64,000 nucleotides of DNA from assembly GCA_907163375.1 (NCBI GenBank), contig CAJQUW010003382.1:1-64000 (forward strand), in the 5' to 3' direction. A program made the position numbers and the translations under genes. Each line of letters starts with the position of its first letter. Position 1 is the stretch's first letter. The notes under the pieces were generated by a model. It was not told the DNA's origin. It was given only the letters and a program-made list of their open reading frames with translations, and did no database searches. Source of the stretch: Prostheceraeus crozeri. Taxonomy: Eukaryota > Platyhelminthes > Polycladida > Euryleptidae. Below, piece by piece: positions 1 to 64,000 of the stretch.

Positions 1-34
1 GTTGTATGAATTGTGCTTAACCCTTTGGGGTTTT

Positions 35-54
35 GTGGTATAAATATGCACCAC
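35..54. repeat. palindromic subterminal site of the piggyBac element (left, outer)
   Basis: GTGGTATAAATATGCACCAC is an imperfect palindrome. Related copies lie at 387-406 and 2809-2828 (GTGGTAC...GTACCAC or GTGGTAC...ACACCAC). The inner left and right copies, with the adjoining CAAAACGGA, form an inverted pair. Transposase binding is inferred from position. Confidence 0.7.
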
Positions 55-386
55 ATAAGTAAACCCATCTTTATGTAATTGTAATGATAACATTTAACAA
101 AATCTATCTATATATCGTACAAACACAATCTAAAAAATATATTTAAAGTGATATTTCATTCCAAATGATATATTTAATGTTTGTTTGTCTTCGTAATAGA
201 TGATGATCTTTCGAAATCAATTTCAATTTCGACACCTGTTGATTCAGAGTGATATTTTCGGACAAGTAAGTGATTCAACATTACTCTTTCTACGTATTAT
301 CCGAGTATATTACAGTACTTTCTAAATACATATATCAGCAATCGTATATGATCAACTGATTTAGCGTAATTGAATGAAAAAAACAG

Positions 387-406
387 GTGGTACAAAAATA
401 CACCAC
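387..406. repeat. palindromic subterminal site of the piggyBac element (left, inner)
   Basis: GTGGTACAAAAATACACCAC followed by AAAACGGA is the reverse complement, with one or two changes, of 2802-2828 on the right side. Confidence 0.7.
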
Positions 407-606
407 AAAACGGAAAGAGAATTTTACATTGCAATAAAGTAAAATTCATATCTTGCTAATAGTCAGGGATAAGACACAGGTTTACTAACTGTAAAACCTA
501 CAGAGTAATAAAGAACAATATTATCAATATCAAACAGATTCTGCATCGAGTAAAAATATTAAATTTCTGAATAATGGAACTAAAATCATTTTGAAGTCTG
601 CAAAAA

Positions 607-688
607 TAGAGAGTTCAGCAGCGGGATTCGAACCCGCTAATTTTACTTGTGCTGTGTCGGTGTTATCCACTACACCACTGGAACACGC
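607..688 (-). repeat. tRNA-like sequence (degenerate tRNA or tRNA-derived SINE head)
   Basis: Read on the minus strand it has a good B box (GGTTCGAATCC) in a T arm with stem GCGGG/CCCGC. It also has an A-box-like GTGGTGTAGTGG with D stem GTGT/ACAC. The anticodon stem does not pair, the base before the anticodon is not U, and only about four outer acceptor pairs form. A working tRNA is therefore unlikely. It lies inside the piggyBac element, upstream of the transposase. Confidence 0.5.
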
Positions 689-944
689 ATGTAACTGATT
701 GAGCACGCGGTTTATATTACGGCTTATCAGTTACTTATCAGTGTCTCAAGTAGTAGGAATTTTACATAAAATCGGATTTAGTACAAAATTTACATTTCAT
801 GAAGATCCATGTATTGTTTGGTCAGACCTACTGATTTTTTATAGTTACTGTTTCTAAACATACTCGCATACAGTGCTATAAGCGTGCATGTGTAGCCTGC
901 ATACAATGCATATTAGAGAATAAACATTATGCTTTTTTTCAGGA

Positions 945-2648
945 ATGTCAAGGGCGAATGTGAGAGTCGTTCATTCAAGGAGGGGAGCTGCTCAAGCTGC
1001 AATTGCCCTGCTATATGCTGACAATAGTGACGAGGAAATTGAACCATTAGACGATGAAGACGAATCTTTCATCACTGATGACCAGACAGTCGAGGCTGAT
1101 GAAACAATTATTGGCAATGAAGAAAGTGAAGACGAAGATGAACTAGAAGGCGAAACAACGAACACCACAAGCTTGAATTGGACTCAAATATATAAGATGA
1201 AATCAGTTGAAGTAACGAATCCTATTTCTTTCGGCAGCGTAAAAATCGATTCTGAGCTAAGTGAAGCTGCAACACCTTACGAAGTGTTTGAGAAAACGTT
1301 TCAGGTTCAAAAATTGATAGAAGAAGTAATCCTACCCCAGTCCGTTTTATATGCCAACAGAAAAGGAGTTGACCTGAATACCAATACTGAAGAAATGAAG
1401 GCGCTACTTGGCCTCCATATACTGATGGGATATAATAAATTGCCTGAGTTGAGAGACTATTGGAAGCAAGATGACGATCTTCATGTCAGCAAAGTTTCCC
1501 AAACCATGACCAGCAGAAGATTTGAGATCCTGAGAGCTCATTTGCACTTCAATGACAATGAAGCAGAACATTCTGGAAGGTCCTGGAAAATTCAGCCAGT
1601 CCTGGATCATGCCAACATGGTTTTTCAAGATGCTTATGAATACGAAGAAGAGCTTTCGATAGATGAGCATATGGTGAAATTCAAGGGAAACAATTCCAAC
1701 AAACAATACATGAGAGGAAAACCGACTCCATGGGGTTTCAAAGAGTGGATTCTGGCGGCAGCTAAATCTGGTTATGCTTATCAGATACATCTGTATACTG
1801 GAAAGGATACAGGAAACTCCAATCTTGGCTTGGGAGAACAGGTCGTTACGAAGCTGAGCCAGTGTGTGGAAGGAACTGGATGTGTGATTGGAATGGATAA
1901 CTTTTTCACTTCCATCAATCTTCTTGAAGACCTCCATGCAAAAGGAATCAAAGCTATTGGAACAATTCGTTCTCATCGGAAGGGCCTGCCTCCAAAAGCA
2001 AAAGAAGTAAAGAAGATGAAAGAAGGAGAAACTCACTCTTTTGTCTCGCAGAATGAAAAGGTTTCCGTGTGCCTATGGATGGACAAGCGACCAGTCCTAA
2101 TCGCGTCTAACTTCGTTGATCCCTCACAGACAACAGTTGTTGAAAGAAGGAGACGAGGGCAACCTGGAAAACAGCCGAAGACCATCCCATCTGTTGTCGT
2201 GCAATACAATTCAGCGATGCAGGGTGTTGATTTGTGCGATCAAAAGAAAGTTTCGTACGAGATCGGCCACAGATCCCCAAAGAAGTACTACCTTCGTCTA
2301 TTCTTCGATCTTTTGGACATGGCTATCAACAATGCATATGTTGTCTACTGCTCTAGGAAACTGGGAAAGATGTCATCGTACGAATTTCGACGATCAGTGG
2401 CAAACAGCATGATTCGTGGATTCTCAAGTAGAGAAAGAGAGCCAAGATGTGCACCTCCTGCCAAGAGATTACGTGTTCGAAGTTCAAATACACCTCTACA
2501 TCTCCCAAGAGTTGCCGCGGACAGAAAACGTTGCAAACATTGCAGCTCCCGATTGGTGGACAACAGGAGTAACATTCAGTGCACAGATTGTGATGTTGCG
2601 CTCTGTCTGAATAGTTCTCGAAATTGCTTTCGGGACTATCATTCATGA
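945..2648 (+). CDS. piggyBac-like transposase (DDD, PGBD type)
   Basis: This is a 567-residue protein, the usual size for piggyBac transposases, which cut and paste DNA at TTAA sites in the nucleus. An acidic N-terminal tail (residues 25-70) is followed by the RNase H-like DDE_Tnp_1_7 domain. Likely catalytic aspartates are D240 (in SIDEHMV), D318 (in IGMDNFF) and D429 or D432 (in GVDLCDQ). The C-terminus (about 530-567) holds a Cys-rich cross-brace (CKHC...CTDC...C...C), the zinc finger that binds the inverted-repeat ends in this family. The ATG at 945 follows a pyrimidine run ending in CAG, so an upstream noncoding exon is possible. No stop or frameshift is seen, so the copy could be active. 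Confidence 0.95.
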   Translation: MSRANVRVVHSRRGAAQAAIALLYADNSDEEIEPLDDEDESFITDDQTVEADETIIGNEESEDEDELEGETTNTTSLNWTQIYKMKSVEVTNPISFGSVKIDSELSEAATPYEVFEKTFQVQKLIEEVILPQSVLYANRKGVDLNTNTEEMKALLGLHILMGYNKLPELRDYWKQDDDLHVSKVSQTMTSRRFEILRAHLHFNDNEAEHSGRSWKIQPVLDHANMVFQDAYEYEEELSIDEHMVKFKGNNSNKQYMRGKPTPWGFKEWILAAAKSGYAYQIHLYTGKDTGNSNLGLGEQVVTKLSQCVEGTGCVIGMDNFFTSINLLEDLHAKGIKAIGTIRSHRKGLPPKAKEVKKMKEGETHSFVSQNEKVSVCLWMDKRPVLIASNFVDPSQTTVVERRRRGQPGKQPKTIPSVVVQYNSAMQGVDLCDQKKVSYEIGHRSPKKYYLRLFFDLLDMAINNAYVVYCSRKLGKMSSYEFRRSVANSMIRGFSSREREPRCAPPAKRLRVRSSNTPLHLPRVAADRKRCKHCSSRLVDNRSNIQCTDCDVALCLNSSRNCFRDYHS

Positions 2649-2801
2649 CGTTACAAATCTAAGGAGATCTTTCGTAACTCAATTTTATGCTTCTCCATGT
2701 GAACGATGAGCTCTGTTTATCGTGAATAAAGTCATTCGGAATAGCGGATGTTTTACTCAATTTCATGTCTAAATTCAATAAGTCTTATTTCAAAGTGTAA
2801 T

Positions 2802-2828
2802 CCGTTTTGTGGTACATTTTTGTACCAC
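2802..2828. repeat. palindromic subterminal site of the piggyBac element (right)
   Basis: CCGTTTT followed by GTGGTACATTTTTGTACCAC. It is the inverted partner of the site at 387-413. Confidence 0.7.
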
Positions 2829-3003
2829 ATCAAAAAATCAATATGTCAACGCTTTATATTAGATATTTTCTAATATATTCACTAATTTACCATATTTAAG
2901 CAAGATAACATTGATTTATTTATGCTTCTTAGGTTAGTTACCTTATAAACCTCAAAGGGTTAAAATCCATTCTTAATTGAATCGCTCTTAATTAATGAAC
3001 GAA

Positions 3004-3165
3004 TTAAACAGTATGGTTAGCGCACGGTCTGTCCTTGAAGCCCTAAGAGAATAGGTTGATACGTAGCATCCACTTCCTCTCACGCACATGATGAGAATCA
3101 TATTAGTAGTAACCACAGTTCCGTAAGTCCTCATATTGAAATGATTGGCAACTTATAAGTCTACT
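3004..3165 (-). pseudogene. GPCR fragment, N-terminal/TM1 part (decayed paralogue)
   Basis: It aligns by eye with the 5' part of the open GPCR gene at 30738-31829 (the region around 31625-31780), sharing blocks such as CACGGTCTGTCCTTGA and ATGATGAGAATCATATT. Frameshifts and lost codons show it is dead. It starts just beyond the piggyBac end and no further GPCR exons follow, so it is a truncated copy. Confidence 0.75.
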
Positions 3166-3759
3166 TCTGAAACACTTTCGAGTCTCGTGTGCACACTCAT
3201 CATGCATCTGTATTTTCATGTCCCACACTCGTTGTAACCCACTTGTACATAGACTCAGTACAATGTTGTATCCACTCTGTTAGCGTGTTAGCGTGCGGTC
3301 GTATTTTCTATAGCTCTTGTCTATTGTCGAATTTTCACTGTTATCATAGTTTTAAGTAATCGTTTCCCGTAGTTTTTGATATCGTAGTGGTCCTTATTGT
3401 GTTTGCAGTCTTTTGGTGCTGGTTTTGCTGTTGTTTTCTGATTATTTTCTTTTTTGTAGCAATTTTTTTATATAGTAGAGAACCCCTATTGTGATGATTT
3501 TGGTGAGATGACTTCACTGCCTTTGTGAAGCAACAATTTCACTCCAACCGTCCGAAGACTTTCTATTCAACTACTTGATTTACGTCGATTTTATTACGAT
3601 TATTTACGATTTAGTCGATTTACTTGACAGTAGGTAAGACATCAAACTGTTCGACTTTGCCATATTTTATTGTTATTGTACATAGAAATCTGATCTTTCC
3701 GCTAACTTTTGTGAAATTTCATAATGATTATATTGCAACCAGTGTCTCCGTCATAACCT

Positions 3760-3930
3760 AGCGATCGCCAATGTGGGGTTTTCAGAGATTCTATTTCGGA
3801 ATGGGACATTCATGTGACTTGTGAAAAGTGTGATTTGCTCTTCCATTCCTATTGTACGAAACTGCCATCGTATGAATTTATTAAGTATATAAAAACAAAA
3901 CGGATATACACTTGTGACACTTGTACATAG
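3760..3930 (+). pseudogene. PHD-finger-like fragment of a LINE ORF1
   Basis: One frame ending at the TAG at 3928-3930 encodes C-x2-C-x4-H-x2-C and a final C-x2-C (ESWDIHV-type strand, TCEKC, FHSYC, YTCDTC). This resembles the PHD/ESF zinc finger found in ORF1 proteins of CR1/L2-type LINEs. It sits upstream of a gag-like ORF and an endonuclease fragment, as expected for LINE order. The 5' part is not recognised. Confidence 0.5.
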
Positions 3931-4261
3931 GAATAAACTGTTTATCTGAAGTTTGCTAGAATGGAAATTGACTCAAGGTCGCGGCACATCCGGGGGAACT
4001 AAGTTGGGGCATGAAGAACCAATTAAAACCTTCGATTTTCTCATGTGACTGATTCTAACCCAATGATACAGACGTTGGCAGGTGCATCTAAGTGAAAATG
4101 CGTGCGATTTATGTGCCGTTATTGTGCATTGCATGAAGCTTGATTTCCATTCTAGAGGTTTTATTGTTGTCAATTTCTATGCACTTGTATGTTCAAAATT
4201 TATCCTACTGAAATCCAGAACATAGGTGAAACAAAATGAATAACATCAAAATCAACAAAAC

Positions 4262-5222
4262 AAAGAAGAACTAGATTGTGAAGCCGAAATCGATAGAATG
4301 AAGCAAAGACATCATCGAGAAAGAGAAGATTTGCTGACATCAATAAATACTTATGAGCAAGACATGAAGAAAAAGATGAAGAAATTAGAAACTTATAAGC
4401 AGAAATCATACAGATGCGGTAGTCGGAAATCGATGCGAGAAGGATAGAAGCAAATAAAAGTCAAGAAAAGAAAGACAATGAAAGCGAAGACTCTGACGAA
4501 GAAGATTGTACAAATAAAGAAGACGATGACGTTGAAGACACAGAATATTACTTGAAGCAAATCAATATGAAAATAAGAAAAATGGGCGACAACATCAATG
4601 AAATTCATTCAACGGCTAACGCAATACGCGAAGAACGCTTACGAGTAAGCCCACCAAAGTCCAGTTTCCCTAAATTTATAACAATAAATACAACATCAAG
4701 CCAATCTCCGCAAGCAGAACAACGTCCTATTGAAGCAGATCGAGTTAACCAGCAGGAAGTTCAACGTTTACATCAACGGTCATCTCATCAAAGGCCGCCT
4801 CAACACCAAAGTCATGTTACACTTGCGGTAGACGTGGGCACCTCTCGTGGAATTGCTGGTTTAACAACAACTACAACATGAGACCACAACCAAGAAGATA
4901 TCCTGGACAGTATACTGATAGAAGAACAATGCCATATAGAAGACAATGGAGAAATTTCAGACACGATGGAAATTATGAGTGGGCTAACGAAAGAAGATAC
5001 CCAAGAAATCCATATCATGATCAAAGACCACACGGAAGACGACAACATCAATTTTATGAGAGCAGAAATTATCGAAGAGTAAATGATCAATTTCCTGAAG
5101 AAAGAATAATACCATTGTCGCCAAACCAACATCAACAACAAAGCACTCATTACAGAACAAACGATAATAGCTACACAAATCATTCAACACGTTCTAATTA
5201 CAATGATAACCGCTATTTTTGA
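4262..5222 (+). pseudogene. LINE ORF1 / gag-like protein, frameshifted, with a CCHC zinc knuckle
   Basis: The upstream half encodes a Lys/Glu-rich, coiled-coil-like stretch. Around 4811-4856 the second frame reads a CCHC knuckle (CYTCGRRGHLSWNC). A basic, Arg/Tyr/Asn/Gln-rich tail follows to the stop at 5220-5222. The two parts are in different frames, with the shift lying near 4790-4810, so the gene is broken. The protein would bind RNA/DNA as the nucleic-acid chaperone of the retrotransposon. Exact clade not determined. Confidence 0.65.
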
Positions 5223-5280
5223 TGAAGTGAAAGAAGGAAAGGAGGAAAAACTGCTGCTGAAAAGAAACAGACAAAGCATG

Positions 5281-5525
5281 CTAATATAGAATTATTCTAT
5301 GTCAATATTAATGGATTAAATGAGGATTTTTTACATGATATTCAGGAAGCTAATATCATATGTCTAACAGAAACACATTTGACTCGTATCCAAGCTCAAT
5401 CGGTGCTTGAAAATTGCTACGGTCTTCATACAATAGCCAATAGAAACATCAATCGCGGGAGAAATATAAAAGGTGTCTCGATATATATAAAAGAAACTGA
5501 TGATATTTCAATTCTCATTCGATGA
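5281..5525 (+). pseudogene. LINE apurinic-like endonuclease domain, N-terminal part
   Basis: The translation contains the endonuclease motifs NINGL and IICLTETHL near its start, typical of the exonuclease-endonuclease-phosphatase fold that nicks target DNA in non-LTR retrotransposons. The frame stops at about 5525. The rest of the same domain seems to resume near 7190, so about 1.6 kb of other DNA has separated the halves. Confidence 0.65.
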
Positions 5526-7189
5526 TGAAAGTCATCCCGGTAGCCATTTATAATAGAATATAATGCTTACTAATTTAAATTATTAGTTAAAGTAGTCCTA
5601 ATGAGGACTGATGGCGTTCTCCAATCTGCAAGTGTACAAATGCAATGTTACTGTAACCATTGGATTAATCAGTTCTTAAAAAAACTCAATGTAGCTTTCT
5701 CGTGGCAACGAATTAAAATTGATCAGCTTTGGCCCAATATCTGGTAAAAATGGAAATCTTAAGACTTGTAATACTGTTCATTCTTGCTGTCAATATACAT
5801 GTACTAATACCATAGATTCGAAACACTGCCGTATACACGTTCAAAACAGACGTCGAATAGATGCTGATAGTGGAAATAGAATAGGACAATGGTCTCCATA
5901 GGTTAAGGAAATTAAAAATGGATATTATAAAACAACAGGAAACCGATGAATAAAAATTGAAAAAGTGGAGGTAAAATATGGAAATACAACGATGCTACTA
6001 CACCGATTACAAGTGAACTATATCTGACACTACACAAAGTGGATAAGTGGAAAGTGGAAAGTGGATAATCGAGGTAAACAATAGAACTACAATGACACTC
6101 TACTACACAGAAAGCAATGAAACTATACACACTATACCTAAGACTACACATGGAAAATACTATTTCTTCACTTGAATTTGTTATCGCCAGTTTCTTCATC
6201 CGTCTATAGTAGCCTACTTCATGTAATTCCACATTTCTCCATTTGAATTACAATACATCGACCATTCAGCTACCGATTAAGGGATATAAAACATAATACT
6301 GCAGTCCGTCAGTCATCAGCAGGTACTCGTCTAGTTGTGCTTCGACCCCTAACCTGAACACTCAAACCCAGACGAGCGGGGTCCCACACAGTGGCTGACA
6401 AAATACTGAAAAGGTAATGATATGTTTTGAAAGATATGTCACAAAGATAAATCAGACATCATTCAATTGTTACGTTTCCCACATGTAAACTCATCCTGTC
6501 ATTAAATTCATCCCATCAATAAATACAGTATGCTTTTTGCGATCCGCAAATGTAAGCAAATCCTGTACATCAATCTTTGCCTTTTCGATTCCCACAAGTA
6601 AACAGATCCTGTTCATCCTCGAATCCCATAAAGATGTAATCGCTGTGTGATAAATATGTAATCCGCCTTTACACAAACTTCGCCTCATACATCAAGACTT
6701 AACAATGGGAGCTCTCTCATCTCCCGTAAGCCACGCTAAGCGCTCTGTATTCACTCTTCACCCCCCCCCCCCATATGATGGCTACAAGTCATTGTTCGTC
6801 GTTTATTCACCTATGCAGCAAGGCATTAAGGAAAATGTGAGTCGTTTGTTGGTCGCGTGCCTCATTGAAATTCACAGAGTGAAGTGAATTGTCGAGCCGA
6901 GAAAGGACCATATTTGTGAAGCGATTCATTATGCCTTGTGAGAGCCTTTTCTGTGTAGCTCATCAAGTCATGCTGAGAATAACTTCTAGATTTCATGATA
7001 TTTAGTGTCTTGTTAGTTTTGTGTACAGCGTCTTGTAACTTCGAGCATATTCTACAATATCTGACTACTTGCGACGCGAAAACATGAAGGGCCATCGGTA
7101 ATGGCATCATGCTCTCCGGAAAAGCTAGATTTTTTTAATGCTAGATTTTTAATGCTAGATACATGTATTGAAAGTTTGATTAAGAAAAA
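5526..7189. other. Insert between the two LINE endonuclease pieces; no gene recognised
   Basis: No convincing coding frame. It contains a CTAATTTAAATTATTAG-like AT palindrome near 5570, short repeats around 6020-6065 (GTGGATAAGTGGAAAGTGGAAAG), spaced repeats of the kind CACAAGTAAACAGATCCTGTTCATC (6480-6620) and a C13 run at 6764. It may be one or more non-autonomous insertions. Confidence 0.4.
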
Positions 7190-8030
7190 GGAAATCTCCA
7201 AATACTCAAATTAAAAAGTACTCATTGGAATAATTTAGAACATATATTCCTGATTGTTTGTTATGTAGACAACCGAGATTCAAAATACAAAGACAGAGAA
7301 ATATATGAAAATATTAAGCAATACATGATCCAATTTAGAATGGAAAACATAATAATGATCGGGGATTTCAATGGCCACATTGGCAATAAAACAAGCTATG
7401 TCAGTTGTACACTTCCAGAAAGAAAGTCAGATGACGTTTTGATAAATCCAATGGGCCGAAATTTAATTAATTTTTGTAATGAAACTTCTTTGATAATTGC
7501 AAATGGTAGGTTAGAAAATAATTCTGAGGGTAGATGCACTTATTATAGAACTCAAAATGACGAGATACGTAAATTTGGTAATTGACTTCCTTCTTATATC
7601 GGAATTAATGGTAAATAATCTTAATTCCTTTCAAATAATGGAACCGGTTCCATATACGGATCACTCTCCAATGATAATAGAATTAAAAATAAAATTAATA
7701 TCAGAATTTGAGGAACAAAATCATCAACCTGATCAGGATTGCTATCATACCAAAGTAATCAAACCTCATAAATGGAAAAGCAATATGAAAAATAGCTTTA
7801 ACCATAAAAAGTTTATTGAAAGATGTAAAGGTCTAGAATTAGTTAGAATTGTGCTTTTGAGAATACTATGAAATCATATCTGAATTTTGATATTGAATAC
7901 AATGACATCAATATATTATTAAAATTTCGAACAAAAAATCACAAATTAGATTTCGCAACTGGCAGTTACGGAAATCGACTGCGATATGAAGATCGTTTAG
8001 TCAATGAAGCGATACATAGCGTTAGTTCAG
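7190..8030 (+). pseudogene. LINE endonuclease domain, C-terminal part
   Basis: Frames at 7325-7585 and 7557-7871 overlap with a frameshift. They contain IMIGDFNGHIG (the conserved GDFN active-site motif) and YTDHSPMII (the SDHSP-type motif). These are the late motifs of the same endonuclease family as at 5281-5525. No reverse transcriptase follows, so the LINE is truncated. Confidence 0.65.
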
Positions 8031-8489
8031 ACAATAAAAGGGTACCCAATGTCTTCTTTAATCCTTTACGCAGCGTTAGTTCAGATGTGAAAAGGCGCCC
8101 ATGGCCTATGATTTTTCTCTACTATCAATTTTGACAAAAAAGCGTGCTACAATTCTGCTCTACCACTGTCAGTTTCTGAAGCGAGTACAGCCGAAAATGG
8201 CAGCCTCTTCATTCGCCATAGGCACCAAAAGCTTGGTCAGGACACCAAATTGTGGGCAGAGACGACTGCTACCTTCTCCCCCTCATATATTGGAATATAG
8301 CCAGGATAGCCAGTCAACCTATTTGTGGAGGCGAGTGACTGTACATGCTCACATATCGCCAACAACATAACAAGTCCTATAAAAAGTGGTCAAGTCTCAT
8401 GCTTTTTCATTTTTAGGCCCAGGCCCGTGTTTTTTTAAATTAGTAGCTATTTGAATATATTCGCAATTGATGTTTGAACAAACAACTAT

Positions 8490-8757
8490 CATGTTTTTAG
8501 CCAATACATTGGAAAAACTAAACGCCGACTTCAACAACGGATTGATGAACCTAAGAATAGTCCGACAGCAATTAATGAGCATTTTTTAACTGTAGTAGAT
8601 GTAACTCAGAAATTGATCAACAATTTAAAATGGTGTACGAAGGTAACACAGATTATGAGATTAGCATTGTTGCGGCTCTTAAAATCAAAGATAGACAGCC
8701 AAAAATTAATCGTAGTGCTAAGTACAGCGGTGTTTCCTACTTATTAAAGATATTAAA
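8490..8757 (+). pseudogene. GIY-YIG endonuclease fragment, Penelope-like
   Basis: Translation gives QYIGKTKRRLQQRI then EHF and, after a frame change, ALKIKDRQPKIN. These match the second half of the GIY-YIG nuclease carried at the C-terminus of Penelope-like retroelements. The GIY half is missing or decayed. Confidence 0.55.
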
Positions 8758-9377
8758 TTAAAGTCCTTTGTTAACTTAATTTGTTTCATTGGTTTTCACA
8801 TGCCGTATTGATTGATTTTGCCCGTCTAATGTCACGTTACCAGAATTGAATTTATCTCACTGCAGCGAACTATCAGTTAGCGCCAACGCTGTGCAGAGTA
8901 TCATACAATCATGTTTTACATTATCAAGATTCAATCAAAATGTCTTATTGTTCAGAATAAAGGCATATGAGTGTTCATGAGAAAATATACATAGCCACCA
9001 ACTAAATGCAACTTTGGATGATATAGTAAGTGTACTGGGCATACATGCTTCCATATTCATAGATACAACGTATTCACAAATCGAAATATGTAAAAGCGTG
9101 TCTGCTTTTCAAATCGTGGTTATGACTCGCTTCCGCAAAGGAAATGCCCATGCTATTAATAACCTCCTCCCCGAATAAAACCATTTGAAAATGCTGTCAA
9201 ATATCGCAGAAATGTGCATGTCTTGTGTAGAGTTGTAGACATATCACTTTGGAAGAGGCGCTGATCTATGATTTTCATTGATGTCAAATTCCTGGTAATC
9301 CAAGGCCAAGTCACGATCTCGACATACAACCATTCGCCTTGTAACTGACAAAGCTGCAATTGTTGATTGCTGCTAAT

Positions 9378-9440
9378 TGCTATTATTGCGTTGGAGTTCT
9401 CACTAGCATAGCTAGAGCACCTGGGTTCGAATCCCGGCGC
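9378..9440 (+). repeat. tRNA-like 3' half (B box and T arm)
   Basis: CTGGGTTCGAATCCCGG forms a complete T arm, preceded by a D-arm-like TAGCATAGCTAGAGCA. No full cloverleaf can be built. It is most likely a SINE or tRNA relic. A weaker T-arm-like string (ACCTGGGTTCGAATCTAGAT) is at 11771. Confidence 0.4.
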
Positions 9441-10755
9441 TGAATATCAGCCTATATAATTACTTTCCTAGAGAACGAATGAAATTATGATTTACCAAAG
9501 TAAATCCTATATCAAGTAATCACGAGTCATTGAAGACCCTTTTAGCTAAGGAATTTCTAGCTGAGGGACTTTTTATCCTTTAATAAGTTTCTTTTGGCTA
9601 GATAGTTACTTTCAGTATATGGAAAACGTCGATTTCTAATGACTTCAAAAAAATAATCGGCACCTGTCACCGGTTTAATGGCTATCGGCCGATTATCAAA
9701 ATCAATAATCGGCACACCCTAGTCATCAGTGTGTGATGTGCTACATATTATATCAACATTTCATAAACTATCATGTAATGCTGACAAAGAAACTTTCTCA
9801 CATACGACATTGATCTATTATAGAATTAAATGTGCGTTCTTCATGTCAACTGTAAATATAGTTTAATGAACATGAACTGAAGGTTCTATCAATGGTGAAT
9901 AAAGTTAAATGAATGCGTGCATCGAAGATTCCATCTATAATTGATAACGTTTGATTTGGCAGTTCACCTCACAGAAGTTAGAGTCATTTGGTTCAACGGC
10001 ATTGCAGCCGCAGGAAAACGTTGATTTTAATTTCTCAACAAATTCTCCACGATAAGCACGAAAGAAAATGGTCTAAAAAATGAAATTGATGCAATGATTG
10101 AGAGTCTCAATGTAAGACAAAAAAAGCAAGGATACTATATTCTTAAAAAGCATAATATTTTCTCACAGCAAAATAATTGGGCTGCTATAGACATTATATG
10201 TGCACTGAACATCACAGCGAAATACAGCAATCCTGCTACCATTATCAGTGGCAGTCTGCTCCTGCTTAGTCATTTCGTCAACATTCTGGCTTCCGCCCGC
10301 CATTGATATTTTCCAACGAATTTGTTTGTACCATTTGCCCAAAATCAAGTTATTGAATACAATACCAAAATTGACGGTATGAAAGTCAAAGCAACAATCT
10401 CATTCAACGTGAAAAAGATCTTATGAATTTCCATCGGCAGAGAATCTTTAGTAGCCTATTTTCGGTGCATTCAAATGTATCACTATCGCTGATCAATTCA
10501 ACAACAATATATTCGCATGCGCTGGGCTAACTAAAATAGGTAAACTAAAATAAATATCAGAAAACCTAAGAATGTGCTGCGTTTGGCAAACATCACCTTG
10601 GCCTTCATTGGATGATGCATCAAAAGAACTCGCTCAAGTCTCATAGAAACAATTTCATTTGGTGAAGCGGACAGGTAAACCATTGAATGCAAATAATTTA
10701 CAGAGGACATCTATATAACTCCAAAAAACCTCTAGGACCATTCAAGCCATAAAAC

Positions 10756-12540
10756 CATGCGGTAAAAACCACCAGCTTTTGTCACCATTTTTCGGCTAAA
10801 ACTGGCAAAAACTGGATAAAACTATTTTTCCAGCATTACTATTTAAGTTTTTTGGGTACATACAATATAAGGGATCATCGTCACTCCTTACTTTATTGAT
10901 GATCGTTAGTCGCATTAAGTTCACTTTACTTTTTCATCATTCGATAAACATTTCGGCCTGTATTTTCACAATTCAACACATTGTATTTTCAGTGTGCACG
11001 CATTTTGTTGTTTTACGAATTTCATTCATTGTAAGATGCAGCAGACGTCCATGCTGGAAGGAAATCGCCTGGCTCTATATAAAAAATCGAAAACAGGCAT
11101 TCCATGAAGCTAAAAGGGTAGGAAAATGTAGAAATCTGGCCTCGGATTTCTACGATTAACTTCCTTGCTGATCTCATCGAACAGCTTGTCTTCTAAATCT
11201 CCCATTGTGATGTCCCACACCCATTGCGATTACACGAATATTACTATGAAATTTATCCTGCACTCCCAGAAGGACGATTAAAAATTTTGCCCTTCAACAT
11301 TTTTCATGTCATGCTAATTTGACCTCACATATTTAGAGGATAAGGTTATGTTAAATGAATTTAAAACCGAAAGTAAAGTTTTGATTGAGCTCAAAATCTG
11401 GAAATTTCAAGAACTTTAAACAAACTTGTATATCACAATAATGTAGAAATTGTTTGTCGCTCTCAGATTCTATTAACAGGTTCAATTTTACAGCTTACTG
11501 GACATGTTCTTTTGTTGAGATTATAACTGAAGCTGTTCAGACATACATTATACCTCACTTTATCAAGATTGCTGGTGCGAACTATGCTATTTAATTATTA
11601 TTTGTTCTTGCAAATCATGATTTCCTGCTACAGTCACAAGCATTAGTACATTTAGTATATTTCTAAAAAAAGTAGAAGTGCATTCTAAGTGACTGTTGCA
11701 CATTGCTTGATTTGGGAGGTGAGATTTTCCGGTGCGGAGACTTTTTGATAGAGTGTTTTCTCTGCGTTCATGAGACCTGGGTTCGAATCTAGATCTGATA
11801 AAACCTAAGCTACTATTAAAACACACTCTACATTCTTGCTGAACACTCAACACAGAAGAATGACAGTGGGATTATTGAAGCTCTTCCACATGAAGAAAGT
11901 GGTTTGCTTAATTTAGTTCTATGTATAAACCAGCTATTGTATATATATAATATATATATATATATATATGTAAATAATACTACAAAAGAAAAAACATCTT
12001 TTATCAGCTGCCGAACGATTTCAGCCGTTTCTGGCTTGTCAAGGCCTTGACAAGCCAGAAACGGCTGAAATCGATCGGCAGCTGATAAAAGATGTTTTTT
12101 CTTTTGTAGTATTATTTACATATTTTATAGCATTTGTATTTTACTTTTTACCTGTATATATATTTTTTTTCATTCATTTGATGATAATTCTGCGAGTATC
12201 TAACAACTTCTGCTACATGAACCAAAGAGCCAAAATGGTGCTGAAGTCTACATTTGTTCTTAAATCACAAGAAAAGGGCAGAGCAATCGTAAAGAAAGAC
12301 AACATCGTTTGTCGTTCGTTATAAAATCATATCATGTGGTTCCATCACAGAATGAATGTCATGTTTTGGAAGATAAGAGTTGCAAACTGCAAACCTGCAT
12401 GCACTGTAATACTTAAACCCCAACTTCCTGTCGATCATTTCGTGAAGAAATAGACTGATTTTCGGAATTTTAGTTTTAGCCGGTTTTTACCTGGTTTTTA
12501 GTGGGAAAAACTATTTTTAGCCGGCAAAAAGCCAACCGTA
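10756..12540. mobile_element. Insertion in the GPCR pseudogene with an 8-bp target duplication (hAT-like size)
   Basis: CATAAAAC occurs at 10748-10755 and again at 12541-12548, while the intact paralogue has the site only once. Both ends are rich in GGCTAAAA / AAAACTGG and their inverted forms, but the terminal inverted repeats are poor. An 8-bp duplication fits hAT elements. No transposase is seen inside, so it would be non-autonomous or decayed. Confidence 0.65.
11966..12123. repeat. Near-perfect 158-bp palindrome
   Basis: Arms of about 79 bp meet at AAGGCCTT (centre 12044/12045) with a single mismatch (GAACGATT versus GATCGATT). It lies next to a TA dinucleotide run (11937-11969). It is probably an inverted MITE or foldback unit within the larger insertion. 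Confidence 0.85.
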
Positions 12541-12806
12541 CATAAAACATCAAATACAGGAACATAAGCGCTCAGTGCATCCGCAATAGACTAACAGAAT
12601 ATCATATTTGGTGCACGGTCTGCCCTTGAGGCCCTCTGAGAATCGGTTGATGCGCACCTCCAAAATGCACTTCTTGTCACGAACATGATGAGAATCAGAT
12701 TCACAGTTCCTACCACCAGAGTAACCACAGGTCCGTAAATCCTCAGCATATTAATATGATAAGTATAATGATGCATGGCAGCCTCTTCACTACATAATTC
12801 GTGTCA

Positions 12807-14829
12807 GGGTTGGAACCGTTCAGGAATTTTCTGACCCAAGCCAACCGGTAACCAGCAAGACGAGGTCAACCCAACCTGATGGCCACGATCGTCTTTTATT
12901 GATTTGAACTTTGTCATTCAAACAGATGCTCCAAAGGGTTCTTCGCTATACATAAATAATTTGAAGGTCATCGGCCTGGACTTCTTTGAAATTTGAGATG
13001 TGAACAAAATTTGCAGCATTTTTCCTAAGGGGTTATCCGCTAACTGTTCTATTCATTTAATCTACTCATTTGAATATTTGGAGATCTTTAAAAACTAAGT
13101 TGCCTTTGAAATAATTTAATTGCAAATATTGTTTATTAAAACATAGTAAACAAAAATGATGAAATAAATGAGCCAACGTATATTCCTAAATTGTTTATTA
13201 AACGACGCGTGTTATCTCGCATGTGTTTCTTTAATGAGTGAATTAGGCTTATTGAGACGCTGGTCGTTCTAAAAATGCAATTAATAACAGATAAACCATG
13301 TGTGATTGACTGTAAGCTACGTCTTTTTCTCATGTGATTTTATAGAAAAGTTGTTATTGTGTTGATTTTAATTTCTGTGTCCGTGGATTATCGTTTAATT
13401 AGCAAGGGTGTGAATCAGTATTAATAATGGGCTAGCGTATAGTATTTTATCCCGCATTTGATTAGCTTATGGATACGCTTTCGTCTACATATGAATAATT
13501 TCAATTTAAATAAATTAGTAGGCCTAGCGCCGACAACTTTTAATTCGTCAAAGTTCCTAATTCGTCGTTTTGAGATGCGCAGGCATGTGAGTAGACAAAA
13601 TCACGAAGCATTAGGCTATTGATGATATTTGTTAAACAATCTTAAAGTCGATCTTAAAAATTTGCAACGGATCATCTATCGGGGATTTCAAATAAGTTAA
13701 GTAAGCAACAGATAAATTGGCTTACTAAATGATAAATAGCCCAATGCATCTTTGTAATTCTTTCATTCTACATTATTTCATTCCTTATATGAAGGTTCTC
13801 GATTATATTGATAATGCTGTGCAACTGAATTGCCCACTCTTGTCAATTTTTCAAAAAATACACTCCTCCAGAGGTGTGCAAAATTGCTACATACGCTATT
13901 AAATTTTGTTTCTTTTTGCATTTTCTGACTATTCTTACAAGATTGAAATACTTGTTCAATATTGATTTGTATCAATAAATGTGTAATGAAAATAATCGCA
14001 CCTTTTTACAAGTTTGATTGGGTGGGCAATTTGCTACAGCTATCACATTTTCTACGTCAGAGTCGGTCCGCTACGCTCCAGAAAGGCACTCCACTCCATA
14101 TGTCTAGTGCATGCGCTCTGGAGGCTCTCCAATCCGCTGTATTCGCGGGTTGGAGTTGGAGGGGCTTTGCTCATTTTGTTTAAGGAGCTGTTCTGAAAGC
14201 TCTACATTCGTCAGTTGGAGGCACTCCACTCCATTAATAAAAAATTGAACTAAATATTCAGTCGACTCATGTGACCAAAATTCCATAGATTGTTTGGCAT
14301 TATCTCCACGTGATACAGCTGACATATTTCAATCCCAAAACAGCATTTATAGCGTATAGAGTCGGAAAGCAACATCGTGCTACTTGAACAGACTTGATCC
14401 TTAATTACCCGATTTATTTAAGATATGCCTTAACTCAGACAAAGACATGAAACTTCCTACATACGATTTGGCCGCGCGCATTAATTATCTGTGAATGGAC
14501 CCCGTCCAAGTCCCGATTCCGCTTCCAGCTATGTTCAAGACCCATTCCGAAGTAATAACTTGTCTGTAGAATAGGAGTGGATTCGTTGAGGTGCTGGCAC
14601 TTTTTGGTCCTCATAACATTATCTTTTGTATTTTAGAATCCATTGCTTCTTGTGACCATAGTAAAAAGGTCTATGAATTCCTGCAAGTCTAACAGGAATC
14701 TCGAACTCTTGAATCAGGATAATCTCTTGGATAGGGCTTGACAGGTATTTCATGATTACTTTATCTATTCAATTCGATATTGAAAGATAAAATAGCACCT
14801 GTTGATTGGCAATTGGACATATAGGTTCC
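12807..14829. other. No gene recognised
   Basis: AT-rich DNA with short chance frames only. Small inverted GGAGTTGGAGG / CCTCCAACTCC-like motifs occur near 14090-14235. Confidence 0.4.
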
Positions 14830-15445
14830 AATTTACAAAAGCAAAAATGACCCAAGGGTGTGTGGCTCATAGAGAGCAACAAAACTTCCTCGGTCATGTA
14901 GTGAAGATCTGCGAACGCGTGTTAGAAAAGAAGATCCGTGATGCAGTTGAGACAAACGAAATGCAGTTCGTCATTATGCCTGATAATCACGCACGCCTTC
15001 TTTCATGTTTGGCAGCTGCAAGAGCCTTCAAAAGAAAGATCTCTACAGTGCCTTCATTGATCTGGAAAATGTTTTGACAGAGTTACGAGGTCAGTGGATT
15101 AATGGATTCTGAGCTGCACACGAGCTGAAGGATGTTTCGTGAAATCTCCCAGACGGTTAGATTTCGTTACCTCAGAGACACGATGGATGAAGGTCGGTGT
15201 GCTGTCACTGCAATGCAAGCTCGTATCCGAAATGGTTGGAGCAAGTTCAGAGAACATGGGACTGAATTCACGAGCAGAGACCAAGAATAACTATGCAGGC
15301 CTCAGAAATATCATGCCATGCGGCAGCGAAACATGGGCCATGACGACCAAGTCTATGAGGCAACCTGAGGTCAACGACATGGGAATGCCGCCTTGGATGT
15401 GTGGTGCCTCTACTCAAGATCGGATCTCTAGCCAAGACAACTGAA
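14830..15445 (+). pseudogene. LINE reverse transcriptase and C-terminal fragments
   Basis: The first piece contains the early RT block (KICERVLEKKIRDAVETNE then MQFVIMP). The second, at about 15139-15445, contains the post-RT region (GSETWAMTTKSMRQPEVNDM, then MCG and DRISSQD). The YxDD core and most of the palm are deleted. Both pieces are typical of animal non-LTR elements. It differs from the endonuclease relic at 5281-8030. Confidence 0.7.
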
Positions 15446-16297
15446 TGTTTCCCGGGATCCCGTTAGTAAAAATCCCTGGATTTAGGGATTTGCAAAATTC
15501 CACAGGATACCGGGAATGCAGTTTCTGAGTCAGATGAAGCTGCTGGCATCACCACACTTCAAGCCAACGTCTCTAGTTAAAAAGCACTTGTTCGATGGGC
15601 ATTTTTACATGTGTAGAAGACTACTTCGACTAGGTATACTTGACGTTGTGACGATTGATTCATTTTCACAGATTTTAAACAAATTTGAAAACTTGAAGGG
15701 AGAGAACCTATAAGTACAATTAGTTTCAACCTATATGAAACATTATGCGCTATTCTAAGTTAATTGAAATCATGAACATTACAAGTAAATTTGGTTTAGC
15801 CAAAACTCCGTTGTGTCAAAGTGCGTGCAACACAACGATTAAAAAATGCGTCTTTTTTCTTCCCTACCTGAGTCAAGAGTCACAAGCAGTGCACTGTTAT
15901 GTACTTCATGTATTGTCAAAAATGTCAAATAACGAGGTATTCACGGGTTGGATTTCGCAAGCTTCTACTTGGCTGTAAGGCGTCCAGATAACTTAACTAA
16001 CCTGTGCTACGTGCGAGTGTGAAGTCATTGCTGAAGGTGTTTCTTGCAACTAAAGTAGGATAGGATGCTAATGATGATTTTAGTATGGCTCCTGTTGACT
16101 TAAAGTAATTACATATTACCATGGAGGCACTGTTGAAAGAAAATTTCACGTATTTTGTCAACGTTGCAAAGCTTGAAGCTGTGAAGCAACTACCTCTGAT
16201 GTTATGACGCCCCTTTTTCGTCTAGGAAGTGAATTGTTGAGTCGATTGTATTTAGGTTGACGGTATGACGTTTTAGTCCTACGTGGCTCCGCACAGA
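15446..16297. other. No gene recognised
   Basis: Only short frames without recognisable motifs. There is a CCCGGGATCC...GGGATTT...GGGATACCGGG-type imperfect inverted repeat near 15450-15515. Confidence 0.35.
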
Positions 16298-16449
16298 GTT
16301 GGAAGTGGGTCGTGGGTCATGGGTCAGGTGGGTCACAAAATCGCGTGGGTCACGTGGGCCGTGGGTCATGTTTTTCCGAAAAGTTGGTGGGTCAGGTGGG
16401 TCGTGGGTCACATTTAGTGTGGGTCAGACTTCGTTGACCCACTTCCAAC
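16298..16449. repeat. GTGGGTC-rich foldback element, copy 1
   Basis: It begins GTTGGAAGTGGGTC and ends with the exact inverse GACCCACTTCCAAC. The inside is built from irregular GTGGGTCRTGGGTCA units. A relative lies at 18686-18832. Confidence 0.75.
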
Positions 16450-16972
16450 CAGTTTGACCCATGATAGATGTGACAATCTCAAATACAGTCAACTTCATAT
16501 ATTCGCATTCTTATCATTCATGAAAAATTATTGAGTCAGTGTCACTAAAAGGGGTTGATGGATGCACACAGTCAAAATATGCAACACTATTGACTTTTAC
16601 AAACCTCATACAGTTTCGAAAGGGGCGGTATTCACACAAATTAAAGGCCCGAAAGCAATTACTGCTGTCTACTGAGAGATGTTGGTTGTTGTTAATTGAT
16701 GGAGAGAAGTTGTTTGAGCACAATTGTGTATGCTCGATTCTGTGTTACTATGTCTGACGATACCCAATTATGTGTGACCTTGATTTCAGAAATACAGCTA
16801 CTGAAGAAGTCCGGTATTCAGTGGTTTTATTCATCTTGAAAATTTCCTTGCAATGCCAGCCGACCTTCGCTTTAGTTGTTTCGTTTGATTTTGTTGGTCA
16901 TCCGTAGAAAATATCCTCTGGTAGAAATTAGAATGGTAAATCTCGGGTAAAGATTGATCAGAGCCTAAAAAT

Positions 16973-17140
16973 TTTCGAAATATGTAATTGATCAAAATAT
17001 CTTGATAATATACATGCTTCATATCTAAAGTATTTAGCCGTTCAATCTACTTTCGCATCATATATTTTATAATATGAATCTATAATCATATATAATATTT
17101 TCGAAATATGTAATTGATCAAGATATCTTGATATAGATCA
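16973..17140. repeat. Short dispersed direct repeats
   Basis: ATTTTCGAAATATGTAATTGATCA occurs at about 16973 and again at 17098 (both end ATATCTTGATA). ACATGCTTCATATCT...AAGTATTTAGCCGTTCAATC at 17011-17050 recurs at 17646-17685. This points to local segmental copying. Confidence 0.6.
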
Positions 17141-18685
17141 TGTGCTCATGAACATTCAATGATGTCAGCCAGGTAGCGTATCTGAAGCGATTCTCCTTTG
17201 TTGCCTCTGTATTTCTTCGAAACGGAACATCGGCGTCCTTCGCGGCAATTTTGAGAGAGATTAGTTGATCCTTCAAATGGCGACATATCGTTGAGATGCT
17301 AATGCTTGGATTGTTCGGGAGCCATTTGAAACTCGATTGTTCGGCATGATGAACGGAATGACCGCATTCAATGGCCATATCCGCTTTAAATATCGAAGAG
17401 CACAAATCAATGTGAATGCATGAAGTGGTATCGTGATTGCTTGCAATGTGATTTTGATTTCTAATACATAGATATTTCGCTCACCTGTGTTAGGTTGAAT
17501 GCTGTCAATTGGTAAATTGAATGCACAACCCGGTATCTTGAAATGATGATTTACTGAACCTGGTACGCTAAATTACAGTCCCGGCAACTTGATTCAATGC
17601 TTTGGTAACAAGAGCGGGAAAAGCTATAATATACCCACTTGTATACATGCTTCATATCTTAAGTATTTAGCCGTTCAATCCACTTTCGCATCACACATGT
17701 TCCATGCATCTCATTGCTCATTCGATACATGCTAATCTCAAATACGATAATTCAAACGATGGTCATTAATCTAGACTTATCCCTTTCACACAGACTTATT
17801 ACGCAGAGCTCTGTGAGGAGATATTTTTTTGACACTTCGTATCAATAAAAAGTTTCGTTTTGATATTTGATTTGGTATCAATGAAAACGAATATTTACAT
17901 GATGTCGCTAGTGATTGTTATCACAACGTAACATTTAACTTAACATGTACTCGTACATATAGCGCCACTCAAATATATCAGTTCATCTAAATGTGCATTG
18001 TAATCTAATTCTTGAATTATAATCTTGTCCTCGTGCAATTTTCTATTCACGCGTTACTCATGCTTATTCCTTATTCCATTTGCTTTTCAATGAATGTCAC
18101 TCTTACATCAAATATGCAACTTTCAACTTAAATCTAACATTAGCGGAAGTTAATGAAATTTGAATCGAAAGTCATCTGAAGCAACAAAATATCAGTTTGA
18201 CGATTTTTCTGTAACAGCTTTCACAGATGTAGTATATGCATAATAAATGCATGAATAAATGATTTAGGTCTACTGCAATCTTTCTTTTAACTTCAATTGA
18301 TTAAGGAATGTAAAATTTGAAATTTAGTCTGTAGGGCCCTCAGCTTAACTAATTATCTCTCTACGAGTTAAATAGGCAGCACTAAAAAGGATAGTCAAGA
18401 ATTATAACAAAAAACAGAATCGTTTAATTTTTTAGAACCTTAGGCATTTGTGGTACATGAACTTTGATTATAAGATAATTTTGATGAGGTCGCATGCAAG
18501 CCTATTTATCATGTGATAAGCGATCTGATACACTTGAATCTTCATAAAAAATCTTAACAACAACTTTGATACTGCGAGGCCTTTACCTAGATAGACCTAG
18601 AATCTTGAATGAAAATGAAACTAAAGGTGATGCCAGAAAAGGAAATTGCATCACATCATACACCCTTGCAGCATATCAAAGATGT
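17141..18685. other. No gene recognised
   Basis: Short open frames only, with AT-rich DNA. Nothing with family motifs is visible apart from the repeat noted at 17646-17685. Confidence 0.35.
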
Positions 18686-18832
18686 GGTGGGTCAGGTGGG
18701 TCGTGGGTCAGGATACCCTGTGGGTCGTGGGTCAGGATACCCTGTGGGTCGGGTGGGTCGTGGGTCATGTTTTCGTGAAAAGTCGGTGGGTCAGGTGGGT
18801 CATGGGTCAAGTTTCATTGACCCACTTCCAAC
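18686..18832. repeat. GTGGGTC-rich foldback element, copy 2
   Basis: It contains three GTGGGTCGTGGGTCAGGATACCCT-type units and ends TTGACCCACTTCCAACTCTGG, matching the terminus of copy 1 in inverse orientation. Open frames here are repeat artefacts. Confidence 0.7.
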
Positions 18833-18849
18833 TCTGGCTCCGTATTTAC

Positions 18850-19643
18850 ATACATAATAGCGCTCAGTCATTGACAGAACTTTTCCACAGCTACTATAAT
18901 AAATTTTATCTGTAGGAATGGTAATGGCTAAATTACTATCGTCTGATAACCACGTATTTTCCATTTGATGACCGTCAATACTTTTTCCATCGTCTGCATT
19001 TAAAGTTTTCCTCTTAGTTTGGGCTCCATATAATATACGAATCATCAGGAAGCAAGCAACTTCCCGCTTGATGCGAACACATTCCCACATTCCCACCTGT
19101 GAATTCCATTTTCTTAGCCGAATGTCCTTTATAAACCCGGACATCCATCAAATAACAATTTGTTACTTCCGTTGTATAAAAACGGCAACAGTAAAATGGT
19201 TCTCTATGCCACTCAAATTCGAATTTTCTATTAGTAGTCCATACGTCATTAAATAACACCAATTTTCCTTCATGACATTCCTTTCTTTGAATCATTCTTA
19301 AACATTCGTCATAAGTTAATACTCGCAGATGTTCAGTTTTTTGCTTTAACCTTCTTTGATCTCCAACAAAGAAAATGAGAGCATCAAACGTTTTCTTTAT
19401 CTTAATGCAATAGAACCGTTTGGATTTATACATCATAATATTTTCTCGATGAAATATATAATGTCTCTCAATTGGTCTTTCGTGATGTGAGCCAGTAAAT
19501 AGACATTCTTGTAGTTTAGGAATATCCCAAATTAATTTTCCTGTCTTTATTGACAAAGCATTGGTTTTGAATATCCGTTGACCATATAAAACAGGGTCAA
19601 CATACGAATCAGAGTCAATGAGATTTTTATTATTCCTGAGCAT
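18850..19643 (-). pseudogene. Envelope-like glycoprotein fragment of an LTR retroelement
   Basis: The main frame (19643-19014) encodes a Cys-rich ectodomain-like segment with LTYDECLRMIQRKECHEG, a YCCRFYTTEVTNCYL strand and a MCSHQAGSCLLPDDSYIIW block. A second frame (ending about 18850) continues the similarity, showing a frameshift near 19014-19040. The pattern recalls retroelement Env glycoproteins of invertebrates, but the exact viral source is not clear. No signal peptide or transmembrane anchor remains. With the gag-like piece at 21720-22130 on the same strand, it looks like the 3' gene of one decayed provirus. Confidence 0.45.
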
Positions 19644-21719
19644 TTTGCATGGACGACAACTTTTGCTATATTACGCGTATACTGAGACTGCTTCGTCACT
19701 CGTGATGATGCACGAAAAGCAGCCATTGTCATTGTATAGCTTGAACTAATCGTTAGTTTCCCGTTATTCTTATTTGACTTACAACATTTTTCAGCCTGAG
19801 TGTTTTTATCTATATCTTTATTGAAAGTTGGTGTACGCTTACTTGGTTGACTATGTAAAGTAAAATCTCATACAGCAGTGGTAGGCAACGCGTGGCCTGC
19901 CGGGACATATTTTGTGGCCCGCCACCGCTTCTCATATATTAAATGGCCAGCGGACATTATTTGAATCGATGACTTGAAAATGACTCACTCCGACTTCGAC
20001 TTTTGGGAGGTGCTTCTAAGGATGAGGGATTCTCTTTAGAATTTCCAAAACCATTAATTGACAACAACATGAGCAATGTAATGGTACAGAAAACAAAAAT
20101 TCACATTCGAATTATCCAACCATCCTCCTTTCGAAATGAATATCTTCTCTTAGAAGCGCAAAATGGTCATCACCTGCGCGAGTCTATGCTAATTCACATA
20201 GTATTCGATGCCCTGCCGAGCATGTTTCTATACATAATAAACCACGCCTCAAAGAACTTAGAGGCTATATTAATTAGACAATGACTGAGAATGGAGGAAT
20301 CTAACCGCAAGATGTTGACAGGCCAACATTTATTTCAAATATTCTTGCTGAATTTCATTTGTATATCACTACACTAATATATATTTCGTATAATCGATTG
20401 GCATTAGCACACATCTACGTGGAGCCGTATGCACGTTTTTTGAAAGTCGTATATGTTTGGGTGACATATGTGCACGTGTGTACATGTAGCATGATCAATA
20501 ATTGTAGGAAAAATCAATTTTATGTTGTGCGGTTTTCAGGCGGATGGTTGCACTGCACTTACAGACCACTGTTTTTCGATGAAATAAGGTAATGTCGGTG
20601 AAATTAATTACCAAAATAGTCAAATTACCGCTTAATTACACAAAAGAGAGTCTTCCATGATTTGTCATAGGCCTTTTCGCTCTTCAATACTTACATGCAA
20701 TGTAGAAAGTAAATCATGATTCCTCAATTAAACAAATTAGTTGCGTGCAATGCTGCTGTATACATTTACATGGAAAATTTTGTTGTGTGATACGATGCAC
20801 GTACGATACTATAGCCCACATGTGCACTTAAAAGTGCGGAAAAAATTATATCAAAACTGTCTCTACAAATTCTCTACTGTCTCTAAAAATTCGTGGCCCG
20901 CTATCCCAACTTGGTTGACCACCACTGACATACAGTGTATGCATTGTTCATTAACGGCTTCATCTGATCGCTACCACTATTTTGTTTACAATAATTCTGG
21001 TCAGTAGCAAATTTAGTTAGTGGAGAAATTTGGTCCTTAACTGAGTCATTGAATAACTTTCACTTTTCCGCCTTCTCCAATAAAACAATCGGTCTTACTT
21101 TGCATTCCTCGGTCTCGAGAATGATTAGCGTATTCGTAGATGACAGATTCCTCCTTGAATGATTCGGCGTCATTCGGACAACATTGTCGCTGTTGTCCTC
21201 CATGCAACTTCGATCATCGGGGATATCATTGAATAACCATTCGAGATTAGCTACATCATCGGCAATTAGGGCTTCCCGTAGATGGCAATGAACGATTTAT
21301 CCGTCACCTGGAATTGTTCATCTTCGACCTCGAATGCCGTTTGAAGATCGTGGTAGTCATCGGTGTCGTAATTGGACTGAAAAGTGTATGAGGAATTCAA
21401 TATTTCATTTTTTAATTCCAATTTTATACTTCATTTTACTCCTGCTACCAGAATATTCATATCTCTTTCATCACGTAAGTGGCTTGTAGTAGAGCATTCA
21501 TTGTTTAATCGATTTTCTTCATTAAGTACGTATGAATGGTCATCATATGCTGTAGAATTTAATGAATATTCGGTATCTTGGATATCATTGATATCTACAT
21601 CATAATCAATGGTAAAGGCATTTTGCGAATTATTATTCTGATAGCTAAACTTATCTCTTGATGGTGAAAATGGAATTTTGTTTTTGCGTTAGTCTTGAAT
21701 AGTTTCTAAACATTACCAT
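19644..21719. other. Interior of the decayed LTR element; no clear pol
   Basis: On the minus strand, around 21010-21360, there is a longer acidic frame with no motif I recognise. No reverse transcriptase, RNase H or integrase core motifs were found, so pol is deleted or beyond recognition. Confidence 0.35.
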
Positions 21720-22130
21720 TATGTCCAACATACTGATTCTGTTGCGGTCTAGGTTGTTGCAAGTCGCATCTTATCCTTTCCCTTGGTTGTTGCGGTCTTA
21801 CGGACGCTGTCGGATTATTAGGCTACATCTCCGACAGACAGGCTGTCCCTCGAGAGTCCATCGATTTGCCATAGGCTTTGTGTTCCACCTCGGTCGTACT
21901 TGTGTACGGTACTGCAATTGGTAATTAGAGTTGTCGTTATCAACTTGATTATCAGATTTAATTTGACTATGAAATTTTGCAGTTGATTTGAGATATCAGT
22001 TACAATTTTATGACTTTCTGTCGCATTATCATCAAATAATATACTTCTCTGGCTGTATAACCTTTGAGCAAAATTGATAACGTCTTCAAACGAAGGCGGA
22101 TCATCTTGAATTAGTATTTTCATAAATCTT
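21720..22130 (-). pseudogene. Gag-like fragment of an LTR retroelement
   Basis: A minus-strand frame begins MKILIQDDPPSFEDVINFA and, after a shift, reads WTLEGQPVCRRC, resembling the start of a gag zinc knuckle (the GxPVCxxC part). The rest of the knuckle is degraded. Strand and order agree with the env-like fragment downstream at 18850-19643. Confidence 0.45.
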
Positions 22131-22229
22131 TTTAATACTCAGGTTGCAGTCCATCGATGAATGCATTTCTAGCAAATGAAGTCCTTACCTATTTACCGTA
22201 AGACAGACTGAATGTCAATATTTTTCACG

Positions 22230-23160
22230 CTTTCTTTCTCAAAAGTCAGCAGGCACAAACTGGCTCGTCGAGACTGCGGCGCTGCGCCATGCTGCGTCTA
22301 TGGGTCGGTCAATGCGCGTAAGTGCCGAAAATGACGCCTCACAGACAGCCGTGGAGCGGCCATTGTTGAAATTTTCGCAAATAAATCGTATGTGCACTGG
22401 AAGGCTTCTCTTTGATTAGACAAAATATGGAGAAGTGTGGAAGTGGGCCTACCGTCGATCCTCTCCTTAAAGTAGTATCTCACCACTTCTAATTCTTCTT
22501 TATCCGGCATTGTTATTCCCAGTCGGCTGAGCGGTTCAATCGTAGCATTGTTGAGAAATTCGTCTCCGTTCGGTATGGTTCCCTGCATAAAACAAAAAAT
22601 TGCAATTGCCCAACTTTTAGTAACTAACTATTACTTAGTGCCACTACGTTTAGAACTAAATCTTCGATAATAAAAAATTGAAACATAATGCTATATGATG
22701 ATCTTATCATACAATATTTCGATTTGATAAATGAAGTCAAGAAAATACTTTATGAAAGGAAAAATATGTCAATAAAGATAATGAAAGGTTCGTGACAATA
22801 ACAAATAAAAGCAAGATTATGATTCACTTCATGAAAATACATATTAATGTTATTTAAATATTATTGTCTTCATGTAATCACATGTGATCACTGACAGCCG
22901 CAAGAACTACACTATCTCTCAGAAGGGCACTCATTTTTCTCGGGCGCGATGGACGGTCACTTTTTCGATCTTTTGTGAAGGCATTGCTTTCTAACAATAT
23001 ATCAGTCAACGTTTCGTCGTTTCTCATTTTATTGAGCAGTTCTTTCATCTCCGATATTAATTCCATGGCCTTTCGCAGATCACATGCATGATTTTGTAGC
23101 GCCGTGTCAATTGGCATCAGTATTCCCAGTATGCGCTTCATAACAACAGCCATTAACATG
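22230..23160 (-). pseudogene. hAT-family transposase relic (ZMYM1-like)
   Basis: Two pieces are seen. 23159-22878 encodes a helical segment (LQNHACDLRKAMELISEMKE, then MRNDETLTDIL) typical of the mid part of hAT/ZMYM1-like transposases. 22588-22230 encodes the C-terminal dimerisation region (AFQCTYDLFAKIS, then APRLSVRRHFRHLRALT) with an in-frame break. The catalytic core is missing. It could be part of a domesticated-type gene, but the stops argue for decay. Confidence 0.5.
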
Positions 23161-23524
23161 AAATTAGGTGGAATTACATGTATTAGTAGACCTACTTCTT
23201 TATTTCTTTATGTATTTTTCGTCATGAATATGCACAAAAGTGTTTACAAGTCTAAGATATGCGCTTGTATTCATAAGTTTTCGCCATGAATACTTACTTA
23301 TTAGCTTTTTAGATCAAGTTGATATACCAGTCTGATATTAGGATAGCGAATTTGCAAGGATGGAAGGAAGGACGGAAAATTTCAGGACGTTTTCGATACT
23401 TGTTGTATTGTAAAAATTGCTGTAGCAAACAACGTGACAATTCGTGACTCACAGGAGCTTGATAATTTTCAATACAGTAAAGAATGCAAAAATTCCGTTA
23501 TTCTAATTTTCTGTTATGCGCAGG

Positions 23525-23810
23525 AGCACGACACTTCCCGAATCCTAAAATCTTTCACAGAAATTTCATGCCATACATTTTTCTGTAATATATTGTGCGA
23601 CATTTCATGAATCCTAGAATCTAATACAGGAACTTAGCAACGATAAGTTTTGCTGTAATACAATGTACGATTTTTCATGAATCTTCTGCAGAAATTTTAT
23701 AACTAGGACTTTTGCTGAAATACGTAGTGCGGCATTTCATGAAGCTTCTCGAATCTTATACAGAAATCTAATAACTAGAAATTCTACAGAAATTTTTATG
23801 GTACTTGTGA
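23525..23810. repeat. Degenerate tandem repeat, about four units of 62-70 bp
   Basis: Units follow the pattern GCGACATTTCATGAATCCTA, ACAGAAATTT, then TTTTGCTGTAATACAATGT. Starts are at about 23525, 23595, 23665 and 23727. Units differ at many positions. Confidence 0.65.
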
Positions 23811-24470
23811 ATCAATCAAGTTTCAACTTACTTGTTGGGGACCAGTTACGCCGTTTGATTCCAATGTTTTGTAAAAAGTTTGATTGAATCGAATTGGTGA
23901 AATGAAATGGTGAAGTGGTGAAGTCACAAATTATTCGCACACGACGAAGCAAAGGATGAAATGCCTCGATTCGAGCAAGTTAAGTCATGGATGTAGCGAT
24001 GACTAAGATATCACGCATGTGATGGAGATTATTCAGATCTTATCATATGCTAAAAGCCAAACATTCTGATTTTCGCCTTTCTCATGTAATCGTCTTGAAA
24101 GAATGCTCTGTTTACACAACAGATTAACTCAGTGAGTTTGGCCTAATCAAAAAATAGGAGAAGAAGTTAATTTTCTCGACCGAAATTGTATTATAAAATG
24201 AAAGCGCCCGACGTTTCGTCATAGACTTAGTCATGAGCAATAGAAATAGACCTACAATAACATGGTGTTGAGAGCAGGGATGACGCGCTGAATTTCACTG
24301 GCCTCCACCCAGCGGCGAAGACTGTCATTCATTAAATTGCTGTGTAAAATTGTCCAGGAAATGTTATTGATTGCAGAGCAAGATGTTGAAATACTGCGGA
24401 ATTAGATCGCGAGCAATGTTCTCTAAGGCGAGTGCGTATTTGTCTCTTTGATTCCCCCCACATACTTTTC

Positions 24471-24863
24471 ATTGCAAATATTGCAGGTGATTATGTAAAC
24501 AATATTCTTCACCTGAAAAGATATCGGACTAACAAGAGTGGGTTAGAGAAAACTCCCCAAGTTTAGGTCGATGATTTCTTAAAAGTTAAGAAAAAGTTTA
24601 ACAGGTCAGACGGGCCTTCGGCGTCCAGCGCCTTCGAAACGGTCGAAGGTTACCATCGACCGTTTCGAAGGCGCTGGACGCCGAAGGCCCGTCTGACCTG
24701 TTAAACTTTTTACTTAACTTTTAAGAAATCATCGACCTAAACTTGGGGAGTTTTCTCTAACCCACTCTTGTTAATCAAAATGATCTCCCGACGACTGGTC
24801 AACTATGAGATATCGGACTTTTGGAGACGCATGATTGACAGAATTGGCAATAAGAGACATCAT
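24471..24863 (-). pseudogene. Penelope-like GIY-YIG nuclease, interrupted
   Basis: It is a copy of the plus-strand sequence 25723-25874. It is cut between GTCCGATATCT and its duplicate by the 277-bp insertion at 24531-24807. Confidence 0.65.
24531..24807. mobile_element. 277-bp hairpin insertion with a 12-bp target duplication
   Basis: AGATATCGGACT occurs at 24519-24530 and 24808-24819, but only once in the sister Penelope copy (near 25770). The insert is almost entirely one inverted repeat, 24530-24773, with arms of about 120 bp around GGTTACC. A short single-copy tail (24774-24807, TCAAAATGATCTCCCGACG and on) completes it. There is no coding frame. A 12-bp duplication suits target-primed (LINE/SINE/Penelope) insertion better than a cut-and-paste MITE. 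Confidence 0.75.
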
Positions 24864-24868
24864 AGCTC

Positions 24869-25559
24869 TTATGAACTGTTTGCGGCCGGCACACAATGGA
24901 CTTCATAGATTTCGAAGTGAAGACCAGCTTCAAAATCATCCGACAAACCAGCGCGGCGAACAATAATAGTCAACTGTCTGCAATTAGAATCACTAGCAAA
25001 GGGCAAAGAAATGAACTTCTTCTTATTTTTAGAGTCCACTCTTGATTTCGGACCATTTAGGGAAACTTCATCACAAATAGATTTGATGAAGAAAATAGGA
25101 TAACCATTACCAATGAATTTCCTTTCAATATGATGGATACCACTAGAAATCAACATAGAAATAGAGCACAGTCGCTTAACTCGCAAGAATTCCATAAGTT
25201 GGAGCGATTTTGAATATGAACTCTAAAATCAAAACTTCAGATGCTTATTCGCAGTCGGCTGAGCGGATCAATCGTATCCTTGAAAGGATATCGTTTCCTT
25301 GAAAAATCGTATCAAGGAAGGGAATCTTGTCATCTGTCATGTTTTCTTGAGTGAATTTAATACCGTTGCTAACACTATTTGCTGTATTAAAAAGCTCAGG
25401 TAAAGTCAGATGGTCATTGCAAATGACAAAACAGTCATCAATGTAACGCTTCCATAGGATTATACTGGAACCCATCATTCTGAGTATTTTTCTTTCAATG
25501 AAATCCATGTAAGCTATTGAAAGAGGCGGAGCAGCGCTATTACCCATAGCCACGCCCAA
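24869..25559 (-). pseudogene. Penelope-like reverse transcriptase, C-terminal half
   Basis: The frame 25559-25245 has GVAMGNSAAPPLS then WKRYIDDCFVICNDH. GVAMG-S and Y-[IV]-D-D are the RT blocks of this family, and the two aspartates bind the catalytic metals. 25195-24869 continues in a new frame with ISLPFASDSNCRQL, the RT-nuclease linker. The fingers domain is missing. Confidence 0.75.
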
Positions 25560-25639
25560 AGTTTGCTTGTAAGGAATACCATTTTTCAGAATTGCAGAAT
25601 TCCAGTGTAATCATATGGAAGCTTTACATTGATGACTGT

Positions 25640-25874
25640 TTTGTCATTTGCAATGACCATCTTACTTTATCTGAGCTTTTACATACAGCAAATAGTGTTA
25701 GCAACGATATTAAATTCACTCAAGAAGGTCTCTAATTGCCAATTCTGTCAATCATGCGTCTCCAAAAGTCCGATATCTTTTCAGGTGAAGAATATTGTTT
25801 ACATAATCACCTGCAATATTTGCAATGAAAAGTATGTGGGGGGAATCAAAGAGACAAATACGCACTCGCCTTAG
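25640..25874 (+). pseudogene. Penelope-like RT stub fused to a GIY-YIG nuclease
   Basis: YIDDCFVICNDH near 25625-25670 runs to FTQEG and then, after an internal deletion, into SPISFQVKNIVYIITCNICNEKYVG (25757-25842). This contains the GIY-YIG core (VYIITC, then KYVG) with the Penelope-type CxxC. The RT fingers and thumb are lost. Confidence 0.7.
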
Positions 25875-26153
25875 AGAACATTGCTCGCGAGCTAATTCCG
25901 CAGTATTTCAACATCTTGCTCTGCAATCAATAACATTTCCTGGACAATTTTACACAGCAATTTAATGAATGACAGTCTTCGCCGCTGGGTGGAGGCCAGT
26001 GAAATTCAGCGCGTCATCCCTGCTCTCAACACCATGTTATTGTAGGTTTATTTCTATTGCTCATGACTAAGTCTATGACGAAACGTCGGGCGCTTTCATT
26101 TTATAATACAATTTCGGTCGAGAAAATTAACTTCTTCTCCTATTTTTTGATTA

Positions 26154-27420
26154 TCACAACCGATTTAGTTCCCGAAACTTTGCAGACCTGTCCTGCATAA
26201 TCCATCAAAAATTTCAATGATGTCATTGATGAATGGATTTAGGATGCCAGTTTCTTTTGGATAGGTCTCTTCCCTGTCAATATCCCACTGAGCGCATCAT
26301 ATGTGGTCACTCATGAAGTGCTCATTGATTGAGTCAAAAGTTAACATCAGTTAATAACTCCATTCATAATCATGCTACTAGGTTTTTCTTGGATGGACTT
26401 AGTCGTCAATTAAGAGTAGACACGTGTGAACATTATTTAACAGGAGGGTCGATATTTTCAGGTCCCCCGCTGGCGACGGGAATGATTGTTAATACTAAAG
26501 TGTGTCGTAATACCATTCGAATTACCAGTGGCGTAGAATGCTTCAAAACTTCTTCAAAAATCAGTATTGGCATTGTTATACCTTATAGCATGCAGCATGT
26601 AAAGTACCCGGCTCTAATCTAGAAGTCACTTTGATTTTGATGTTTTCAAATAATGAAAGAAAGGATGAAGAAGTGAAGTCATGCACGTGTTAACTATTAG
26701 CTACATGTTTGTCAGACTCAAACTGCGGTCAGACTCACCGTGATTAGGCAGACAGTGTGTGTTAAGCAGTGTTTTTGAGCGAGTGAGCGGTATTTTTTCA
26801 AGTTTTTGATGAGCGGATGAGCGAGCGAGCGATGATTTTTTGTCGTGAGCGAGCGGTTGAGCGAGCCATTTTTAGAAAAAACTAAAAAAAGATCAAATAA
26901 TCAAAAAAGCGAAATATTTGAAAAGCTTTTTTAAAAATGGTTCCTAGTACATGCATGTATATAACTTGATTGATGAACAAAACATCCTTACTTTCTTTCT
27001 CTTCTGTGGATCTCTCACTCTTGACAACATGCATTGAATGCCTGTCTGGATTATACTTGTGGATGTGAACTTAGCAAGAAGAAGGTCTTTGTGATCGATG
27101 ATGTGCTGAACATCTGACCATCGACACATTATTCATTTTTTTTAATCGGTCTCCCAATCATCGCTTCGCCCCATAGATGTACTAATTGTCTAATTGCACG
27201 AAGCCATTATGAGATGCTTTAATTTGATAGTAACATTTCGCTGCTAGAACATATCCACATGCAGATCCCTGAGACATTTCAGTATCGTCAAAGGTGAAAG
27301 AACTACAAATTGTGGAAAAATTGAAGCCAACCAAATTGGGCCTACACACGGAAAACCCGAATGTAGGCATATATGGCTTCCACTGTACGGTACATTGATT
27401 TTAAGACCTTCATTTTAACC
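26154..27420. other. No gene recognised; GAGCGAGC low-complexity patch
   Basis: 26770-26875 is rich in GAGCGAGTGAGCG-type units, like the array at 30484-30622. There are two short frames without motifs. Confidence 0.4.
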
Positions 27421-27782
27421 TTATCCATATTGGACTGTGAAGCGCGTAGGACTGAATCGGTCTCCCCTTAACTTCCGTACCAATGTTTCAAATCACATGA
27501 AATTCACGGTACAACATATTTAGGGTCTAAGCCTTCTTATCGCGATGTTCATTTACTCCAACTGATTCATCTCCATGTTGCAAAAAGCAATTCAAGATTT
27601 AAAATCACCAATTTCGGCAGATTTTTTTGAAGTTGAAATTTTACCGAATTTAATGATTTCAGTGAAAAATTTGAAAATACGCTAAACTTTAGGTCACAAA
27701 ATTGTAGATCGGGCGACTTAGTTTTACGAGGATCACATCAAAAAATCGGGAGACCGAATCGTCCCTCTCCGGTATGGATAAT
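27421..27782. repeat. MITE-like element with terminal inverted repeats
   Basis: The left end (TTATCCATATTGGA...GAATCGGTCTCCC) is the imperfect inverse of the right end (GGGAGACCGAATC...CCGGTATGGATAA). Length is 362 bp with no coding frame. A clean target duplication is not visible. Confidence 0.5.
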
Positions 27783-29440
27783 TATTAAGTCGTTGAAAAC
27801 CTTCTAATTGTAACATTGTTGAGTTTATTTTGCTTACATCCTTTTTCTGATAGTCTCCTTAAGTTAGAGTAATCTTTGAAATGTCTTCTTGTTAGTTATT
27901 GATATTTAGCAGCTCATTTGGACAATATACCAGAACCATTATTAAGTGAAAAGGAATACAGCATTTAATGGTGTCCAACATTTTAAATAATGAGTAGTTA
28001 TCAGTTGGAGTGATAAATCTTGGGTGACCATGCCGACTCCGCTTTGCTGCACCCTTCTTTCTATTTCTTGCCACGGTGGGTGTCATTGCAAAGACATCGC
28101 TTTCAACTGTGATTTATATGCTGCACTTACATGTAATTCTTCTTTCTTCACTTGAGATCAACATGTTGGACAAAGAAGAACATGTTGGAAATCAATAAAT
28201 GATAGTTAGACAATTTAAAGGTTGATTTTTCCAAAAAACCATTAATCAAGGTGTCAAAGTATATATTCTAACATTTTAAACAGCTTTCGTAATATTACAG
28301 TCTCGATTATAGGCTACAGCTACGATGATTTCTTTGTAGATAAAATATATAGTGCTGAGAGTTGATTACAACTAAGATATTGAAAATTGAACCATGCATT
28401 TCAACTGTACCATACAGTTGAAATACATCGATTTCAATTTAGGATATTGTACTTACAATTAGATCTTTCGTTTTCTTATGTGTAAGGTTATTCATTATGC
28501 AACTTTCCAAGAGGTAAGTAAACTATCGATCTTTCAAGTTTATTGCGTTTTTTTTCGAAGTAAAACTCCTCAATGCGCTTCGTCTCCATGGTCAGTCTAA
28601 AGGCTCTTCACTTTCAGTGAATTTTACTTTGCAAAAAAATCAAAATCGTCCTCAATTTAAAGGAGCGATATTTTTCCTGCCTCGTGGAAGTTTACACAAC
28701 TTTTGCAGTTAATTTGCTCTATCTTCGCATGCAGTCTACTCTACTATTTACGTGCGGTGTACAGGCTACAAACAAACTTACTACGATGTCCAGTAAGTAA
28801 TAAGCATAGTGCTTATGGAAAGTAGTCGCAAGAGTGTGGGAGTCTGGAAAGATGTCCAAATGTTGGACATTGGCAGATGGCTCGACTGAGGAGTTGAAGT
28901 TTGCAAGCTCTCATGGAACGATTGGTGGAACATGGGCTACTGGCAGTGAAGCGGAAGCATCAATGGACATATGATGTGTTCCATGCCCCTGCTAATCTGA
29001 CACGTTGAGGAATCCGGACCGACCCACAATGTTATCTGTGTGACATGCCGATCCTCGTCGTGCCCTCTCTGGCTATCATGTGGCACTATAGAGAGCATGC
29101 TACACGCACCGGTGCGGCTTGGTCCTGCAAGCGATTGTGGAAGCAGTCTCTCTCCCCCCACGTTTGTGAAGTTAGCGTAACCAACCAAAGGAAGCACTGC
29201 TATCTTTAAATTTGAATTTCTCTATAGCGACTGCGAATTTGTGGAATCTGATCAGGGGCTGAAATTGATGAAGTAGAAGTTGTTTCGAACAGGATCTCGC
29301 TGTACTAAATAATGATTCCGCTCGGCAGTTCCGCCAACTTTATAAAAGTCTCCCCTGCAGGTAAATAACAACGGGAATTGACTTTGTACCGAGTGGTCAA
29401 ACAAAGAGACGAAAGACTCATCGTGCGATCTGTACCGCAG
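27783..29440. other. No gene recognised
   Basis: AT-rich DNA. 28860-29200 may be the upstream part of the retroelement fragment at 29451, but frames are broken. Confidence 0.35.
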
Positions 29441-29450
29441 AAGTAGGAAG

Positions 29451-29738
29451 TGATCGGAAGTGATCCACTTGAGTGGATCACAACTGCCAGATGAATTATC
29501 CCTATCTGACCGACGACCTCATCTAGTGTTGATCGACGCTATAGGAAAGAAAATGATTATGGGCGAACTAACCGTTCACTGGGAAGAGAGCGTTAGGGAT
29601 GCCCATGAAGAAAAAACTGCGAAATATAAAGAACTGGCCAAAAGGATTCAGAAGCAAGGGTGGAAATATGAGCTCATGCCTTCTGAGAGTGGGATGCCTC
29701 TATTTCGTCGCTCCATCGGTGAGGAAATTTCTTGTTAA
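29451..29738 (+). pseudogene. Retroelement C-terminal nuclease-like fragment
   Basis: The frame contains RPHLVLIDAIGKKMIMGELT, then WEESVRDAHEEK, and AKYKELAKRIQKQGWKYELMP. The D...E-x-T pattern with a following helical segment recalls the PD-(D/E)XK restriction-like domain at the end of some animal retroelement polyproteins. No RT is attached. Confidence 0.45.
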
Positions 29739-30483
29739 AGCGGTTGCTTGAGTCTAGACACCACCATGAAGAAGTTGAGTGCAAAAGTGGAAGAAGGTAG
29801 GACCTGGGCGCAACGAGCTGCTGCGGACCGACCATCTTGACAGATACTGAACTTAGTGGGCCGAAATCTCAGTGACGGCTGAAGCCAATGTGTCAGGTCG
29901 TTTTGGTTGCAGGATTTTCTGCTTCACATAATTCAGCAATTTCTTTTATCAAGCGATTCTTTTTATAGCAGATTTCCAACACTAGGTAATTGATTACTAC
30001 TGAGTTGATTACTCAGTACTCAGTCACTCATAAGTCATGTATTTTATCTTTAGCTACTTTAGGAATTATCTATTAATTTGTCACGATTTCATATAAGTTC
30101 ATTTTCAATTGTCAACGCATTACATGGTTTCTTGACACACCTTGCGAATTTTATCCAAGTTTTGCGCCAAGAATTGTACATACTCCTGATTCATGTGATA
30201 AGCATGTAAGATTAAGTTTAAATTATTGCCCATTTCTATACATGTAAAAAGAATTGTGGTTATGTACATCAAAATATATTGTTTCAACTAATTTTCTGCA
30301 ATAGCTATCTTCTTAATACATTGGTATGATGATCTACATTATTTCATTGTGGTTCAAATTTTACCTAAAATAAAATGATGGAATTCCCCTTCAACGCCTA
30401 AAAGGTGTTTATTAAGATAAAAGCATGGAATTAGCTTTGAACATAAAAAAGGTTTGTAGAATTAAGGAGGGCATTATCGAGAA

Positions 30484-30622
30484 ATGAGCGAGCGAGCGGC
30501 ATTTTTTGATGATTTTGAGCGGTGAGCGAGCGAAAGGATGATTTTGAGGAAATGAGCGATGAGCGAGCGAAAGGGCGAATATAAGCAAATGAGCGATGAG
30601 CGAGCGAAAGCGGAATTTCGAT
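30484..30622. repeat. GAGCGAGCGAAA minisatellite
   Basis: Irregular units of ATGAGCGATGAGCGAGCGAAA lie directly downstream of the GPCR 3' end. Related units are at 26770-26875. Confidence 0.7.
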
Positions 30623-30737
30623 CCGCTCAAAAACACTGACATCAAGTGAAGGTTCCATCAAAAGTGAATAAAGTTAGATGAGCGCGTGCATCGAAGATTC
30701 TATCAATAATTAGCAAAGTATGACTTGGCAGTTCACC

Positions 30738-31829
30738 TCACAGAGGTTCACAGAGTTCACCCCTCAGTTCTCCCTCAGGCGAGTCATTTGGTCCAACAGA
30801 ATTGTAGCCGCAGGAAAACGTTGACTTTATTTTGTCAACAAATTCTCTACGATAAGCACGACAGAAAAGAATGTAGAAGATAAAATTGATGCAATGATTG
30901 AAAACTACTTGAGTGCTAACAGCAACAGAATGAAAAAATGCCCCTTTATCTCGGCAAAATATCTTGAATTGGCCTACCTGAAACAATATCCCTAAGACGA
31001 CAAATCCAGCGGTATGAATCAACCCTGTTACCATTATCAGAGGCAGCTGTCTCTGCTCTTGCTTGGTCATTTCGTCAACATTCTGGCTTCCGCCCGCCAT
31101 TGATATTTTCCAACGAATTTGTTTGTACCATTTCACCGCAATCAAAATGTCGAATATGATTACCAAAATTGGCATTGCGATGTTGAGAACAATACCTTGA
31201 ATATAATGCGTCAAGAAAGTGACATTGTAATAATGCAGTAGGAACGAAGTATTAAAGTTTTCGATGCATAAAATTGTATCATTTTCGTCGCTCAATTCAA
31301 GAACAATAAATTCGCTTGCTTTGGGCATACATATAACAATATAAACTAAAATAAATATCAGAAAACCTAAGAATGTGCTGCGTTTGGTAAACATCTCCTT
31401 TGCCTTTATTGGTTGATACATCAAAAGAACTCGCTCAAGTGTCAGAAAAACAATTATCCATTTGGCGAAGTAGAAAGGTAATAGGTCGAATGAAGATAAT
31501 TTACAGAGGAAAGCAGAGTAAGCCCAAAACATCTCTCCGGACAATTCAAACCATAAAATATCACTTGCAAAAGAATAAACGCTCAGTGCATCAGCAATAG
31601 ACAAACAGAATATTATAGTTGGTACACGGTCTGTCCTTGAGGCCGTCAGAGAATCGGCTGATACATACCTCCAAAATCCACTTCCTGTCACGTACATGAT
31701 GAGAATCATATTTACAGTTCCTAACACTAGTAAAACCACAGGTCCGTAAATCTTCACCATTTTAAGATGATAAGTATAATGCATGGCAACCTCTTCACTA
31801 CATGATTCGTATGTCATCGCAGCAGACAA
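30738..31829 (-). CDS. Rhodopsin-like (class A) GPCR, probably peptide-receptor type
   Basis: 363 residues in a single exon, a plasma-membrane seven-helix receptor. Visible landmarks are N40 in TM1 (GTVNMIL), D80 in TM2 (SIAD), C109 at the top of TM3 paired with C188 in the second extracellular loop, E132-R133 in place of the DRY motif (LERVLLMYQP), P220 in TM5, and NFIFY (315-319) standing in for NPxxY in TM7. In TM6 the usual CWxP is not present (GLIHTAGFVVLG), which is odd for a signalling receptor. The ligand cannot be told. The start may be M1 or M5. Two decayed paralogues (3004-3165, 9965-12806) show a local expansion. A truncation or relaxed selection cannot be ruled out. Confidence 0.8.
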   Translation of the reverse strand: MSAAMTYESCSEEVAMHYTYHLKMVKIYGPVVLLVLGTVNMILIMYVTGSGFWRYVSADSLTASRTDRVPTIIFCLSIADALSVYSFASDILWFELSGEMFWAYSAFLCKLSSFDLLPFYFAKWIIVFLTLERVLLMYQPIKAKEMFTKRSTFLGFLIFILVYIVICMPKASEFIVLELSDENDTILCIENFNTSFLLHYYNVTFLTHYIQGIVLNIAMPILVIIFDILIAVKWYKQIRWKISMAGGSQNVDEMTKQEQRQLPLIMVTGLIHTAGFVVLGILFQVGQFKIFCRDKGAFFHSVAVSTQVVFNHCINFIFYILFCRAYRREFVDKIKSTFSCGYNSVGPNDSPEGELRGELCEPL

Positions 31830-33076
31830 GAGTGTAACTGAACATAGGCAACTGATGAAAGATCATTTTTCTGAGACAATAACAGAGAAGTTGAATTAGC
31901 CAATGACAAAACATGTGAATATCAATTAACCAATGTTCCTCACCGTGACAGGCTCCTTCGATCACTCGCTCAACGATTCATCAGTCATTCGACTCCATCC
32001 ACGCCAATCAGGTAGTCGTGCTAATTTTGTCTTTTCTTTATTCCACATTCTCACTTCTGAGGTCTATTTCATAATCATGTACCACTACTGAATTTTCCCA
32101 TGCAACGTTGCATCCGTGTGACATACTGTATTCATAGCCTATTTTATTCATAACAAAGCATAAAATACACTAAGCTTGCAGCACAACTTCATTTTGATTT
32201 ATTGCTCATGTTTGCCGTTTTTAAAAGATAACAAACAAATGGCGATATGCGTATAAAATCTAAAGTATAGTGTGTCCAACGTTGACTAAATAATGTTCAT
32301 AACCTTATTCGTCTCATTAATGTCGACAGTGTGCAACATTGATATAATATACTAGAACTTCAAAATGCGAATATGAGCATTGCTTTGCTGTTAAAATTCT
32401 CCGGTCATGGCTATCAAAATTCTGCATACTTTTTATAAATTCTCAGACAACTCAGTAGGCCTGCTACACAAGTGGCAATCAAAAATTAATTGCTGAAAAA
32501 TTAATTGATTCATGGCTTGCAATCAATTGATTATTCAGTTGATGCAATTACAATTAATTGATTTTGGAGGATAAAATTATTGCAATTGATTTCTTGACAA
32601 AATTATCTAACTATGGTTATGGCAAGTAACAATGCTTTGTTCAAAGTATATATCTTGTGCTTGCAGCAAAATATTAGCCCATCAACATCGAAATGCAATT
32701 ACTTCTAAAAGTATACAGAAAATTATGGAATGAAGAACTAGTTTCAAAAGTCGCTTCGAAAAATCCCTCATCTTGACTGATTCTTTAGACTGACAGTGAC
32801 AGTGACTGCGATTGGATTGCAGTTTCTACCAAATGTTTATCAACAATTAATAAAATTTTTCAATCGACTTAATTTTCTGGTTTTAATTTTATGTGTCATC
32901 TGGGTTTATTCATCTTGCTTCATGCGGTTTGTAATAAATCTTTCATATCATATTACGCATGACATGATACGTCCTACCGTTATTAAACGCTTTTATAATA
33001 TGACAAAAATGCATCACTAGCCTGTGCATTTAAATATCTGTATGATTTCCAGCTTACATAACCTTCAATTCAGAGG
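31830..33076. other. No gene recognised
   Basis: AT-rich. 32475-32600 is a cluster of TCAATTGATT / AATTAATTGA motifs. Similar AATTAATTG clusters occur at 62975-63060. Confidence 0.35.
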
Positions 33077-35215
33077 CGTCAACTGGGGTAACTTGTGCCA
33101 CTTTTTGCGTTTTTTGAGATTGCGCCCAGGGAAATTTTTTTAGAATTCCAAACCTACATGACACTATACTTCAGGGTTCTAGAAATACCATGCGCATTTT
33201 TTCAATTTTTTCTAGCTATACTTTTGACACTAGGACCCGCCAAAAATGGCACCCCATCAAATGGGCGACTTGTGCCACTCATCGTACGTATTAATTCGGT
33301 CATTTACTTACAGATATTACTTGAAATCACAAAATCAAATACTTCTAATTTATTTTGCACTATTAAAACAATAACAATCGCACATGAAACTCGGAGATAA
33401 TGCAGAATATGTAAAAAAATATAAAAGCAAAAAAGGGTAATATTTTCCTTAAAATTGATCAAACATCGATAGTAGGCCTACCACTCAATGTTTCGAAGAT
33501 CGCATAAAAAATAGAAAATGAAGGGGTTTTTAAAGCACTTGTAATGATCATTCGAGGAATAAGTGTTTAACATTGTTTAGCCTAATCGAAGTTGGTAGAT
33601 AGCAAAAAACTGGAGTAGGCCTAGAGGCCTGTATACACAAACCGGTACGGGGCACTCCAAAGATCGCACAATTCATCGCAATACAATTGCCATTTATCGT
33701 AGTTTACATTGAAACGAAGCACGCCTCTTCTAAGAACGACAGGTGGGCTTACTTAACCGACAATCTGCTCGTACTCAACGTCGGAAATATCTTCTTTCTC
33801 TGGAAAATGAATTAATCGTTTTCTTCCCGATATTGTTTCACAAACTTTACTGTGAAATCGGCATTTCCATGAATGGTCAGCACTTGTCCTAAGAAATGTC
33901 ACATGCTGTTTGATCGAAGCAAACTGAGTTTGACGAGAACCCAGTCACTCTCAGTCAAAGTTCCAATAGCAATTTCTTCGACTCCCTCCATCGGGTGATG
34001 CTGATGATCGAGTGACATTGCATGTGAATTCTGAGACACTTAATTCGCTGTCTCCAACAGATTCAAGCGGTGAATCGGCATCTAAGTTTGAGATGTCACT
34101 TTCAATGCGTCTGCTCCTGCACTTTGGTGTTGAAGTGCAGTATTTCATTTCATCACATTTACGCATCGCGGTCAGGTTCGACATTCATCCGTATATTTGC
34201 CGAGCACTTTTGTATGGTTTACGAGCATAACGCATCAGACGAAGAAACTCAATTAAGCTGTTGTCGCTCATGTCTTCACAATTTGCCTGACCGTTTTCAG
34301 GTAATTGTTCCACTACTCTAGATCACGATTCAAAGGAACGATCCCGGCCCTTTCGAATCCCGATATCATATTTTGCGATCCGTTGCCTTCAAATAGCTTA
34401 TCCATTGTGTCTAAATTGATGAGCTTGGGAAGGGCATCCTTTGGAATTGATGGCAAATTGCGTCCATGGCTGTGTTTCCACTCAATCATCGTTTGTCTCC
34501 ACACACGCTTCAAGTTGCGAAAAAGGCAATGTCTAGCGGTTTTGAATTTCTGGTCATTACTTACCATTTCGCACAAGATCGTAAAAACCGAATGCAATAT
34601 ATCTCAAACTGCAAAAAAACGGACCTTCAAGGCCTACATATGTTTACATAATTTGAACAAAATGAAAAACATCATTATAGGAGTCACAGTTGCAGTCGAT
34701 GAATAATCTACTTCACTGATCAATAGCCATAATTAGTATTTTTGACCAGCTTGCTTCATGAAAATCCTTTCTGTGCAATAACGATCCATTATTATTTCTT
34801 AGGGATAACCTGTGCCACACCGACCTCCGGGGTAACTTGTGCCACAAAAATAGACTAATTTCACTAAAATTGGTTTCACAACCTCAAAAATAAACCAATT
34901 TTGTTCATTCTTTTTCTCATCTCATGCCAATACGCCACATAATAGGATATCTGCGTATTAGCTAAATTGAAATAATGCATCAATACTCACCATATGAAAG
35001 CTTTTTGCATTTCAAAAAAGTGCAAAAATGACTTTTTTCAAAGAAATCTCAGACAAACTGAAATTTGTAGGAAGTCTCAGGACAGATGTAACTTTTTGCT
35101 AAATTGATTCAATTTTGCAAGAAAAATAATTACAAGACCGATAATGTTATCATAAATCTCACAGATGGATGTGAAGGTTCAAAAACGACCGTGGCACAAG
35201 TTACCCCAGTTGACG
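33077..35215 (-). mobile_element. pogo/Tigger-like DNA transposon, decayed
   Basis: A 25-bp terminal inverted repeat, beginning CGTCAACTGGGGTAACTTG and running on to TGCCAC, is at 33077-33101. Its inverse ends at 35215. Extra CTTGTGCCAC sites at about 33269 and 34837 look like internal transposase-binding motifs. A transposase relic (33951-34597, minus) lies inside. No TA duplication is obvious at the ends. The right end is only 125 bp from the Polinton. Confidence 0.7.
33951..34597 (-). pseudogene. DDE_1 (Jerky/Tigger-like) transposase, C-terminal part
   Basis: The frame 34597-34313 has RVWRQTMIEWKHSHGRNL, IPKDALPKLIN and SGFERAGIVPLNRD. This is the characteristic post-catalytic end of pogo/Tigger transposases. 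34184-33951 continues with a Ser-rich tail in another frame. The DDE core is lost. Confidence 0.7.
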
Positions 35216-35334
35216 GTAACCAATCTGCATATGAACAATGAGCATGATAGATATAAACGATTAGCCTATTCAGTATACCTAACAGCAGTGGAAAATCTTG
35301 ATTTTTTTAAAAAAGCCTCTGACTTTCACAGGAA

Positions 35335-35340
35335 TATAGA
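35335..35340. repeat. Polinton target-site duplication, left (TATAGA)
   Basis: TATAGA lies directly before the AG terminus. The same six bases follow the right terminus at 59384-59389. A 6-bp duplication is the Polinton/Maverick standard. Confidence 0.95.
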
Positions 35341-35935
35341 AGTAGTAAGCAAAACTCCACTTCTGGACCGCGCAAGATGGCGGCCATCGCTGCGTCCCCC
35401 CCCCCTCTGGCACGGCAGAGTGTCGTGGTCGGCCGCCGTGGTGCTTCGTGTCTGAGTCCCCCCCCCTCTGGAACGACAGAGGTTGTGGTCTGTCGTGGTG
35501 TGCCGGCCGGGTGGGTCCACGTTCACAACATGTTCGCTGACGTCCCCCCCCCCTCTGCAACGACAGAGTGTGAGACTCGGGTGCGTTGGTCCGACCGCCT
35601 GGTTGACGTGGGCGACCGTCTAGGTTGACGTGGGCGACCGCCAGGATTAGTCTTGAGGCTATAGTGTGTGATGTTTTTGGTGTGTAGCGTCCAAACGAAG
35701 CATCGGATGAGAAAACGGAGGCCAGATTCGGAATCTACGTGAAATTTTGGGTTAGGAAGGATGTTTCCAGCGAAATCGGAGAGAAAAAATTTTCGGCTGA
35801 CGTCCCCCCCCCCTGGACGGCTTGCTTCCAGTGGACGGATTTTGTCGTGCGATAGCTCGTTTGAAAGCTAAGAGTGAGACAAATTCAGTGAAAGAATCGG
35901 CTTGTTCGTATCTGCCTTCGTTTACATGTGAGACG
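35341..35935 (+). repeat. Polinton left terminal inverted repeat
   Basis: It matches the right end inverted, with three differences. An about 80-bp extra block (from about 35470 to 35555) is present only here. About 190 bp present on the right is missing at 35680 between copies of TTTTGGTG. The inner part ends with the single copy of the unit that is tandemly repeated on the right. Poly-C runs of 8-11 occur at 35396, 35458, 35546 and 35805. Short open frames here are artefacts of the GC-rich repeat. Confidence 0.9.
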
Positions 35936-36104
35936 CCATTTAAGATTTTGGGACATTGGTGAAAAACGACAGAGTTAGAATTTGGGACGTTTTGGGCTGT
36001 AGCTTCAAAACGAACTATCGGATTGGTAAACGGATGCCAGATTTGGAATCAACTTGATGTTATTGTCCAATGAGGATCATCATCCAATGAGAATCAAGCA
36101 TTTC

Positions 36105-36115
36105 TTTATAAATAG
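36105..36115 (+). promoter_or_regulatory. TATA box of the first rightward Polinton unit
   Basis: TTTATAAATAG, about 100 nt before the predicted ATG at 36213. Confidence 0.7.
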
Positions 36116-36159
36116 CGAGCCTTCCACAGTGAGAATCATTCCATCGTTGAATCACACGA

Positions 36160-36185
36160 GTGACGGACGCACATTTTCTCTCTCT
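36160..36185 (+). promoter_or_regulatory. Shared downstream promoter/leader motif (left copy)
   Basis: GTGACGGACGCAC followed by CTCTCTCT, about 45 nt after the TATA box. The polymerase promoter has GTGACGAACGCAC and CTCTCTCT at the same distance from its TATA box. TGACG resembles a CRE half-site. Function inferred from conservation. Confidence 0.65.
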
Positions 36186-36212
36186 AGTTCCCTGTTCTAT
36201 TATCCAACTAAA

Positions 36213-36988
36213 ATGGTAAGTCGCTGCTTCCCTCCCTCTCCTCCCTTGAACGTAAACTTAATACAATCTTTTTTCATTTTCAGGCATCTACTCCATCTGC
36301 TGCACTAGTAGGACAAAATGGCGGTCAAACGTTACAAGGTTCGCTACGGTCAGATCATCTACAACTGAGGCCAGTGGAAGAAACATCCAAGGTACATAAT
36401 CCTACACCGCTACAGCGTAAATTTAAACAAGCCTTGCGTTATGATGATCATAGCGTAGTACTCCAAACGGGAATGCTCCCTTCCACGGATGTCAAGATAA
36501 TGCACAATCAGTATGGGGACTACATACTGATCCCCGTGAGTCCGTACATTCGCCACCAACTTGATATTATTGAGGAGTACGTGACATTAAATATGGACAT
36601 TCCTACTCCTCTTGCTCAAGAGTGGAAGGCTAGAGATGACAAGGATACTCCCTATAGAAAGATTTGGGATGGTAATCACATTTGCCTACCGGTATCACAT
36701 TGGTGTACTTACTATAAGAAGGAGGGAGATCATTCAATACCCATCAGATGTGATGAGCTCGGAGAAGGTACTTGGGATATCCTTTTCAAAGTGAATGGGC
36801 TATATTATGGTCGACACAAGGATAATAAAATAGCCTCTCTCTCCATGCATATGGAATCCATCCTATATATTCCGAAACCACCCAACGTGGACGACATAAT
36901 TGATCAAATCCTTAACAGCAGTGGTACGAAGCGCAAGTCGGAGAAGAATGCTACATCAAAACGCAAATCAAAGAAGGAGAATTGCTAG
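36213..36988 (+). CDS. Polinton protein of unknown function (two exons)
   Basis: Exon 1 is only the start codon (36213-36215), directly followed by GTAAGT. The intron runs 36216-36283 and ends TTTTCATTTTCAG. Exon 2 (36284-36988) stays open and in frame, giving about 235 residues. Without splicing there is no nearby in-frame ATG. The middle is a soluble alpha/beta-looking region (IMHNQYGDYILIPVSPYIRH, then HICLPVSHWCTYYK). The last 25 residues are a Lys/Arg/Ser tail that looks like a nuclear-localisation or DNA-binding signal. I do not recognise the family. As the first gene behind a TATA promoter it may be an early gene. Confidence 0.75.
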
Positions 36989-37021
36989 TCCTTTCCTAAC
37001 TCTACCCTATGACAATTCGCT

Positions 37022-37150
37022 TATGTGCTTTGAGTGTCGTAGACGTGGTCTTATTAGATACATTTTACTTCTTCGTTGCCATCATATCATTTGTGTATTT
37101 TGTCGTGAAAAGCATCGATGTAATTCTTCATTTTGTAATATGTTATAGAA
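37022..37150 (+). CDS. Small RING-like zinc protein (partial or spliced)
   Basis: From the ATG at 37022 it encodes 42 residues with C-x2-C (CFEC), RCHHIICVFC (C-x-H-x3-C-x2-C) and a final Cys-rich tail. This is the first half of a RING-type cross-brace. The frame is open upstream to 36900, so a longer or spliced form is possible. It lies inside the intron that would be removed when the leader joins the exonuclease exon at 37183. Either a very small protein or a relic; compare the larger RING-like gene at 38226. Confidence 0.4.
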
Positions 37151-37182
37151 CGTTTCCTTAGATGTGTAAATTTCCGTTTTAG

Positions 37183-37731
37183 GCTTCTATCATCATTTTT
37201 ATGGATTGTGAGGGTGAACCTGTACAGGAGCTCAGTGCTATTGCTATGAACAATTGGACATATCAGATTGTTAGTGTCTATCATCAACATGCCAACTGCG
37301 ATCCCAATGTTGATCAATGGGCGAGAAAACACATTCATGGACTTAATCTGAAATATTTGCAAGACTATGGCTTTTCTTGTGAGAGTGCTCTTCTTATTGA
37401 CTTTAAACGATGGTTAGCTGCTTTCAATGTTATACGCATCTTTTGTAATAATCCTGGTAAGGAGAGGAAAGTATTTCCCAATCTAATCATTGATGATATT
37501 TTGCTCCCACCTTGGGATAGTAGAGTGAATCAACATTATCATGAAGTCACAAAACGTTTTAAGGATTTGTGTGTTCCTATTTTGTCTGTTCGTTGTAGTA
37601 GCTACGTTCATAACCAATGCTTCTTTCCTCCTTACCTCAACACTGCCAAAGTCCTGTATGGTTATCATTGCTCGCTGTATGATAGTTACCAGCTGTATCT
37701 ATTTTATCTCTTTCAAACCATTGATTTATAA
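37183..37731 (+). CDS. DEDDh-like 3'-5' exonuclease, Polinton accessory
   Basis: An acceptor (TTTCCGTTTTAG) ends at 37182. Codons from 37183 run in frame with the leader ATG at 36213-36215, giving about 183 residues. Unspliced translation could start at the ATG at 37201. Motif I looks like IIIFMDCEGEPVQE (D and E two apart), motif II like ALLIDFKRWL, motif III like GYHCSLYDSYQLYL (H-x4-D). This is the layout of DEDDh nucleases, which trim DNA or RNA 3' ends with two metal ions. The order is right, but the assignment rests on motifs only. AATAAA follows the stop at 37753. Confidence 0.5.
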   Translation, partial: ASIIIFMDCEGEPVQELSAIAMNNWTYQIVSVYHQHANCDPNVDQWARKHIHGLNLKYLQDYGFSCESALLIDFKRWLAAFNVIRIFCNNPGKERKVFPNLIIDDILLPPWDSRVNQHYHEVTKRFKDLCVPILSVRCSSYVHNQCFFPPYLNTAKVLYGYHCSLYDSYQLYLFYLFQTIDL

Positions 37732-37752
37732 TGCATGCTTGTTACCATTATT

Positions 37753-37758
37753 CAATAA
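37753..37758 (+). terminator. Polyadenylation signal of the first rightward unit
   Basis: AATAAA, about 22 nt after the exonuclease stop; it would close the transcript started at the 36105 TATA box. Confidence 0.55.
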
Positions 37759-37818
37759 ATGTTACTATGAGAAGAGTTGTTGTTTTCATGCAATGGATGG
37801 GTTAGATAAAGGGCGATC

Positions 37819-38229
37819 ATGTCTTTCTCAAACGACTGCGGAACATTACGTTTTCATAGGCAAAGTTTAAAAGGAGCTGTTCAAGATTATGTGATAAAAT
37901 TTCATAAAGATGAGACCGACATCGAAGCAGTGGTCGATGATGCTAGCACTCTATTTCTAGAGTTAATGAATACATTCTCTGATAGCATTATCATGGCGCG
38001 ATTAGTTGCGAAAATTAAGTTTAGTCATTTTGGAAAGGAAGAGGTGGAAAGTCGCTCTTTCCATTTTGCTTCTTATTCAATGGAAGTGGTAGATCACCCC
38101 CAAGAATTTTTTAAAAGACATATGATAAAAATTGCTGAACGTCTTAACGCATTTAACCATCATGGTAGCAGTCTAGTGATTGAAGCGATTTCAGATATTC
38201 ACATTCAACTTTCCATAAAGAAAAATTGA
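37819..38229 (+). CDS. Free-standing homologue of the Polinton POLB N-terminal domain
   Basis: 136 residues. The pattern MARLVAKIKFSHFGKEEV, then FHFASYSMEVV, FFKRHMIKIAERLNAF and SLVIEAISDIHIQL closely follows residues about 155-235 of this element's own polymerase frame (ALIYLKLKYIKIDF ... IFDGVDSAIFKISLLE). It also follows the N-terminal domain common to Polinton-type polymerases in animal genomes. Here it is a separate gene without polymerase motifs. It could pair with the polymerase or the terminal protein, or be a duplicated relic. The ATG at 37819 is the first in frame. Confidence 0.6.
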   Translation: MSFSNDCGTLRFHRQSLKGAVQDYVIKFHKDETDIEAVVDDASTLFLELMNTFSDSIIMARLVAKIKFSHFGKEEVESRSFHFASYSMEVVDHPQEFFKRHMIKIAERLNAFNHHGSSLVIEAISDIHIQLSIKKN

Positions 38230-38555
38230 AAATGCAGTGGTACTTGATTGTAGCACAACTGGTTTTCGAGCTATGTCTGCTCACTCTCGAAGTATATTCC
38301 TTCTGTACATGCGTCTATTATTTAGAAAAGGCTAGCAAATTCATATCTTCAAAAAGACTTGCTATAGACATCAGTAACGGTGAAACTATGTGTTGCGATG
38401 TATGTAAGCGAAAGGATGGAAATGAAAAGCGCATCTTCAAGAGATGTAAGCATGCTTTTTGTCAACGCTGTTTCATACGTAATTGCATTCAACTTTGCCA
38501 ATGTAACCACTGTGACATTGCTCATTTCGAGTGTCACTTATGTCGCAATAGTTAG
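38226..38555 (+). CDS. Membrane-anchored RING-like protein
   Basis: 109 residues. An N-terminal hydrophobic helix (WYLIVAQLVFELCLLTLEVY, residues 4-23, extending to about 32) would span or insert in a membrane. From residue 55 a Cys/His array follows: CCDVC, RCKHAFCQRCF, CQCNHC and CHLC. C-x2-C...C-x-H-x2-C-x2-C...C-x2-C fits a RING/B-box-type zinc fold. RING proteins are often ubiquitin ligases; whether this one is cannot be told. Its ATG overlaps the stop of the previous gene (ATGA-like spacing). A shorter protein starting at the ATG at 38388 would hold the zinc part alone. Confidence 0.6.
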   Translation: MKMQWYLIVAQLVFELCLLTLEVYSFCTCVYYLEKASKFISSKRLAIDISNGETMCCDVCKRKDGNEKRIFKRCKHAFCQRCFIRNCIQLCQCNHCDIAHFECHLCRNS

Positions 38556-38606
38556 TACCTATGCAAATGTGGTAAAGATAGGTTTTAGCAAAGACTAACA
38601 CGGAAA

Positions 38607-38963
38607 ATGGCGAAACGTAAAATGACGAAACGTAAAAGTCAAAAGTTTTCTTCAGCCATTCAAGCTCTCCGACGAATGAAAGCAAATCAGCGATACAATG
38701 CTATACGACATGCTAACGATAAATTCATTTGTGAAATTATTTCTCATGTGAGGAAGTTGAGGACGAAGAAATTAGCGCCAAAACAACGAAAGTTACTTAA
38801 GCGATATGCTACGAAATTGCGTTTCATCTCCAATCCTAAAGTCGCCCTTCAAAGAAAGAGGAAAACTCTAACACAAAAGGGCGGTTTCCTTTCAGCAATA
38901 CTTCCAATGATAGCTCCTGCCGTGGGCAACCTATTGGGAAATATCTTTGGCTCTAAGCGTTAA
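38607..38963 (+). CDS. Small basic protein with hydrophobic C-terminus (adenovirus pX-like)
   Basis: 118 residues, extremely rich in Lys/Arg over the first 85, then GGFLSAILPMIAPAVGNLLG near the end. This combination, basic DNA-condensing body plus amphipathic Gly/Pro/Ala/Leu tail, is common in small virion proteins of Polintons and adintoviruses and recalls adenovirus core/pX or pVI peptides. It would coat the packaged genome or act at the membrane. The call is by composition and position, directly before the packaging ATPase. Confidence 0.55.
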   Translation: MAKRKMTKRKSQKFSSAIQALRRMKANQRYNAIRHANDKFICEIISHVRKLRTKKLAPKQRKLLKRYATKLRFISNPKVALQRKRKTLTQKGGFLSAILPMIAPAVGNLLGNIFGSKR

Positions 38964-38994
38964 TTATGCAAATGTTGAGTCTCAAAGTAATAAA

Positions 38995-39612
38995 ATGGAT
39001 TTCAGACTTCAATGTGATAAAGTTCTGACTGTATCAGGTCCATCTCATGCAGGTAAAACTGTTTTCACGCTGAATTTATTGGATAAAAGAAGGGAGTTGT
39101 TTAAGGAACCTATCAATCGAGTGATTTGGTGTTATGGTATTTATCAACCGTCGCTGTTTCAGGAATTGCAAAGTCGCAACTTTATTCGACATGAAGGAAT
39201 TATTCCAGTGGATAAACTTCAGTCTAATGATGTTGTTGTATTGGATGATTTATTAAAAGAAAGTAAGAATTCAAAAGATGTTACAGATATGTTCACTCGC
39301 GCAGCACACCATAAAAGGTGTTTTATCATCTATATTACACAAAATTTGTTTCCTGATGGAAAAGAAGCTCGTACACGAAACCTGAATACACACTATTATG
39401 CTATTTTCAAGAATCCGCGAGATAAAAGTCAATTTGAAATTTTAGCGCGACAAGTTGCACCCAGAGGATCAAAAGCCTTAATTGAAATTTTTCAAGCAGC
39501 TACTGAAAAACCATACGGTTACTTATTCATTGACTTTACGCAAGAGTGTCCGGAAGAATTTAGATTTCGAAGTGATATTTTGAAAACTCCCATGATTATC
39601 TACAAACTATGA
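38995..39612 (+). CDS. FtsK/HerA-type genome-packaging ATPase
   Basis: 205 residues from the ATG at 38995. It has Walker A GPSHAGKT (residues 15-22), Walker B DVVVLDDLL (about 80-88) and a likely sensor ITQNLF. It pumps the DNA genome into the preformed capsid, as in adintoviruses, virophages and other double-jelly-roll viruses. The upstream start at 38947 is a TTG and overlaps the previous gene, so the ATG is preferred. The stop overlaps the ATG of the next gene (ATGA at 39609-39612). Confidence 0.93.
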   Translation: MDFRLQCDKVLTVSGPSHAGKTVFTLNLLDKRRELFKEPINRVIWCYGIYQPSLFQELQSRNFIRHEGIIPVDKLQSNDVVVLDDLLKESKNSKDVTDMFTRAAHHKRCFIIYITQNLFPDGKEARTRNLNTHYYAIFKNPRDKSQFEILARQVAPRGSKALIEIFQAATEKPYGYLFIDFTQECPEEFRFRSDILKTPMIIYKL

Positions 39613-40301
39613 GTTCTTATTCTCGCATGATTGTTATTCCTCAGGATGAATATGTACAATTGACTGCCATGCAGCAAGTAAAGCAACCTCTTGCAAATCA
39701 AATGTATAGGAAAGAAATAGATTATCAGCAAAATGTTCACATCAAAGATCCACATCGTGCTGTATTATTACAATCGGAAACTGTTGAGCAATTGAAAAAC
39801 TTGAAGAATAAGATGCGTGACTCTGTATCGACTGCTACACCTTTAGCATCTCGCGCACATGCCATATCTCTTTTCAACAGTATTGAACCCCATCTCAATG
39901 TAAATGATAGAGGAGAAATCATTACAGATGAAAATAAAGTGATTGATGCTTCACGTTATGAAGACTTGATTCAGTATGCGACACGTAGAAAGCGCCGTCA
40001 GGGCTATGTTCCACCTGGTTGGTCATACTTTCTTAAACTATTGAAAAAGCATAATGTGCCAAAATTTGCTTTAAATAATGAGACATTGAAAGAACTTGAT
40101 TCAACAGTGGCTACTACTCCAATGCTTCAGGCGATGAAAATGCCAACAAATTGGTTTAAGACGTCACCTGCTACATCCCCTCCCACACTCACTAAGCAAA
40201 CAAGGGGAAGAACTCGACGTAGATCTGTATCGCCACTAAAACTGGTAAAAGGAAAACGTAAAACAGCTCCTCCCAGGAAATACATGTTCTCAGACTATTA
40301 A
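39609..40301 (+). CDS. Polinton conserved structural-type protein, unknown
   Basis: 230 residues overlapping the ATPase stop by four bases. The N-terminal part (VIPQDEYVQL...) is mixed helix. Residues 70-150 contain SRAHAISLFNSI and RYEDLIQYATRRKRRQGYVPPGW, which could be a core domain and a basic linker. The C-terminus is basic and Ser/Thr/Pro-rich. Similar proteins sit between ATPase and capsid genes in many Polintons, but the function is not known to me. A virion or scaffold role is only an inference from position. Confidence 0.6.
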   Translation: MSSYSRMIVIPQDEYVQLTAMQQVKQPLANQMYRKEIDYQQNVHIKDPHRAVLLQSETVEQLKNLKNKMRDSVSTATPLASRAHAISLFNSIEPHLNVNDRGEIITDENKVIDASRYEDLIQYATRRKRRQGYVPPGWSYFLKLLKKHNVPKFALNNETLKELDSTVATTPMLQAMKMPTNWFKTSPATSPPTLTKQTRGRTRRRSVSPLKLVKGKRKTAPPRKYMFSDY

Positions 40302-40302
40302 T

Positions 40303-40518
40303 ATGAAGCAGATGTGTTGCTTGCCATGTAATGAGCCGCCAGAGGTGAATGTCGTTGTCACTTGCACTTGCTGCGCCAGCTCTCATAATGAAACCCCTAA
40401 GCAATGTGAACACGATCGCAAAACCGCTAAAGCTAAATGCTGCAGTTGTTGTAAATGTAGAAAGGGAAGAAAACAAAAAGATGAGAAGGAGGAAAAAGAG
40501 TCAGCCGTCATCGACTGA
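40303..40518 (+). CDS. Cys-rich small protein, metallothionein-like
   Basis: 71 residues with 14 cysteines, in MCCLPC, VTCTCCASS, AKCCSCCKCRKG and more. CC and C-x-C pairs are typical of metal-binding metallothionein-like peptides. The ATG follows the stop of the previous gene by one base, which supports it. The integrase frame starts inside it at 40349 or later, so the genes overlap by up to 170 nt in another frame. Confidence 0.5.
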   Translation: MKQMCCLPCNEPPEVNVVVTCTCCASSHNETPKQCEHDRKTAKAKCCSCCKCRKGRKQKDEKEEKESAVID

Positions 40519-41569
40519 ACGTTTGAAGTCAATCTACTATGATGTAAAACATCCGGCAGGATTTGCATCTATCAAGAAATTATCAAAAGCGAGTGGTCTT
40601 CCACAATCACAAGTGAAACGATGGTTAAAGGGTCAGGCTACCTATACACTCCACAAACAAGCGAAAAAGAAGTACCGCACCCGCCATTATATTGTTCATG
40701 ACATCGATGAACAGTGGCAAGCAGATTTGTGCGATGTTGCCTCCATTTCAAAACATAACTCGGGCAATAATTTTATTTTAACCGTCATTGATATTTTCTC
40801 GCGTTATGCGTGGGCTCAACCTTTAAAAACTAAAGAAGGGAAAGGAGTAGCAAAAGCATTCCAAACAATTTTTCGAGAAGGTCGCATTCCAAAAAGAATT
40901 CAGAGTGATCAAGGAAAAGAGTTTGAAAATCAGCATGTGACAAGATTATTTGAGAGGCATAACATTGAGTTGTTTAGTGTAAAGAGCGCTTATAAAGCTG
41001 CACTCGTTGAACGTTTTAATCGCACATTAAAAAATCGTTTGTGGCGACATTTTACTGCCAACTTGACACAAAATTGGACAAAGGTTCTACAAGATACACT
41101 CCATGCCTACAATCACTCTATCCATCGTTCTATTGGACTCAGACCAGTAGATGTAAATGCTGACAATGTAGATAAAGTGCGCGAATCATTCCAACGTAAA
41201 CGCACTCATGTGAAAAGTGATGTGAAAATTGGCGATAAAGTTCGTATCTCAAAAGTGAAAAGTGTTTTTGCTAAAGGGTACCTCCCGAATTGGACAGAGG
41301 AGGTATTTACAGTATCAAGGATTAATCAAAAAGACTCTCCGACCACCTACAAGTTGAAAGATTACGATAATGAAGAAATTGAGGGTAGCTTTTACCGCGA
41401 TGAGATTGAGGTAGTCACTGAAAGTGAAACATATTTGGTAGAGAAAATCATTCGATGTAAAAAACGGCAAGGTGAAGAATGGTGTCTTGTTAAATGGACT
41501 GGTTATCCTTCAAGTATGAACTCTTGGATGCGTCGTGCCGACATCTTTCATCTAAGTGATCGACAGTGA
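40349..41569 (+). CDS. Retroviral-type integrase with C-terminal chromodomain
   Basis: 406 residues from the first ATG; 40388 or 40481 are alternative starts beyond the Cys-rich ORF. An N-terminal helix-turn-helix-like region (KKLSKASGLPQSQVKRWLKG, about 76-95) is followed by the rve catalytic core with D126 (WQADLCD), D187 (IQSDQGKEF) and E221 (ALVERFNRT). A basic beta-barrel region (about 285-345) and a chromodomain (VEKIIRCKKRQGEEWCLVKW, about 356 onward, then GYPSSMNSW) complete it. The enzyme inserts the linear element and makes the 6-bp duplication seen at the ends. The chromodomain may steer it to modified histones. Confidence 0.95.
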   Translation: MSLSLALAAPALIMKPLSNVNTIAKPLKLNAAVVVNVEREENKKMRRRKKSQPSSTERLKSIYYDVKHPAGFASIKKLSKASGLPQSQVKRWLKGQATYTLHKQAKKKYRTRHYIVHDIDEQWQADLCDVASISKHNSGNNFILTVIDIFSRYAWAQPLKTKEGKGVAKAFQTIFREGRIPKRIQSDQGKEFENQHVTRLFERHNIELFSVKSAYKAALVERFNRTLKNRLWRHFTANLTQNWTKVLQDTLHAYNHSIHRSIGLRPVDVNADNVDKVRESFQRKRTHVKSDVKIGDKVRISKVKSVFAKGYLPNWTEEVFTVSRINQKDSPTTYKLKDYDNEEIEGSFYRDEIEVVTESETYLVEKIIRCKKRQGEEWCLVKWTGYPSSMNSWMRRADIFHLSDRQ

Positions 41570-41589
41570 TTCATGCAAAGTTGTAACTA

Positions 41590-41600
41590 ACAATGTTTAG
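41590..41600 (+). promoter_or_regulatory. Possible splice acceptor before the late structural genes
   Basis: TAACTAAC (branch-site-like, 41583-41590) then ATGTTTAG ending at 41600, ten bases before the next ATG at 41611. It would allow leader splicing onto the capsid genes. Weak evidence. Confidence 0.35.
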
Positions 41601-41610
41601 GGTTTGAGCT

Positions 41611-42066
41611 ATGAATCCAACTGCCTCATTTTATTCACGACCCTCCTACGTAAGTGGTGGAGGACAAATTTACATCGGTGCTCGCCGCCAACGTGGAGGT
41701 AGCATACTTGGTGCACTGAAATCTGTTGTAGCACCTCTCATATCCAATGTCGGTAGATCTTTAAAACGAAATGTTTTAAGTAATGCCGTTGGCTTTGCTG
41801 GTGATGTTGCTAGTGATCTTTCCAGAGGTAGAAGTTTTAAGAGCAGTTTGTTGAATCGTGGGAAGGAACGCGGTTTAAAAACATTGAAGCAGACCATTGC
41901 TGGTGTTACTCAAGGAAAGAAATCACCTAAACGAATGAGAAAAGGAAGGAGGAAACATCGCGGAGCTGGTAAGGTGCGATCTTCAGTCAAAAGGCATTCA
42001 CGCAAACGTCGCAGAGGCTCTAATCATTCATCAGGCGCTAAACGACGACGCTGCTATAACTTCTAA
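41611..42066 (+). CDS. pVI-like minor virion protein
   Basis: 151 residues. It starts with a Gly-rich segment (SGGGQIYIGARRQRGG), then an amphipathic helix region (SILGALKSVVAPLISNVGRS, residues 31-50). FAGDVASDLSRG and a strongly basic C-terminus with Arg/Lys/His runs (110-150) follow. The layout, position right before the major capsid gene and composition match the small membrane-active, DNA-binding proteins of Polintons/adintoviruses likened to adenovirus pVI/pX. It may be cut by the protease encoded downstream; Gly-Gly sites are present. Confidence 0.6.
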   Translation: MNPTASFYSRPSYVSGGGQIYIGARRQRGGSILGALKSVVAPLISNVGRSLKRNVLSNAVGFAGDVASDLSRGRSFKSSLLNRGKERGLKTLKQTIAGVTQGKKSPKRMRKGRRKHRGAGKVRSSVKRHSRKRRRGSNHSSGAKRRRCYNF

Positions 42067-42068
42067 TC

Positions 42069-43346
42069 ATGGAGTGTAAAACTTCCGGTTTTTGTTTGTT
42101 CGATCAACAAGCCATACAGACAGATATTCTTAGTTCAAGTATTGTAGATTATCATCCTCGAACAGCTGAGAATGCTGGCCCCATTGAATTTGTTATTCCT
42201 GGTGGTAGTGATGACTACATAGATTTGAGTTATGCGATGCTTGATTTGAGGTTTAGAATTCAGCAAGCAGATGGAACTGCTATTGACGATGCACATAAAG
42301 TTGGACTGAACAATTTACCATTGACTACATTACTTCGCGATGTTTCTCTAACGATTGGAGAGCAGCAGGTGGAAGGTGGTCAAAGCGATTATCCCTATAA
42401 ATCATATTTCAATCATGTATCACAGTTTCATCCAGCAGCACAAAAAAGTCATATGGAAGCCATGGGATGGTACAGAGATGAAGCAGGAAAATTTGATGTT
42501 GAAACAAACAGTGGCTTTGTAAAGCGATCTGCTATGATTAAAGATAGTAGAGTATGTCAGCTATATGGTCCGCTGAATTTAGACTTCTTTAGACAGTCAA
42601 AGTTTTTACTCTGTAATACCAGCATGCGACTCAAGCTGACATTGAATAAGCCTGAATTTGCGCTGAATGCATTTGCTAAAGTTGACAATTTTAGAATTCA
42701 TGTGGAAGATATTGCACTTTACATTCGTCGAGTAGTACCGAATCCAAGTGTCATTAGAGGGCATGCTGAAGGTCTTAACCGCCAAAATGCCATTTACCCC
42801 GTTCAGCATACAAAGCTTCTCACCTTTACAATTCCGAAAGATCAAAAGAGTTTCATGAAAGATGGCCTCTTTCCATCGGAAGCACCGAAGCTCCTCATGG
42901 TGGCAATGGTTGAAAATGATGCATTTAATGGTAATATAAAGAAGAATCCTTTCAATTTTAAACACAATCAGTTAAGTGAAATTGCTTTACGTGTTAATGG
43001 TGTGAGTCATCCTGGTCCACCCTACAAACCAGATTTTGCTTCGGATCAATTTATGCGCAGTTATGTTGATTTTATGGATGTCTTTGGCTTTTACAATACG
43101 GATGATACCAACGGACTGACTATGAAAGAGTTTAAGAGTGGATATACTATTTATGCATTTGATTTGACTGCTGACAGCGATATTAGTGCACCCTATCGTC
43201 AAGCGAACGTGCCTCATAATATTCGTTTGGATTTGACGTTCAAAAGAACACTACCTGAGACGATCAATGTATTAATTTATGCAGTCTTCGATTCAAATAT
43301 TGAAATTACAAAGTATCGTGACGTGATTCTTCAGTATAATCGTTAA
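42069..43346 (+). CDS. Major capsid protein, double jelly-roll type
   Basis: 425 residues. The N-terminal hallmark is IVDYHPRTAENAGPIEFVIP then DDYIDLSYAMLDL, with LRDVSLTIGEQQV and the YPYKSYFNHV block. These are seen throughout animal Polinton capsid-like proteins (annotated in many genomes as F54H12.2-like). The C-terminal half holds QFMRSYVDFMDVFGFY and IRLDLTFKRTLPETINVLIYAV strands. Trimers of such proteins tile icosahedral shells in adintoviruses, virophages and adenoviruses. TAA/ATG overlap (TAATG at 43344-43348) couples it to the protease. Confidence 0.85.
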   Translation: MECKTSGFCLFDQQAIQTDILSSSIVDYHPRTAENAGPIEFVIPGGSDDYIDLSYAMLDLRFRIQQADGTAIDDAHKVGLNNLPLTTLLRDVSLTIGEQQVEGGQSDYPYKSYFNHVSQFHPAAQKSHMEAMGWYRDEAGKFDVETNSGFVKRSAMIKDSRVCQLYGPLNLDFFRQSKFLLCNTSMRLKLTLNKPEFALNAFAKVDNFRIHVEDIALYIRRVVPNPSVIRGHAEGLNRQNAIYPVQHTKLLTFTIPKDQKSFMKDGLFPSEAPKLLMVAMVENDAFNGNIKKNPFNFKHNQLSEIALRVNGVSHPGPPYKPDFASDQFMRSYVDFMDVFGFYNTDDTNGLTMKEFKSGYTIYAFDLTADSDISAPYRQANVPHNIRLDLTFKRTLPETINVLIYAVFDSNIEITKYRDVILQYNR

Positions 43347-43807
43347 TGAGTTGGTTGACTGCTGACGATATTAAGACTAAAGTGCAGCGTAATGCAGACG
43401 AAGCGACGTTGAAAGCTTTCGATAATGTCTATTCACTCGATACCTTACCACCTGCAGTAAATCACTATCCCATCTTTATTGTGCTAAACACTCATTCACA
43501 GAATTTAGGCGGTGAGCATTGGAAAGCGATCTTTATTGGAGAAGACCGACGTGGTGAACTATTTGACTCTCTTGCTCAACCTCCAAATATACCAACACAG
43601 CAGTGGTTGAGAAAACATACGCGTCAATATCAGCGAAATGAACGCATACTACAACATCCACTTTCATCAACGTGTGGTGCTTTTGTACTGTACTTCATCT
43701 TAAAACGTTTACATGTATCTCGATTTGCATCTGTTATTCAAAACTTTTCATGTAATCCATCCTCTAATGAAAAAATGATTTGTAAGTTCTATCATGATTT
43801 GAAATAA
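43346..43807 (+). CDS. Adenovirus-type cysteine protease
   Basis: 153 residues. The catalytic set is visible: H58 in GEHWKAIF, E71 or D74 in GELFDSL, Q103 before HPLS, and C110 in SSTCGAFVLYF. This is the C5/Ulp1-like fold that matures virion proteins in Polintons and adenoviruses. It follows the capsid gene directly (one-base overlap). AATAAA overlaps the stop (43803-43809), so the transcript ends at once, against the convergent TBP-like gene. Confidence 0.92.
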   Translation: MSWLTADDIKTKVQRNADEATLKAFDNVYSLDTLPPAVNHYPIFIVLNTHSQNLGGEHWKAIFIGEDRRGELFDSLAQPPNIPTQQWLRKHTRQYQRNERILQHPLSSTCGAFVLYFILKRLHVSRFASVIQNFSCNPSSNEKMICKFYHDLK

Positions 43808-43833
43808 AAACATCATGTTGGAAAAATTGTTTT

Positions 43834-44379
43834 TTATTTTACAATCCGCTGGGTACGTACATACTCAATGAGATAGTCTAGGATCATATTTGCTTGTTCA
43901 TGAGATTTTAGTCCAGTAATGATCACTTTACTATTATGAAAGATTGCCACATGCACAGGCAACCAACAACTAATGAGAGCTGCAGGAAAAAGTTCGGGTT
44001 CATAACACAAACTGTAACTGCTGGTACGAATCTTCAAAAATGATAGACTGTCACTCAATTGAGTAGAGATCACCATATTGTCCACAGTCAGATTCGACAT
44101 CACACACCTCTCCCTCTTCCATATCCGACGTAGTAGTCTCTGTAGCTCTAAGCGCATTGACTGCGCCGATGAATGAGAAAGGGCGCCGAGAATCTGTACA
44201 GTCCCATTTGGGAAGAGTTGAAGATTCCGTGAATTGTTCATCTTCACCACTAACATTTGAGGACGGCCCGGGTAATACTTGCTGTTTGGAAGCTGTTGGC
44301 GTAATGTTGTGAGATCGATTTTGGTGTAGAGTCTGAAGCGACGGAGAATGTTGACGATGGTGTAGCGATGGCGCTTCAT
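43834..44379 (-). CDS. TATA-binding-protein-like protein (two TBP repeats)
   Basis: 182 residues from the ATG at 44379 (the frame is open to 44523). Repeat 1, residues about 7-75: YTIVNILRRFRLYTKIDLTT, KYYPGRPQMLVVKM and LQLFPNGTVQILGALS. Repeat 2, about 84-178: TVDNMVISTQLSDSL, CYEPELFPAALI and VAIFHNSKVIITGLKSHEQA. Each shows the TBP pattern I-x-N-[IM]-V, Y-x-P-x-x-F/P-P, then F-x-x-G-x-[IV]-x-[IL]-[TL]-G. Two such repeats form the saddle that bends TATA DNA in cellular TBP. It would let the element direct TATA promoters, several of which it has. The conserved phenylalanine pairs are only partly kept. The 5' end overlaps the neighbouring ORF in another frame; the stop overlaps an AATAAA signal. 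Confidence 0.72.
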   Translation of the reverse strand: MKRHRYTIVNILRRFRLYTKIDLTTLRQQLPNSKYYPGRPQMLVVKMNNSRNLQLFPNGTVQILGALSHSSAQSMRLELQRLLRRIWKRERCVMSNLTVDNMVISTQLSDSLSFLKIRTSSYSLCYEPELFPAALISCWLPVHVAIFHNSKVIITGLKSHEQANMILDYLIEYVRTQRIVK

Positions 44380-44701
44380 GATGAAAGAATGAGTAAATTG
44401 AGCGATGTACCTTCCTTTTATACTTTTCCCAACTACCTTGATGAAATGTGAAGTTAGTATGAAGTTGGGAATGATAGAGTTGAATTCGCCGATTGTTGAC
44501 GCGCAGCCAGATGCGATTTCCAATACGTGAATGTCTTTTCATATAGAAGTATTTCAAGTCCTTCATGATATGATGTAGAGATTGAAAATGACGATAAGAT
44601 AAAACAAACTCTCTTCTCACATTTCCAGTTGAATCTTTGAAATAGACGTTTCGATCATGATCCGTTTCAATATGTTGTAGGGAATCTAATTTCCAACTCA
44701 T
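44051..44701 (-). CDS. PC4-like protein B, with a C-terminal extension overlapping the TBP-like gene
   Basis: 216 residues. Residues 1-107 are a tandem paralogue of the 44724-45092 gene (SLQHIETDHDRNVYFKD, SYRHFQSLHHIMKDLKYF, GSWEKYKRKVHRSIYSFF). The homology stops at 44380, exactly where the TBP-like ATG begins. The remaining 109 codons are open in the other frame and encode a Pro/Ser-rich then acidic tail ending DMEEGEVCDVESDCGQYGD. Either the tail is real and the two genes are overprinted for about 330 nt, or the gene truly ends by splicing near 44380. Function as for protein A. Confidence 0.6.
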   Translation of the reverse strand: MSWKLDSLQHIETDHDRNVYFKDSTGNVRREFVLSYRHFQSLHHIMKDLKYFYMKRHSRIGNRIWLRVNNRRIQLYHSQLHTNFTFHQGSWEKYKRKVHRSIYSFFHHEAPSLHHRQHSPSLQTLHQNRSHNITPTASKQQVLPGPSSNVSGEDEQFTESSTLPKWDCTDSRRPFSFIGAVNALRATETTTSDMEEGEVCDVESDCGQYGDLYSIE

Positions 44702-44723
44702 GGTGCGTGGTAATCATATCTGA

Positions 44724-45092
44724 TTAAGATTTGCATAGTAGGGCGATGAACTCACGACGAATAAATGTCATGATGGAGCGATGTATGTATCTTCTATACT
44801 TCTCCCAATTGTATTTGCGAAATGAGAAACAGTTTGCGGAATGAGAATGGTAGATTTGAATTTCATTTCTGTAATGTTGAAGCCAAACTTGATCACCCAA
44901 GGAGATGAATCTTAATGTTTCAAAATATTCCAAATCCCTCATGATATCATTGAGGTTGACAAATTGTCGCCATGTTAATGTAATTCCTCTTGATGTATGA
45001 CCATGAGAATTTTTGAAATGTACGTTTCCATCACGATCAACTCTGATATATTGTAGAGAGTCCAAAATCCAAGTCTTCATGATGTTATGCAA
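44724..45092 (-). CDS. PC4-like protein A (putative ssDNA-binding transcription cofactor)
   Basis: 122 residues; the better start is the ATG at codon 5 or 6. The pattern is D-G-N-V-H-F-K, a turn with SRG, ITLTWRQFVNLNDIMRDLE, then a second strand set (QVWLQHYRNEIQIYHS) and FSFRKYNWEKYRRYIHRSI. A beta meander followed by (I/F)-x-L/F-x-x-x-x-W/F-x-x-(L/Y)-x-x-x-I is the signature of PC4/Sub1, which binds single-stranded DNA and helps TBP-dependent initiation. Here it appears twice in one chain, like an internally duplicated PC4. The call rests on pattern only. It sits head-to-head with the penton-like gene (start 45116), so the about 23-bp gap must hold both promoters or transcripts overlap. 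Confidence 0.45.
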   Translation of the reverse strand: MHNIMKTWILDSLQYIRVDRDGNVHFKNSHGHTSRGITLTWRQFVNLNDIMRDLEYFETLRFISLGDQVWLQHYRNEIQIYHSHSANCFSFRKYNWEKYRRYIHRSIMTFIRREFIALLCKS

Positions 45093-45115
45093 AGTTGCAG
45101 ATTAGCAATATAAAA

Positions 45116-46513
45116 ATGTCGTTTTATCATATTTTGCTTAGCAATGCGGCTACAAAGAGATTTACTAGCAATCGAGCCGCACTCTTTTCTACTCCCATTG
45201 ATCATGCACAACAGCTAAATGGGAATTGGGAAGTGGGTGTCACTCAACTTGTTTATAGCAACTGTGTCTATACTTTTGATCATGAGGTGATGACTATTAA
45301 TATGAGGCGTACAGCTGCTTATCAATGTGAAAAGGGGTGCCGAGTATACATTCCACAGTGGCCAAAGAAAGATCTCTTATCATGTAAAAAGTTTATATAT
45401 GATTTCTTGAATAAAGCGTGTAAACATATTGTCCAATTTACTCCGCACAATGATGATTATAATTATGTACATCATGTAGTTGAGAAAGATTGGATTGTTG
45501 GTTTAAGTCCAAGTTTAAGAAATGATTTAGGCTACCTCGCTAGCGCCTTAACAAGCTATGATAATTTTAACGTTAATTACCACATAAGTGGTCATAAACA
45601 GTTAATATATCGAGAGGAAGCTTATTATGTAGATCTTATTCCAAGAAATGAGAAGACGTTGGTGAAGAAGATTGTGATTAAGCCAAGAAAGACAAACATG
45701 ACTCCTGAAACATTATTGAAGAAATTTAATTATCTCCTTCGAGTTGATGACAAACAAGTGGCAACATTGACTTATATTAAATCATCTAATCATATTGCAA
45801 TAAGCAAATTAAATGATGATGATCTAGTATTAGTTTGTTCAAAAGATTTTCATCAGTTCTTACGACATCGTTCTGCAGCTGTTCATGGAAAATCTGATAT
45901 GCAACATTTACCATGTGAAAGGTCAAATCAATTTGATACAGAATGGGCCGTATCTTTATACAGAAAGTGTGTAGAGCCTTTTGGTGGCTTCTTACATGAA
46001 ACAAGAGTGTTGATGCCTCGCATTATTACTTCGGTTAAATTGGTTGTAGATTATTTAAATGAAGTGATTAATGAGCAACATATTTCATTTTCTGAAAAAG
46101 AAGGTACTTTGTCTCTCACTATAAATGGAAAAGGTATTGAACTAATTATGGATAAAACTCTAATGGACATTTTGGGTTTTGATCAAAATATCTTTAAAAG
46201 TGGTACTGTAACCAAAGCTAGCGCAGACATGTCGCTATCGCGTCGTATTAACTATTTTCAGATATATTCCAATATTGGTGAAGATGTACGTGTGGGAGAT
46301 GTTGAAGCTCCATTGCTAGCAATGATACCATACCAGCCAAAAAGCTGCAGTATTTTATCTGAGCATACTTTCAAGAAAGTGCATTATACAAAGCTGAAAT
46401 CAAACTACATCCCACAAATTGATATTGCCATTTATGATGATGCTGGTGCGTTGATTCCTTTTCATAAAGATGCTGTGACAAGTATTACACTCCATTTCCG
46501 AATGAAGAGTTAA
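45116..46513 (+). CDS. Penton-like minor capsid protein, paralogue 1
   Basis: 465 residues from the ATG at 45116 (a TTG-started extension to 45095 is unlikely). N-terminal signature: FYHILLSNAATKRFTSNRAA, then LNGNWEVGVTQLVYSN. It matches the (L/Y)-x-S-N-x-x-x-x-F-x-x-N ... L-x-G-x-W-E-V-G/A motif of Polinton minor capsid (penton, single jelly-roll) proteins. The C-terminal third has ISFSEKEGTLSLTINGKGIE and a LGFDQNIF motif seen again in paralogue 2. It would form the five-fold vertices of the particle. Confidence 0.75.
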   Translation: MSFYHILLSNAATKRFTSNRAALFSTPIDHAQQLNGNWEVGVTQLVYSNCVYTFDHEVMTINMRRTAAYQCEKGCRVYIPQWPKKDLLSCKKFIYDFLNKACKHIVQFTPHNDDYNYVHHVVEKDWIVGLSPSLRNDLGYLASALTSYDNFNVNYHISGHKQLIYREEAYYVDLIPRNEKTLVKKIVIKPRKTNMTPETLLKKFNYLLRVDDKQVATLTYIKSSNHIAISKLNDDDLVLVCSKDFHQFLRHRSAAVHGKSDMQHLPCERSNQFDTEWAVSLYRKCVEPFGGFLHETRVLMPRIITSVKLVVDYLNEVINEQHISFSEKEGTLSLTINGKGIELIMDKTLMDILGFDQNIFKSGTVTKASADMSLSRRINYFQIYSNIGEDVRVGDVEAPLLAMIPYQPKSCSILSEHTFKKVHYTKLKSNYIPQIDIAIYDDAGALIPFHKDAVTSITLHFRMKS

Positions 46514-46522
46514 TGCAAAAGT

Positions 46523-48073
46523 ATGCTAATATATTTTTCCAATGTGAATAATATGGAAAGTGAAAATAAGGACTCGTTTCTAATCTACTTGCCCAGTAAT
46601 GCTTCTATGAATAAATTTCCCAAAAATAAACCATCAGACTATCGAGTAGAATTAAATCGGCCACTGCATTTAGAAGGTGAATGGGAGGTTGGCGTTTCTA
46701 GTATTTGCTATGATAGCAATATTCAGAATGTGAATGATTTGGAAGAAATGATATTGACTCCTCGCACCCATGATGGAATAACGATGAATAATGCATTTCA
46801 GTTCCCATACAATTTAACATCAGATGGAAAGTGGAACTATGAATGGATTCAGATAAAATCAGATTCTTATGAGCCATTTGGGAATGAGAAAATTATTAAG
46901 GCATTCAACAGTGGTAATACTTCCATCATGAAGAATAAAAATCAGAAAGCTTATGAGTTTACTATCTATCATTGGAGTGGGAGACAGTTCCTCCGCTTTC
47001 ATTCTTTTACTAAAGGTCTTACGCTGAGGTTGGATAGTGAATTCTATCCACATCTTGGTTTTGGTCATGGACTACATCTAACGTCAATTGCTACTGCAAA
47101 TGTTAAAAAAGTTTATTCAACTCGAATCAACAAATTTCATTATAGATTTAAAATATTTGATGAAGATGTTGTAGAATGTGAAGAACGCATCATTTTGAAA
47201 AAGCGTGGTGTTCAACCTTTATCACTTATTGAGTTAGTAAAACGATGGAATGAGACTGTGGGTAAGAAGTATGGAGAGAAAATTATGGCGGACAAAAATA
47301 AGTTGGTTATTCAGAAATATAATGACAAACTTACAGTTTATTTCTCTCCAACCTTGCGTCATTTTGTAAGACATTATACGCCTATTATTGGAAGCGGTGT
47401 GGTGTATGGTTCTCATGAATATCACACTAAAGCTGATTCAGTTAATGATGAATGGTGGGTGGACATCTATGGCGATCGCATCAAGAAAATTTACCAGTCT
47501 TATGAAGAATCTAAAGTTGCTATCAATATAATGCCGCGTCTATATCATACAGTTGAAAGCTTCATTCATGTAGTAAATCCTTATATACAACAGAAGTTGA
47601 AGCATGTGATGAAAAGTAAATATGATGTAAAGACACACCACATTTCGTTTTCAATTGAAAATCAACGCGTTGTTCTGAAACTGGGTGATGACATTCAATG
47701 TCAATTGAGTAAAAATTTGAAAAAACTCTTTGGCTTTTCAATGCTACAAACTGTGTTTGCTGCTGCGCATACGATTGGTATAGAAACACCAATGACACTT
47801 GATAAACATGAACAGCACCTTTACATTCAAAGTGATTTGATTCTACCTATTTCTGTTGGCGAGAAAAAAGAATACATTTTACGTGATTTCATTCATGATA
47901 AAGACGCTTCATATGGAATAGTCGAGAAGATGTTTGAATCTATTTTCTATCATCCCGTCGTCAAACAAACTATACCCTCTATTGCTATCAAAATTACCAA
48001 TGGTTTACAAGAGTGTATCCATGTGAAAGATACTAAATCCCTCGTAACTTTAGTGTTTCGGAAAACAAAGTGA
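46523..48073 (+). CDS. Penton-like minor capsid protein, paralogue 2
   Basis: 516 residues; the ATG at 46553 is an alternative start giving MESENKDSFLIYLPSNASM. It holds LPSNASMNKFPKNKPSDYRV and LEGEWEVGVSSICYDS, the same opening as paralogue 1 and closer to the family consensus. ISFSIENQRVVLKLGDDIQ and LKKLFGFSM match the C-terminal part of paralogue 1. The pair is a tandem duplication; they may form mixed pentons or one may be a fibre/spike. AATAAA signals for both strands lie at 48090-48105. Confidence 0.8.
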   Translation: MLIYFSNVNNMESENKDSFLIYLPSNASMNKFPKNKPSDYRVELNRPLHLEGEWEVGVSSICYDSNIQNVNDLEEMILTPRTHDGITMNNAFQFPYNLTSDGKWNYEWIQIKSDSYEPFGNEKIIKAFNSGNTSIMKNKNQKAYEFTIYHWSGRQFLRFHSFTKGLTLRLDSEFYPHLGFGHGLHLTSIATANVKKVYSTRINKFHYRFKIFDEDVVECEERIILKKRGVQPLSLIELVKRWNETVGKKYGEKIMADKNKLVIQKYNDKLTVYFSPTLRHFVRHYTPIIGSGVVYGSHEYHTKADSVNDEWWVDIYGDRIKKIYQSYEESKVAINIMPRLYHTVESFIHVVNPYIQQKLKHVMKSKYDVKTHHISFSIENQRVVLKLGDDIQCQLSKNLKKLFGFSMLQTVFAAAHTIGIETPMTLDKHEQHLYIQSDLILPISVGEKKEYILRDFIHDKDASYGIVEKMFESIFYHPVVKQTIPSIAIKITNGLQECIHVKDTKSLVTLVFRKTK

Positions 48074-48084
48074 AGTCATTGTGA

Positions 48085-48110
48085 TATGTTTATTGAAATA
48101 AAAATATGTA
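48085..48110. terminator. Convergent polyadenylation signals
   Basis: TTTATT (about 48088, minus-strand signal for the polymerase gene) and AATAAA (about 48099, plus strand) lie side by side between two convergent genes. Confidence 0.5.
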
Positions 48111-48252
48111 TATGAAAAAGTCTTTTCACAGATATAGGGGGAATGGGCTGACTGTAGGCATATATTCACAAGGAAGAAACGATCTCATGCGATACATAAA
48201 ACAACCATGTATATCTACAAAAAGCAACATCAAAATACTGAGTTAAAGTTGA

Positions 48253-51200
48253 TTATGTCAATACATCTCCTGAATGTGGTAGCGTGAGTTTTATTCTTTT
48301 GGGTGGAGGTATGTTTGTGTCAGGATGTCCATGTGGAAGAGATGTGTTATGTCCTATCCAACACCTCTTATCCTCCCATGCTGAAAGTGCTCGTTTCTTG
48401 AACGTGTACGTTTTCACAGTATGAACTTGAGATTTTAAGATTGTCATATTGACAAACGTTATAGTTTTATTTTTATAGGCCTTCTTATAGGACCGATGTT
48501 TCATTTTATGAACAATGGATTTTGATATACCTTTAGCACGCTTAATACTATCTGCACATTCTTTTAGTTTCATGGAATACATTTTAGGACGGAGGAGAAT
48601 CATTTCATCTATTTCCTTTCCTGCTGTTTCATCCTTAAAACAACCAAGTTTGGCTTTATTCTGTATGGAATAGAGTGGATGAGTGGGATTGTAGTTAGAT
48701 GTATCGAAATATTTTTCTAATGACTTACCTACTTCATTAAAATTTAAATCTTTTTGAGTGGTAATTCCTAAAAAGAAACTATCTGTATCACCACCCAGCA
48801 AGCGAACCTCTTTTACGAGAGGGCATGGTTTTAATATTTTGTAGAAGAGTTGATACATTTCAAGCTTGGAATAATCTAAAACGGCTTGCCCAATATAGAT
48901 GGGTTTGCACAACTCAACTTCTGATTTAATCATTTTAACACCTACAAGATCCTCATCGATGATGTCTCTATCAATGAAAAGAGGTGATGAGGTCAATTTG
49001 TGATATTTTTGTTCATCAACGACTAGTTTGTAATTCATACGTTTTCTAACATCCTCCATGGTCTTTCCGAATAGACTATTATTCTTATATTTATAAAAAT
49101 CCTTTTCAAAATTATTTTGGGCGAGTGCACGTTTTTGACTGTTACTATCTATGTAGGGTTTGAGGAAGGCTTTCTGTCTAAATTTGATAATGCGGTGAAC
49201 TGACTTTAGAAGCATGCCCATTTCTAAATAGAATTTTAATATGCAGAAGTGTACGAGATAATTTTTCTTATCATATTGGGTGAGTAAAAGTTTGCGGCAT
49301 GGTTTGTACCTTGGCTGTCCACACTCTGTTAAGTTATTATGAAATTGTGACATGAATGGTGAAAACATATCTTCAGTCACTTCGCCAGATTCAGGTGCGA
49401 GTGGGAAATCAGCAGTTTTATTTTTAATACTATTTGGATAAATCAAATCCACTTCAAAATAATATCCCCAATCACCTTCATCTGGAATATTCAGTATGTT
49501 TGAAGGGTTGGAGTAATACTCAAGCTCATTTTGATTTAACCAACTAAACTCGGAATGAGGTAGTGGTTTAGACAGTGAACTGCCATATAAATTATTTTGG
49601 TCATAGTACTTTAGGTGGATATGATCATCACCTACTGTTTCAGATTTTATATGATGTTTATTTACAAATGTGAGACCACCGCGTATTCCGCGCTCAAATA
49701 TATTATACATCTCCGGGTCTTGTAAGAGATGAATGGTCTCACCAGTCATTTTAAAGGCTGATTTAAAGGACATGGCTGGTAGACTGACAAAGTGGATAGG
49801 ATCTAATTTGTCTTCTTCTAATGCCACTCGTCGAAACTCCTGAAAGACATCAGCCAGCAAAATGACATCTAATTCTAAGTAAGCGATCATATAATCGCCA
49901 AACGTTTTACAATTAAATTTTAACCATGCCTCTTGAGCATGTTCATAGTCCTCTACTGGACAATCTTCACCCGTCAAATCGTTTTTGAATTTGTCAATGG
50001 AAGGAAGGGTTGTTTCATTTAGTTTAGACATTGAGCTAAAATACGCATAAGGAAAGACTCCTTTGCGAGTGATTATTTCATCCGTTAAGTTTGGATAGTG
50101 TTTCTTCAAAGTTTGACTATGGGGAAGAAACTTGAGATTACGAACGAGAGAAGCTAGTGACGCTGACATGAATTGAAATGAATCTAAAAATTTTATTTCG
50201 AAGAAGACTGTCTTATTTTCTTTAGTTTTATCTACTGGTACTTTTGCTGTCATTGCCATGAATTTTTCTCTCGTTTGTGCTATTACATTAAACTGCCACG
50301 ATTTCATCTGGCTCAACCCTCCTTTTATGAGCATATGACTGTCATAGCCCTTAAAGTTATGAAAAATGACGGGTAGTACACGACGTCTCAACCTAAGTGA
50401 AAAGTTACATTTGGAGCAGAGTGCGTTTCTAAATTTACCAGTGATGTGATCATGATCACGCACTTTCTTAATTTTATCGTCATCAAACGTTTTATGACAT
50501 TTAGGACAGGATGTGCAACTTTCAAATTTTTGTTTGTCTTCATCTGACATATGTAGTGACTTACGCTGCAATTGGGAATCATATGATTGTTGAAATTTTG
50601 CAGCTTTATCGAGAAATTCTAGAAATTTTGAAATGCAATCTTCACCTTGCCAAGTATGCATTTTGTTTTGTCTATTCCTAAAGTGGTCATGCCATACTTC
50701 ATAGCAGGATATGGCTGCTGGCTTGTGGATGATATCATCAATGTAGCATTCTATGTCTGCGTAAATGACACGCAGGGGACTTAATTCGTCACCATTATCC
50801 CTATGTGAAAATATTTTATCTTTGGGCATGCGTTCCATTTGTAATTTACCTCGCTTGCACCATTCATAGTGAGTTTCAAATTTATCTTTACTCCAAAATG
50901 AGCGGATGCAGCGGTCGCATACAAAATGTTCACCTCTTTTAGAGTGCCCCAAGTGAGTGTACAAGCGAGAGATTTTGGGAATACCACAGTAGTGCCATTC
51001 CTCGCTATCATCTTGTTTTACTAATAAGAGGTTGACTACACGTTCATAACAAGTTGAACGTGAATTATAGCGGGCACCCTTCAACCCCTTCTCCCACACG
51101 TGAACGACAATTTTAATCTTATTATGTTTTTCGAACGTTTCTACATCTTTGATTTTCATGTTGTTACTATCACAACCTTCAAAGTCTAGTTCATCCTCCC

Positions 51201-52225
51201 ACTGTCTATAGCTATAGGTGCGATCTCGATGCGCGTTGATATCATTATAGTGAAGGATGGATAGGACTGCATATTTGAAACACTGTGATTTACAATCAAC
51301 ATTGATGACAGCTTTCTTATTATACAACGTTTTTGGAAGTTTAAATGTGCCTCGAGCTGCATGACTTTCTAATAGGGAAATTTTGAATATGGCTGAGTCC
51401 ACACCATCAAAAATGAGAGCGCTGTCGCGTTGATTGAATTTATCTACATTTGATTTTAAACATTGAATGTGAAAATTTAGCCAAGACTCGCAGTCTACAA
51501 CTTCGGTTGCGGAAGAGGAAGGAATATGAAACTGTATTCTCTCCGTCACTTGACCCGTTTGAAAATCTATTTTAATATATTTTAGTTTAAGGTAGATGAG
51601 CGCCTTCATTCTAAAATTGTCTAAATTATTGAAGAGCGCTTCGATAATGTTAGAATTTTGAAGGAGCCACTCAGGAAAATCTACAATTTGAGTATTGGAC
51701 TCCATGCAGTAGTCGCGTACTAAATTATTATGTGAAACATTAATGAGGGAGATGGTAGAGGTACCGTTGGTGTAGTGATCATTTGCATGCGTGTGTTGAA
51801 GTCTGTGCGAAGATCGCTGAAAGTGACTATCAAAAGAAAGAGGGCACAAATCGCAAGGAAAGGAGATGTCATCGTCAGAATCAACTTCACCTCCGGAGAT
51901 TGACGCCGCTTTGCGTTGACACACACGTTGTTTGATGTGTCGAAGGAGACTGTGCTTCCTTGTAAACATATGTCCGCAGTCGGCACATTCCCACTCGTTG
52001 CCTTGCCGCGAGAGTCCTGAGCTGGAACTCACATCACCTGAAAGAGAAATCATTCTTTCATCTCTGTTCAAGCCTCAGTGTAGTGTTACAACCTACCTTG
52101 ACTCAATAACTCTAAACTTTCCTCGAGAAGAGAGGGCGTTGGTGATGAAGTTGATGTCTGAAATTGAGGAAGATGCTATTAGTCACACGTTTGAGGGAGA
52201 TGAGAGGAAATTTTCAACTTACCAT
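48253..52225 (-). CDS. POLB: Protein-primed family B DNA polymerase (Polinton POLB), three exons
   Basis: The main frame is 1272 codons. Exons inferred: 52225-52223 (ATG only), 52157-52097, and 52037-48253. Donors are GTAAGT and GTAGGT; acceptors AATTTCAG and TTTCTCTTTCAG. The joined frame is continuous (1282 residues); unspliced, no ATG opens the frame before codon 7. Residues in the long frame: C2H2-like zinc fingers at 29-51 and 73-93, the Polinton N-terminal domain about 150-240, a third finger at 385-405, Exo I D439/E441, an inserted zinc/HNH-like block 522-555 (DHDHITGKFRNALCSKC), Exo II N572-D577, Exo III Y731/D735, motif A D824 (YYDQNNLYG), motif B 997-1004 (NNSLFGKT), motif C D1095/D1097 (GGDTDSF). 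It copies the element from its ends with a protein primer. All catalytic motifs are intact. Confidence 0.93.
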
Positions 52226-52290
52226 TTCAACGAAATCAAGTTTAAGGTTGATACTTCTACAAGATAGAGACTTCACTCAAATAATAGTCA

Positions 52291-52315
52291 AAGAGAGAGA
52301 TCGTGCGTTCGTCAC
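52291..52315 (-). promoter_or_regulatory. Shared downstream promoter/leader motif (POLB copy)
   Basis: Minus strand reads GTGACGAACGCAC, then CTCTCTCT, about 50 nt after the TATA box at 52363-52370. It pairs with the motif at 36160-36185. Confidence 0.65.
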
Positions 52316-52361
52316 TTGTATGATTCACAGATTAAATGAAATGACCTGAATGTCACTTTGC

Positions 52362-52370
52362 TTATATACT
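52362..52370 (-). promoter_or_regulatory. TATA box of the POLB transcript
   Basis: Minus strand GTATATAAG, about 140 nt upstream of the inferred ATG at 52225. Confidence 0.65.
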
Positions 52371-52481
52371 TTCATCCTCTTCATTCATTGGATGTTCATT
52401 CTGATTGGCTGCTTGTGTATACTTAAGAATTAGAAAAATGTTAAAGTTATCATTATTCAAAGTCAGCATTTCAAAGACAAC

Positions 52482-52919
52482 ATGACAAGTCCTCCAACAA
52501 CACCAAATACCGCATTGGAGTTCTCCTCTCCATATACATCAGCAAAGGTGCTCGTTACACCAAATGCACCAAGAAAGGCGAAGGTGGAGAAGACATACAA
52601 TCTCGACAATATACGAAAGTTATCATTATCGGAGGAGGATGAAGAGGAGTTGCCCGACCTAACAGGCATACGGTGGAAATATTTACAATATGATGCCGAA
52701 GGGGTGATGGAGATGACCAGCAAGTCGCACTTGCATCAAATATGGGAGTGGTACACCCCTAACTCCCAACCGCGAACCGTGGCGGAGTGGGCGTACATTG
52801 AGAAAGTGAGGGACGCTGCAGAAGAACGTTTAAAGCAGCTCAACTGTTTTTGTAATCTATGTGAAGCCAGACTCTGGGACGATATTGACGATGAAGACCT
52901 TTTGAAATACATGCCATAA
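52482..52919 (+). CDS. Polinton protein of unknown function
   Basis: 145 residues, divergent from POLB with a 256-bp shared promoter region. A TATA-like GTATACTT lies at 52418 and a reverse CCAAT (ATTGG) near 52404. The N-terminus is Thr/Pro/Ser-rich with a TPNAPRKAKV segment. The middle carries a Ser/Glu/Asp patch (SLSEEDEEELPDL) resembling a CK2 site. The C-terminal half is helical, with WEWYTPNSQPRTVAEWAYIE and C-x-C-x2-C (CFCNLC). AATAAA overlaps the stop. No family recognised; it may be an early regulatory protein. Confidence 0.65.
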   Translation: MTSPPTTPNTALEFSSPYTSAKVLVTPNAPRKAKVEKTYNLDNIRKLSLSEEDEEELPDLTGIRWKYLQYDAEGVMEMTSKSHLHQIWEWYTPNSQPRTVAEWAYIEKVRDAAEERLKQLNCFCNLCEARLWDDIDDEDLLKYMP

Positions 52920-52985
52920 TAAATGTTTATTTCGTATTATCTTTGCTTTCATACTGACTTACTTGAATGGGGTTTTAGTGAATAA

Positions 52986-53590
52986 TTTAACCATGTATAC
53001 TTTTTCATTTGGAAATAGTAGCACGCTTAGTTTAACTTGTAAATCTTATAACATTTCATATGGACGATGATGGTAGATGAAATAGTGTCAAATAAATTAA
53101 GATAGCTTACACTTCTGATACAGGGATAGCAATCGACTGCGATCCATGTGTAAAGAGCTTGTTAGACTACGGATGGGCTTAAGTGGATGATTTAACCATG
53201 TATACTTTTTCATTTGGAAATAGTAGCACGCTTAGTTTAACTTGTAAATCTTATAACATTTCATATGGACGATGATGGTAGATAAAATAGTGTCAAATAA
53301 ATTAAGATAGCTTACACTTCTGATACAGGGATAGCAATCGACTGCGATCCATGTGTAAAGAGCTTGTTAGACTATGGATGGGCTTAAGTGGATGATTTAA
53401 CCATGTATACTTTTTCATTTGGAAATAGTAGCACGCTTAGTCTAACTTGTAAATCTAAAAACATTTCATATGGACGATGATGGTAGATAAAATAGTGTCA
53501 AATAAATTAAGATAGCTTACACTTCTGATACAGGGATAGCAATCGACTGCGATCCATGTGTAAAGAGCTTGTTAGACTACGGAAGAGAGA
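52986..53590 (+). repeat. Three tandem copies of a 205-bp unit
   Basis: Units begin TTTAACCATGTATAC at 52986, 53191 and 53396 and are about 98% identical. Each ends with GGGATAGCAATCGACTGC and CTTGTTAGACTA. The string AGGGATAGCAATCGACTGC also appears alone at 54421, joined to the second 138-bp structured repeat. No long reading frame. Confidence 0.9.
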
Positions 53591-53922
53591 AGTGTGTTAT
53601 GTTGCGTGTGGCGCGTGAGTGTCCTCCCATTTCATTCCATTCATCAATTCGTCTCATTGATAGAGACAGGTAGAACTCATGGTTCTCATAACGTATGCAA
53701 TGGAAAGTTTTAGGCAACCTTCGACAGTTGGCTAAATGTCGCCCTGGCGCGAATGCATACTACGTTGAGACAGAGGCAATCACTTGCAAACATGACGCAG
53801 AGAGGTTTAACAAGATTGACCATTGCCGAATGTCCCTTGCGGTATACATAGCTACGGGTTTCACCGCCGCCCTTTACAGGAACGCCCGTCGAAAGGAAGT
53901 ATTACACCGAACTGCATTTGCA
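53591..53922 (+). other. Non-repeat Polinton stretch with an open plus-strand frame
   Basis: A plus frame from 53695 runs into structured repeat copy 1 and ends at 54099. Its first 75 codons show no recognised motif. It may be the start of a small gene, but most of the C-terminal part is repeat. Left uncalled. Confidence 0.35.
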
Positions 53923-53924
53923 AC

Positions 53925-54062
53925 GTTCAAGTTGACTGATAGCAGATTCAACTTAATGATAGTATTCGCCAGTCCGAAGACTGCCCAGGGCAAACCGCGA
54001 GGAGGTTCTATCATGTCTTGCCCCATGGTGGCCCTTAAGAGAGCCGATGGTTCGTTCTCGGT
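53925..54062. ncRNA. Structured repeat A, copy 1 (138 bp, multi-hairpin)
   Basis: Hairpins seen by eye: AAGTTGA...TCAACTT, CAGTC-CGAA-GACTG, GGGCAA...TTGCCC enclosing AACC...GGTT, and CCAT...ATGG enclosing GGC...GCC. Nearly identical copies are at 54445-54582 and 54919-55056. Family unknown; the RNA nature is inferred from the nested pairing. Confidence 0.5.
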
Positions 54063-54076
54063 GACAATTAAGTTGA

Positions 54077-54328
54077 CTATTGGCTTGAATAGTCAATAGG
54101 TATGACAGCTAGGTTGTCATAAACCCTATACCGCCGAGGTCGTACTGGTGCATCTGGCACCTTTCGGATGCGGGTGGTTTTAGGAGTCCACACCTCATCC
54201 GTCCAAACGATCCTCTTGATCTTCCCCTTCTTCTCATCCTCATCCCACTCGTCGAGGATGATGAAGTTGGGAATACCGTTGTCTTCATCGGTGAAGACGG
54301 GAATGTTGTCGGCAGATGTCGCTTCCAT
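54077..54328 (-). CDS. Small acidic/basic Polinton protein, unknown
   Basis: 83 residues, ATG at 54328, with a TATA box (CTATATAAGC on the minus strand) about 50 nt upstream at 54371-54378. An acidic middle (LDEWDEDEKKG) is followed by a basic, Pro/Arg-rich segment (TPKTTRIRKVPDAPVRPRRY). The 3' end overlaps the end of structured repeat copy 1 region. Not recognised. Confidence 0.5.
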   Translation of the reverse strand: MEATSADNIPVFTDEDNGIPNFIILDEWDEDEKKGKIKRIVWTDEVWTPKTTRIRKVPDAPVRPRRYRVYDNLAVIPIDYSSQ

Positions 54329-54370
54329 CGTGACTTCAAATTGAATGAGAAGCGCTACAATCTTCTGGCT

Positions 54371-54378
54371 TATATAGG
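54371..54378 (-). promoter_or_regulatory. TATA box for the 54328 gene
   Basis: Minus strand CCTATATAAG, about 45 nt before the ATG. Confidence 0.55.
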
Positions 54379-54444
54379 GTTTTCAACAATGAATTGCTCA
54401 ACAGCGAATCAGAATGCTTCAGGGATAGCAATCGACTGCATAAT

Positions 54445-54582
54445 GTTCAAGTTGACTGATAGCAGATTCAACTTAATGATAGTATTCGCCAGTCCGAAGA
54501 CTGCCCAGGGCAAACCGCGAGGAGGTTCTATCATGTCTTGCCCCATGGTGGCCCTTAAGAGAGCCGATGGTTCGTTCTCGGG
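54445..54582. ncRNA. Structured repeat A, copy 2
   Basis: Same hairpin set as copy 1. Preceded by AGGGATAGCAATCGACTGC, borrowed from the 205-bp array. The open frames across it on both strands are explained by the repeat. Confidence 0.5.
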
Positions 54583-54592
54583 AGTCGTCATC

Positions 54593-54859
54593 CTACAGCC
54601 TACCAATTCTGCTGAGAGAGTCAAAGACTCTCTCTTTGGTAGCACTGTCGACTTCCACACTAACTGGCACATGACTAAAAATTGGAATGTAGCGCCATTC
54701 CGTTGGATTGACAGCAGTTGCTGTCATCGGATTGCCAATCCGAGCAAGATTGTTGTGGACTCTGTCTTGCTCCTCTAGCCTGACGAACTCCTCAAATAAA
54801 TTTCGCGGCCTTAACTGCGGTCCGCGAGGAGAGCTGACTTGACTGTTCGGCGTCTGCAT
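54593..54859 (-). CDS. Small Polinton protein, unknown
   Basis: 88 residues, ATG at 54859, with a TATA box at 54891-54899 (GTATATAAAC on the minus strand). It begins MQTPNSQVSSPRG, Pro/Ser-rich like the opening of the 52482 product. A helical region follows (NLFEEFVRLEEQDRVHNNLA). Near the end, ATTG|GTAGGC could be a donor, so a spliced longer form is possible. Confidence 0.5.
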   Translation of the reverse strand: MQTPNSQVSSPRGPQLRPRNLFEEFVRLEEQDRVHNNLARIGNPMTATAVNPTEWRYIPIFSHVPVSVEVDSATKERVFDSLSRIGRL

Positions 54860-54890
54860 GATTGAAATGAAATGAAATGAGAGGCAGTGG

Positions 54891-54899
54891 TTTATATAC
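54891..54899 (-). promoter_or_regulatory. TATA box for the 54859 gene
   Basis: Minus strand GTATATAAAC, about 35 nt before the ATG. Confidence 0.55.
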
Positions 54900-54918
54900 C
54901 CCTCTAACGCGACGCAAC

Positions 54919-55056
54919 GTTCAAGTTGACTGATAGCAGATTCAACTTAATGATAGTATTCGCCAGTCCGAAGACTGCCCAGGGCAAACCGCGTGGAGGT
55001 TCTATCATGTCTTGCCCCTAGGTGGCCCTTAAGAGAGCCGATGGTTCGTTCTCGGG
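54919..55056. ncRNA. Structured repeat A, copy 3
   Basis: Differs from copies 1 and 2 at GCGTGGAGG and CCCCTAGGTGG. It lies on the exon downstream of a good intron (see next entry), so it would be antisense inside the 3' untranslated part of the coiled-coil gene. Confidence 0.5.
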
Positions 55057-55083
55057 AGTAAATTGATGGGGTGGTGAAGGCAG

Positions 55084-55150
55084 GCAAAGATCTGCAATGA
55101 AAATGATATGTATTAGAATAGGATATACTATCTTATTTACTTTTTCACTT
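55084..55150 (-). other. Probable 3'-UTR intron of the coiled-coil gene
   Basis: Minus strand: GTAAGTG donor at 55150, TATTCTAATAC branch-like site, TTTTCATTGCAG acceptor ending near 55093. It begins a few bases after the stop of the gene at 55157. Confidence 0.5.
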
Positions 55151-55156
55151 ACCAAG

Positions 55157-56392
55157 TTAGTCATCCTTAGGCAGTCTCGCGGGCTTCCTGATTGAAAATT
55201 TGTGGAGATGCCCGCGCATTCTTAGTGTAGCGTGGAGGCATTTCTTGCTCGGATGTCCATGATAGCAAATAATTGATTCGTCCAGGCTTTTATTGACGAG
55301 GACTTCGCCGGCCAGATGGTTATCCCGAATAGGGATGTGGAACTCAAACAAACGATCCTCATTCACACGTTCCCACTCATCCCTCATGCGCTCCAACTTC
55401 TCACACGCCTGCCTCTCATCACCCCGCCGAGCCACAGTCCTCTCCAACTCAACATTCCTCGCTCTCAACACACTCATCTCCTTCATCATCTCCTCAAACT
55501 TCGCTTCTGCCTCTCCCATTCTCCTCTCCGCAGCACTCGCCCTCTTCTCACACTCATCATTCTTGTCTTCCAACACTCGCACATTCTCCTTCAACTCTTT
55601 CACAACACGCCTCATACGGATATTCTCATCTGCCACCTCCTTACATTTCACCTCCTTCATTTTCAGCTCACTCAACTCACTCAACGTTCTCTCATTCACC
55701 TTCCTCAAACTTTCATAGCGATCTACCAACAAAGCATGTGCCGCTTGCTGCGACACATGCTTCTTTTCCATGTCCTCATCCCACCGCGCCGACTGCTTCC
55801 GTACCCCACCACCCTTCACTATTGGGGAAGATGAGCTCTTCGGGGGGTCGCTAATAACAATATTGGATACCTCCGATGACGAAGAGCTCAACTTCCTCAC
55901 ACACTTCCTCACTCGCTCCCTATCCAAATCCACATCATCCTCATCATCACTCTCAAACACTCTCTTCCGCCACTTGTCAGCCTTCAAACCGGCCACAGCA
56001 TTCTCTACCTCATTCTCCACAGCATTCCCACTAGCATTCTCCACAGCATTCCCACTAGCATTCTCAACAACATTCCCACTAGCATTCTCAACAACATTCT
56101 CAACAACATTCGCAACATTCGCCAACATTCGCTCCCTCTCTTCCACAATCAACTGCGTAAACCTCAAATCGGTCACCAACCCTCCTACACACTCACCATG
56201 CCTCCGATAAAACTCGGCCTCCTGCCCAACAACCAACAGCACCCTGCACTTCACACAGGCAATCCTATTCAGGATAACCATGTGGTCGGCCCCTGCCTTC
56301 CTTATGTGGTCCCTGAGACCGTCTCGGCGGTTGATTCTACCGCATACGCACATTTTGATGTGAAATTTTTTGTTTTTGTCGTTATTGACCAT
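55157..56392 (-). CDS. Long coiled-coil protein with N-terminal zinc-finger-like motif
   Basis: 411 residues. The N-terminus has CVCGRINRRDGLRDHIRKAG and CVKCRVLLVVG, likely one C-x-C/C-x2-C/H zinc site. A short repeat follows at 95-125 (NASGNVVENASGNAVEN units, 10-14 residues), then an acidic patch (SDDEDDVDLD), a Ser-rich stretch, and a long coiled coil (about 215-350, Glu/Lys/Arg/Leu heptads). The C-terminal domain (LFEFHIPIRDNHLAGEVLVN, then CYHGHPSKKCLHATLRMRGH) is globular. The ATG at 56392 follows ACTAAT...TTACAG, a likely acceptor at about 56425. A TATA box and GTAAGC donor near 57298-57347 could supply a leader exon, leaving the 56.5-57.0 kb repeats in the intron. Function unknown; a structural or assembly role is possible. 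Confidence 0.7.
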   Translation of the reverse strand: MVNNDKNKKFHIKMCVCGRINRRDGLRDHIRKAGADHMVILNRIACVKCRVLLVVGQEAEFYRRHGECVGGLVTDLRFTQLIVEERERMLANVANVVENVVENASGNVVENASGNAVENASGNAVENEVENAVAGLKADKWRKRVFESDDEDDVDLDRERVRKCVRKLSSSSSEVSNIVISDPPKSSSSPIVKGGGVRKQSARWDEDMEKKHVSQQAAHALLVDRYESLRKVNERTLSELSELKMKEVKCKEVADENIRMRRVVKELKENVRVLEDKNDECEKRASAAERRMGEAEAKFEEMMKEMSVLRARNVELERTVARRGDERQACEKLERMRDEWERVNEDRLFEFHIPIRDNHLAGEVLVNKSLDESIICYHGHPSKKCLHATLRMRGHLHKFSIRKPARLPKDD

Positions 56393-56494
56393 TTTTGTCG
56401 TTACTGAGATTTCTCGTTAACTGTAAGATAATGAAATTAGTATAAGTTTTGAATCATGTAGTACAGTCATATTCCTAAAGCATTAAACTTAGTC

Positions 56495-56705
56495 AGGAAT
56501 GATAGATGTGAGTGTAGTGAGTGGCACTCGATCCCGTCGACAGCCCGAAGGCCTTGTACCGATCACTAGGGAAGTGAGAGATCTTCCCCGATACCCGCTC
56601 TTTACAGCTAAAGACATCATTGTCACTGCCCCGAAGTGGTAACAGGAACGCCGAGTCAAAGGTAGTGATCAGTAGCTGGGATCTAACCCCTCAAAGCTGC
56701 CTTAG
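56495..56705. ncRNA. Structured repeat B, copy 1 (211 bp)
   Basis: Hairpins seen: GAGTG...CACTC, GCC-CGAA-GGC, GGGAAG-TGAGAGAT-CTTCCC, GACA-TCAT-TGTC, CACT...AGTG, and a possible pseudoknot-like end (AGCTGGGATCTAACCCCTCA then AAGCT). There is no coding frame. An almost identical copy is at 56811-57021. Confidence 0.55.
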
Positions 56706-56810
56706 TTAAATTTCTGATAGCAGATTTGAATGTAGTATACAGCCTAGAACATAATATCATCATTCAACATTCAACTTAGTCAACATTCAACATAATATCA
56801 ACACTTAGTG

Positions 56811-57021
56811 AGGAATGATAGATGTGAGTGTAGTGAGTGGCACTCGATCCCGTCGACAGCCCGAAGGCCTTGTACCGATCACTAGGGAAGTGAGAGATCT
56901 TCCCCGATACCCGCTCTTTACAGCTGAAGACATCATTGTCACTGCCCCGAAGTGGTAACAGGAACGCCGAGTCAAAGGTAGTGATCAGTAGCTGGGATCT
57001 AACCCCTCAAAGCTGCCTTAG
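56811..57021. ncRNA. Structured repeat B, copy 2 (211 bp)
   Basis: Offset of 316 bp from copy 1 and differing at one or two bases inside (CAGCTAAAG versus CAGCTGAAG). Such identity in noncoding DNA suggests recent copying or selection. Confidence 0.55.
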
Positions 57022-57337
57022 ACTTAGTTAAATTTCAAATCTGATAGCATATTTGAACTCAGGATACTTGAAAACCTTAGTCTATATGTTAAAACTTTGA
57101 AAAAAGTGAAAATTAAGAATTTTTAAAAAATTCCGCATTTTACTACTCATACTACTTTTAAAAAATTTTATCAGTAGTAAAGACACTATCAAACTCTATC
57201 ATACAAACTTTGAAGTAGCAAGATAGCTTGCCTACTTCAAAAGATAGAGTCCTTTGCACCCGATATCGGGAGCTCAGAGCGACGACCGTCGCTTACCTCG
57301 TCTTTCGATGAAGTGATCAGACTTACGTTGTCGGGGG

Positions 57338-57347
57338 TTTATATATG
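57338..57347 (-). promoter_or_regulatory. Rightmost TATA box (probable promoter of the coiled-coil gene)
   Basis: Minus strand CATATATAAA. A GTAAGC donor follows about 45 nt downstream at 57298 (ACGAG|GTAAGC). Confidence 0.5.
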
Positions 57348-57651
57348 CTCGGAAGAAAACTTAAAATGGCTCTATCTCCGAAAGTATTCATCGTAGCGAC
57401 ATGCGGTTTGTTGCAAACGATTTGTCTCATCATTCTTTACAATATGACACCTGAACCATTCTCATATGACCACGGGAAGTTGGTCCGCCAGCACATGTCC
57501 ATGTAACATGCCACAAGTGAAAAAATTCCTAAGTGTGAGAGCTCCAGTGTGGTGAAAATTTTGAAAAATTTAAAACTTCCGAATTTCAACCTGGGACCTT
57601 AACCAAAACATTTTTCATCAAATTTCACTGACCTCCCCCCCCCTCGTTCAG

Positions 57652-58811
57652 AGAAATTTGATGAAAAATGTTTTGGTGACGGTCCCAGGTCGAAATTCCA
57701 CACTTTGGAAAATTTTCAAAATTTTACCCATACAAAGTCACTCTGACACTTAGGATTTTTTCAGGTGAGCGAGCTCCGACCTAAAATCTTGTAACCGCTC
57801 TAACTTTTGAACGAAGACAGATAGGAACAAGCCGATTCTTTCACTGAATTTGTCTCACTCTTAGCTTTCAAACGAGCTATTGCACGAGAAAATCCGTCCA
57901 CTAGAAGCCAAGATAGAAGCTAGCTGTCCAGGGGGGGGGAGGTCAGTGAAATTTGATGAAAAATGTTTTGGTGACGGTCCCAGGTCGAAATTCCACACTT
58001 TGGAAAATTTTCAAAATTTTACCCATACAAAGCCACTCTGACACTTAGGATTTTTTCAGGTGAGCGAGCTCCGACCTAAAATCTTGTAACCGCTCTAACT
58101 TTTGAACGAAGACAGATAGGAACAAGCCGATTCTTTCACTGAATTTGTCTCACTCTTAGCTTTCAAACGAGCTATTGCACGAGAAAATCCGTCCACTAGA
58201 AGCCAAGATAGAAGCTAGCTGTCCAGGGGGGGGGAGGTCAGTGAAATTTGATGAAAAATGTTTTGGTGACGGTCCCAGGTCGAAATTCCACACTTTGGAA
58301 AATTTTCAAATTTTTACCCATACAAAGTCACTCTGACACTTAGGATTTTTCAGGTGAGCGAGCTCCGACCTAAAATCTTGTAACCGCTCTAACTTGTGAA
58401 CGGCTGGTCCGATTGACTCGCAACAAAAAATGTTGTCGAGCAGTTTTTTCTCCTCTTTCAAACGAGTAGCTGTAAGACAAAATCCGTCCACTAGAACCAA
58501 AGTTAGAAGATTGTTGTCGGGGGGGGGGGGTCAGTGAAATTTGATGAAAAAATGTTTTGGTGACGGTCCCAGGTCGAAATTCCACACTTTGGAAAATTTT
58601 CAAAATTTTACCCATACAAAGCCACTCTGACACTTAGGATTTTTCAGGTGAGCGAGCTCCGACCTAAAATCTTGTAACCGCTCTAACTTTTGAACGAAGA
58701 CAGATAGGAGCAAGCCGATTCTTTCACTGAATTTGTCTCACTCTTAGCTTTCAAACGAGCTATCGCACGACAAAATCCGTCCACTGGAAGCAAGCCGTCC
58801 AGGGGGGGGGG
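57652..58811. repeat. Subterminal tandem array, four units of about 294 bp
   Basis: Units start GAAATTTGATGAAAAATG at 57652, 57948, 58242 and 58535. Each ends in a G8-G11 run. The last unit runs directly into the terminal inverted repeat. A partial inverted copy precedes the array at 57540-57643, making a palindrome around the C9 run there. The left end has only one partial unit, so the array expanded on one side. Confidence 0.9.
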
Positions 58812-59383
58812 ACGTCAGCCGAAAATTTTTTCTCTCCGATTTCGCTGGAAACATCCTTCCTAACCCAAAATTTCACGTAGATTCCGAATCTGGCCTCCGT
58901 TTTCTCATCCGATGCTTCGTTTGGGCGCTACACACCAAAACGTCCCAAATTCTAACTCTGTCGTTTTTCGAAAAATGTTGAAAATTTTTTCTCACCGATT
59001 GCCTTGAAACTCACCCTACCGATGCAGAATTTCACGCTGAATCCGAATCTGACCTCCGTTTTCTCATCCGACCACTCCTTCCACTCGAAACAAGCCATTT
59101 TACAACCCAACATTCAGCAGATTGCACCAAAAACATCACACACTATAGCCTCAAGACTAATCCTGGCGGTCGCCCACGTCAACCTAGACGGTCGCCCACG
59201 TCAACCAGGCGGTCGGACCAACGCACCCGAGTCTCACACTCTGTCGTTGCAGAGGGGGGGGGGGGACTCAGACACGAAGCACCACGGCGGCCGACCACGA
59301 CACTCTGCCGTGCCAGAGGGGGGGGGGGACGCAGCGATGGCCGCCATCTTGCGCGGTCCAGAAGTGGAGTTTTGCTTACTACT
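58690..59383 (-). repeat. Polinton right terminal inverted repeat
   Basis: Inverse of the left repeat, with poly-G runs of 9-12 at 58803, 59255 and 59318. It is about 100 bp longer than the left copy because of the unshared segment near 58970-59130. Confidence 0.9.
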
Positions 59384-59389
59384 TATAGA
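59384..59389. repeat. Polinton target-site duplication, right (TATAGA)
   Basis: Exact partner of 35335-35340, directly after the terminal ...GCTTACTACT. Confidence 0.95.
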
Positions 59390-62300
59390 ACTCGAGATTT
59401 TTTACTTAAGGACGTTGATGATATCATAACACTACCCAAGATAAGTCGCGTTTTGATTAACCTTGTGCATATTTTATGAAATCTTATACATATTTCCACA
59501 TTGCATTTTTGCACGTATTTATTCTTGTTGCAATATCAAGTTTAAACAATTTTGTAATTTGTGCTTGCTATGCGCACATAAATTAAACTTTGTCACTCGA
59601 TCTCGCTATAAGAATCTCGACGCGTTGCATCAAAAATCTCACATTTTTTAAATTCCTGCAAAAGTCAGAGGCAATTTCAAAAATATTTAAGAGTATCGAT
59701 GGATGATTATTTGAAACTCTCGAAAGTGTGTTAGCCTGTATGGAACTGTCAAAACGAACCTGCAATTTTGTAGCGGTAGATGATAAATTGTATTATGTAA
59801 ATGTATTATTCATGTTGCAAATATAATTATTCAATCATGTTCATAAATTGCATTCATATAAGATATTTTAATATTATTCAGTTGATCACATAATTCTCGA
59901 AAACTAAACATTGCTTTCGTTAATGCCTATTCAATATTCAGTTCATTGCATTGAGGTATATTTATCTTGATATTGAGATTGTTAATTAATCGCAGTTGCC
60001 ACTCCTGAGCTATTTCGATGTTTTCCGGACCATTGCGCTCTTTTTGAGTGATATTGCGCAAATCATTTTGATGTCAATGCAAAAAATGATGAAAGAGATA
60101 TCTCCGACATGCATTATTGTTCATGAAACATATTATAAAAGATATAGTATGAAAGATATACAACCGAATTCAATGAATGGAGGAGGTCAAACGTGTGGAT
60201 AAAACTGTAGCGGAACTGGATAAGCGCAACGTGAAGAGACGACAGTCATACCGGCAGCAGCCGAGTTAGCCTATACTCAAACAAAGACAGTTTGACACAA
60301 ATCTTCTTGATGTCAAGAACGTTTTAGTGACACAATTCTACCCAAAGAACGTACGTTGTTTCTTTAAATTAGAATTGAAGTTATTGTTTTTCAGATGTGT
60401 ATATTCAGATACTAATTTCATCATCCGGTAGATACTTTATTTCCAACTTTTTTTAAAAGTTTTCAGCATGTATGAGCTGTTTATGCACAGATGCCTGAAA
60501 TTAAGTTTGTATGTTTACTGAGGATCTTGATTGGATGTTAGCTGGTTTCATCTACTAGTGTTTCTATCTAACATAATGTAACGTACAGGTAGGCTATATA
60601 TATACGTAAATAAGCAAACTTTACTTTGGGTCAGGTTTCGATTTTTTATCTTAACTGACTGTCTGCGATCTTTTCAGGATTTTTTCGAGTGGCACCTTTA
60701 TAATTAATTACTGCCAAATCATTTATTTTTAATTTTTATTATCAGTCAATTATTTCTTTGAATTAGCTTATTATTTGACTACATGTTGGCGTTTTGCAAG
60801 GTAATTTGTTGCCGAATTTGTACTCCCGGTCCCCATCTTTGGGCCTGTTTTATGTCAGAGCACTGCTCCTGACCTATAATGGTCAGTTAACTTTGCTATT
60901 TAATGCTATATTATCAACTTTTCAGGTATGGATGTCCTTCCTGCCTTGTGATGGGTGATTACAATTATCAATTCAGAAAAGTTATATTCAATGTAACGGA
61001 GACTTATCGACAAGAACAACTGAGATGTACCAGCAGCATTTATATCAGGTTGTTTCTACGAATTCTCCGGCATTTGGAGTAAAAAGGCCTACTAAAGTTT
61101 CTGAAATATTGAAGCTGCCTAGCCTAGTGGTGTTGATCCCATGCACCTTTTCTATCTCGGTATGAACAAGGCATTGCTTTCAATTATTCTCAAGAACGAG
61201 CTTGTGGATTGCTTGGTTTTTTCCTCAACCATCGAAAAAGTGGTAGTTCCTCATTATTTTAGAGGAAACACCGAAGTATCTTGACTGAATTTGCGTTGTG
61301 GAAAGCGCAAGAGCATCGAGTATTCCTCTTATATTACGCGCCCTTAGTTTTTGTGTATTGCTTGCGGTTGTCACAAGAACAATCTAACGATATATTTTTC
61401 GTTTACTGTCAATTCTCTCGAAGTCTGTGTGGTCTGAAAATGTGTGCGATATTATTGACCCTGAATTTTACATAAGAAATTTCAATCTTATCTGGTGAGT
61501 CTATTAGGTGATTCCGTGAGAACTCTGACCCTACACTGTCTATCCGACCTTCCTGAGTAAGTCCGTCGATTTGGTCCCTTGCAGAATGTCTCAGCAATGT
61601 CATTCGAAAACTTATCGCTATTTGAACTTCCAAATTAGTGTTTCATCGTCCAAATATTGTGAAACAGTTCCGCATGCAATCTGAAAATCGCCACCATTCA
61701 AAAGATTTAAAGTGGGTGATCCTGTGTTTCATACCAGTAATTACAATAAATTTTTGAAATGTGAGTCATGCTACGTTTTTTGAATGATCTTCGTAAATTT
61801 TCGAAGATAAAAGCTTTGAATGTAATTAACCGTGAAACATTCATTGTGCAGTGCATAGTATGTGATGACATGTTCCCAATTTTTCATTGTCAAGTAATTT
61901 GAATTTGCCACCACATATTATGACTAATTGTCAAATAACTGTCCGCATATTATCTTGAAGAAGGGAGGAATCAGCGAGATTTCGCCTATTGAATTTTCCC
62001 ATCACGCTATTATAATGAAGGAAACAGATTCATATTTTGGTGTTAAAGTGATTAACAATTATGAACATGAGCAATTTCCTGAAAGGTTGACTAATGTAAT
62101 ATAATTTTTGTTTCTCATGTTTGCTGTTTTTTGCTTGAAATTTTTGAAGCAATTTATTTCAACATTTGATGCAACTTCGAAAGTGGTAAAAGTCATGTAA
62201 ACGCGTAATTTTTGGAACGAGTGATCAAATTTAAACCTCAAGCTAGCCAATATATTGACTCGTGTTTAAAACGTTTCTTCTGTTTCGTATCGCAACGAGA

Positions 62301-62549
62301 TCGTATCTTTTCGAGAAATCAATTTATTGCTACCTCGTTATTTTATTGTTATATGTGCTCTTGGTGTTCGGGAACTCTCCTAGGAAAGAAATCTAATTTT
62401 TTAATTCCACCTTTCGTTTGGATGTGTGGCTCTTCATATAAATTGATGTAATCCTATCTGAATATTTATAGGTACAGTGATGTTTTGACATTATCGTTGT
62501 TTTGTGATGGCTGCGGAAGGTGTTGGGTAAGCTTAAATACAATTGCATA
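59390..62549. other. Right flank, no gene recognised
   Basis: AT-rich, only short frames without motifs on either strand. No retroelement domains seen. Confidence 0.4.
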
Positions 62550-62800
62550 GCCTAGTGGGATGCAGGGCATTACCGACAAAACCTAATGGGAAACTATACT
62601 AAACTTAATGGGAATCCGTATAAAACCGAGCCAAATTAGTAGGAAACTGGATTAAACCGAACTAACCTAGTGGGAAAACCAGCGAAACTGGAATAGACCA
62701 AATGGGATACTGGATTAAACCTAACAAACCTAGTAGGAAACCAGCAAAACTGGAATAAACCTAATGGGAGACCAATTTATGCAGAATAAACCTATTGGAT
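62550..62800. repeat. Degenerate minisatellite, units about 20-40 bp
   Basis: Repeated AAACCTAATGGGAAAC, CTGGATTAAACCGAACTAAC and CCAGCAAAACTGGAATAAAC strings. Confidence 0.7.
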
Positions 62801-64000
62801 ACTCAGCAGGTTTTGATGTCTGAATTACTGGGTTGACTTAATAAGTTTGTTCGGTTATTTTTTCTCGGGTGGCTGAAAAGAGGTTCATAATTGCACAGGG
62901 CACATAGTCTTTAATATGAGGATAAAGATGAGATCAACGTCAACAATATAAGAACTTACCTGAGAAAACCATTGCAATTAGTTGCAATAATTTCAATAAT
63001 TAATTGTGGCGCATCACCAATTAAAAATAATTGACTTCATCCAGCACGATTAATTGCAAGGATCCAAATACCTATTTTTGATGGCCCTATGTCACATATC
63101 ATATGGATCCTTATCTTAGTTATTGCAGCGAAAACAACGATGTCGTTGTTAACAGACATGTTCATAGGGCAATGTGACATGTTCATAACCCAAATTGAAA
63201 CCGCTTACGAATACAACTAGTCGTCAGCCTTAGAAAAAGTAATTGTTTCTCTACTTTCCACGTGCACTAATTGACAAAGAAAAAACCATCAATTCGTATT
63301 GTCGCAATTAAATTCTATCAAGCAATACACAATTACATCGCCGCAGAGAACGACAGAGACGATTCAAATTTGTTGGGAATCAAAATGCGTGGAGCACACG
63401 GTGCTCTTGAAGGCGAAAAATTATGACCAAAATTCTCCAGAAAAACTGTTGACATATTCTGATTTGGCTATGTGTAGGAAGTTGTAAAACGTAAAATTTA
63501 AAATCATCCATCGAGCTATTCTCGAGAAAATTCAAAATTTGAATTTCAGTAGTAGTCCCTAGTTGCCCAGCCATGGACATAGAATCCATGATCGATGATT
63601 CCAATAAATCCATGGAAAATTAAAAATTGAAAATCATTGTTGGTAAGCATGTTTAATGATTGGAAAGCTTATATGCATTGTCAAAATACATCGATCATCA
63701 TTATTGAACCAAAAATACGCAATTATAATATCTTACAAACTTGCATTGATGATTCATGCATAAATCTCGGTTAAACATTGATGATAAATTCGCATTGATA
63801 AAATAAAGATTATTCTTTTCAATTCTTATACAGTATTCTCGGGTTGGAAAAACCGAGATAATTTATCTAATATATGACTGATGGTGATAAATTTTACAAA
63901 TATTAGATAATTCTTTTATAAAACAATCAAATACTGCATATTTGATACTTTTTAATAATTTTTGATACATTTTTGACTATTATTTGACAAATATTATCAT
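62801..64000. other. Right edge, no gene recognised
   Basis: AT-rich DNA with AATTAATTG clusters (62975-63060) and TTTGACTATTATTTGACAAATATT-like repeats near the edge. Confidence 0.4.

Follow-up and report, generated by a model that had tools for sequence, protein, structure and literature searches.

Does a virus-like transposon bring its own core-promoter factor, and which promoters would such a factor read? These questions are raised by a 64,000-nucleotide stretch of the Prostheceraeus crozeri genome (contig CAJQUW010003382.1, positions 1 to 64,000; hereafter the window), in which an initial annotation had placed a TBP-like protein beside two PC4-like paralogues in a Polinton and proposed that these factors let the element control its own transcription. 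Judged from sequence comparisons, the TBP homologue of this abundant Polinton-like element is probably an altered-specificity promoter factor. The idea of an element that brings its own core-promoter factor is kept as the best reading, in this altered-specificity form, and the PC4 part of it is unproven.

The carrier element has terminal inverted repeats, an exact 6-bp target duplication, which is a hallmark of Polintons/Mavericks, and an rve integrase (Table 1). Its 5' tip at position 35341 is AGTAGTAAGCAAAACTCCAC, and the opposite end at 59383 is the reverse complement of AGTAGTAAGCAAAACTCCAC. The large ORF is a PolB candidate named by its motifs, and searches of Pfam, PDB and NCBIfam gave no polymerase match; the presumed capsid gene was labelled from its position, and searches of PDB and Pfam gave no match. 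Because PolB, capsid, ATPase and protease have no firm family matches, the terms "virion" and "packaging" genes are putative throughout. The listed start of the left-end gene is internal, the predicted spliced start being the ATG at 36213, and this predicted splicing suggests nuclear transcription by Pol II. The right side of the element contains direct-repeat arrays at 52970-53584 (205 nt, three units), 53922-55059 (144 nt, three units) and 57648-58825 (295 nt, four units). The neighbouring genes 45116-46513 and 46553-48073 (both on the plus strand) cross-match each other's homologues at several loci (29-48% over short stretches) and therefore look like an old tandem duplication. Elsewhere in the window, positions 945-2648 (plus strand) hold an intact DDE_Tnp_1_7 (piggyBac-type) transposase ORF (E 3.4e-78).

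Table 1 Features of the window and element families referred to in the text.
Feature	Position	Strand	Basis or remark
Polinton-like element	35341..59383	.	24,043 bp; ends AGTAGTAAGC... inverted; inverted arms, termini, target duplication
Target-site duplication TATAGA, left	35335..35340	.	
Target-site duplication TATAGA, right	59384..59389	.	
Left-end gene	36213..36988	+	Predicted 68-nt intron 36216-36283, GTAAGT...CAG; joined exons form an open frame
A32-like packaging ATPase candidate	38995..39612	+	Pfam Pox_A32 E 0.022, below cut-off
rve integrase with chromodomain	40349..41569	+	Pfam rve (E 1e-10) and Chromo, both above cut-off
Capsid candidate	42069..43346	+	Position; conserved in families B and D (52-54% over long stretches)
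Ulp1/adenain-like protease candidate	43346..43807	+	Pfam Peptidase_C48 E 0.0012, just below cut-off
TBP homologue, 181 aa	43834..44379	-	Pfam, PDB, 60 PF00352 relatives
"PC4b", 216 aa	44051..44701	-	Tail overlaps TBP; relatives P0068-P0077; families B and C
Overlap of PC4b tail and TBP start	44051..44379	-	329 bases, different frames; synonymous shuffles
"PC4a", 118 aa	44724..45080	-	PC4b paralogue, 44% identity
PolB candidate, large ORF	48253..52071	-	Motifs; Endonuclease_7 the sole Pfam match above cut-off
TATAAAAGG, TATA box of TBP gene	44414..44422	-	-43; within PC4b coding sequence
TATAAATAG	36107..36115	+	106 nt upstream of predicted spliced start of left-end gene, ATG 36213
ATGCAAA	38561..38567	+	46 nt upstream of ATG 38607 (mu-like gene)
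ATGCAAA	38966..38972	+	29 nt upstream of ATG 38995 (ATPase-like gene)
ATGCAAA	41573..41579	+	38 nt upstream of ATG 41611
ATGCAAA	45087..45093	+	29 nt upstream of ATG 45116
ATGCAAA	46513..46519	+	40 nt upstream of ATG 46553
ATGCAAA	44730..44736	-	35 nt upstream of PC4b ATG
Family A			Window element
Family A'			TBP about 81% identical; L049, L060, L061
Family B			TBP 42% identical; L029, L030, L036
Family C			TBP 41-43% identical; L031-L034
Family D			TBP 40% identical; L035

The TBP homology of the 181-aa product is solid at the level of sequence. The two TBP repeats first described are confirmed, in one open frame of 181 codons, and Pfam PF00352 matches the product in two stretches with 74.2 bits against a cut-off of 22.9 (E 7.6e-21). 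Solved archaeal and eukaryotic TBPs in the PDB cover most of it (best sequence E 2.8e-14; profile E 7.6e-25), and ten NCBIfam TBP models match with a best E of 1.7e-19, all under their curated cut-offs. A protein search with the element TBP returned 60 relatives out of 99 candidates, all 60 with a precomputed PF00352 assignment, and an alignment of the element TBP with 36 of these 60 has 18 invariant columns. In an unrooted tree of 65 rows, 62 Polinton-type rows, 56 of them without DNA context, are separated from three cellular TBPs with support of 100/100. The metagenome relatives sit on contigs up to 24,690 long, and a Polinton context for them is suggestive at most; a second metagenome TBP clade (P0050-P0062) has just 37-43% matches in this genome among the 150 best-scored. 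DNA searches of viral contigs (queries: the TBP alignment, the 42069 protein, the PC4-like alignment and PolB) and of genome contigs (query: the TBP alignment) found no relatives.

The genome comprises 2.05 Gb in 14,165 contigs. Querying it with the TBP protein gave 11,886 first-look candidates, and the 150 best-scored of these are all 100% identical over 181 residues and free of stops. Amplification of the element is recent and frequent. With at least 150 identical-TBP copies and about 11,000 first-look candidates, the Polinton expansion is unusually large as well as recent. The Pfam TBP search (best 150 of 10,982 candidates) recovered host TBP exons (L009, L011) and a TLF-like gene (L010, L017), both named by reading of the sequence, together with many Polinton-type TBPs, some with stops; the presence of both host genes points to a metazoan. 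Diverged element families also carry the TBP gene, at 40-82% identity to that of the window, and the frame is conserved in related elements (families A', B, C and D), where a lack of conservation would have counted against the original proposal. The neighbours of the TBP gene in families A, A', B and D are the protease on one side and, on the other, homologues of 45116/46523, whose order is inverted in D; in family C it adjoins homologues of 37201 and 36374 at three of four loci, the fourth (L034) showing PolB alone. At L059, of family B, the mu-like gene 38607 is matched twice in tandem, with A(A/G)GCAA at -36 in both cases.

The surfaces of 20 Polinton-type TBPs (4 from this genome and 16 of the 60 relatives, those 16 being metagenome proteins without Polinton placement) were compared with the TBPs of the host, M. 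jannaschii and E. cuniculi, using yeast residue numbering and the DNA-contact and TFIIB-contact roles of the yeast residues. Residues F116, N159, V161, E188 and F190 are kept in 20 of 20 proteins, F207 and T215 in 19 of 19 readable ones and N69 in 18 of 18. The changes are concentrated in the first half: F99 is replaced by Pro and T124 by Leu, Met or Phe in all 20, V122 by Gln in 19 of 20 (Lys in family D), L114 by Gln in 18 of 20, and V71, in all 19 readable proteins, by Leu, Met or His. The second half is otherwise canonical, except that L205 has become Ala or Thr in all 19 readable proteins, so the change is not limited to one half of the protein. Four phenylalanines of TBP are described as intercalating into DNA, two on each side (PMC10005294). 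Having all four is a trait that defines TBPs able to bind TATA, though not the Pfam TBP family, and the element proteins retain three of them (F116, F190, F207), with F99 replaced. The altered-TBP reading is supported by TRF2, which has lost an intercalating Phe and, according to the same source, TATA binding as well (PMC10005294).

TFIIB-contact residues of the second stirrup are retained (E186 in 19/20, E188 in 20/20, L189 in 18/20). Their retention next to altered DNA contacts would also be expected if the element TBP were a repressor or decoy that dampens host transcription by tying up the TFIIB of the host or by competing with its TBP. We consider this improbable, as the second-half DNA contacts N159, V161, F190, F207 and T215, which a decoy would not need, are retained too.

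Which promoters could such a protein read? The initial annotation had counted several TATA promoters in the element. TATA-type hexamers occur within 120 nt upstream of only 3 of 18 gene starts, namely TBP (-43), 45116 (at -7, where the hexamer abuts the start) and 52482 (-119), and the TBP box alone is at a promoter position, so the claim is mostly wrong. In the other families, the TBP start is preceded by TATAAA at a distance of 43-47 nt at six of eight loci (not at L034 and L035); these six loci belong to just two families and are therefore not independent.

A different motif is enriched upstream of element genes. Between -60 and -20 in family A, the top 7-mer is ATGCAAA, found at 6 of 15 genes (Table 1), and an equally common 7-mer arose in 1 of 5000 random sets. 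The top 6-mer in family B is AAGCAA, at 6 of 11 genes, with a result as good in 3 of 5000 random sets; at other lengths family B is less unusual (5-mers, 264 of 5000) or not unusual (7-mers, 1188 of 5000). Separate de novo counts in the two families thus converge on AxGCAA, or A(T/A)GCAA, at 29-46 nt (A) and 33-47 nt (B) upstream of the starts. A loosened pattern finds the motif in 7 of 11 family B genes (P 1.2e-7), a test that we do not count as independent because the pattern was loosened after family B had been inspected. Family A' retains most family A sites. Strict ATGCAAA was absent upstream of the genes read in families B-D; at three family D starts inspected by eye, it was noted at one. 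Over the whole window TATGCAAA has no enrichment (4 observed against 5.57 expected), three of the nine ATGCAAA copies within the element precede no gene, and of the six sites in family B two fall inside the coding sequence of the gene before. TAAGCAAAAC is present even in the tip of the element, so the motif may have another purpose.

Whether a Polinton-encoded, element-specific TBP with changed promoter specificity would read A(T/A)GCAA on element genes is, in our judgement from these sequences, an evenly balanced call. The element TBP could instead still bind ordinary TATA, raising TBP supply or displacing host TFIID, while A(T/A)GCAA is read by another factor, for example by an octamer (POU) factor of the host or a different protein of the element. 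For this reading counts ATGCAAAT in family A, which equals the octamer; the octamer does not, however, agree with AAGCAA in family B. The conserved TATA box of the TBP gene would suit a TATA-binding protein, but few element genes own a TATA box for it to serve. Three of the four intercalating Phe are present, and three-Phe TBPs such as that of Plasmodium are cited as still able to use TATA-like boxes (PMC5825884), whereas the first-half contact residues are replaced alike across the Polinton-type family. On balance we regard binding of ordinary TATA as less likely than changed promoter specificity, which is the preferred reading.

The two proteins next to TBP were originally described as tandem, same-strand paralogues upstream of it. 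They are indeed paralogous, the 44% identity extending over 112 aa, and yet not simply upstream, since the tail of PC4b overlaps the TBP gene. The reading frames indicate that TBP is overprinted on the end of the gene for a small protein of uncertain kind that may be PC4-like. The PC4b frame runs over the TBP gene for about 110 codons in three families, and in intact copies of families A, B and C it stays open 101-112 codons beyond the TBP start. When TBP codons were shuffled synonymously, the observed open run was equalled in 1 of 3000 shuffles for the window, 2 of 3000 for L025 (family A), 12 of 3000 for family B and 6 of 3000 for family C. The tail keeps FSF-x-x-A across the three families and mostly S-I-E close to its end. 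In many other copies the tail frame is disrupted by stops or frameshifts. Between families A and A', dN/dS in the overlap stretch is 0.70 for the PC4b tail and 0.23 for TBP, while TBP dS is 0.30 inside the overlap and 0.46 outside, on few changes; with a tail value of 0.70, dN/dS lends no support to an overlapping tail. Such a value, together with the broken frames, would be expected if the tail were non-coding and its frame open by chance over the TBP gene, although decayed copies would show broken frames too. The 101-112 open codons in three families, the rarity of equally long runs among the shuffles and the retention of FSF-x-x-A in all three make an open frame by chance improbable.

A PC4-like match accompanies TBP at 23 of 24 Polinton-type TBP loci (28 minus four host loci), eight of which closely copy the window; only L018, the same place as L035 of family D, has no such match. 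By family, there are two PC4-like genes in A and A' and one in B and C. Locus by locus, A' shows two PC4-like regions, every B and C locus has a single one, and L035 has none, the family B frame being whole or in pieces. The N-domains of families B and C match each other with E of about 1e-9 and match PC4a of the window weakly (E 0.005 to 1.7e-4). In some decayed family C copies (L038-L041), deletions have joined the PC4-like frame to that of TBP, giving a single long ORF.

The PC4 identity of the two paralogues is unproven. The proposed resemblance to PC4/Sub1 survives as a weak, colinear profile similarity and finds no echo in Pfam, where PC4 matches none of the 15 PC4-like family members. 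By hhalign, the PC4-like alignment against five PC4 rows gives 48 colinear columns (P 0.012; 3 of 400 column shuffles score as high), a weak result, and against two PC4 rows P 0.023 (2 of 400 column shuffles). This alignment is a lead only, because PC4 had been proposed from that very pattern. Unlike PC4/Sub1, the element proteins lack the REYY and GExKPG stretches, and they have an additional conserved half of about 60 residues; no internal repeat was found in them by hhalign. Searches of Pfam, PDB, PHROG and NCBIfam gave no convincing cofactor match, and a whole-genome PF02229 search gave nine candidates and three matches, all reading as ordinary PC4. Among rejected matches, the best PDB rows for PC4-like alignments (protective antigen, a nicking endonuclease and uS10) had E of 0.07 or worse, an adiponectin row (E 0.00054) was a 19-residue match repeated along the chain with no stretch passing alone, and isolated weak Pfam rows, of which FAZ1_cons (E 0.00051, 1 of 15 members) was the best, and the PHROG rows were judged to be chance.

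The proteins labelled PC4 may not be transcription cofactors at all, but proteins that bind single-stranded DNA during protein-primed replication, or proteins of an unrelated kind, a reading that we place somewhat short of an even chance. It agrees with the missing cofactor matches, with the three ordinary PC4 places that Pfam PC4 alone yields in this genome, and with the fact that PC4 itself binds single-stranded DNA; the weak colinear alignment to PC4 speaks against it. So does the overlap with TBP, intact in family C despite other neighbours, which may reflect a functional link or merely genes made inseparable by overlapping.

The direct results behind our model are the TBP homology, its conservation in several families, the residue changes, the gene overlap and the enriched motif; we infer TBP-to-motif binding, temporal order, TFIIB recruitment and any PC4-like function. 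Under the model, a Polinton lineage would have acquired a TBP long ago, retained the half with the TFIIB-docking residues, which holds one side of the DNA, and remodelled the half that holds the other side, and the element would supply a second, private core-promoter factor. Host TBP would drive the TATA promoters of early genes, namely that of the element TBP and the left-end gene with its predicted intron. The element TBP would bind a TATA-like but distinct box, A(T/A)GCAA, 29-47 nt upstream of many other genes, which would be the putative packaging and virion genes, and would recruit host TFIIB and Pol II there. The model expects the element TBP to favour ATGCAAAG/AAGCAAAG over TATAAAAG. 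Its fullest version, which we advance tentatively and rate below the change in specificity, would give an animal Polinton lineage a dedicated core-promoter system, with a TBP whose first half would read a private A(T/A)GCAA box in place of TATA, a herpesvirus-like switch from early (host TBP) to late (element TBP) genes and another regulatory protein encoded over the TBP gene.

If the model is true, a 24-kb virus-like transposon can carry a private version of a highly conserved eukaryotic promoter protein, and its TBPs and promoters would form natural altered-specificity pairs. How Polintons switch on virion-type genes would become directly testable under the model; the diverged TBP surfaces of several families would also offer material on how TBP reads DNA.

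Viral TBPs are already known from mirusviruses, African swine fever virus (pB263R) and herpesviruses (vTBP). Searches on Polintons, Mavericks and adintoviruses, in literature mostly outside subscription papers and preprints, gave no title or abstract describing a Polinton TBP. African swine fever virus differs from a Polinton in being a large cytoplasmic virus with its own RNA polymerase. Its pB263R is a predicted viral TBP with three intercalating Phe, like the Polinton protein, and 12-15% identity to cellular TBPs (PMC5825884). For mirusviruses, TBP is reported in 59% of genomes (PMC10132985), and mirusvirus-like integrated elements in Cymbomonas are likewise described as encoding TBP (PMC10675990). 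These share with the Polinton case a TBP in a eukaryotic DNA virus or integrated element, whereas mirusviruses belong to another realm, with an HK97 capsid and hundreds of kb. A functional parallel to the proposed early-to-late switch is the virus-encoded TBP-like factor of beta- and gammaherpesviruses (ORF24, BcRF1, UL87), which acts at late promoters with a TATT box instead of TATA and uses host Pol II (PMC7498053). This vTBP was found by fold threading alone and has other domains and five partner proteins; in contrast, the Polinton protein is a plain two-repeat TBP recognized by an ordinary Pfam search, with a different, putative motif. Metazoan TRF2/TLF, a TBP paralogue that has lost a DNA-intercalating Phe and is reported not to bind TATA (PMC10005294), is in contrast a cellular gene in which other residues were lost. 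The host genome contains such a TLF-like gene, with F116W, F190H and F207Y.
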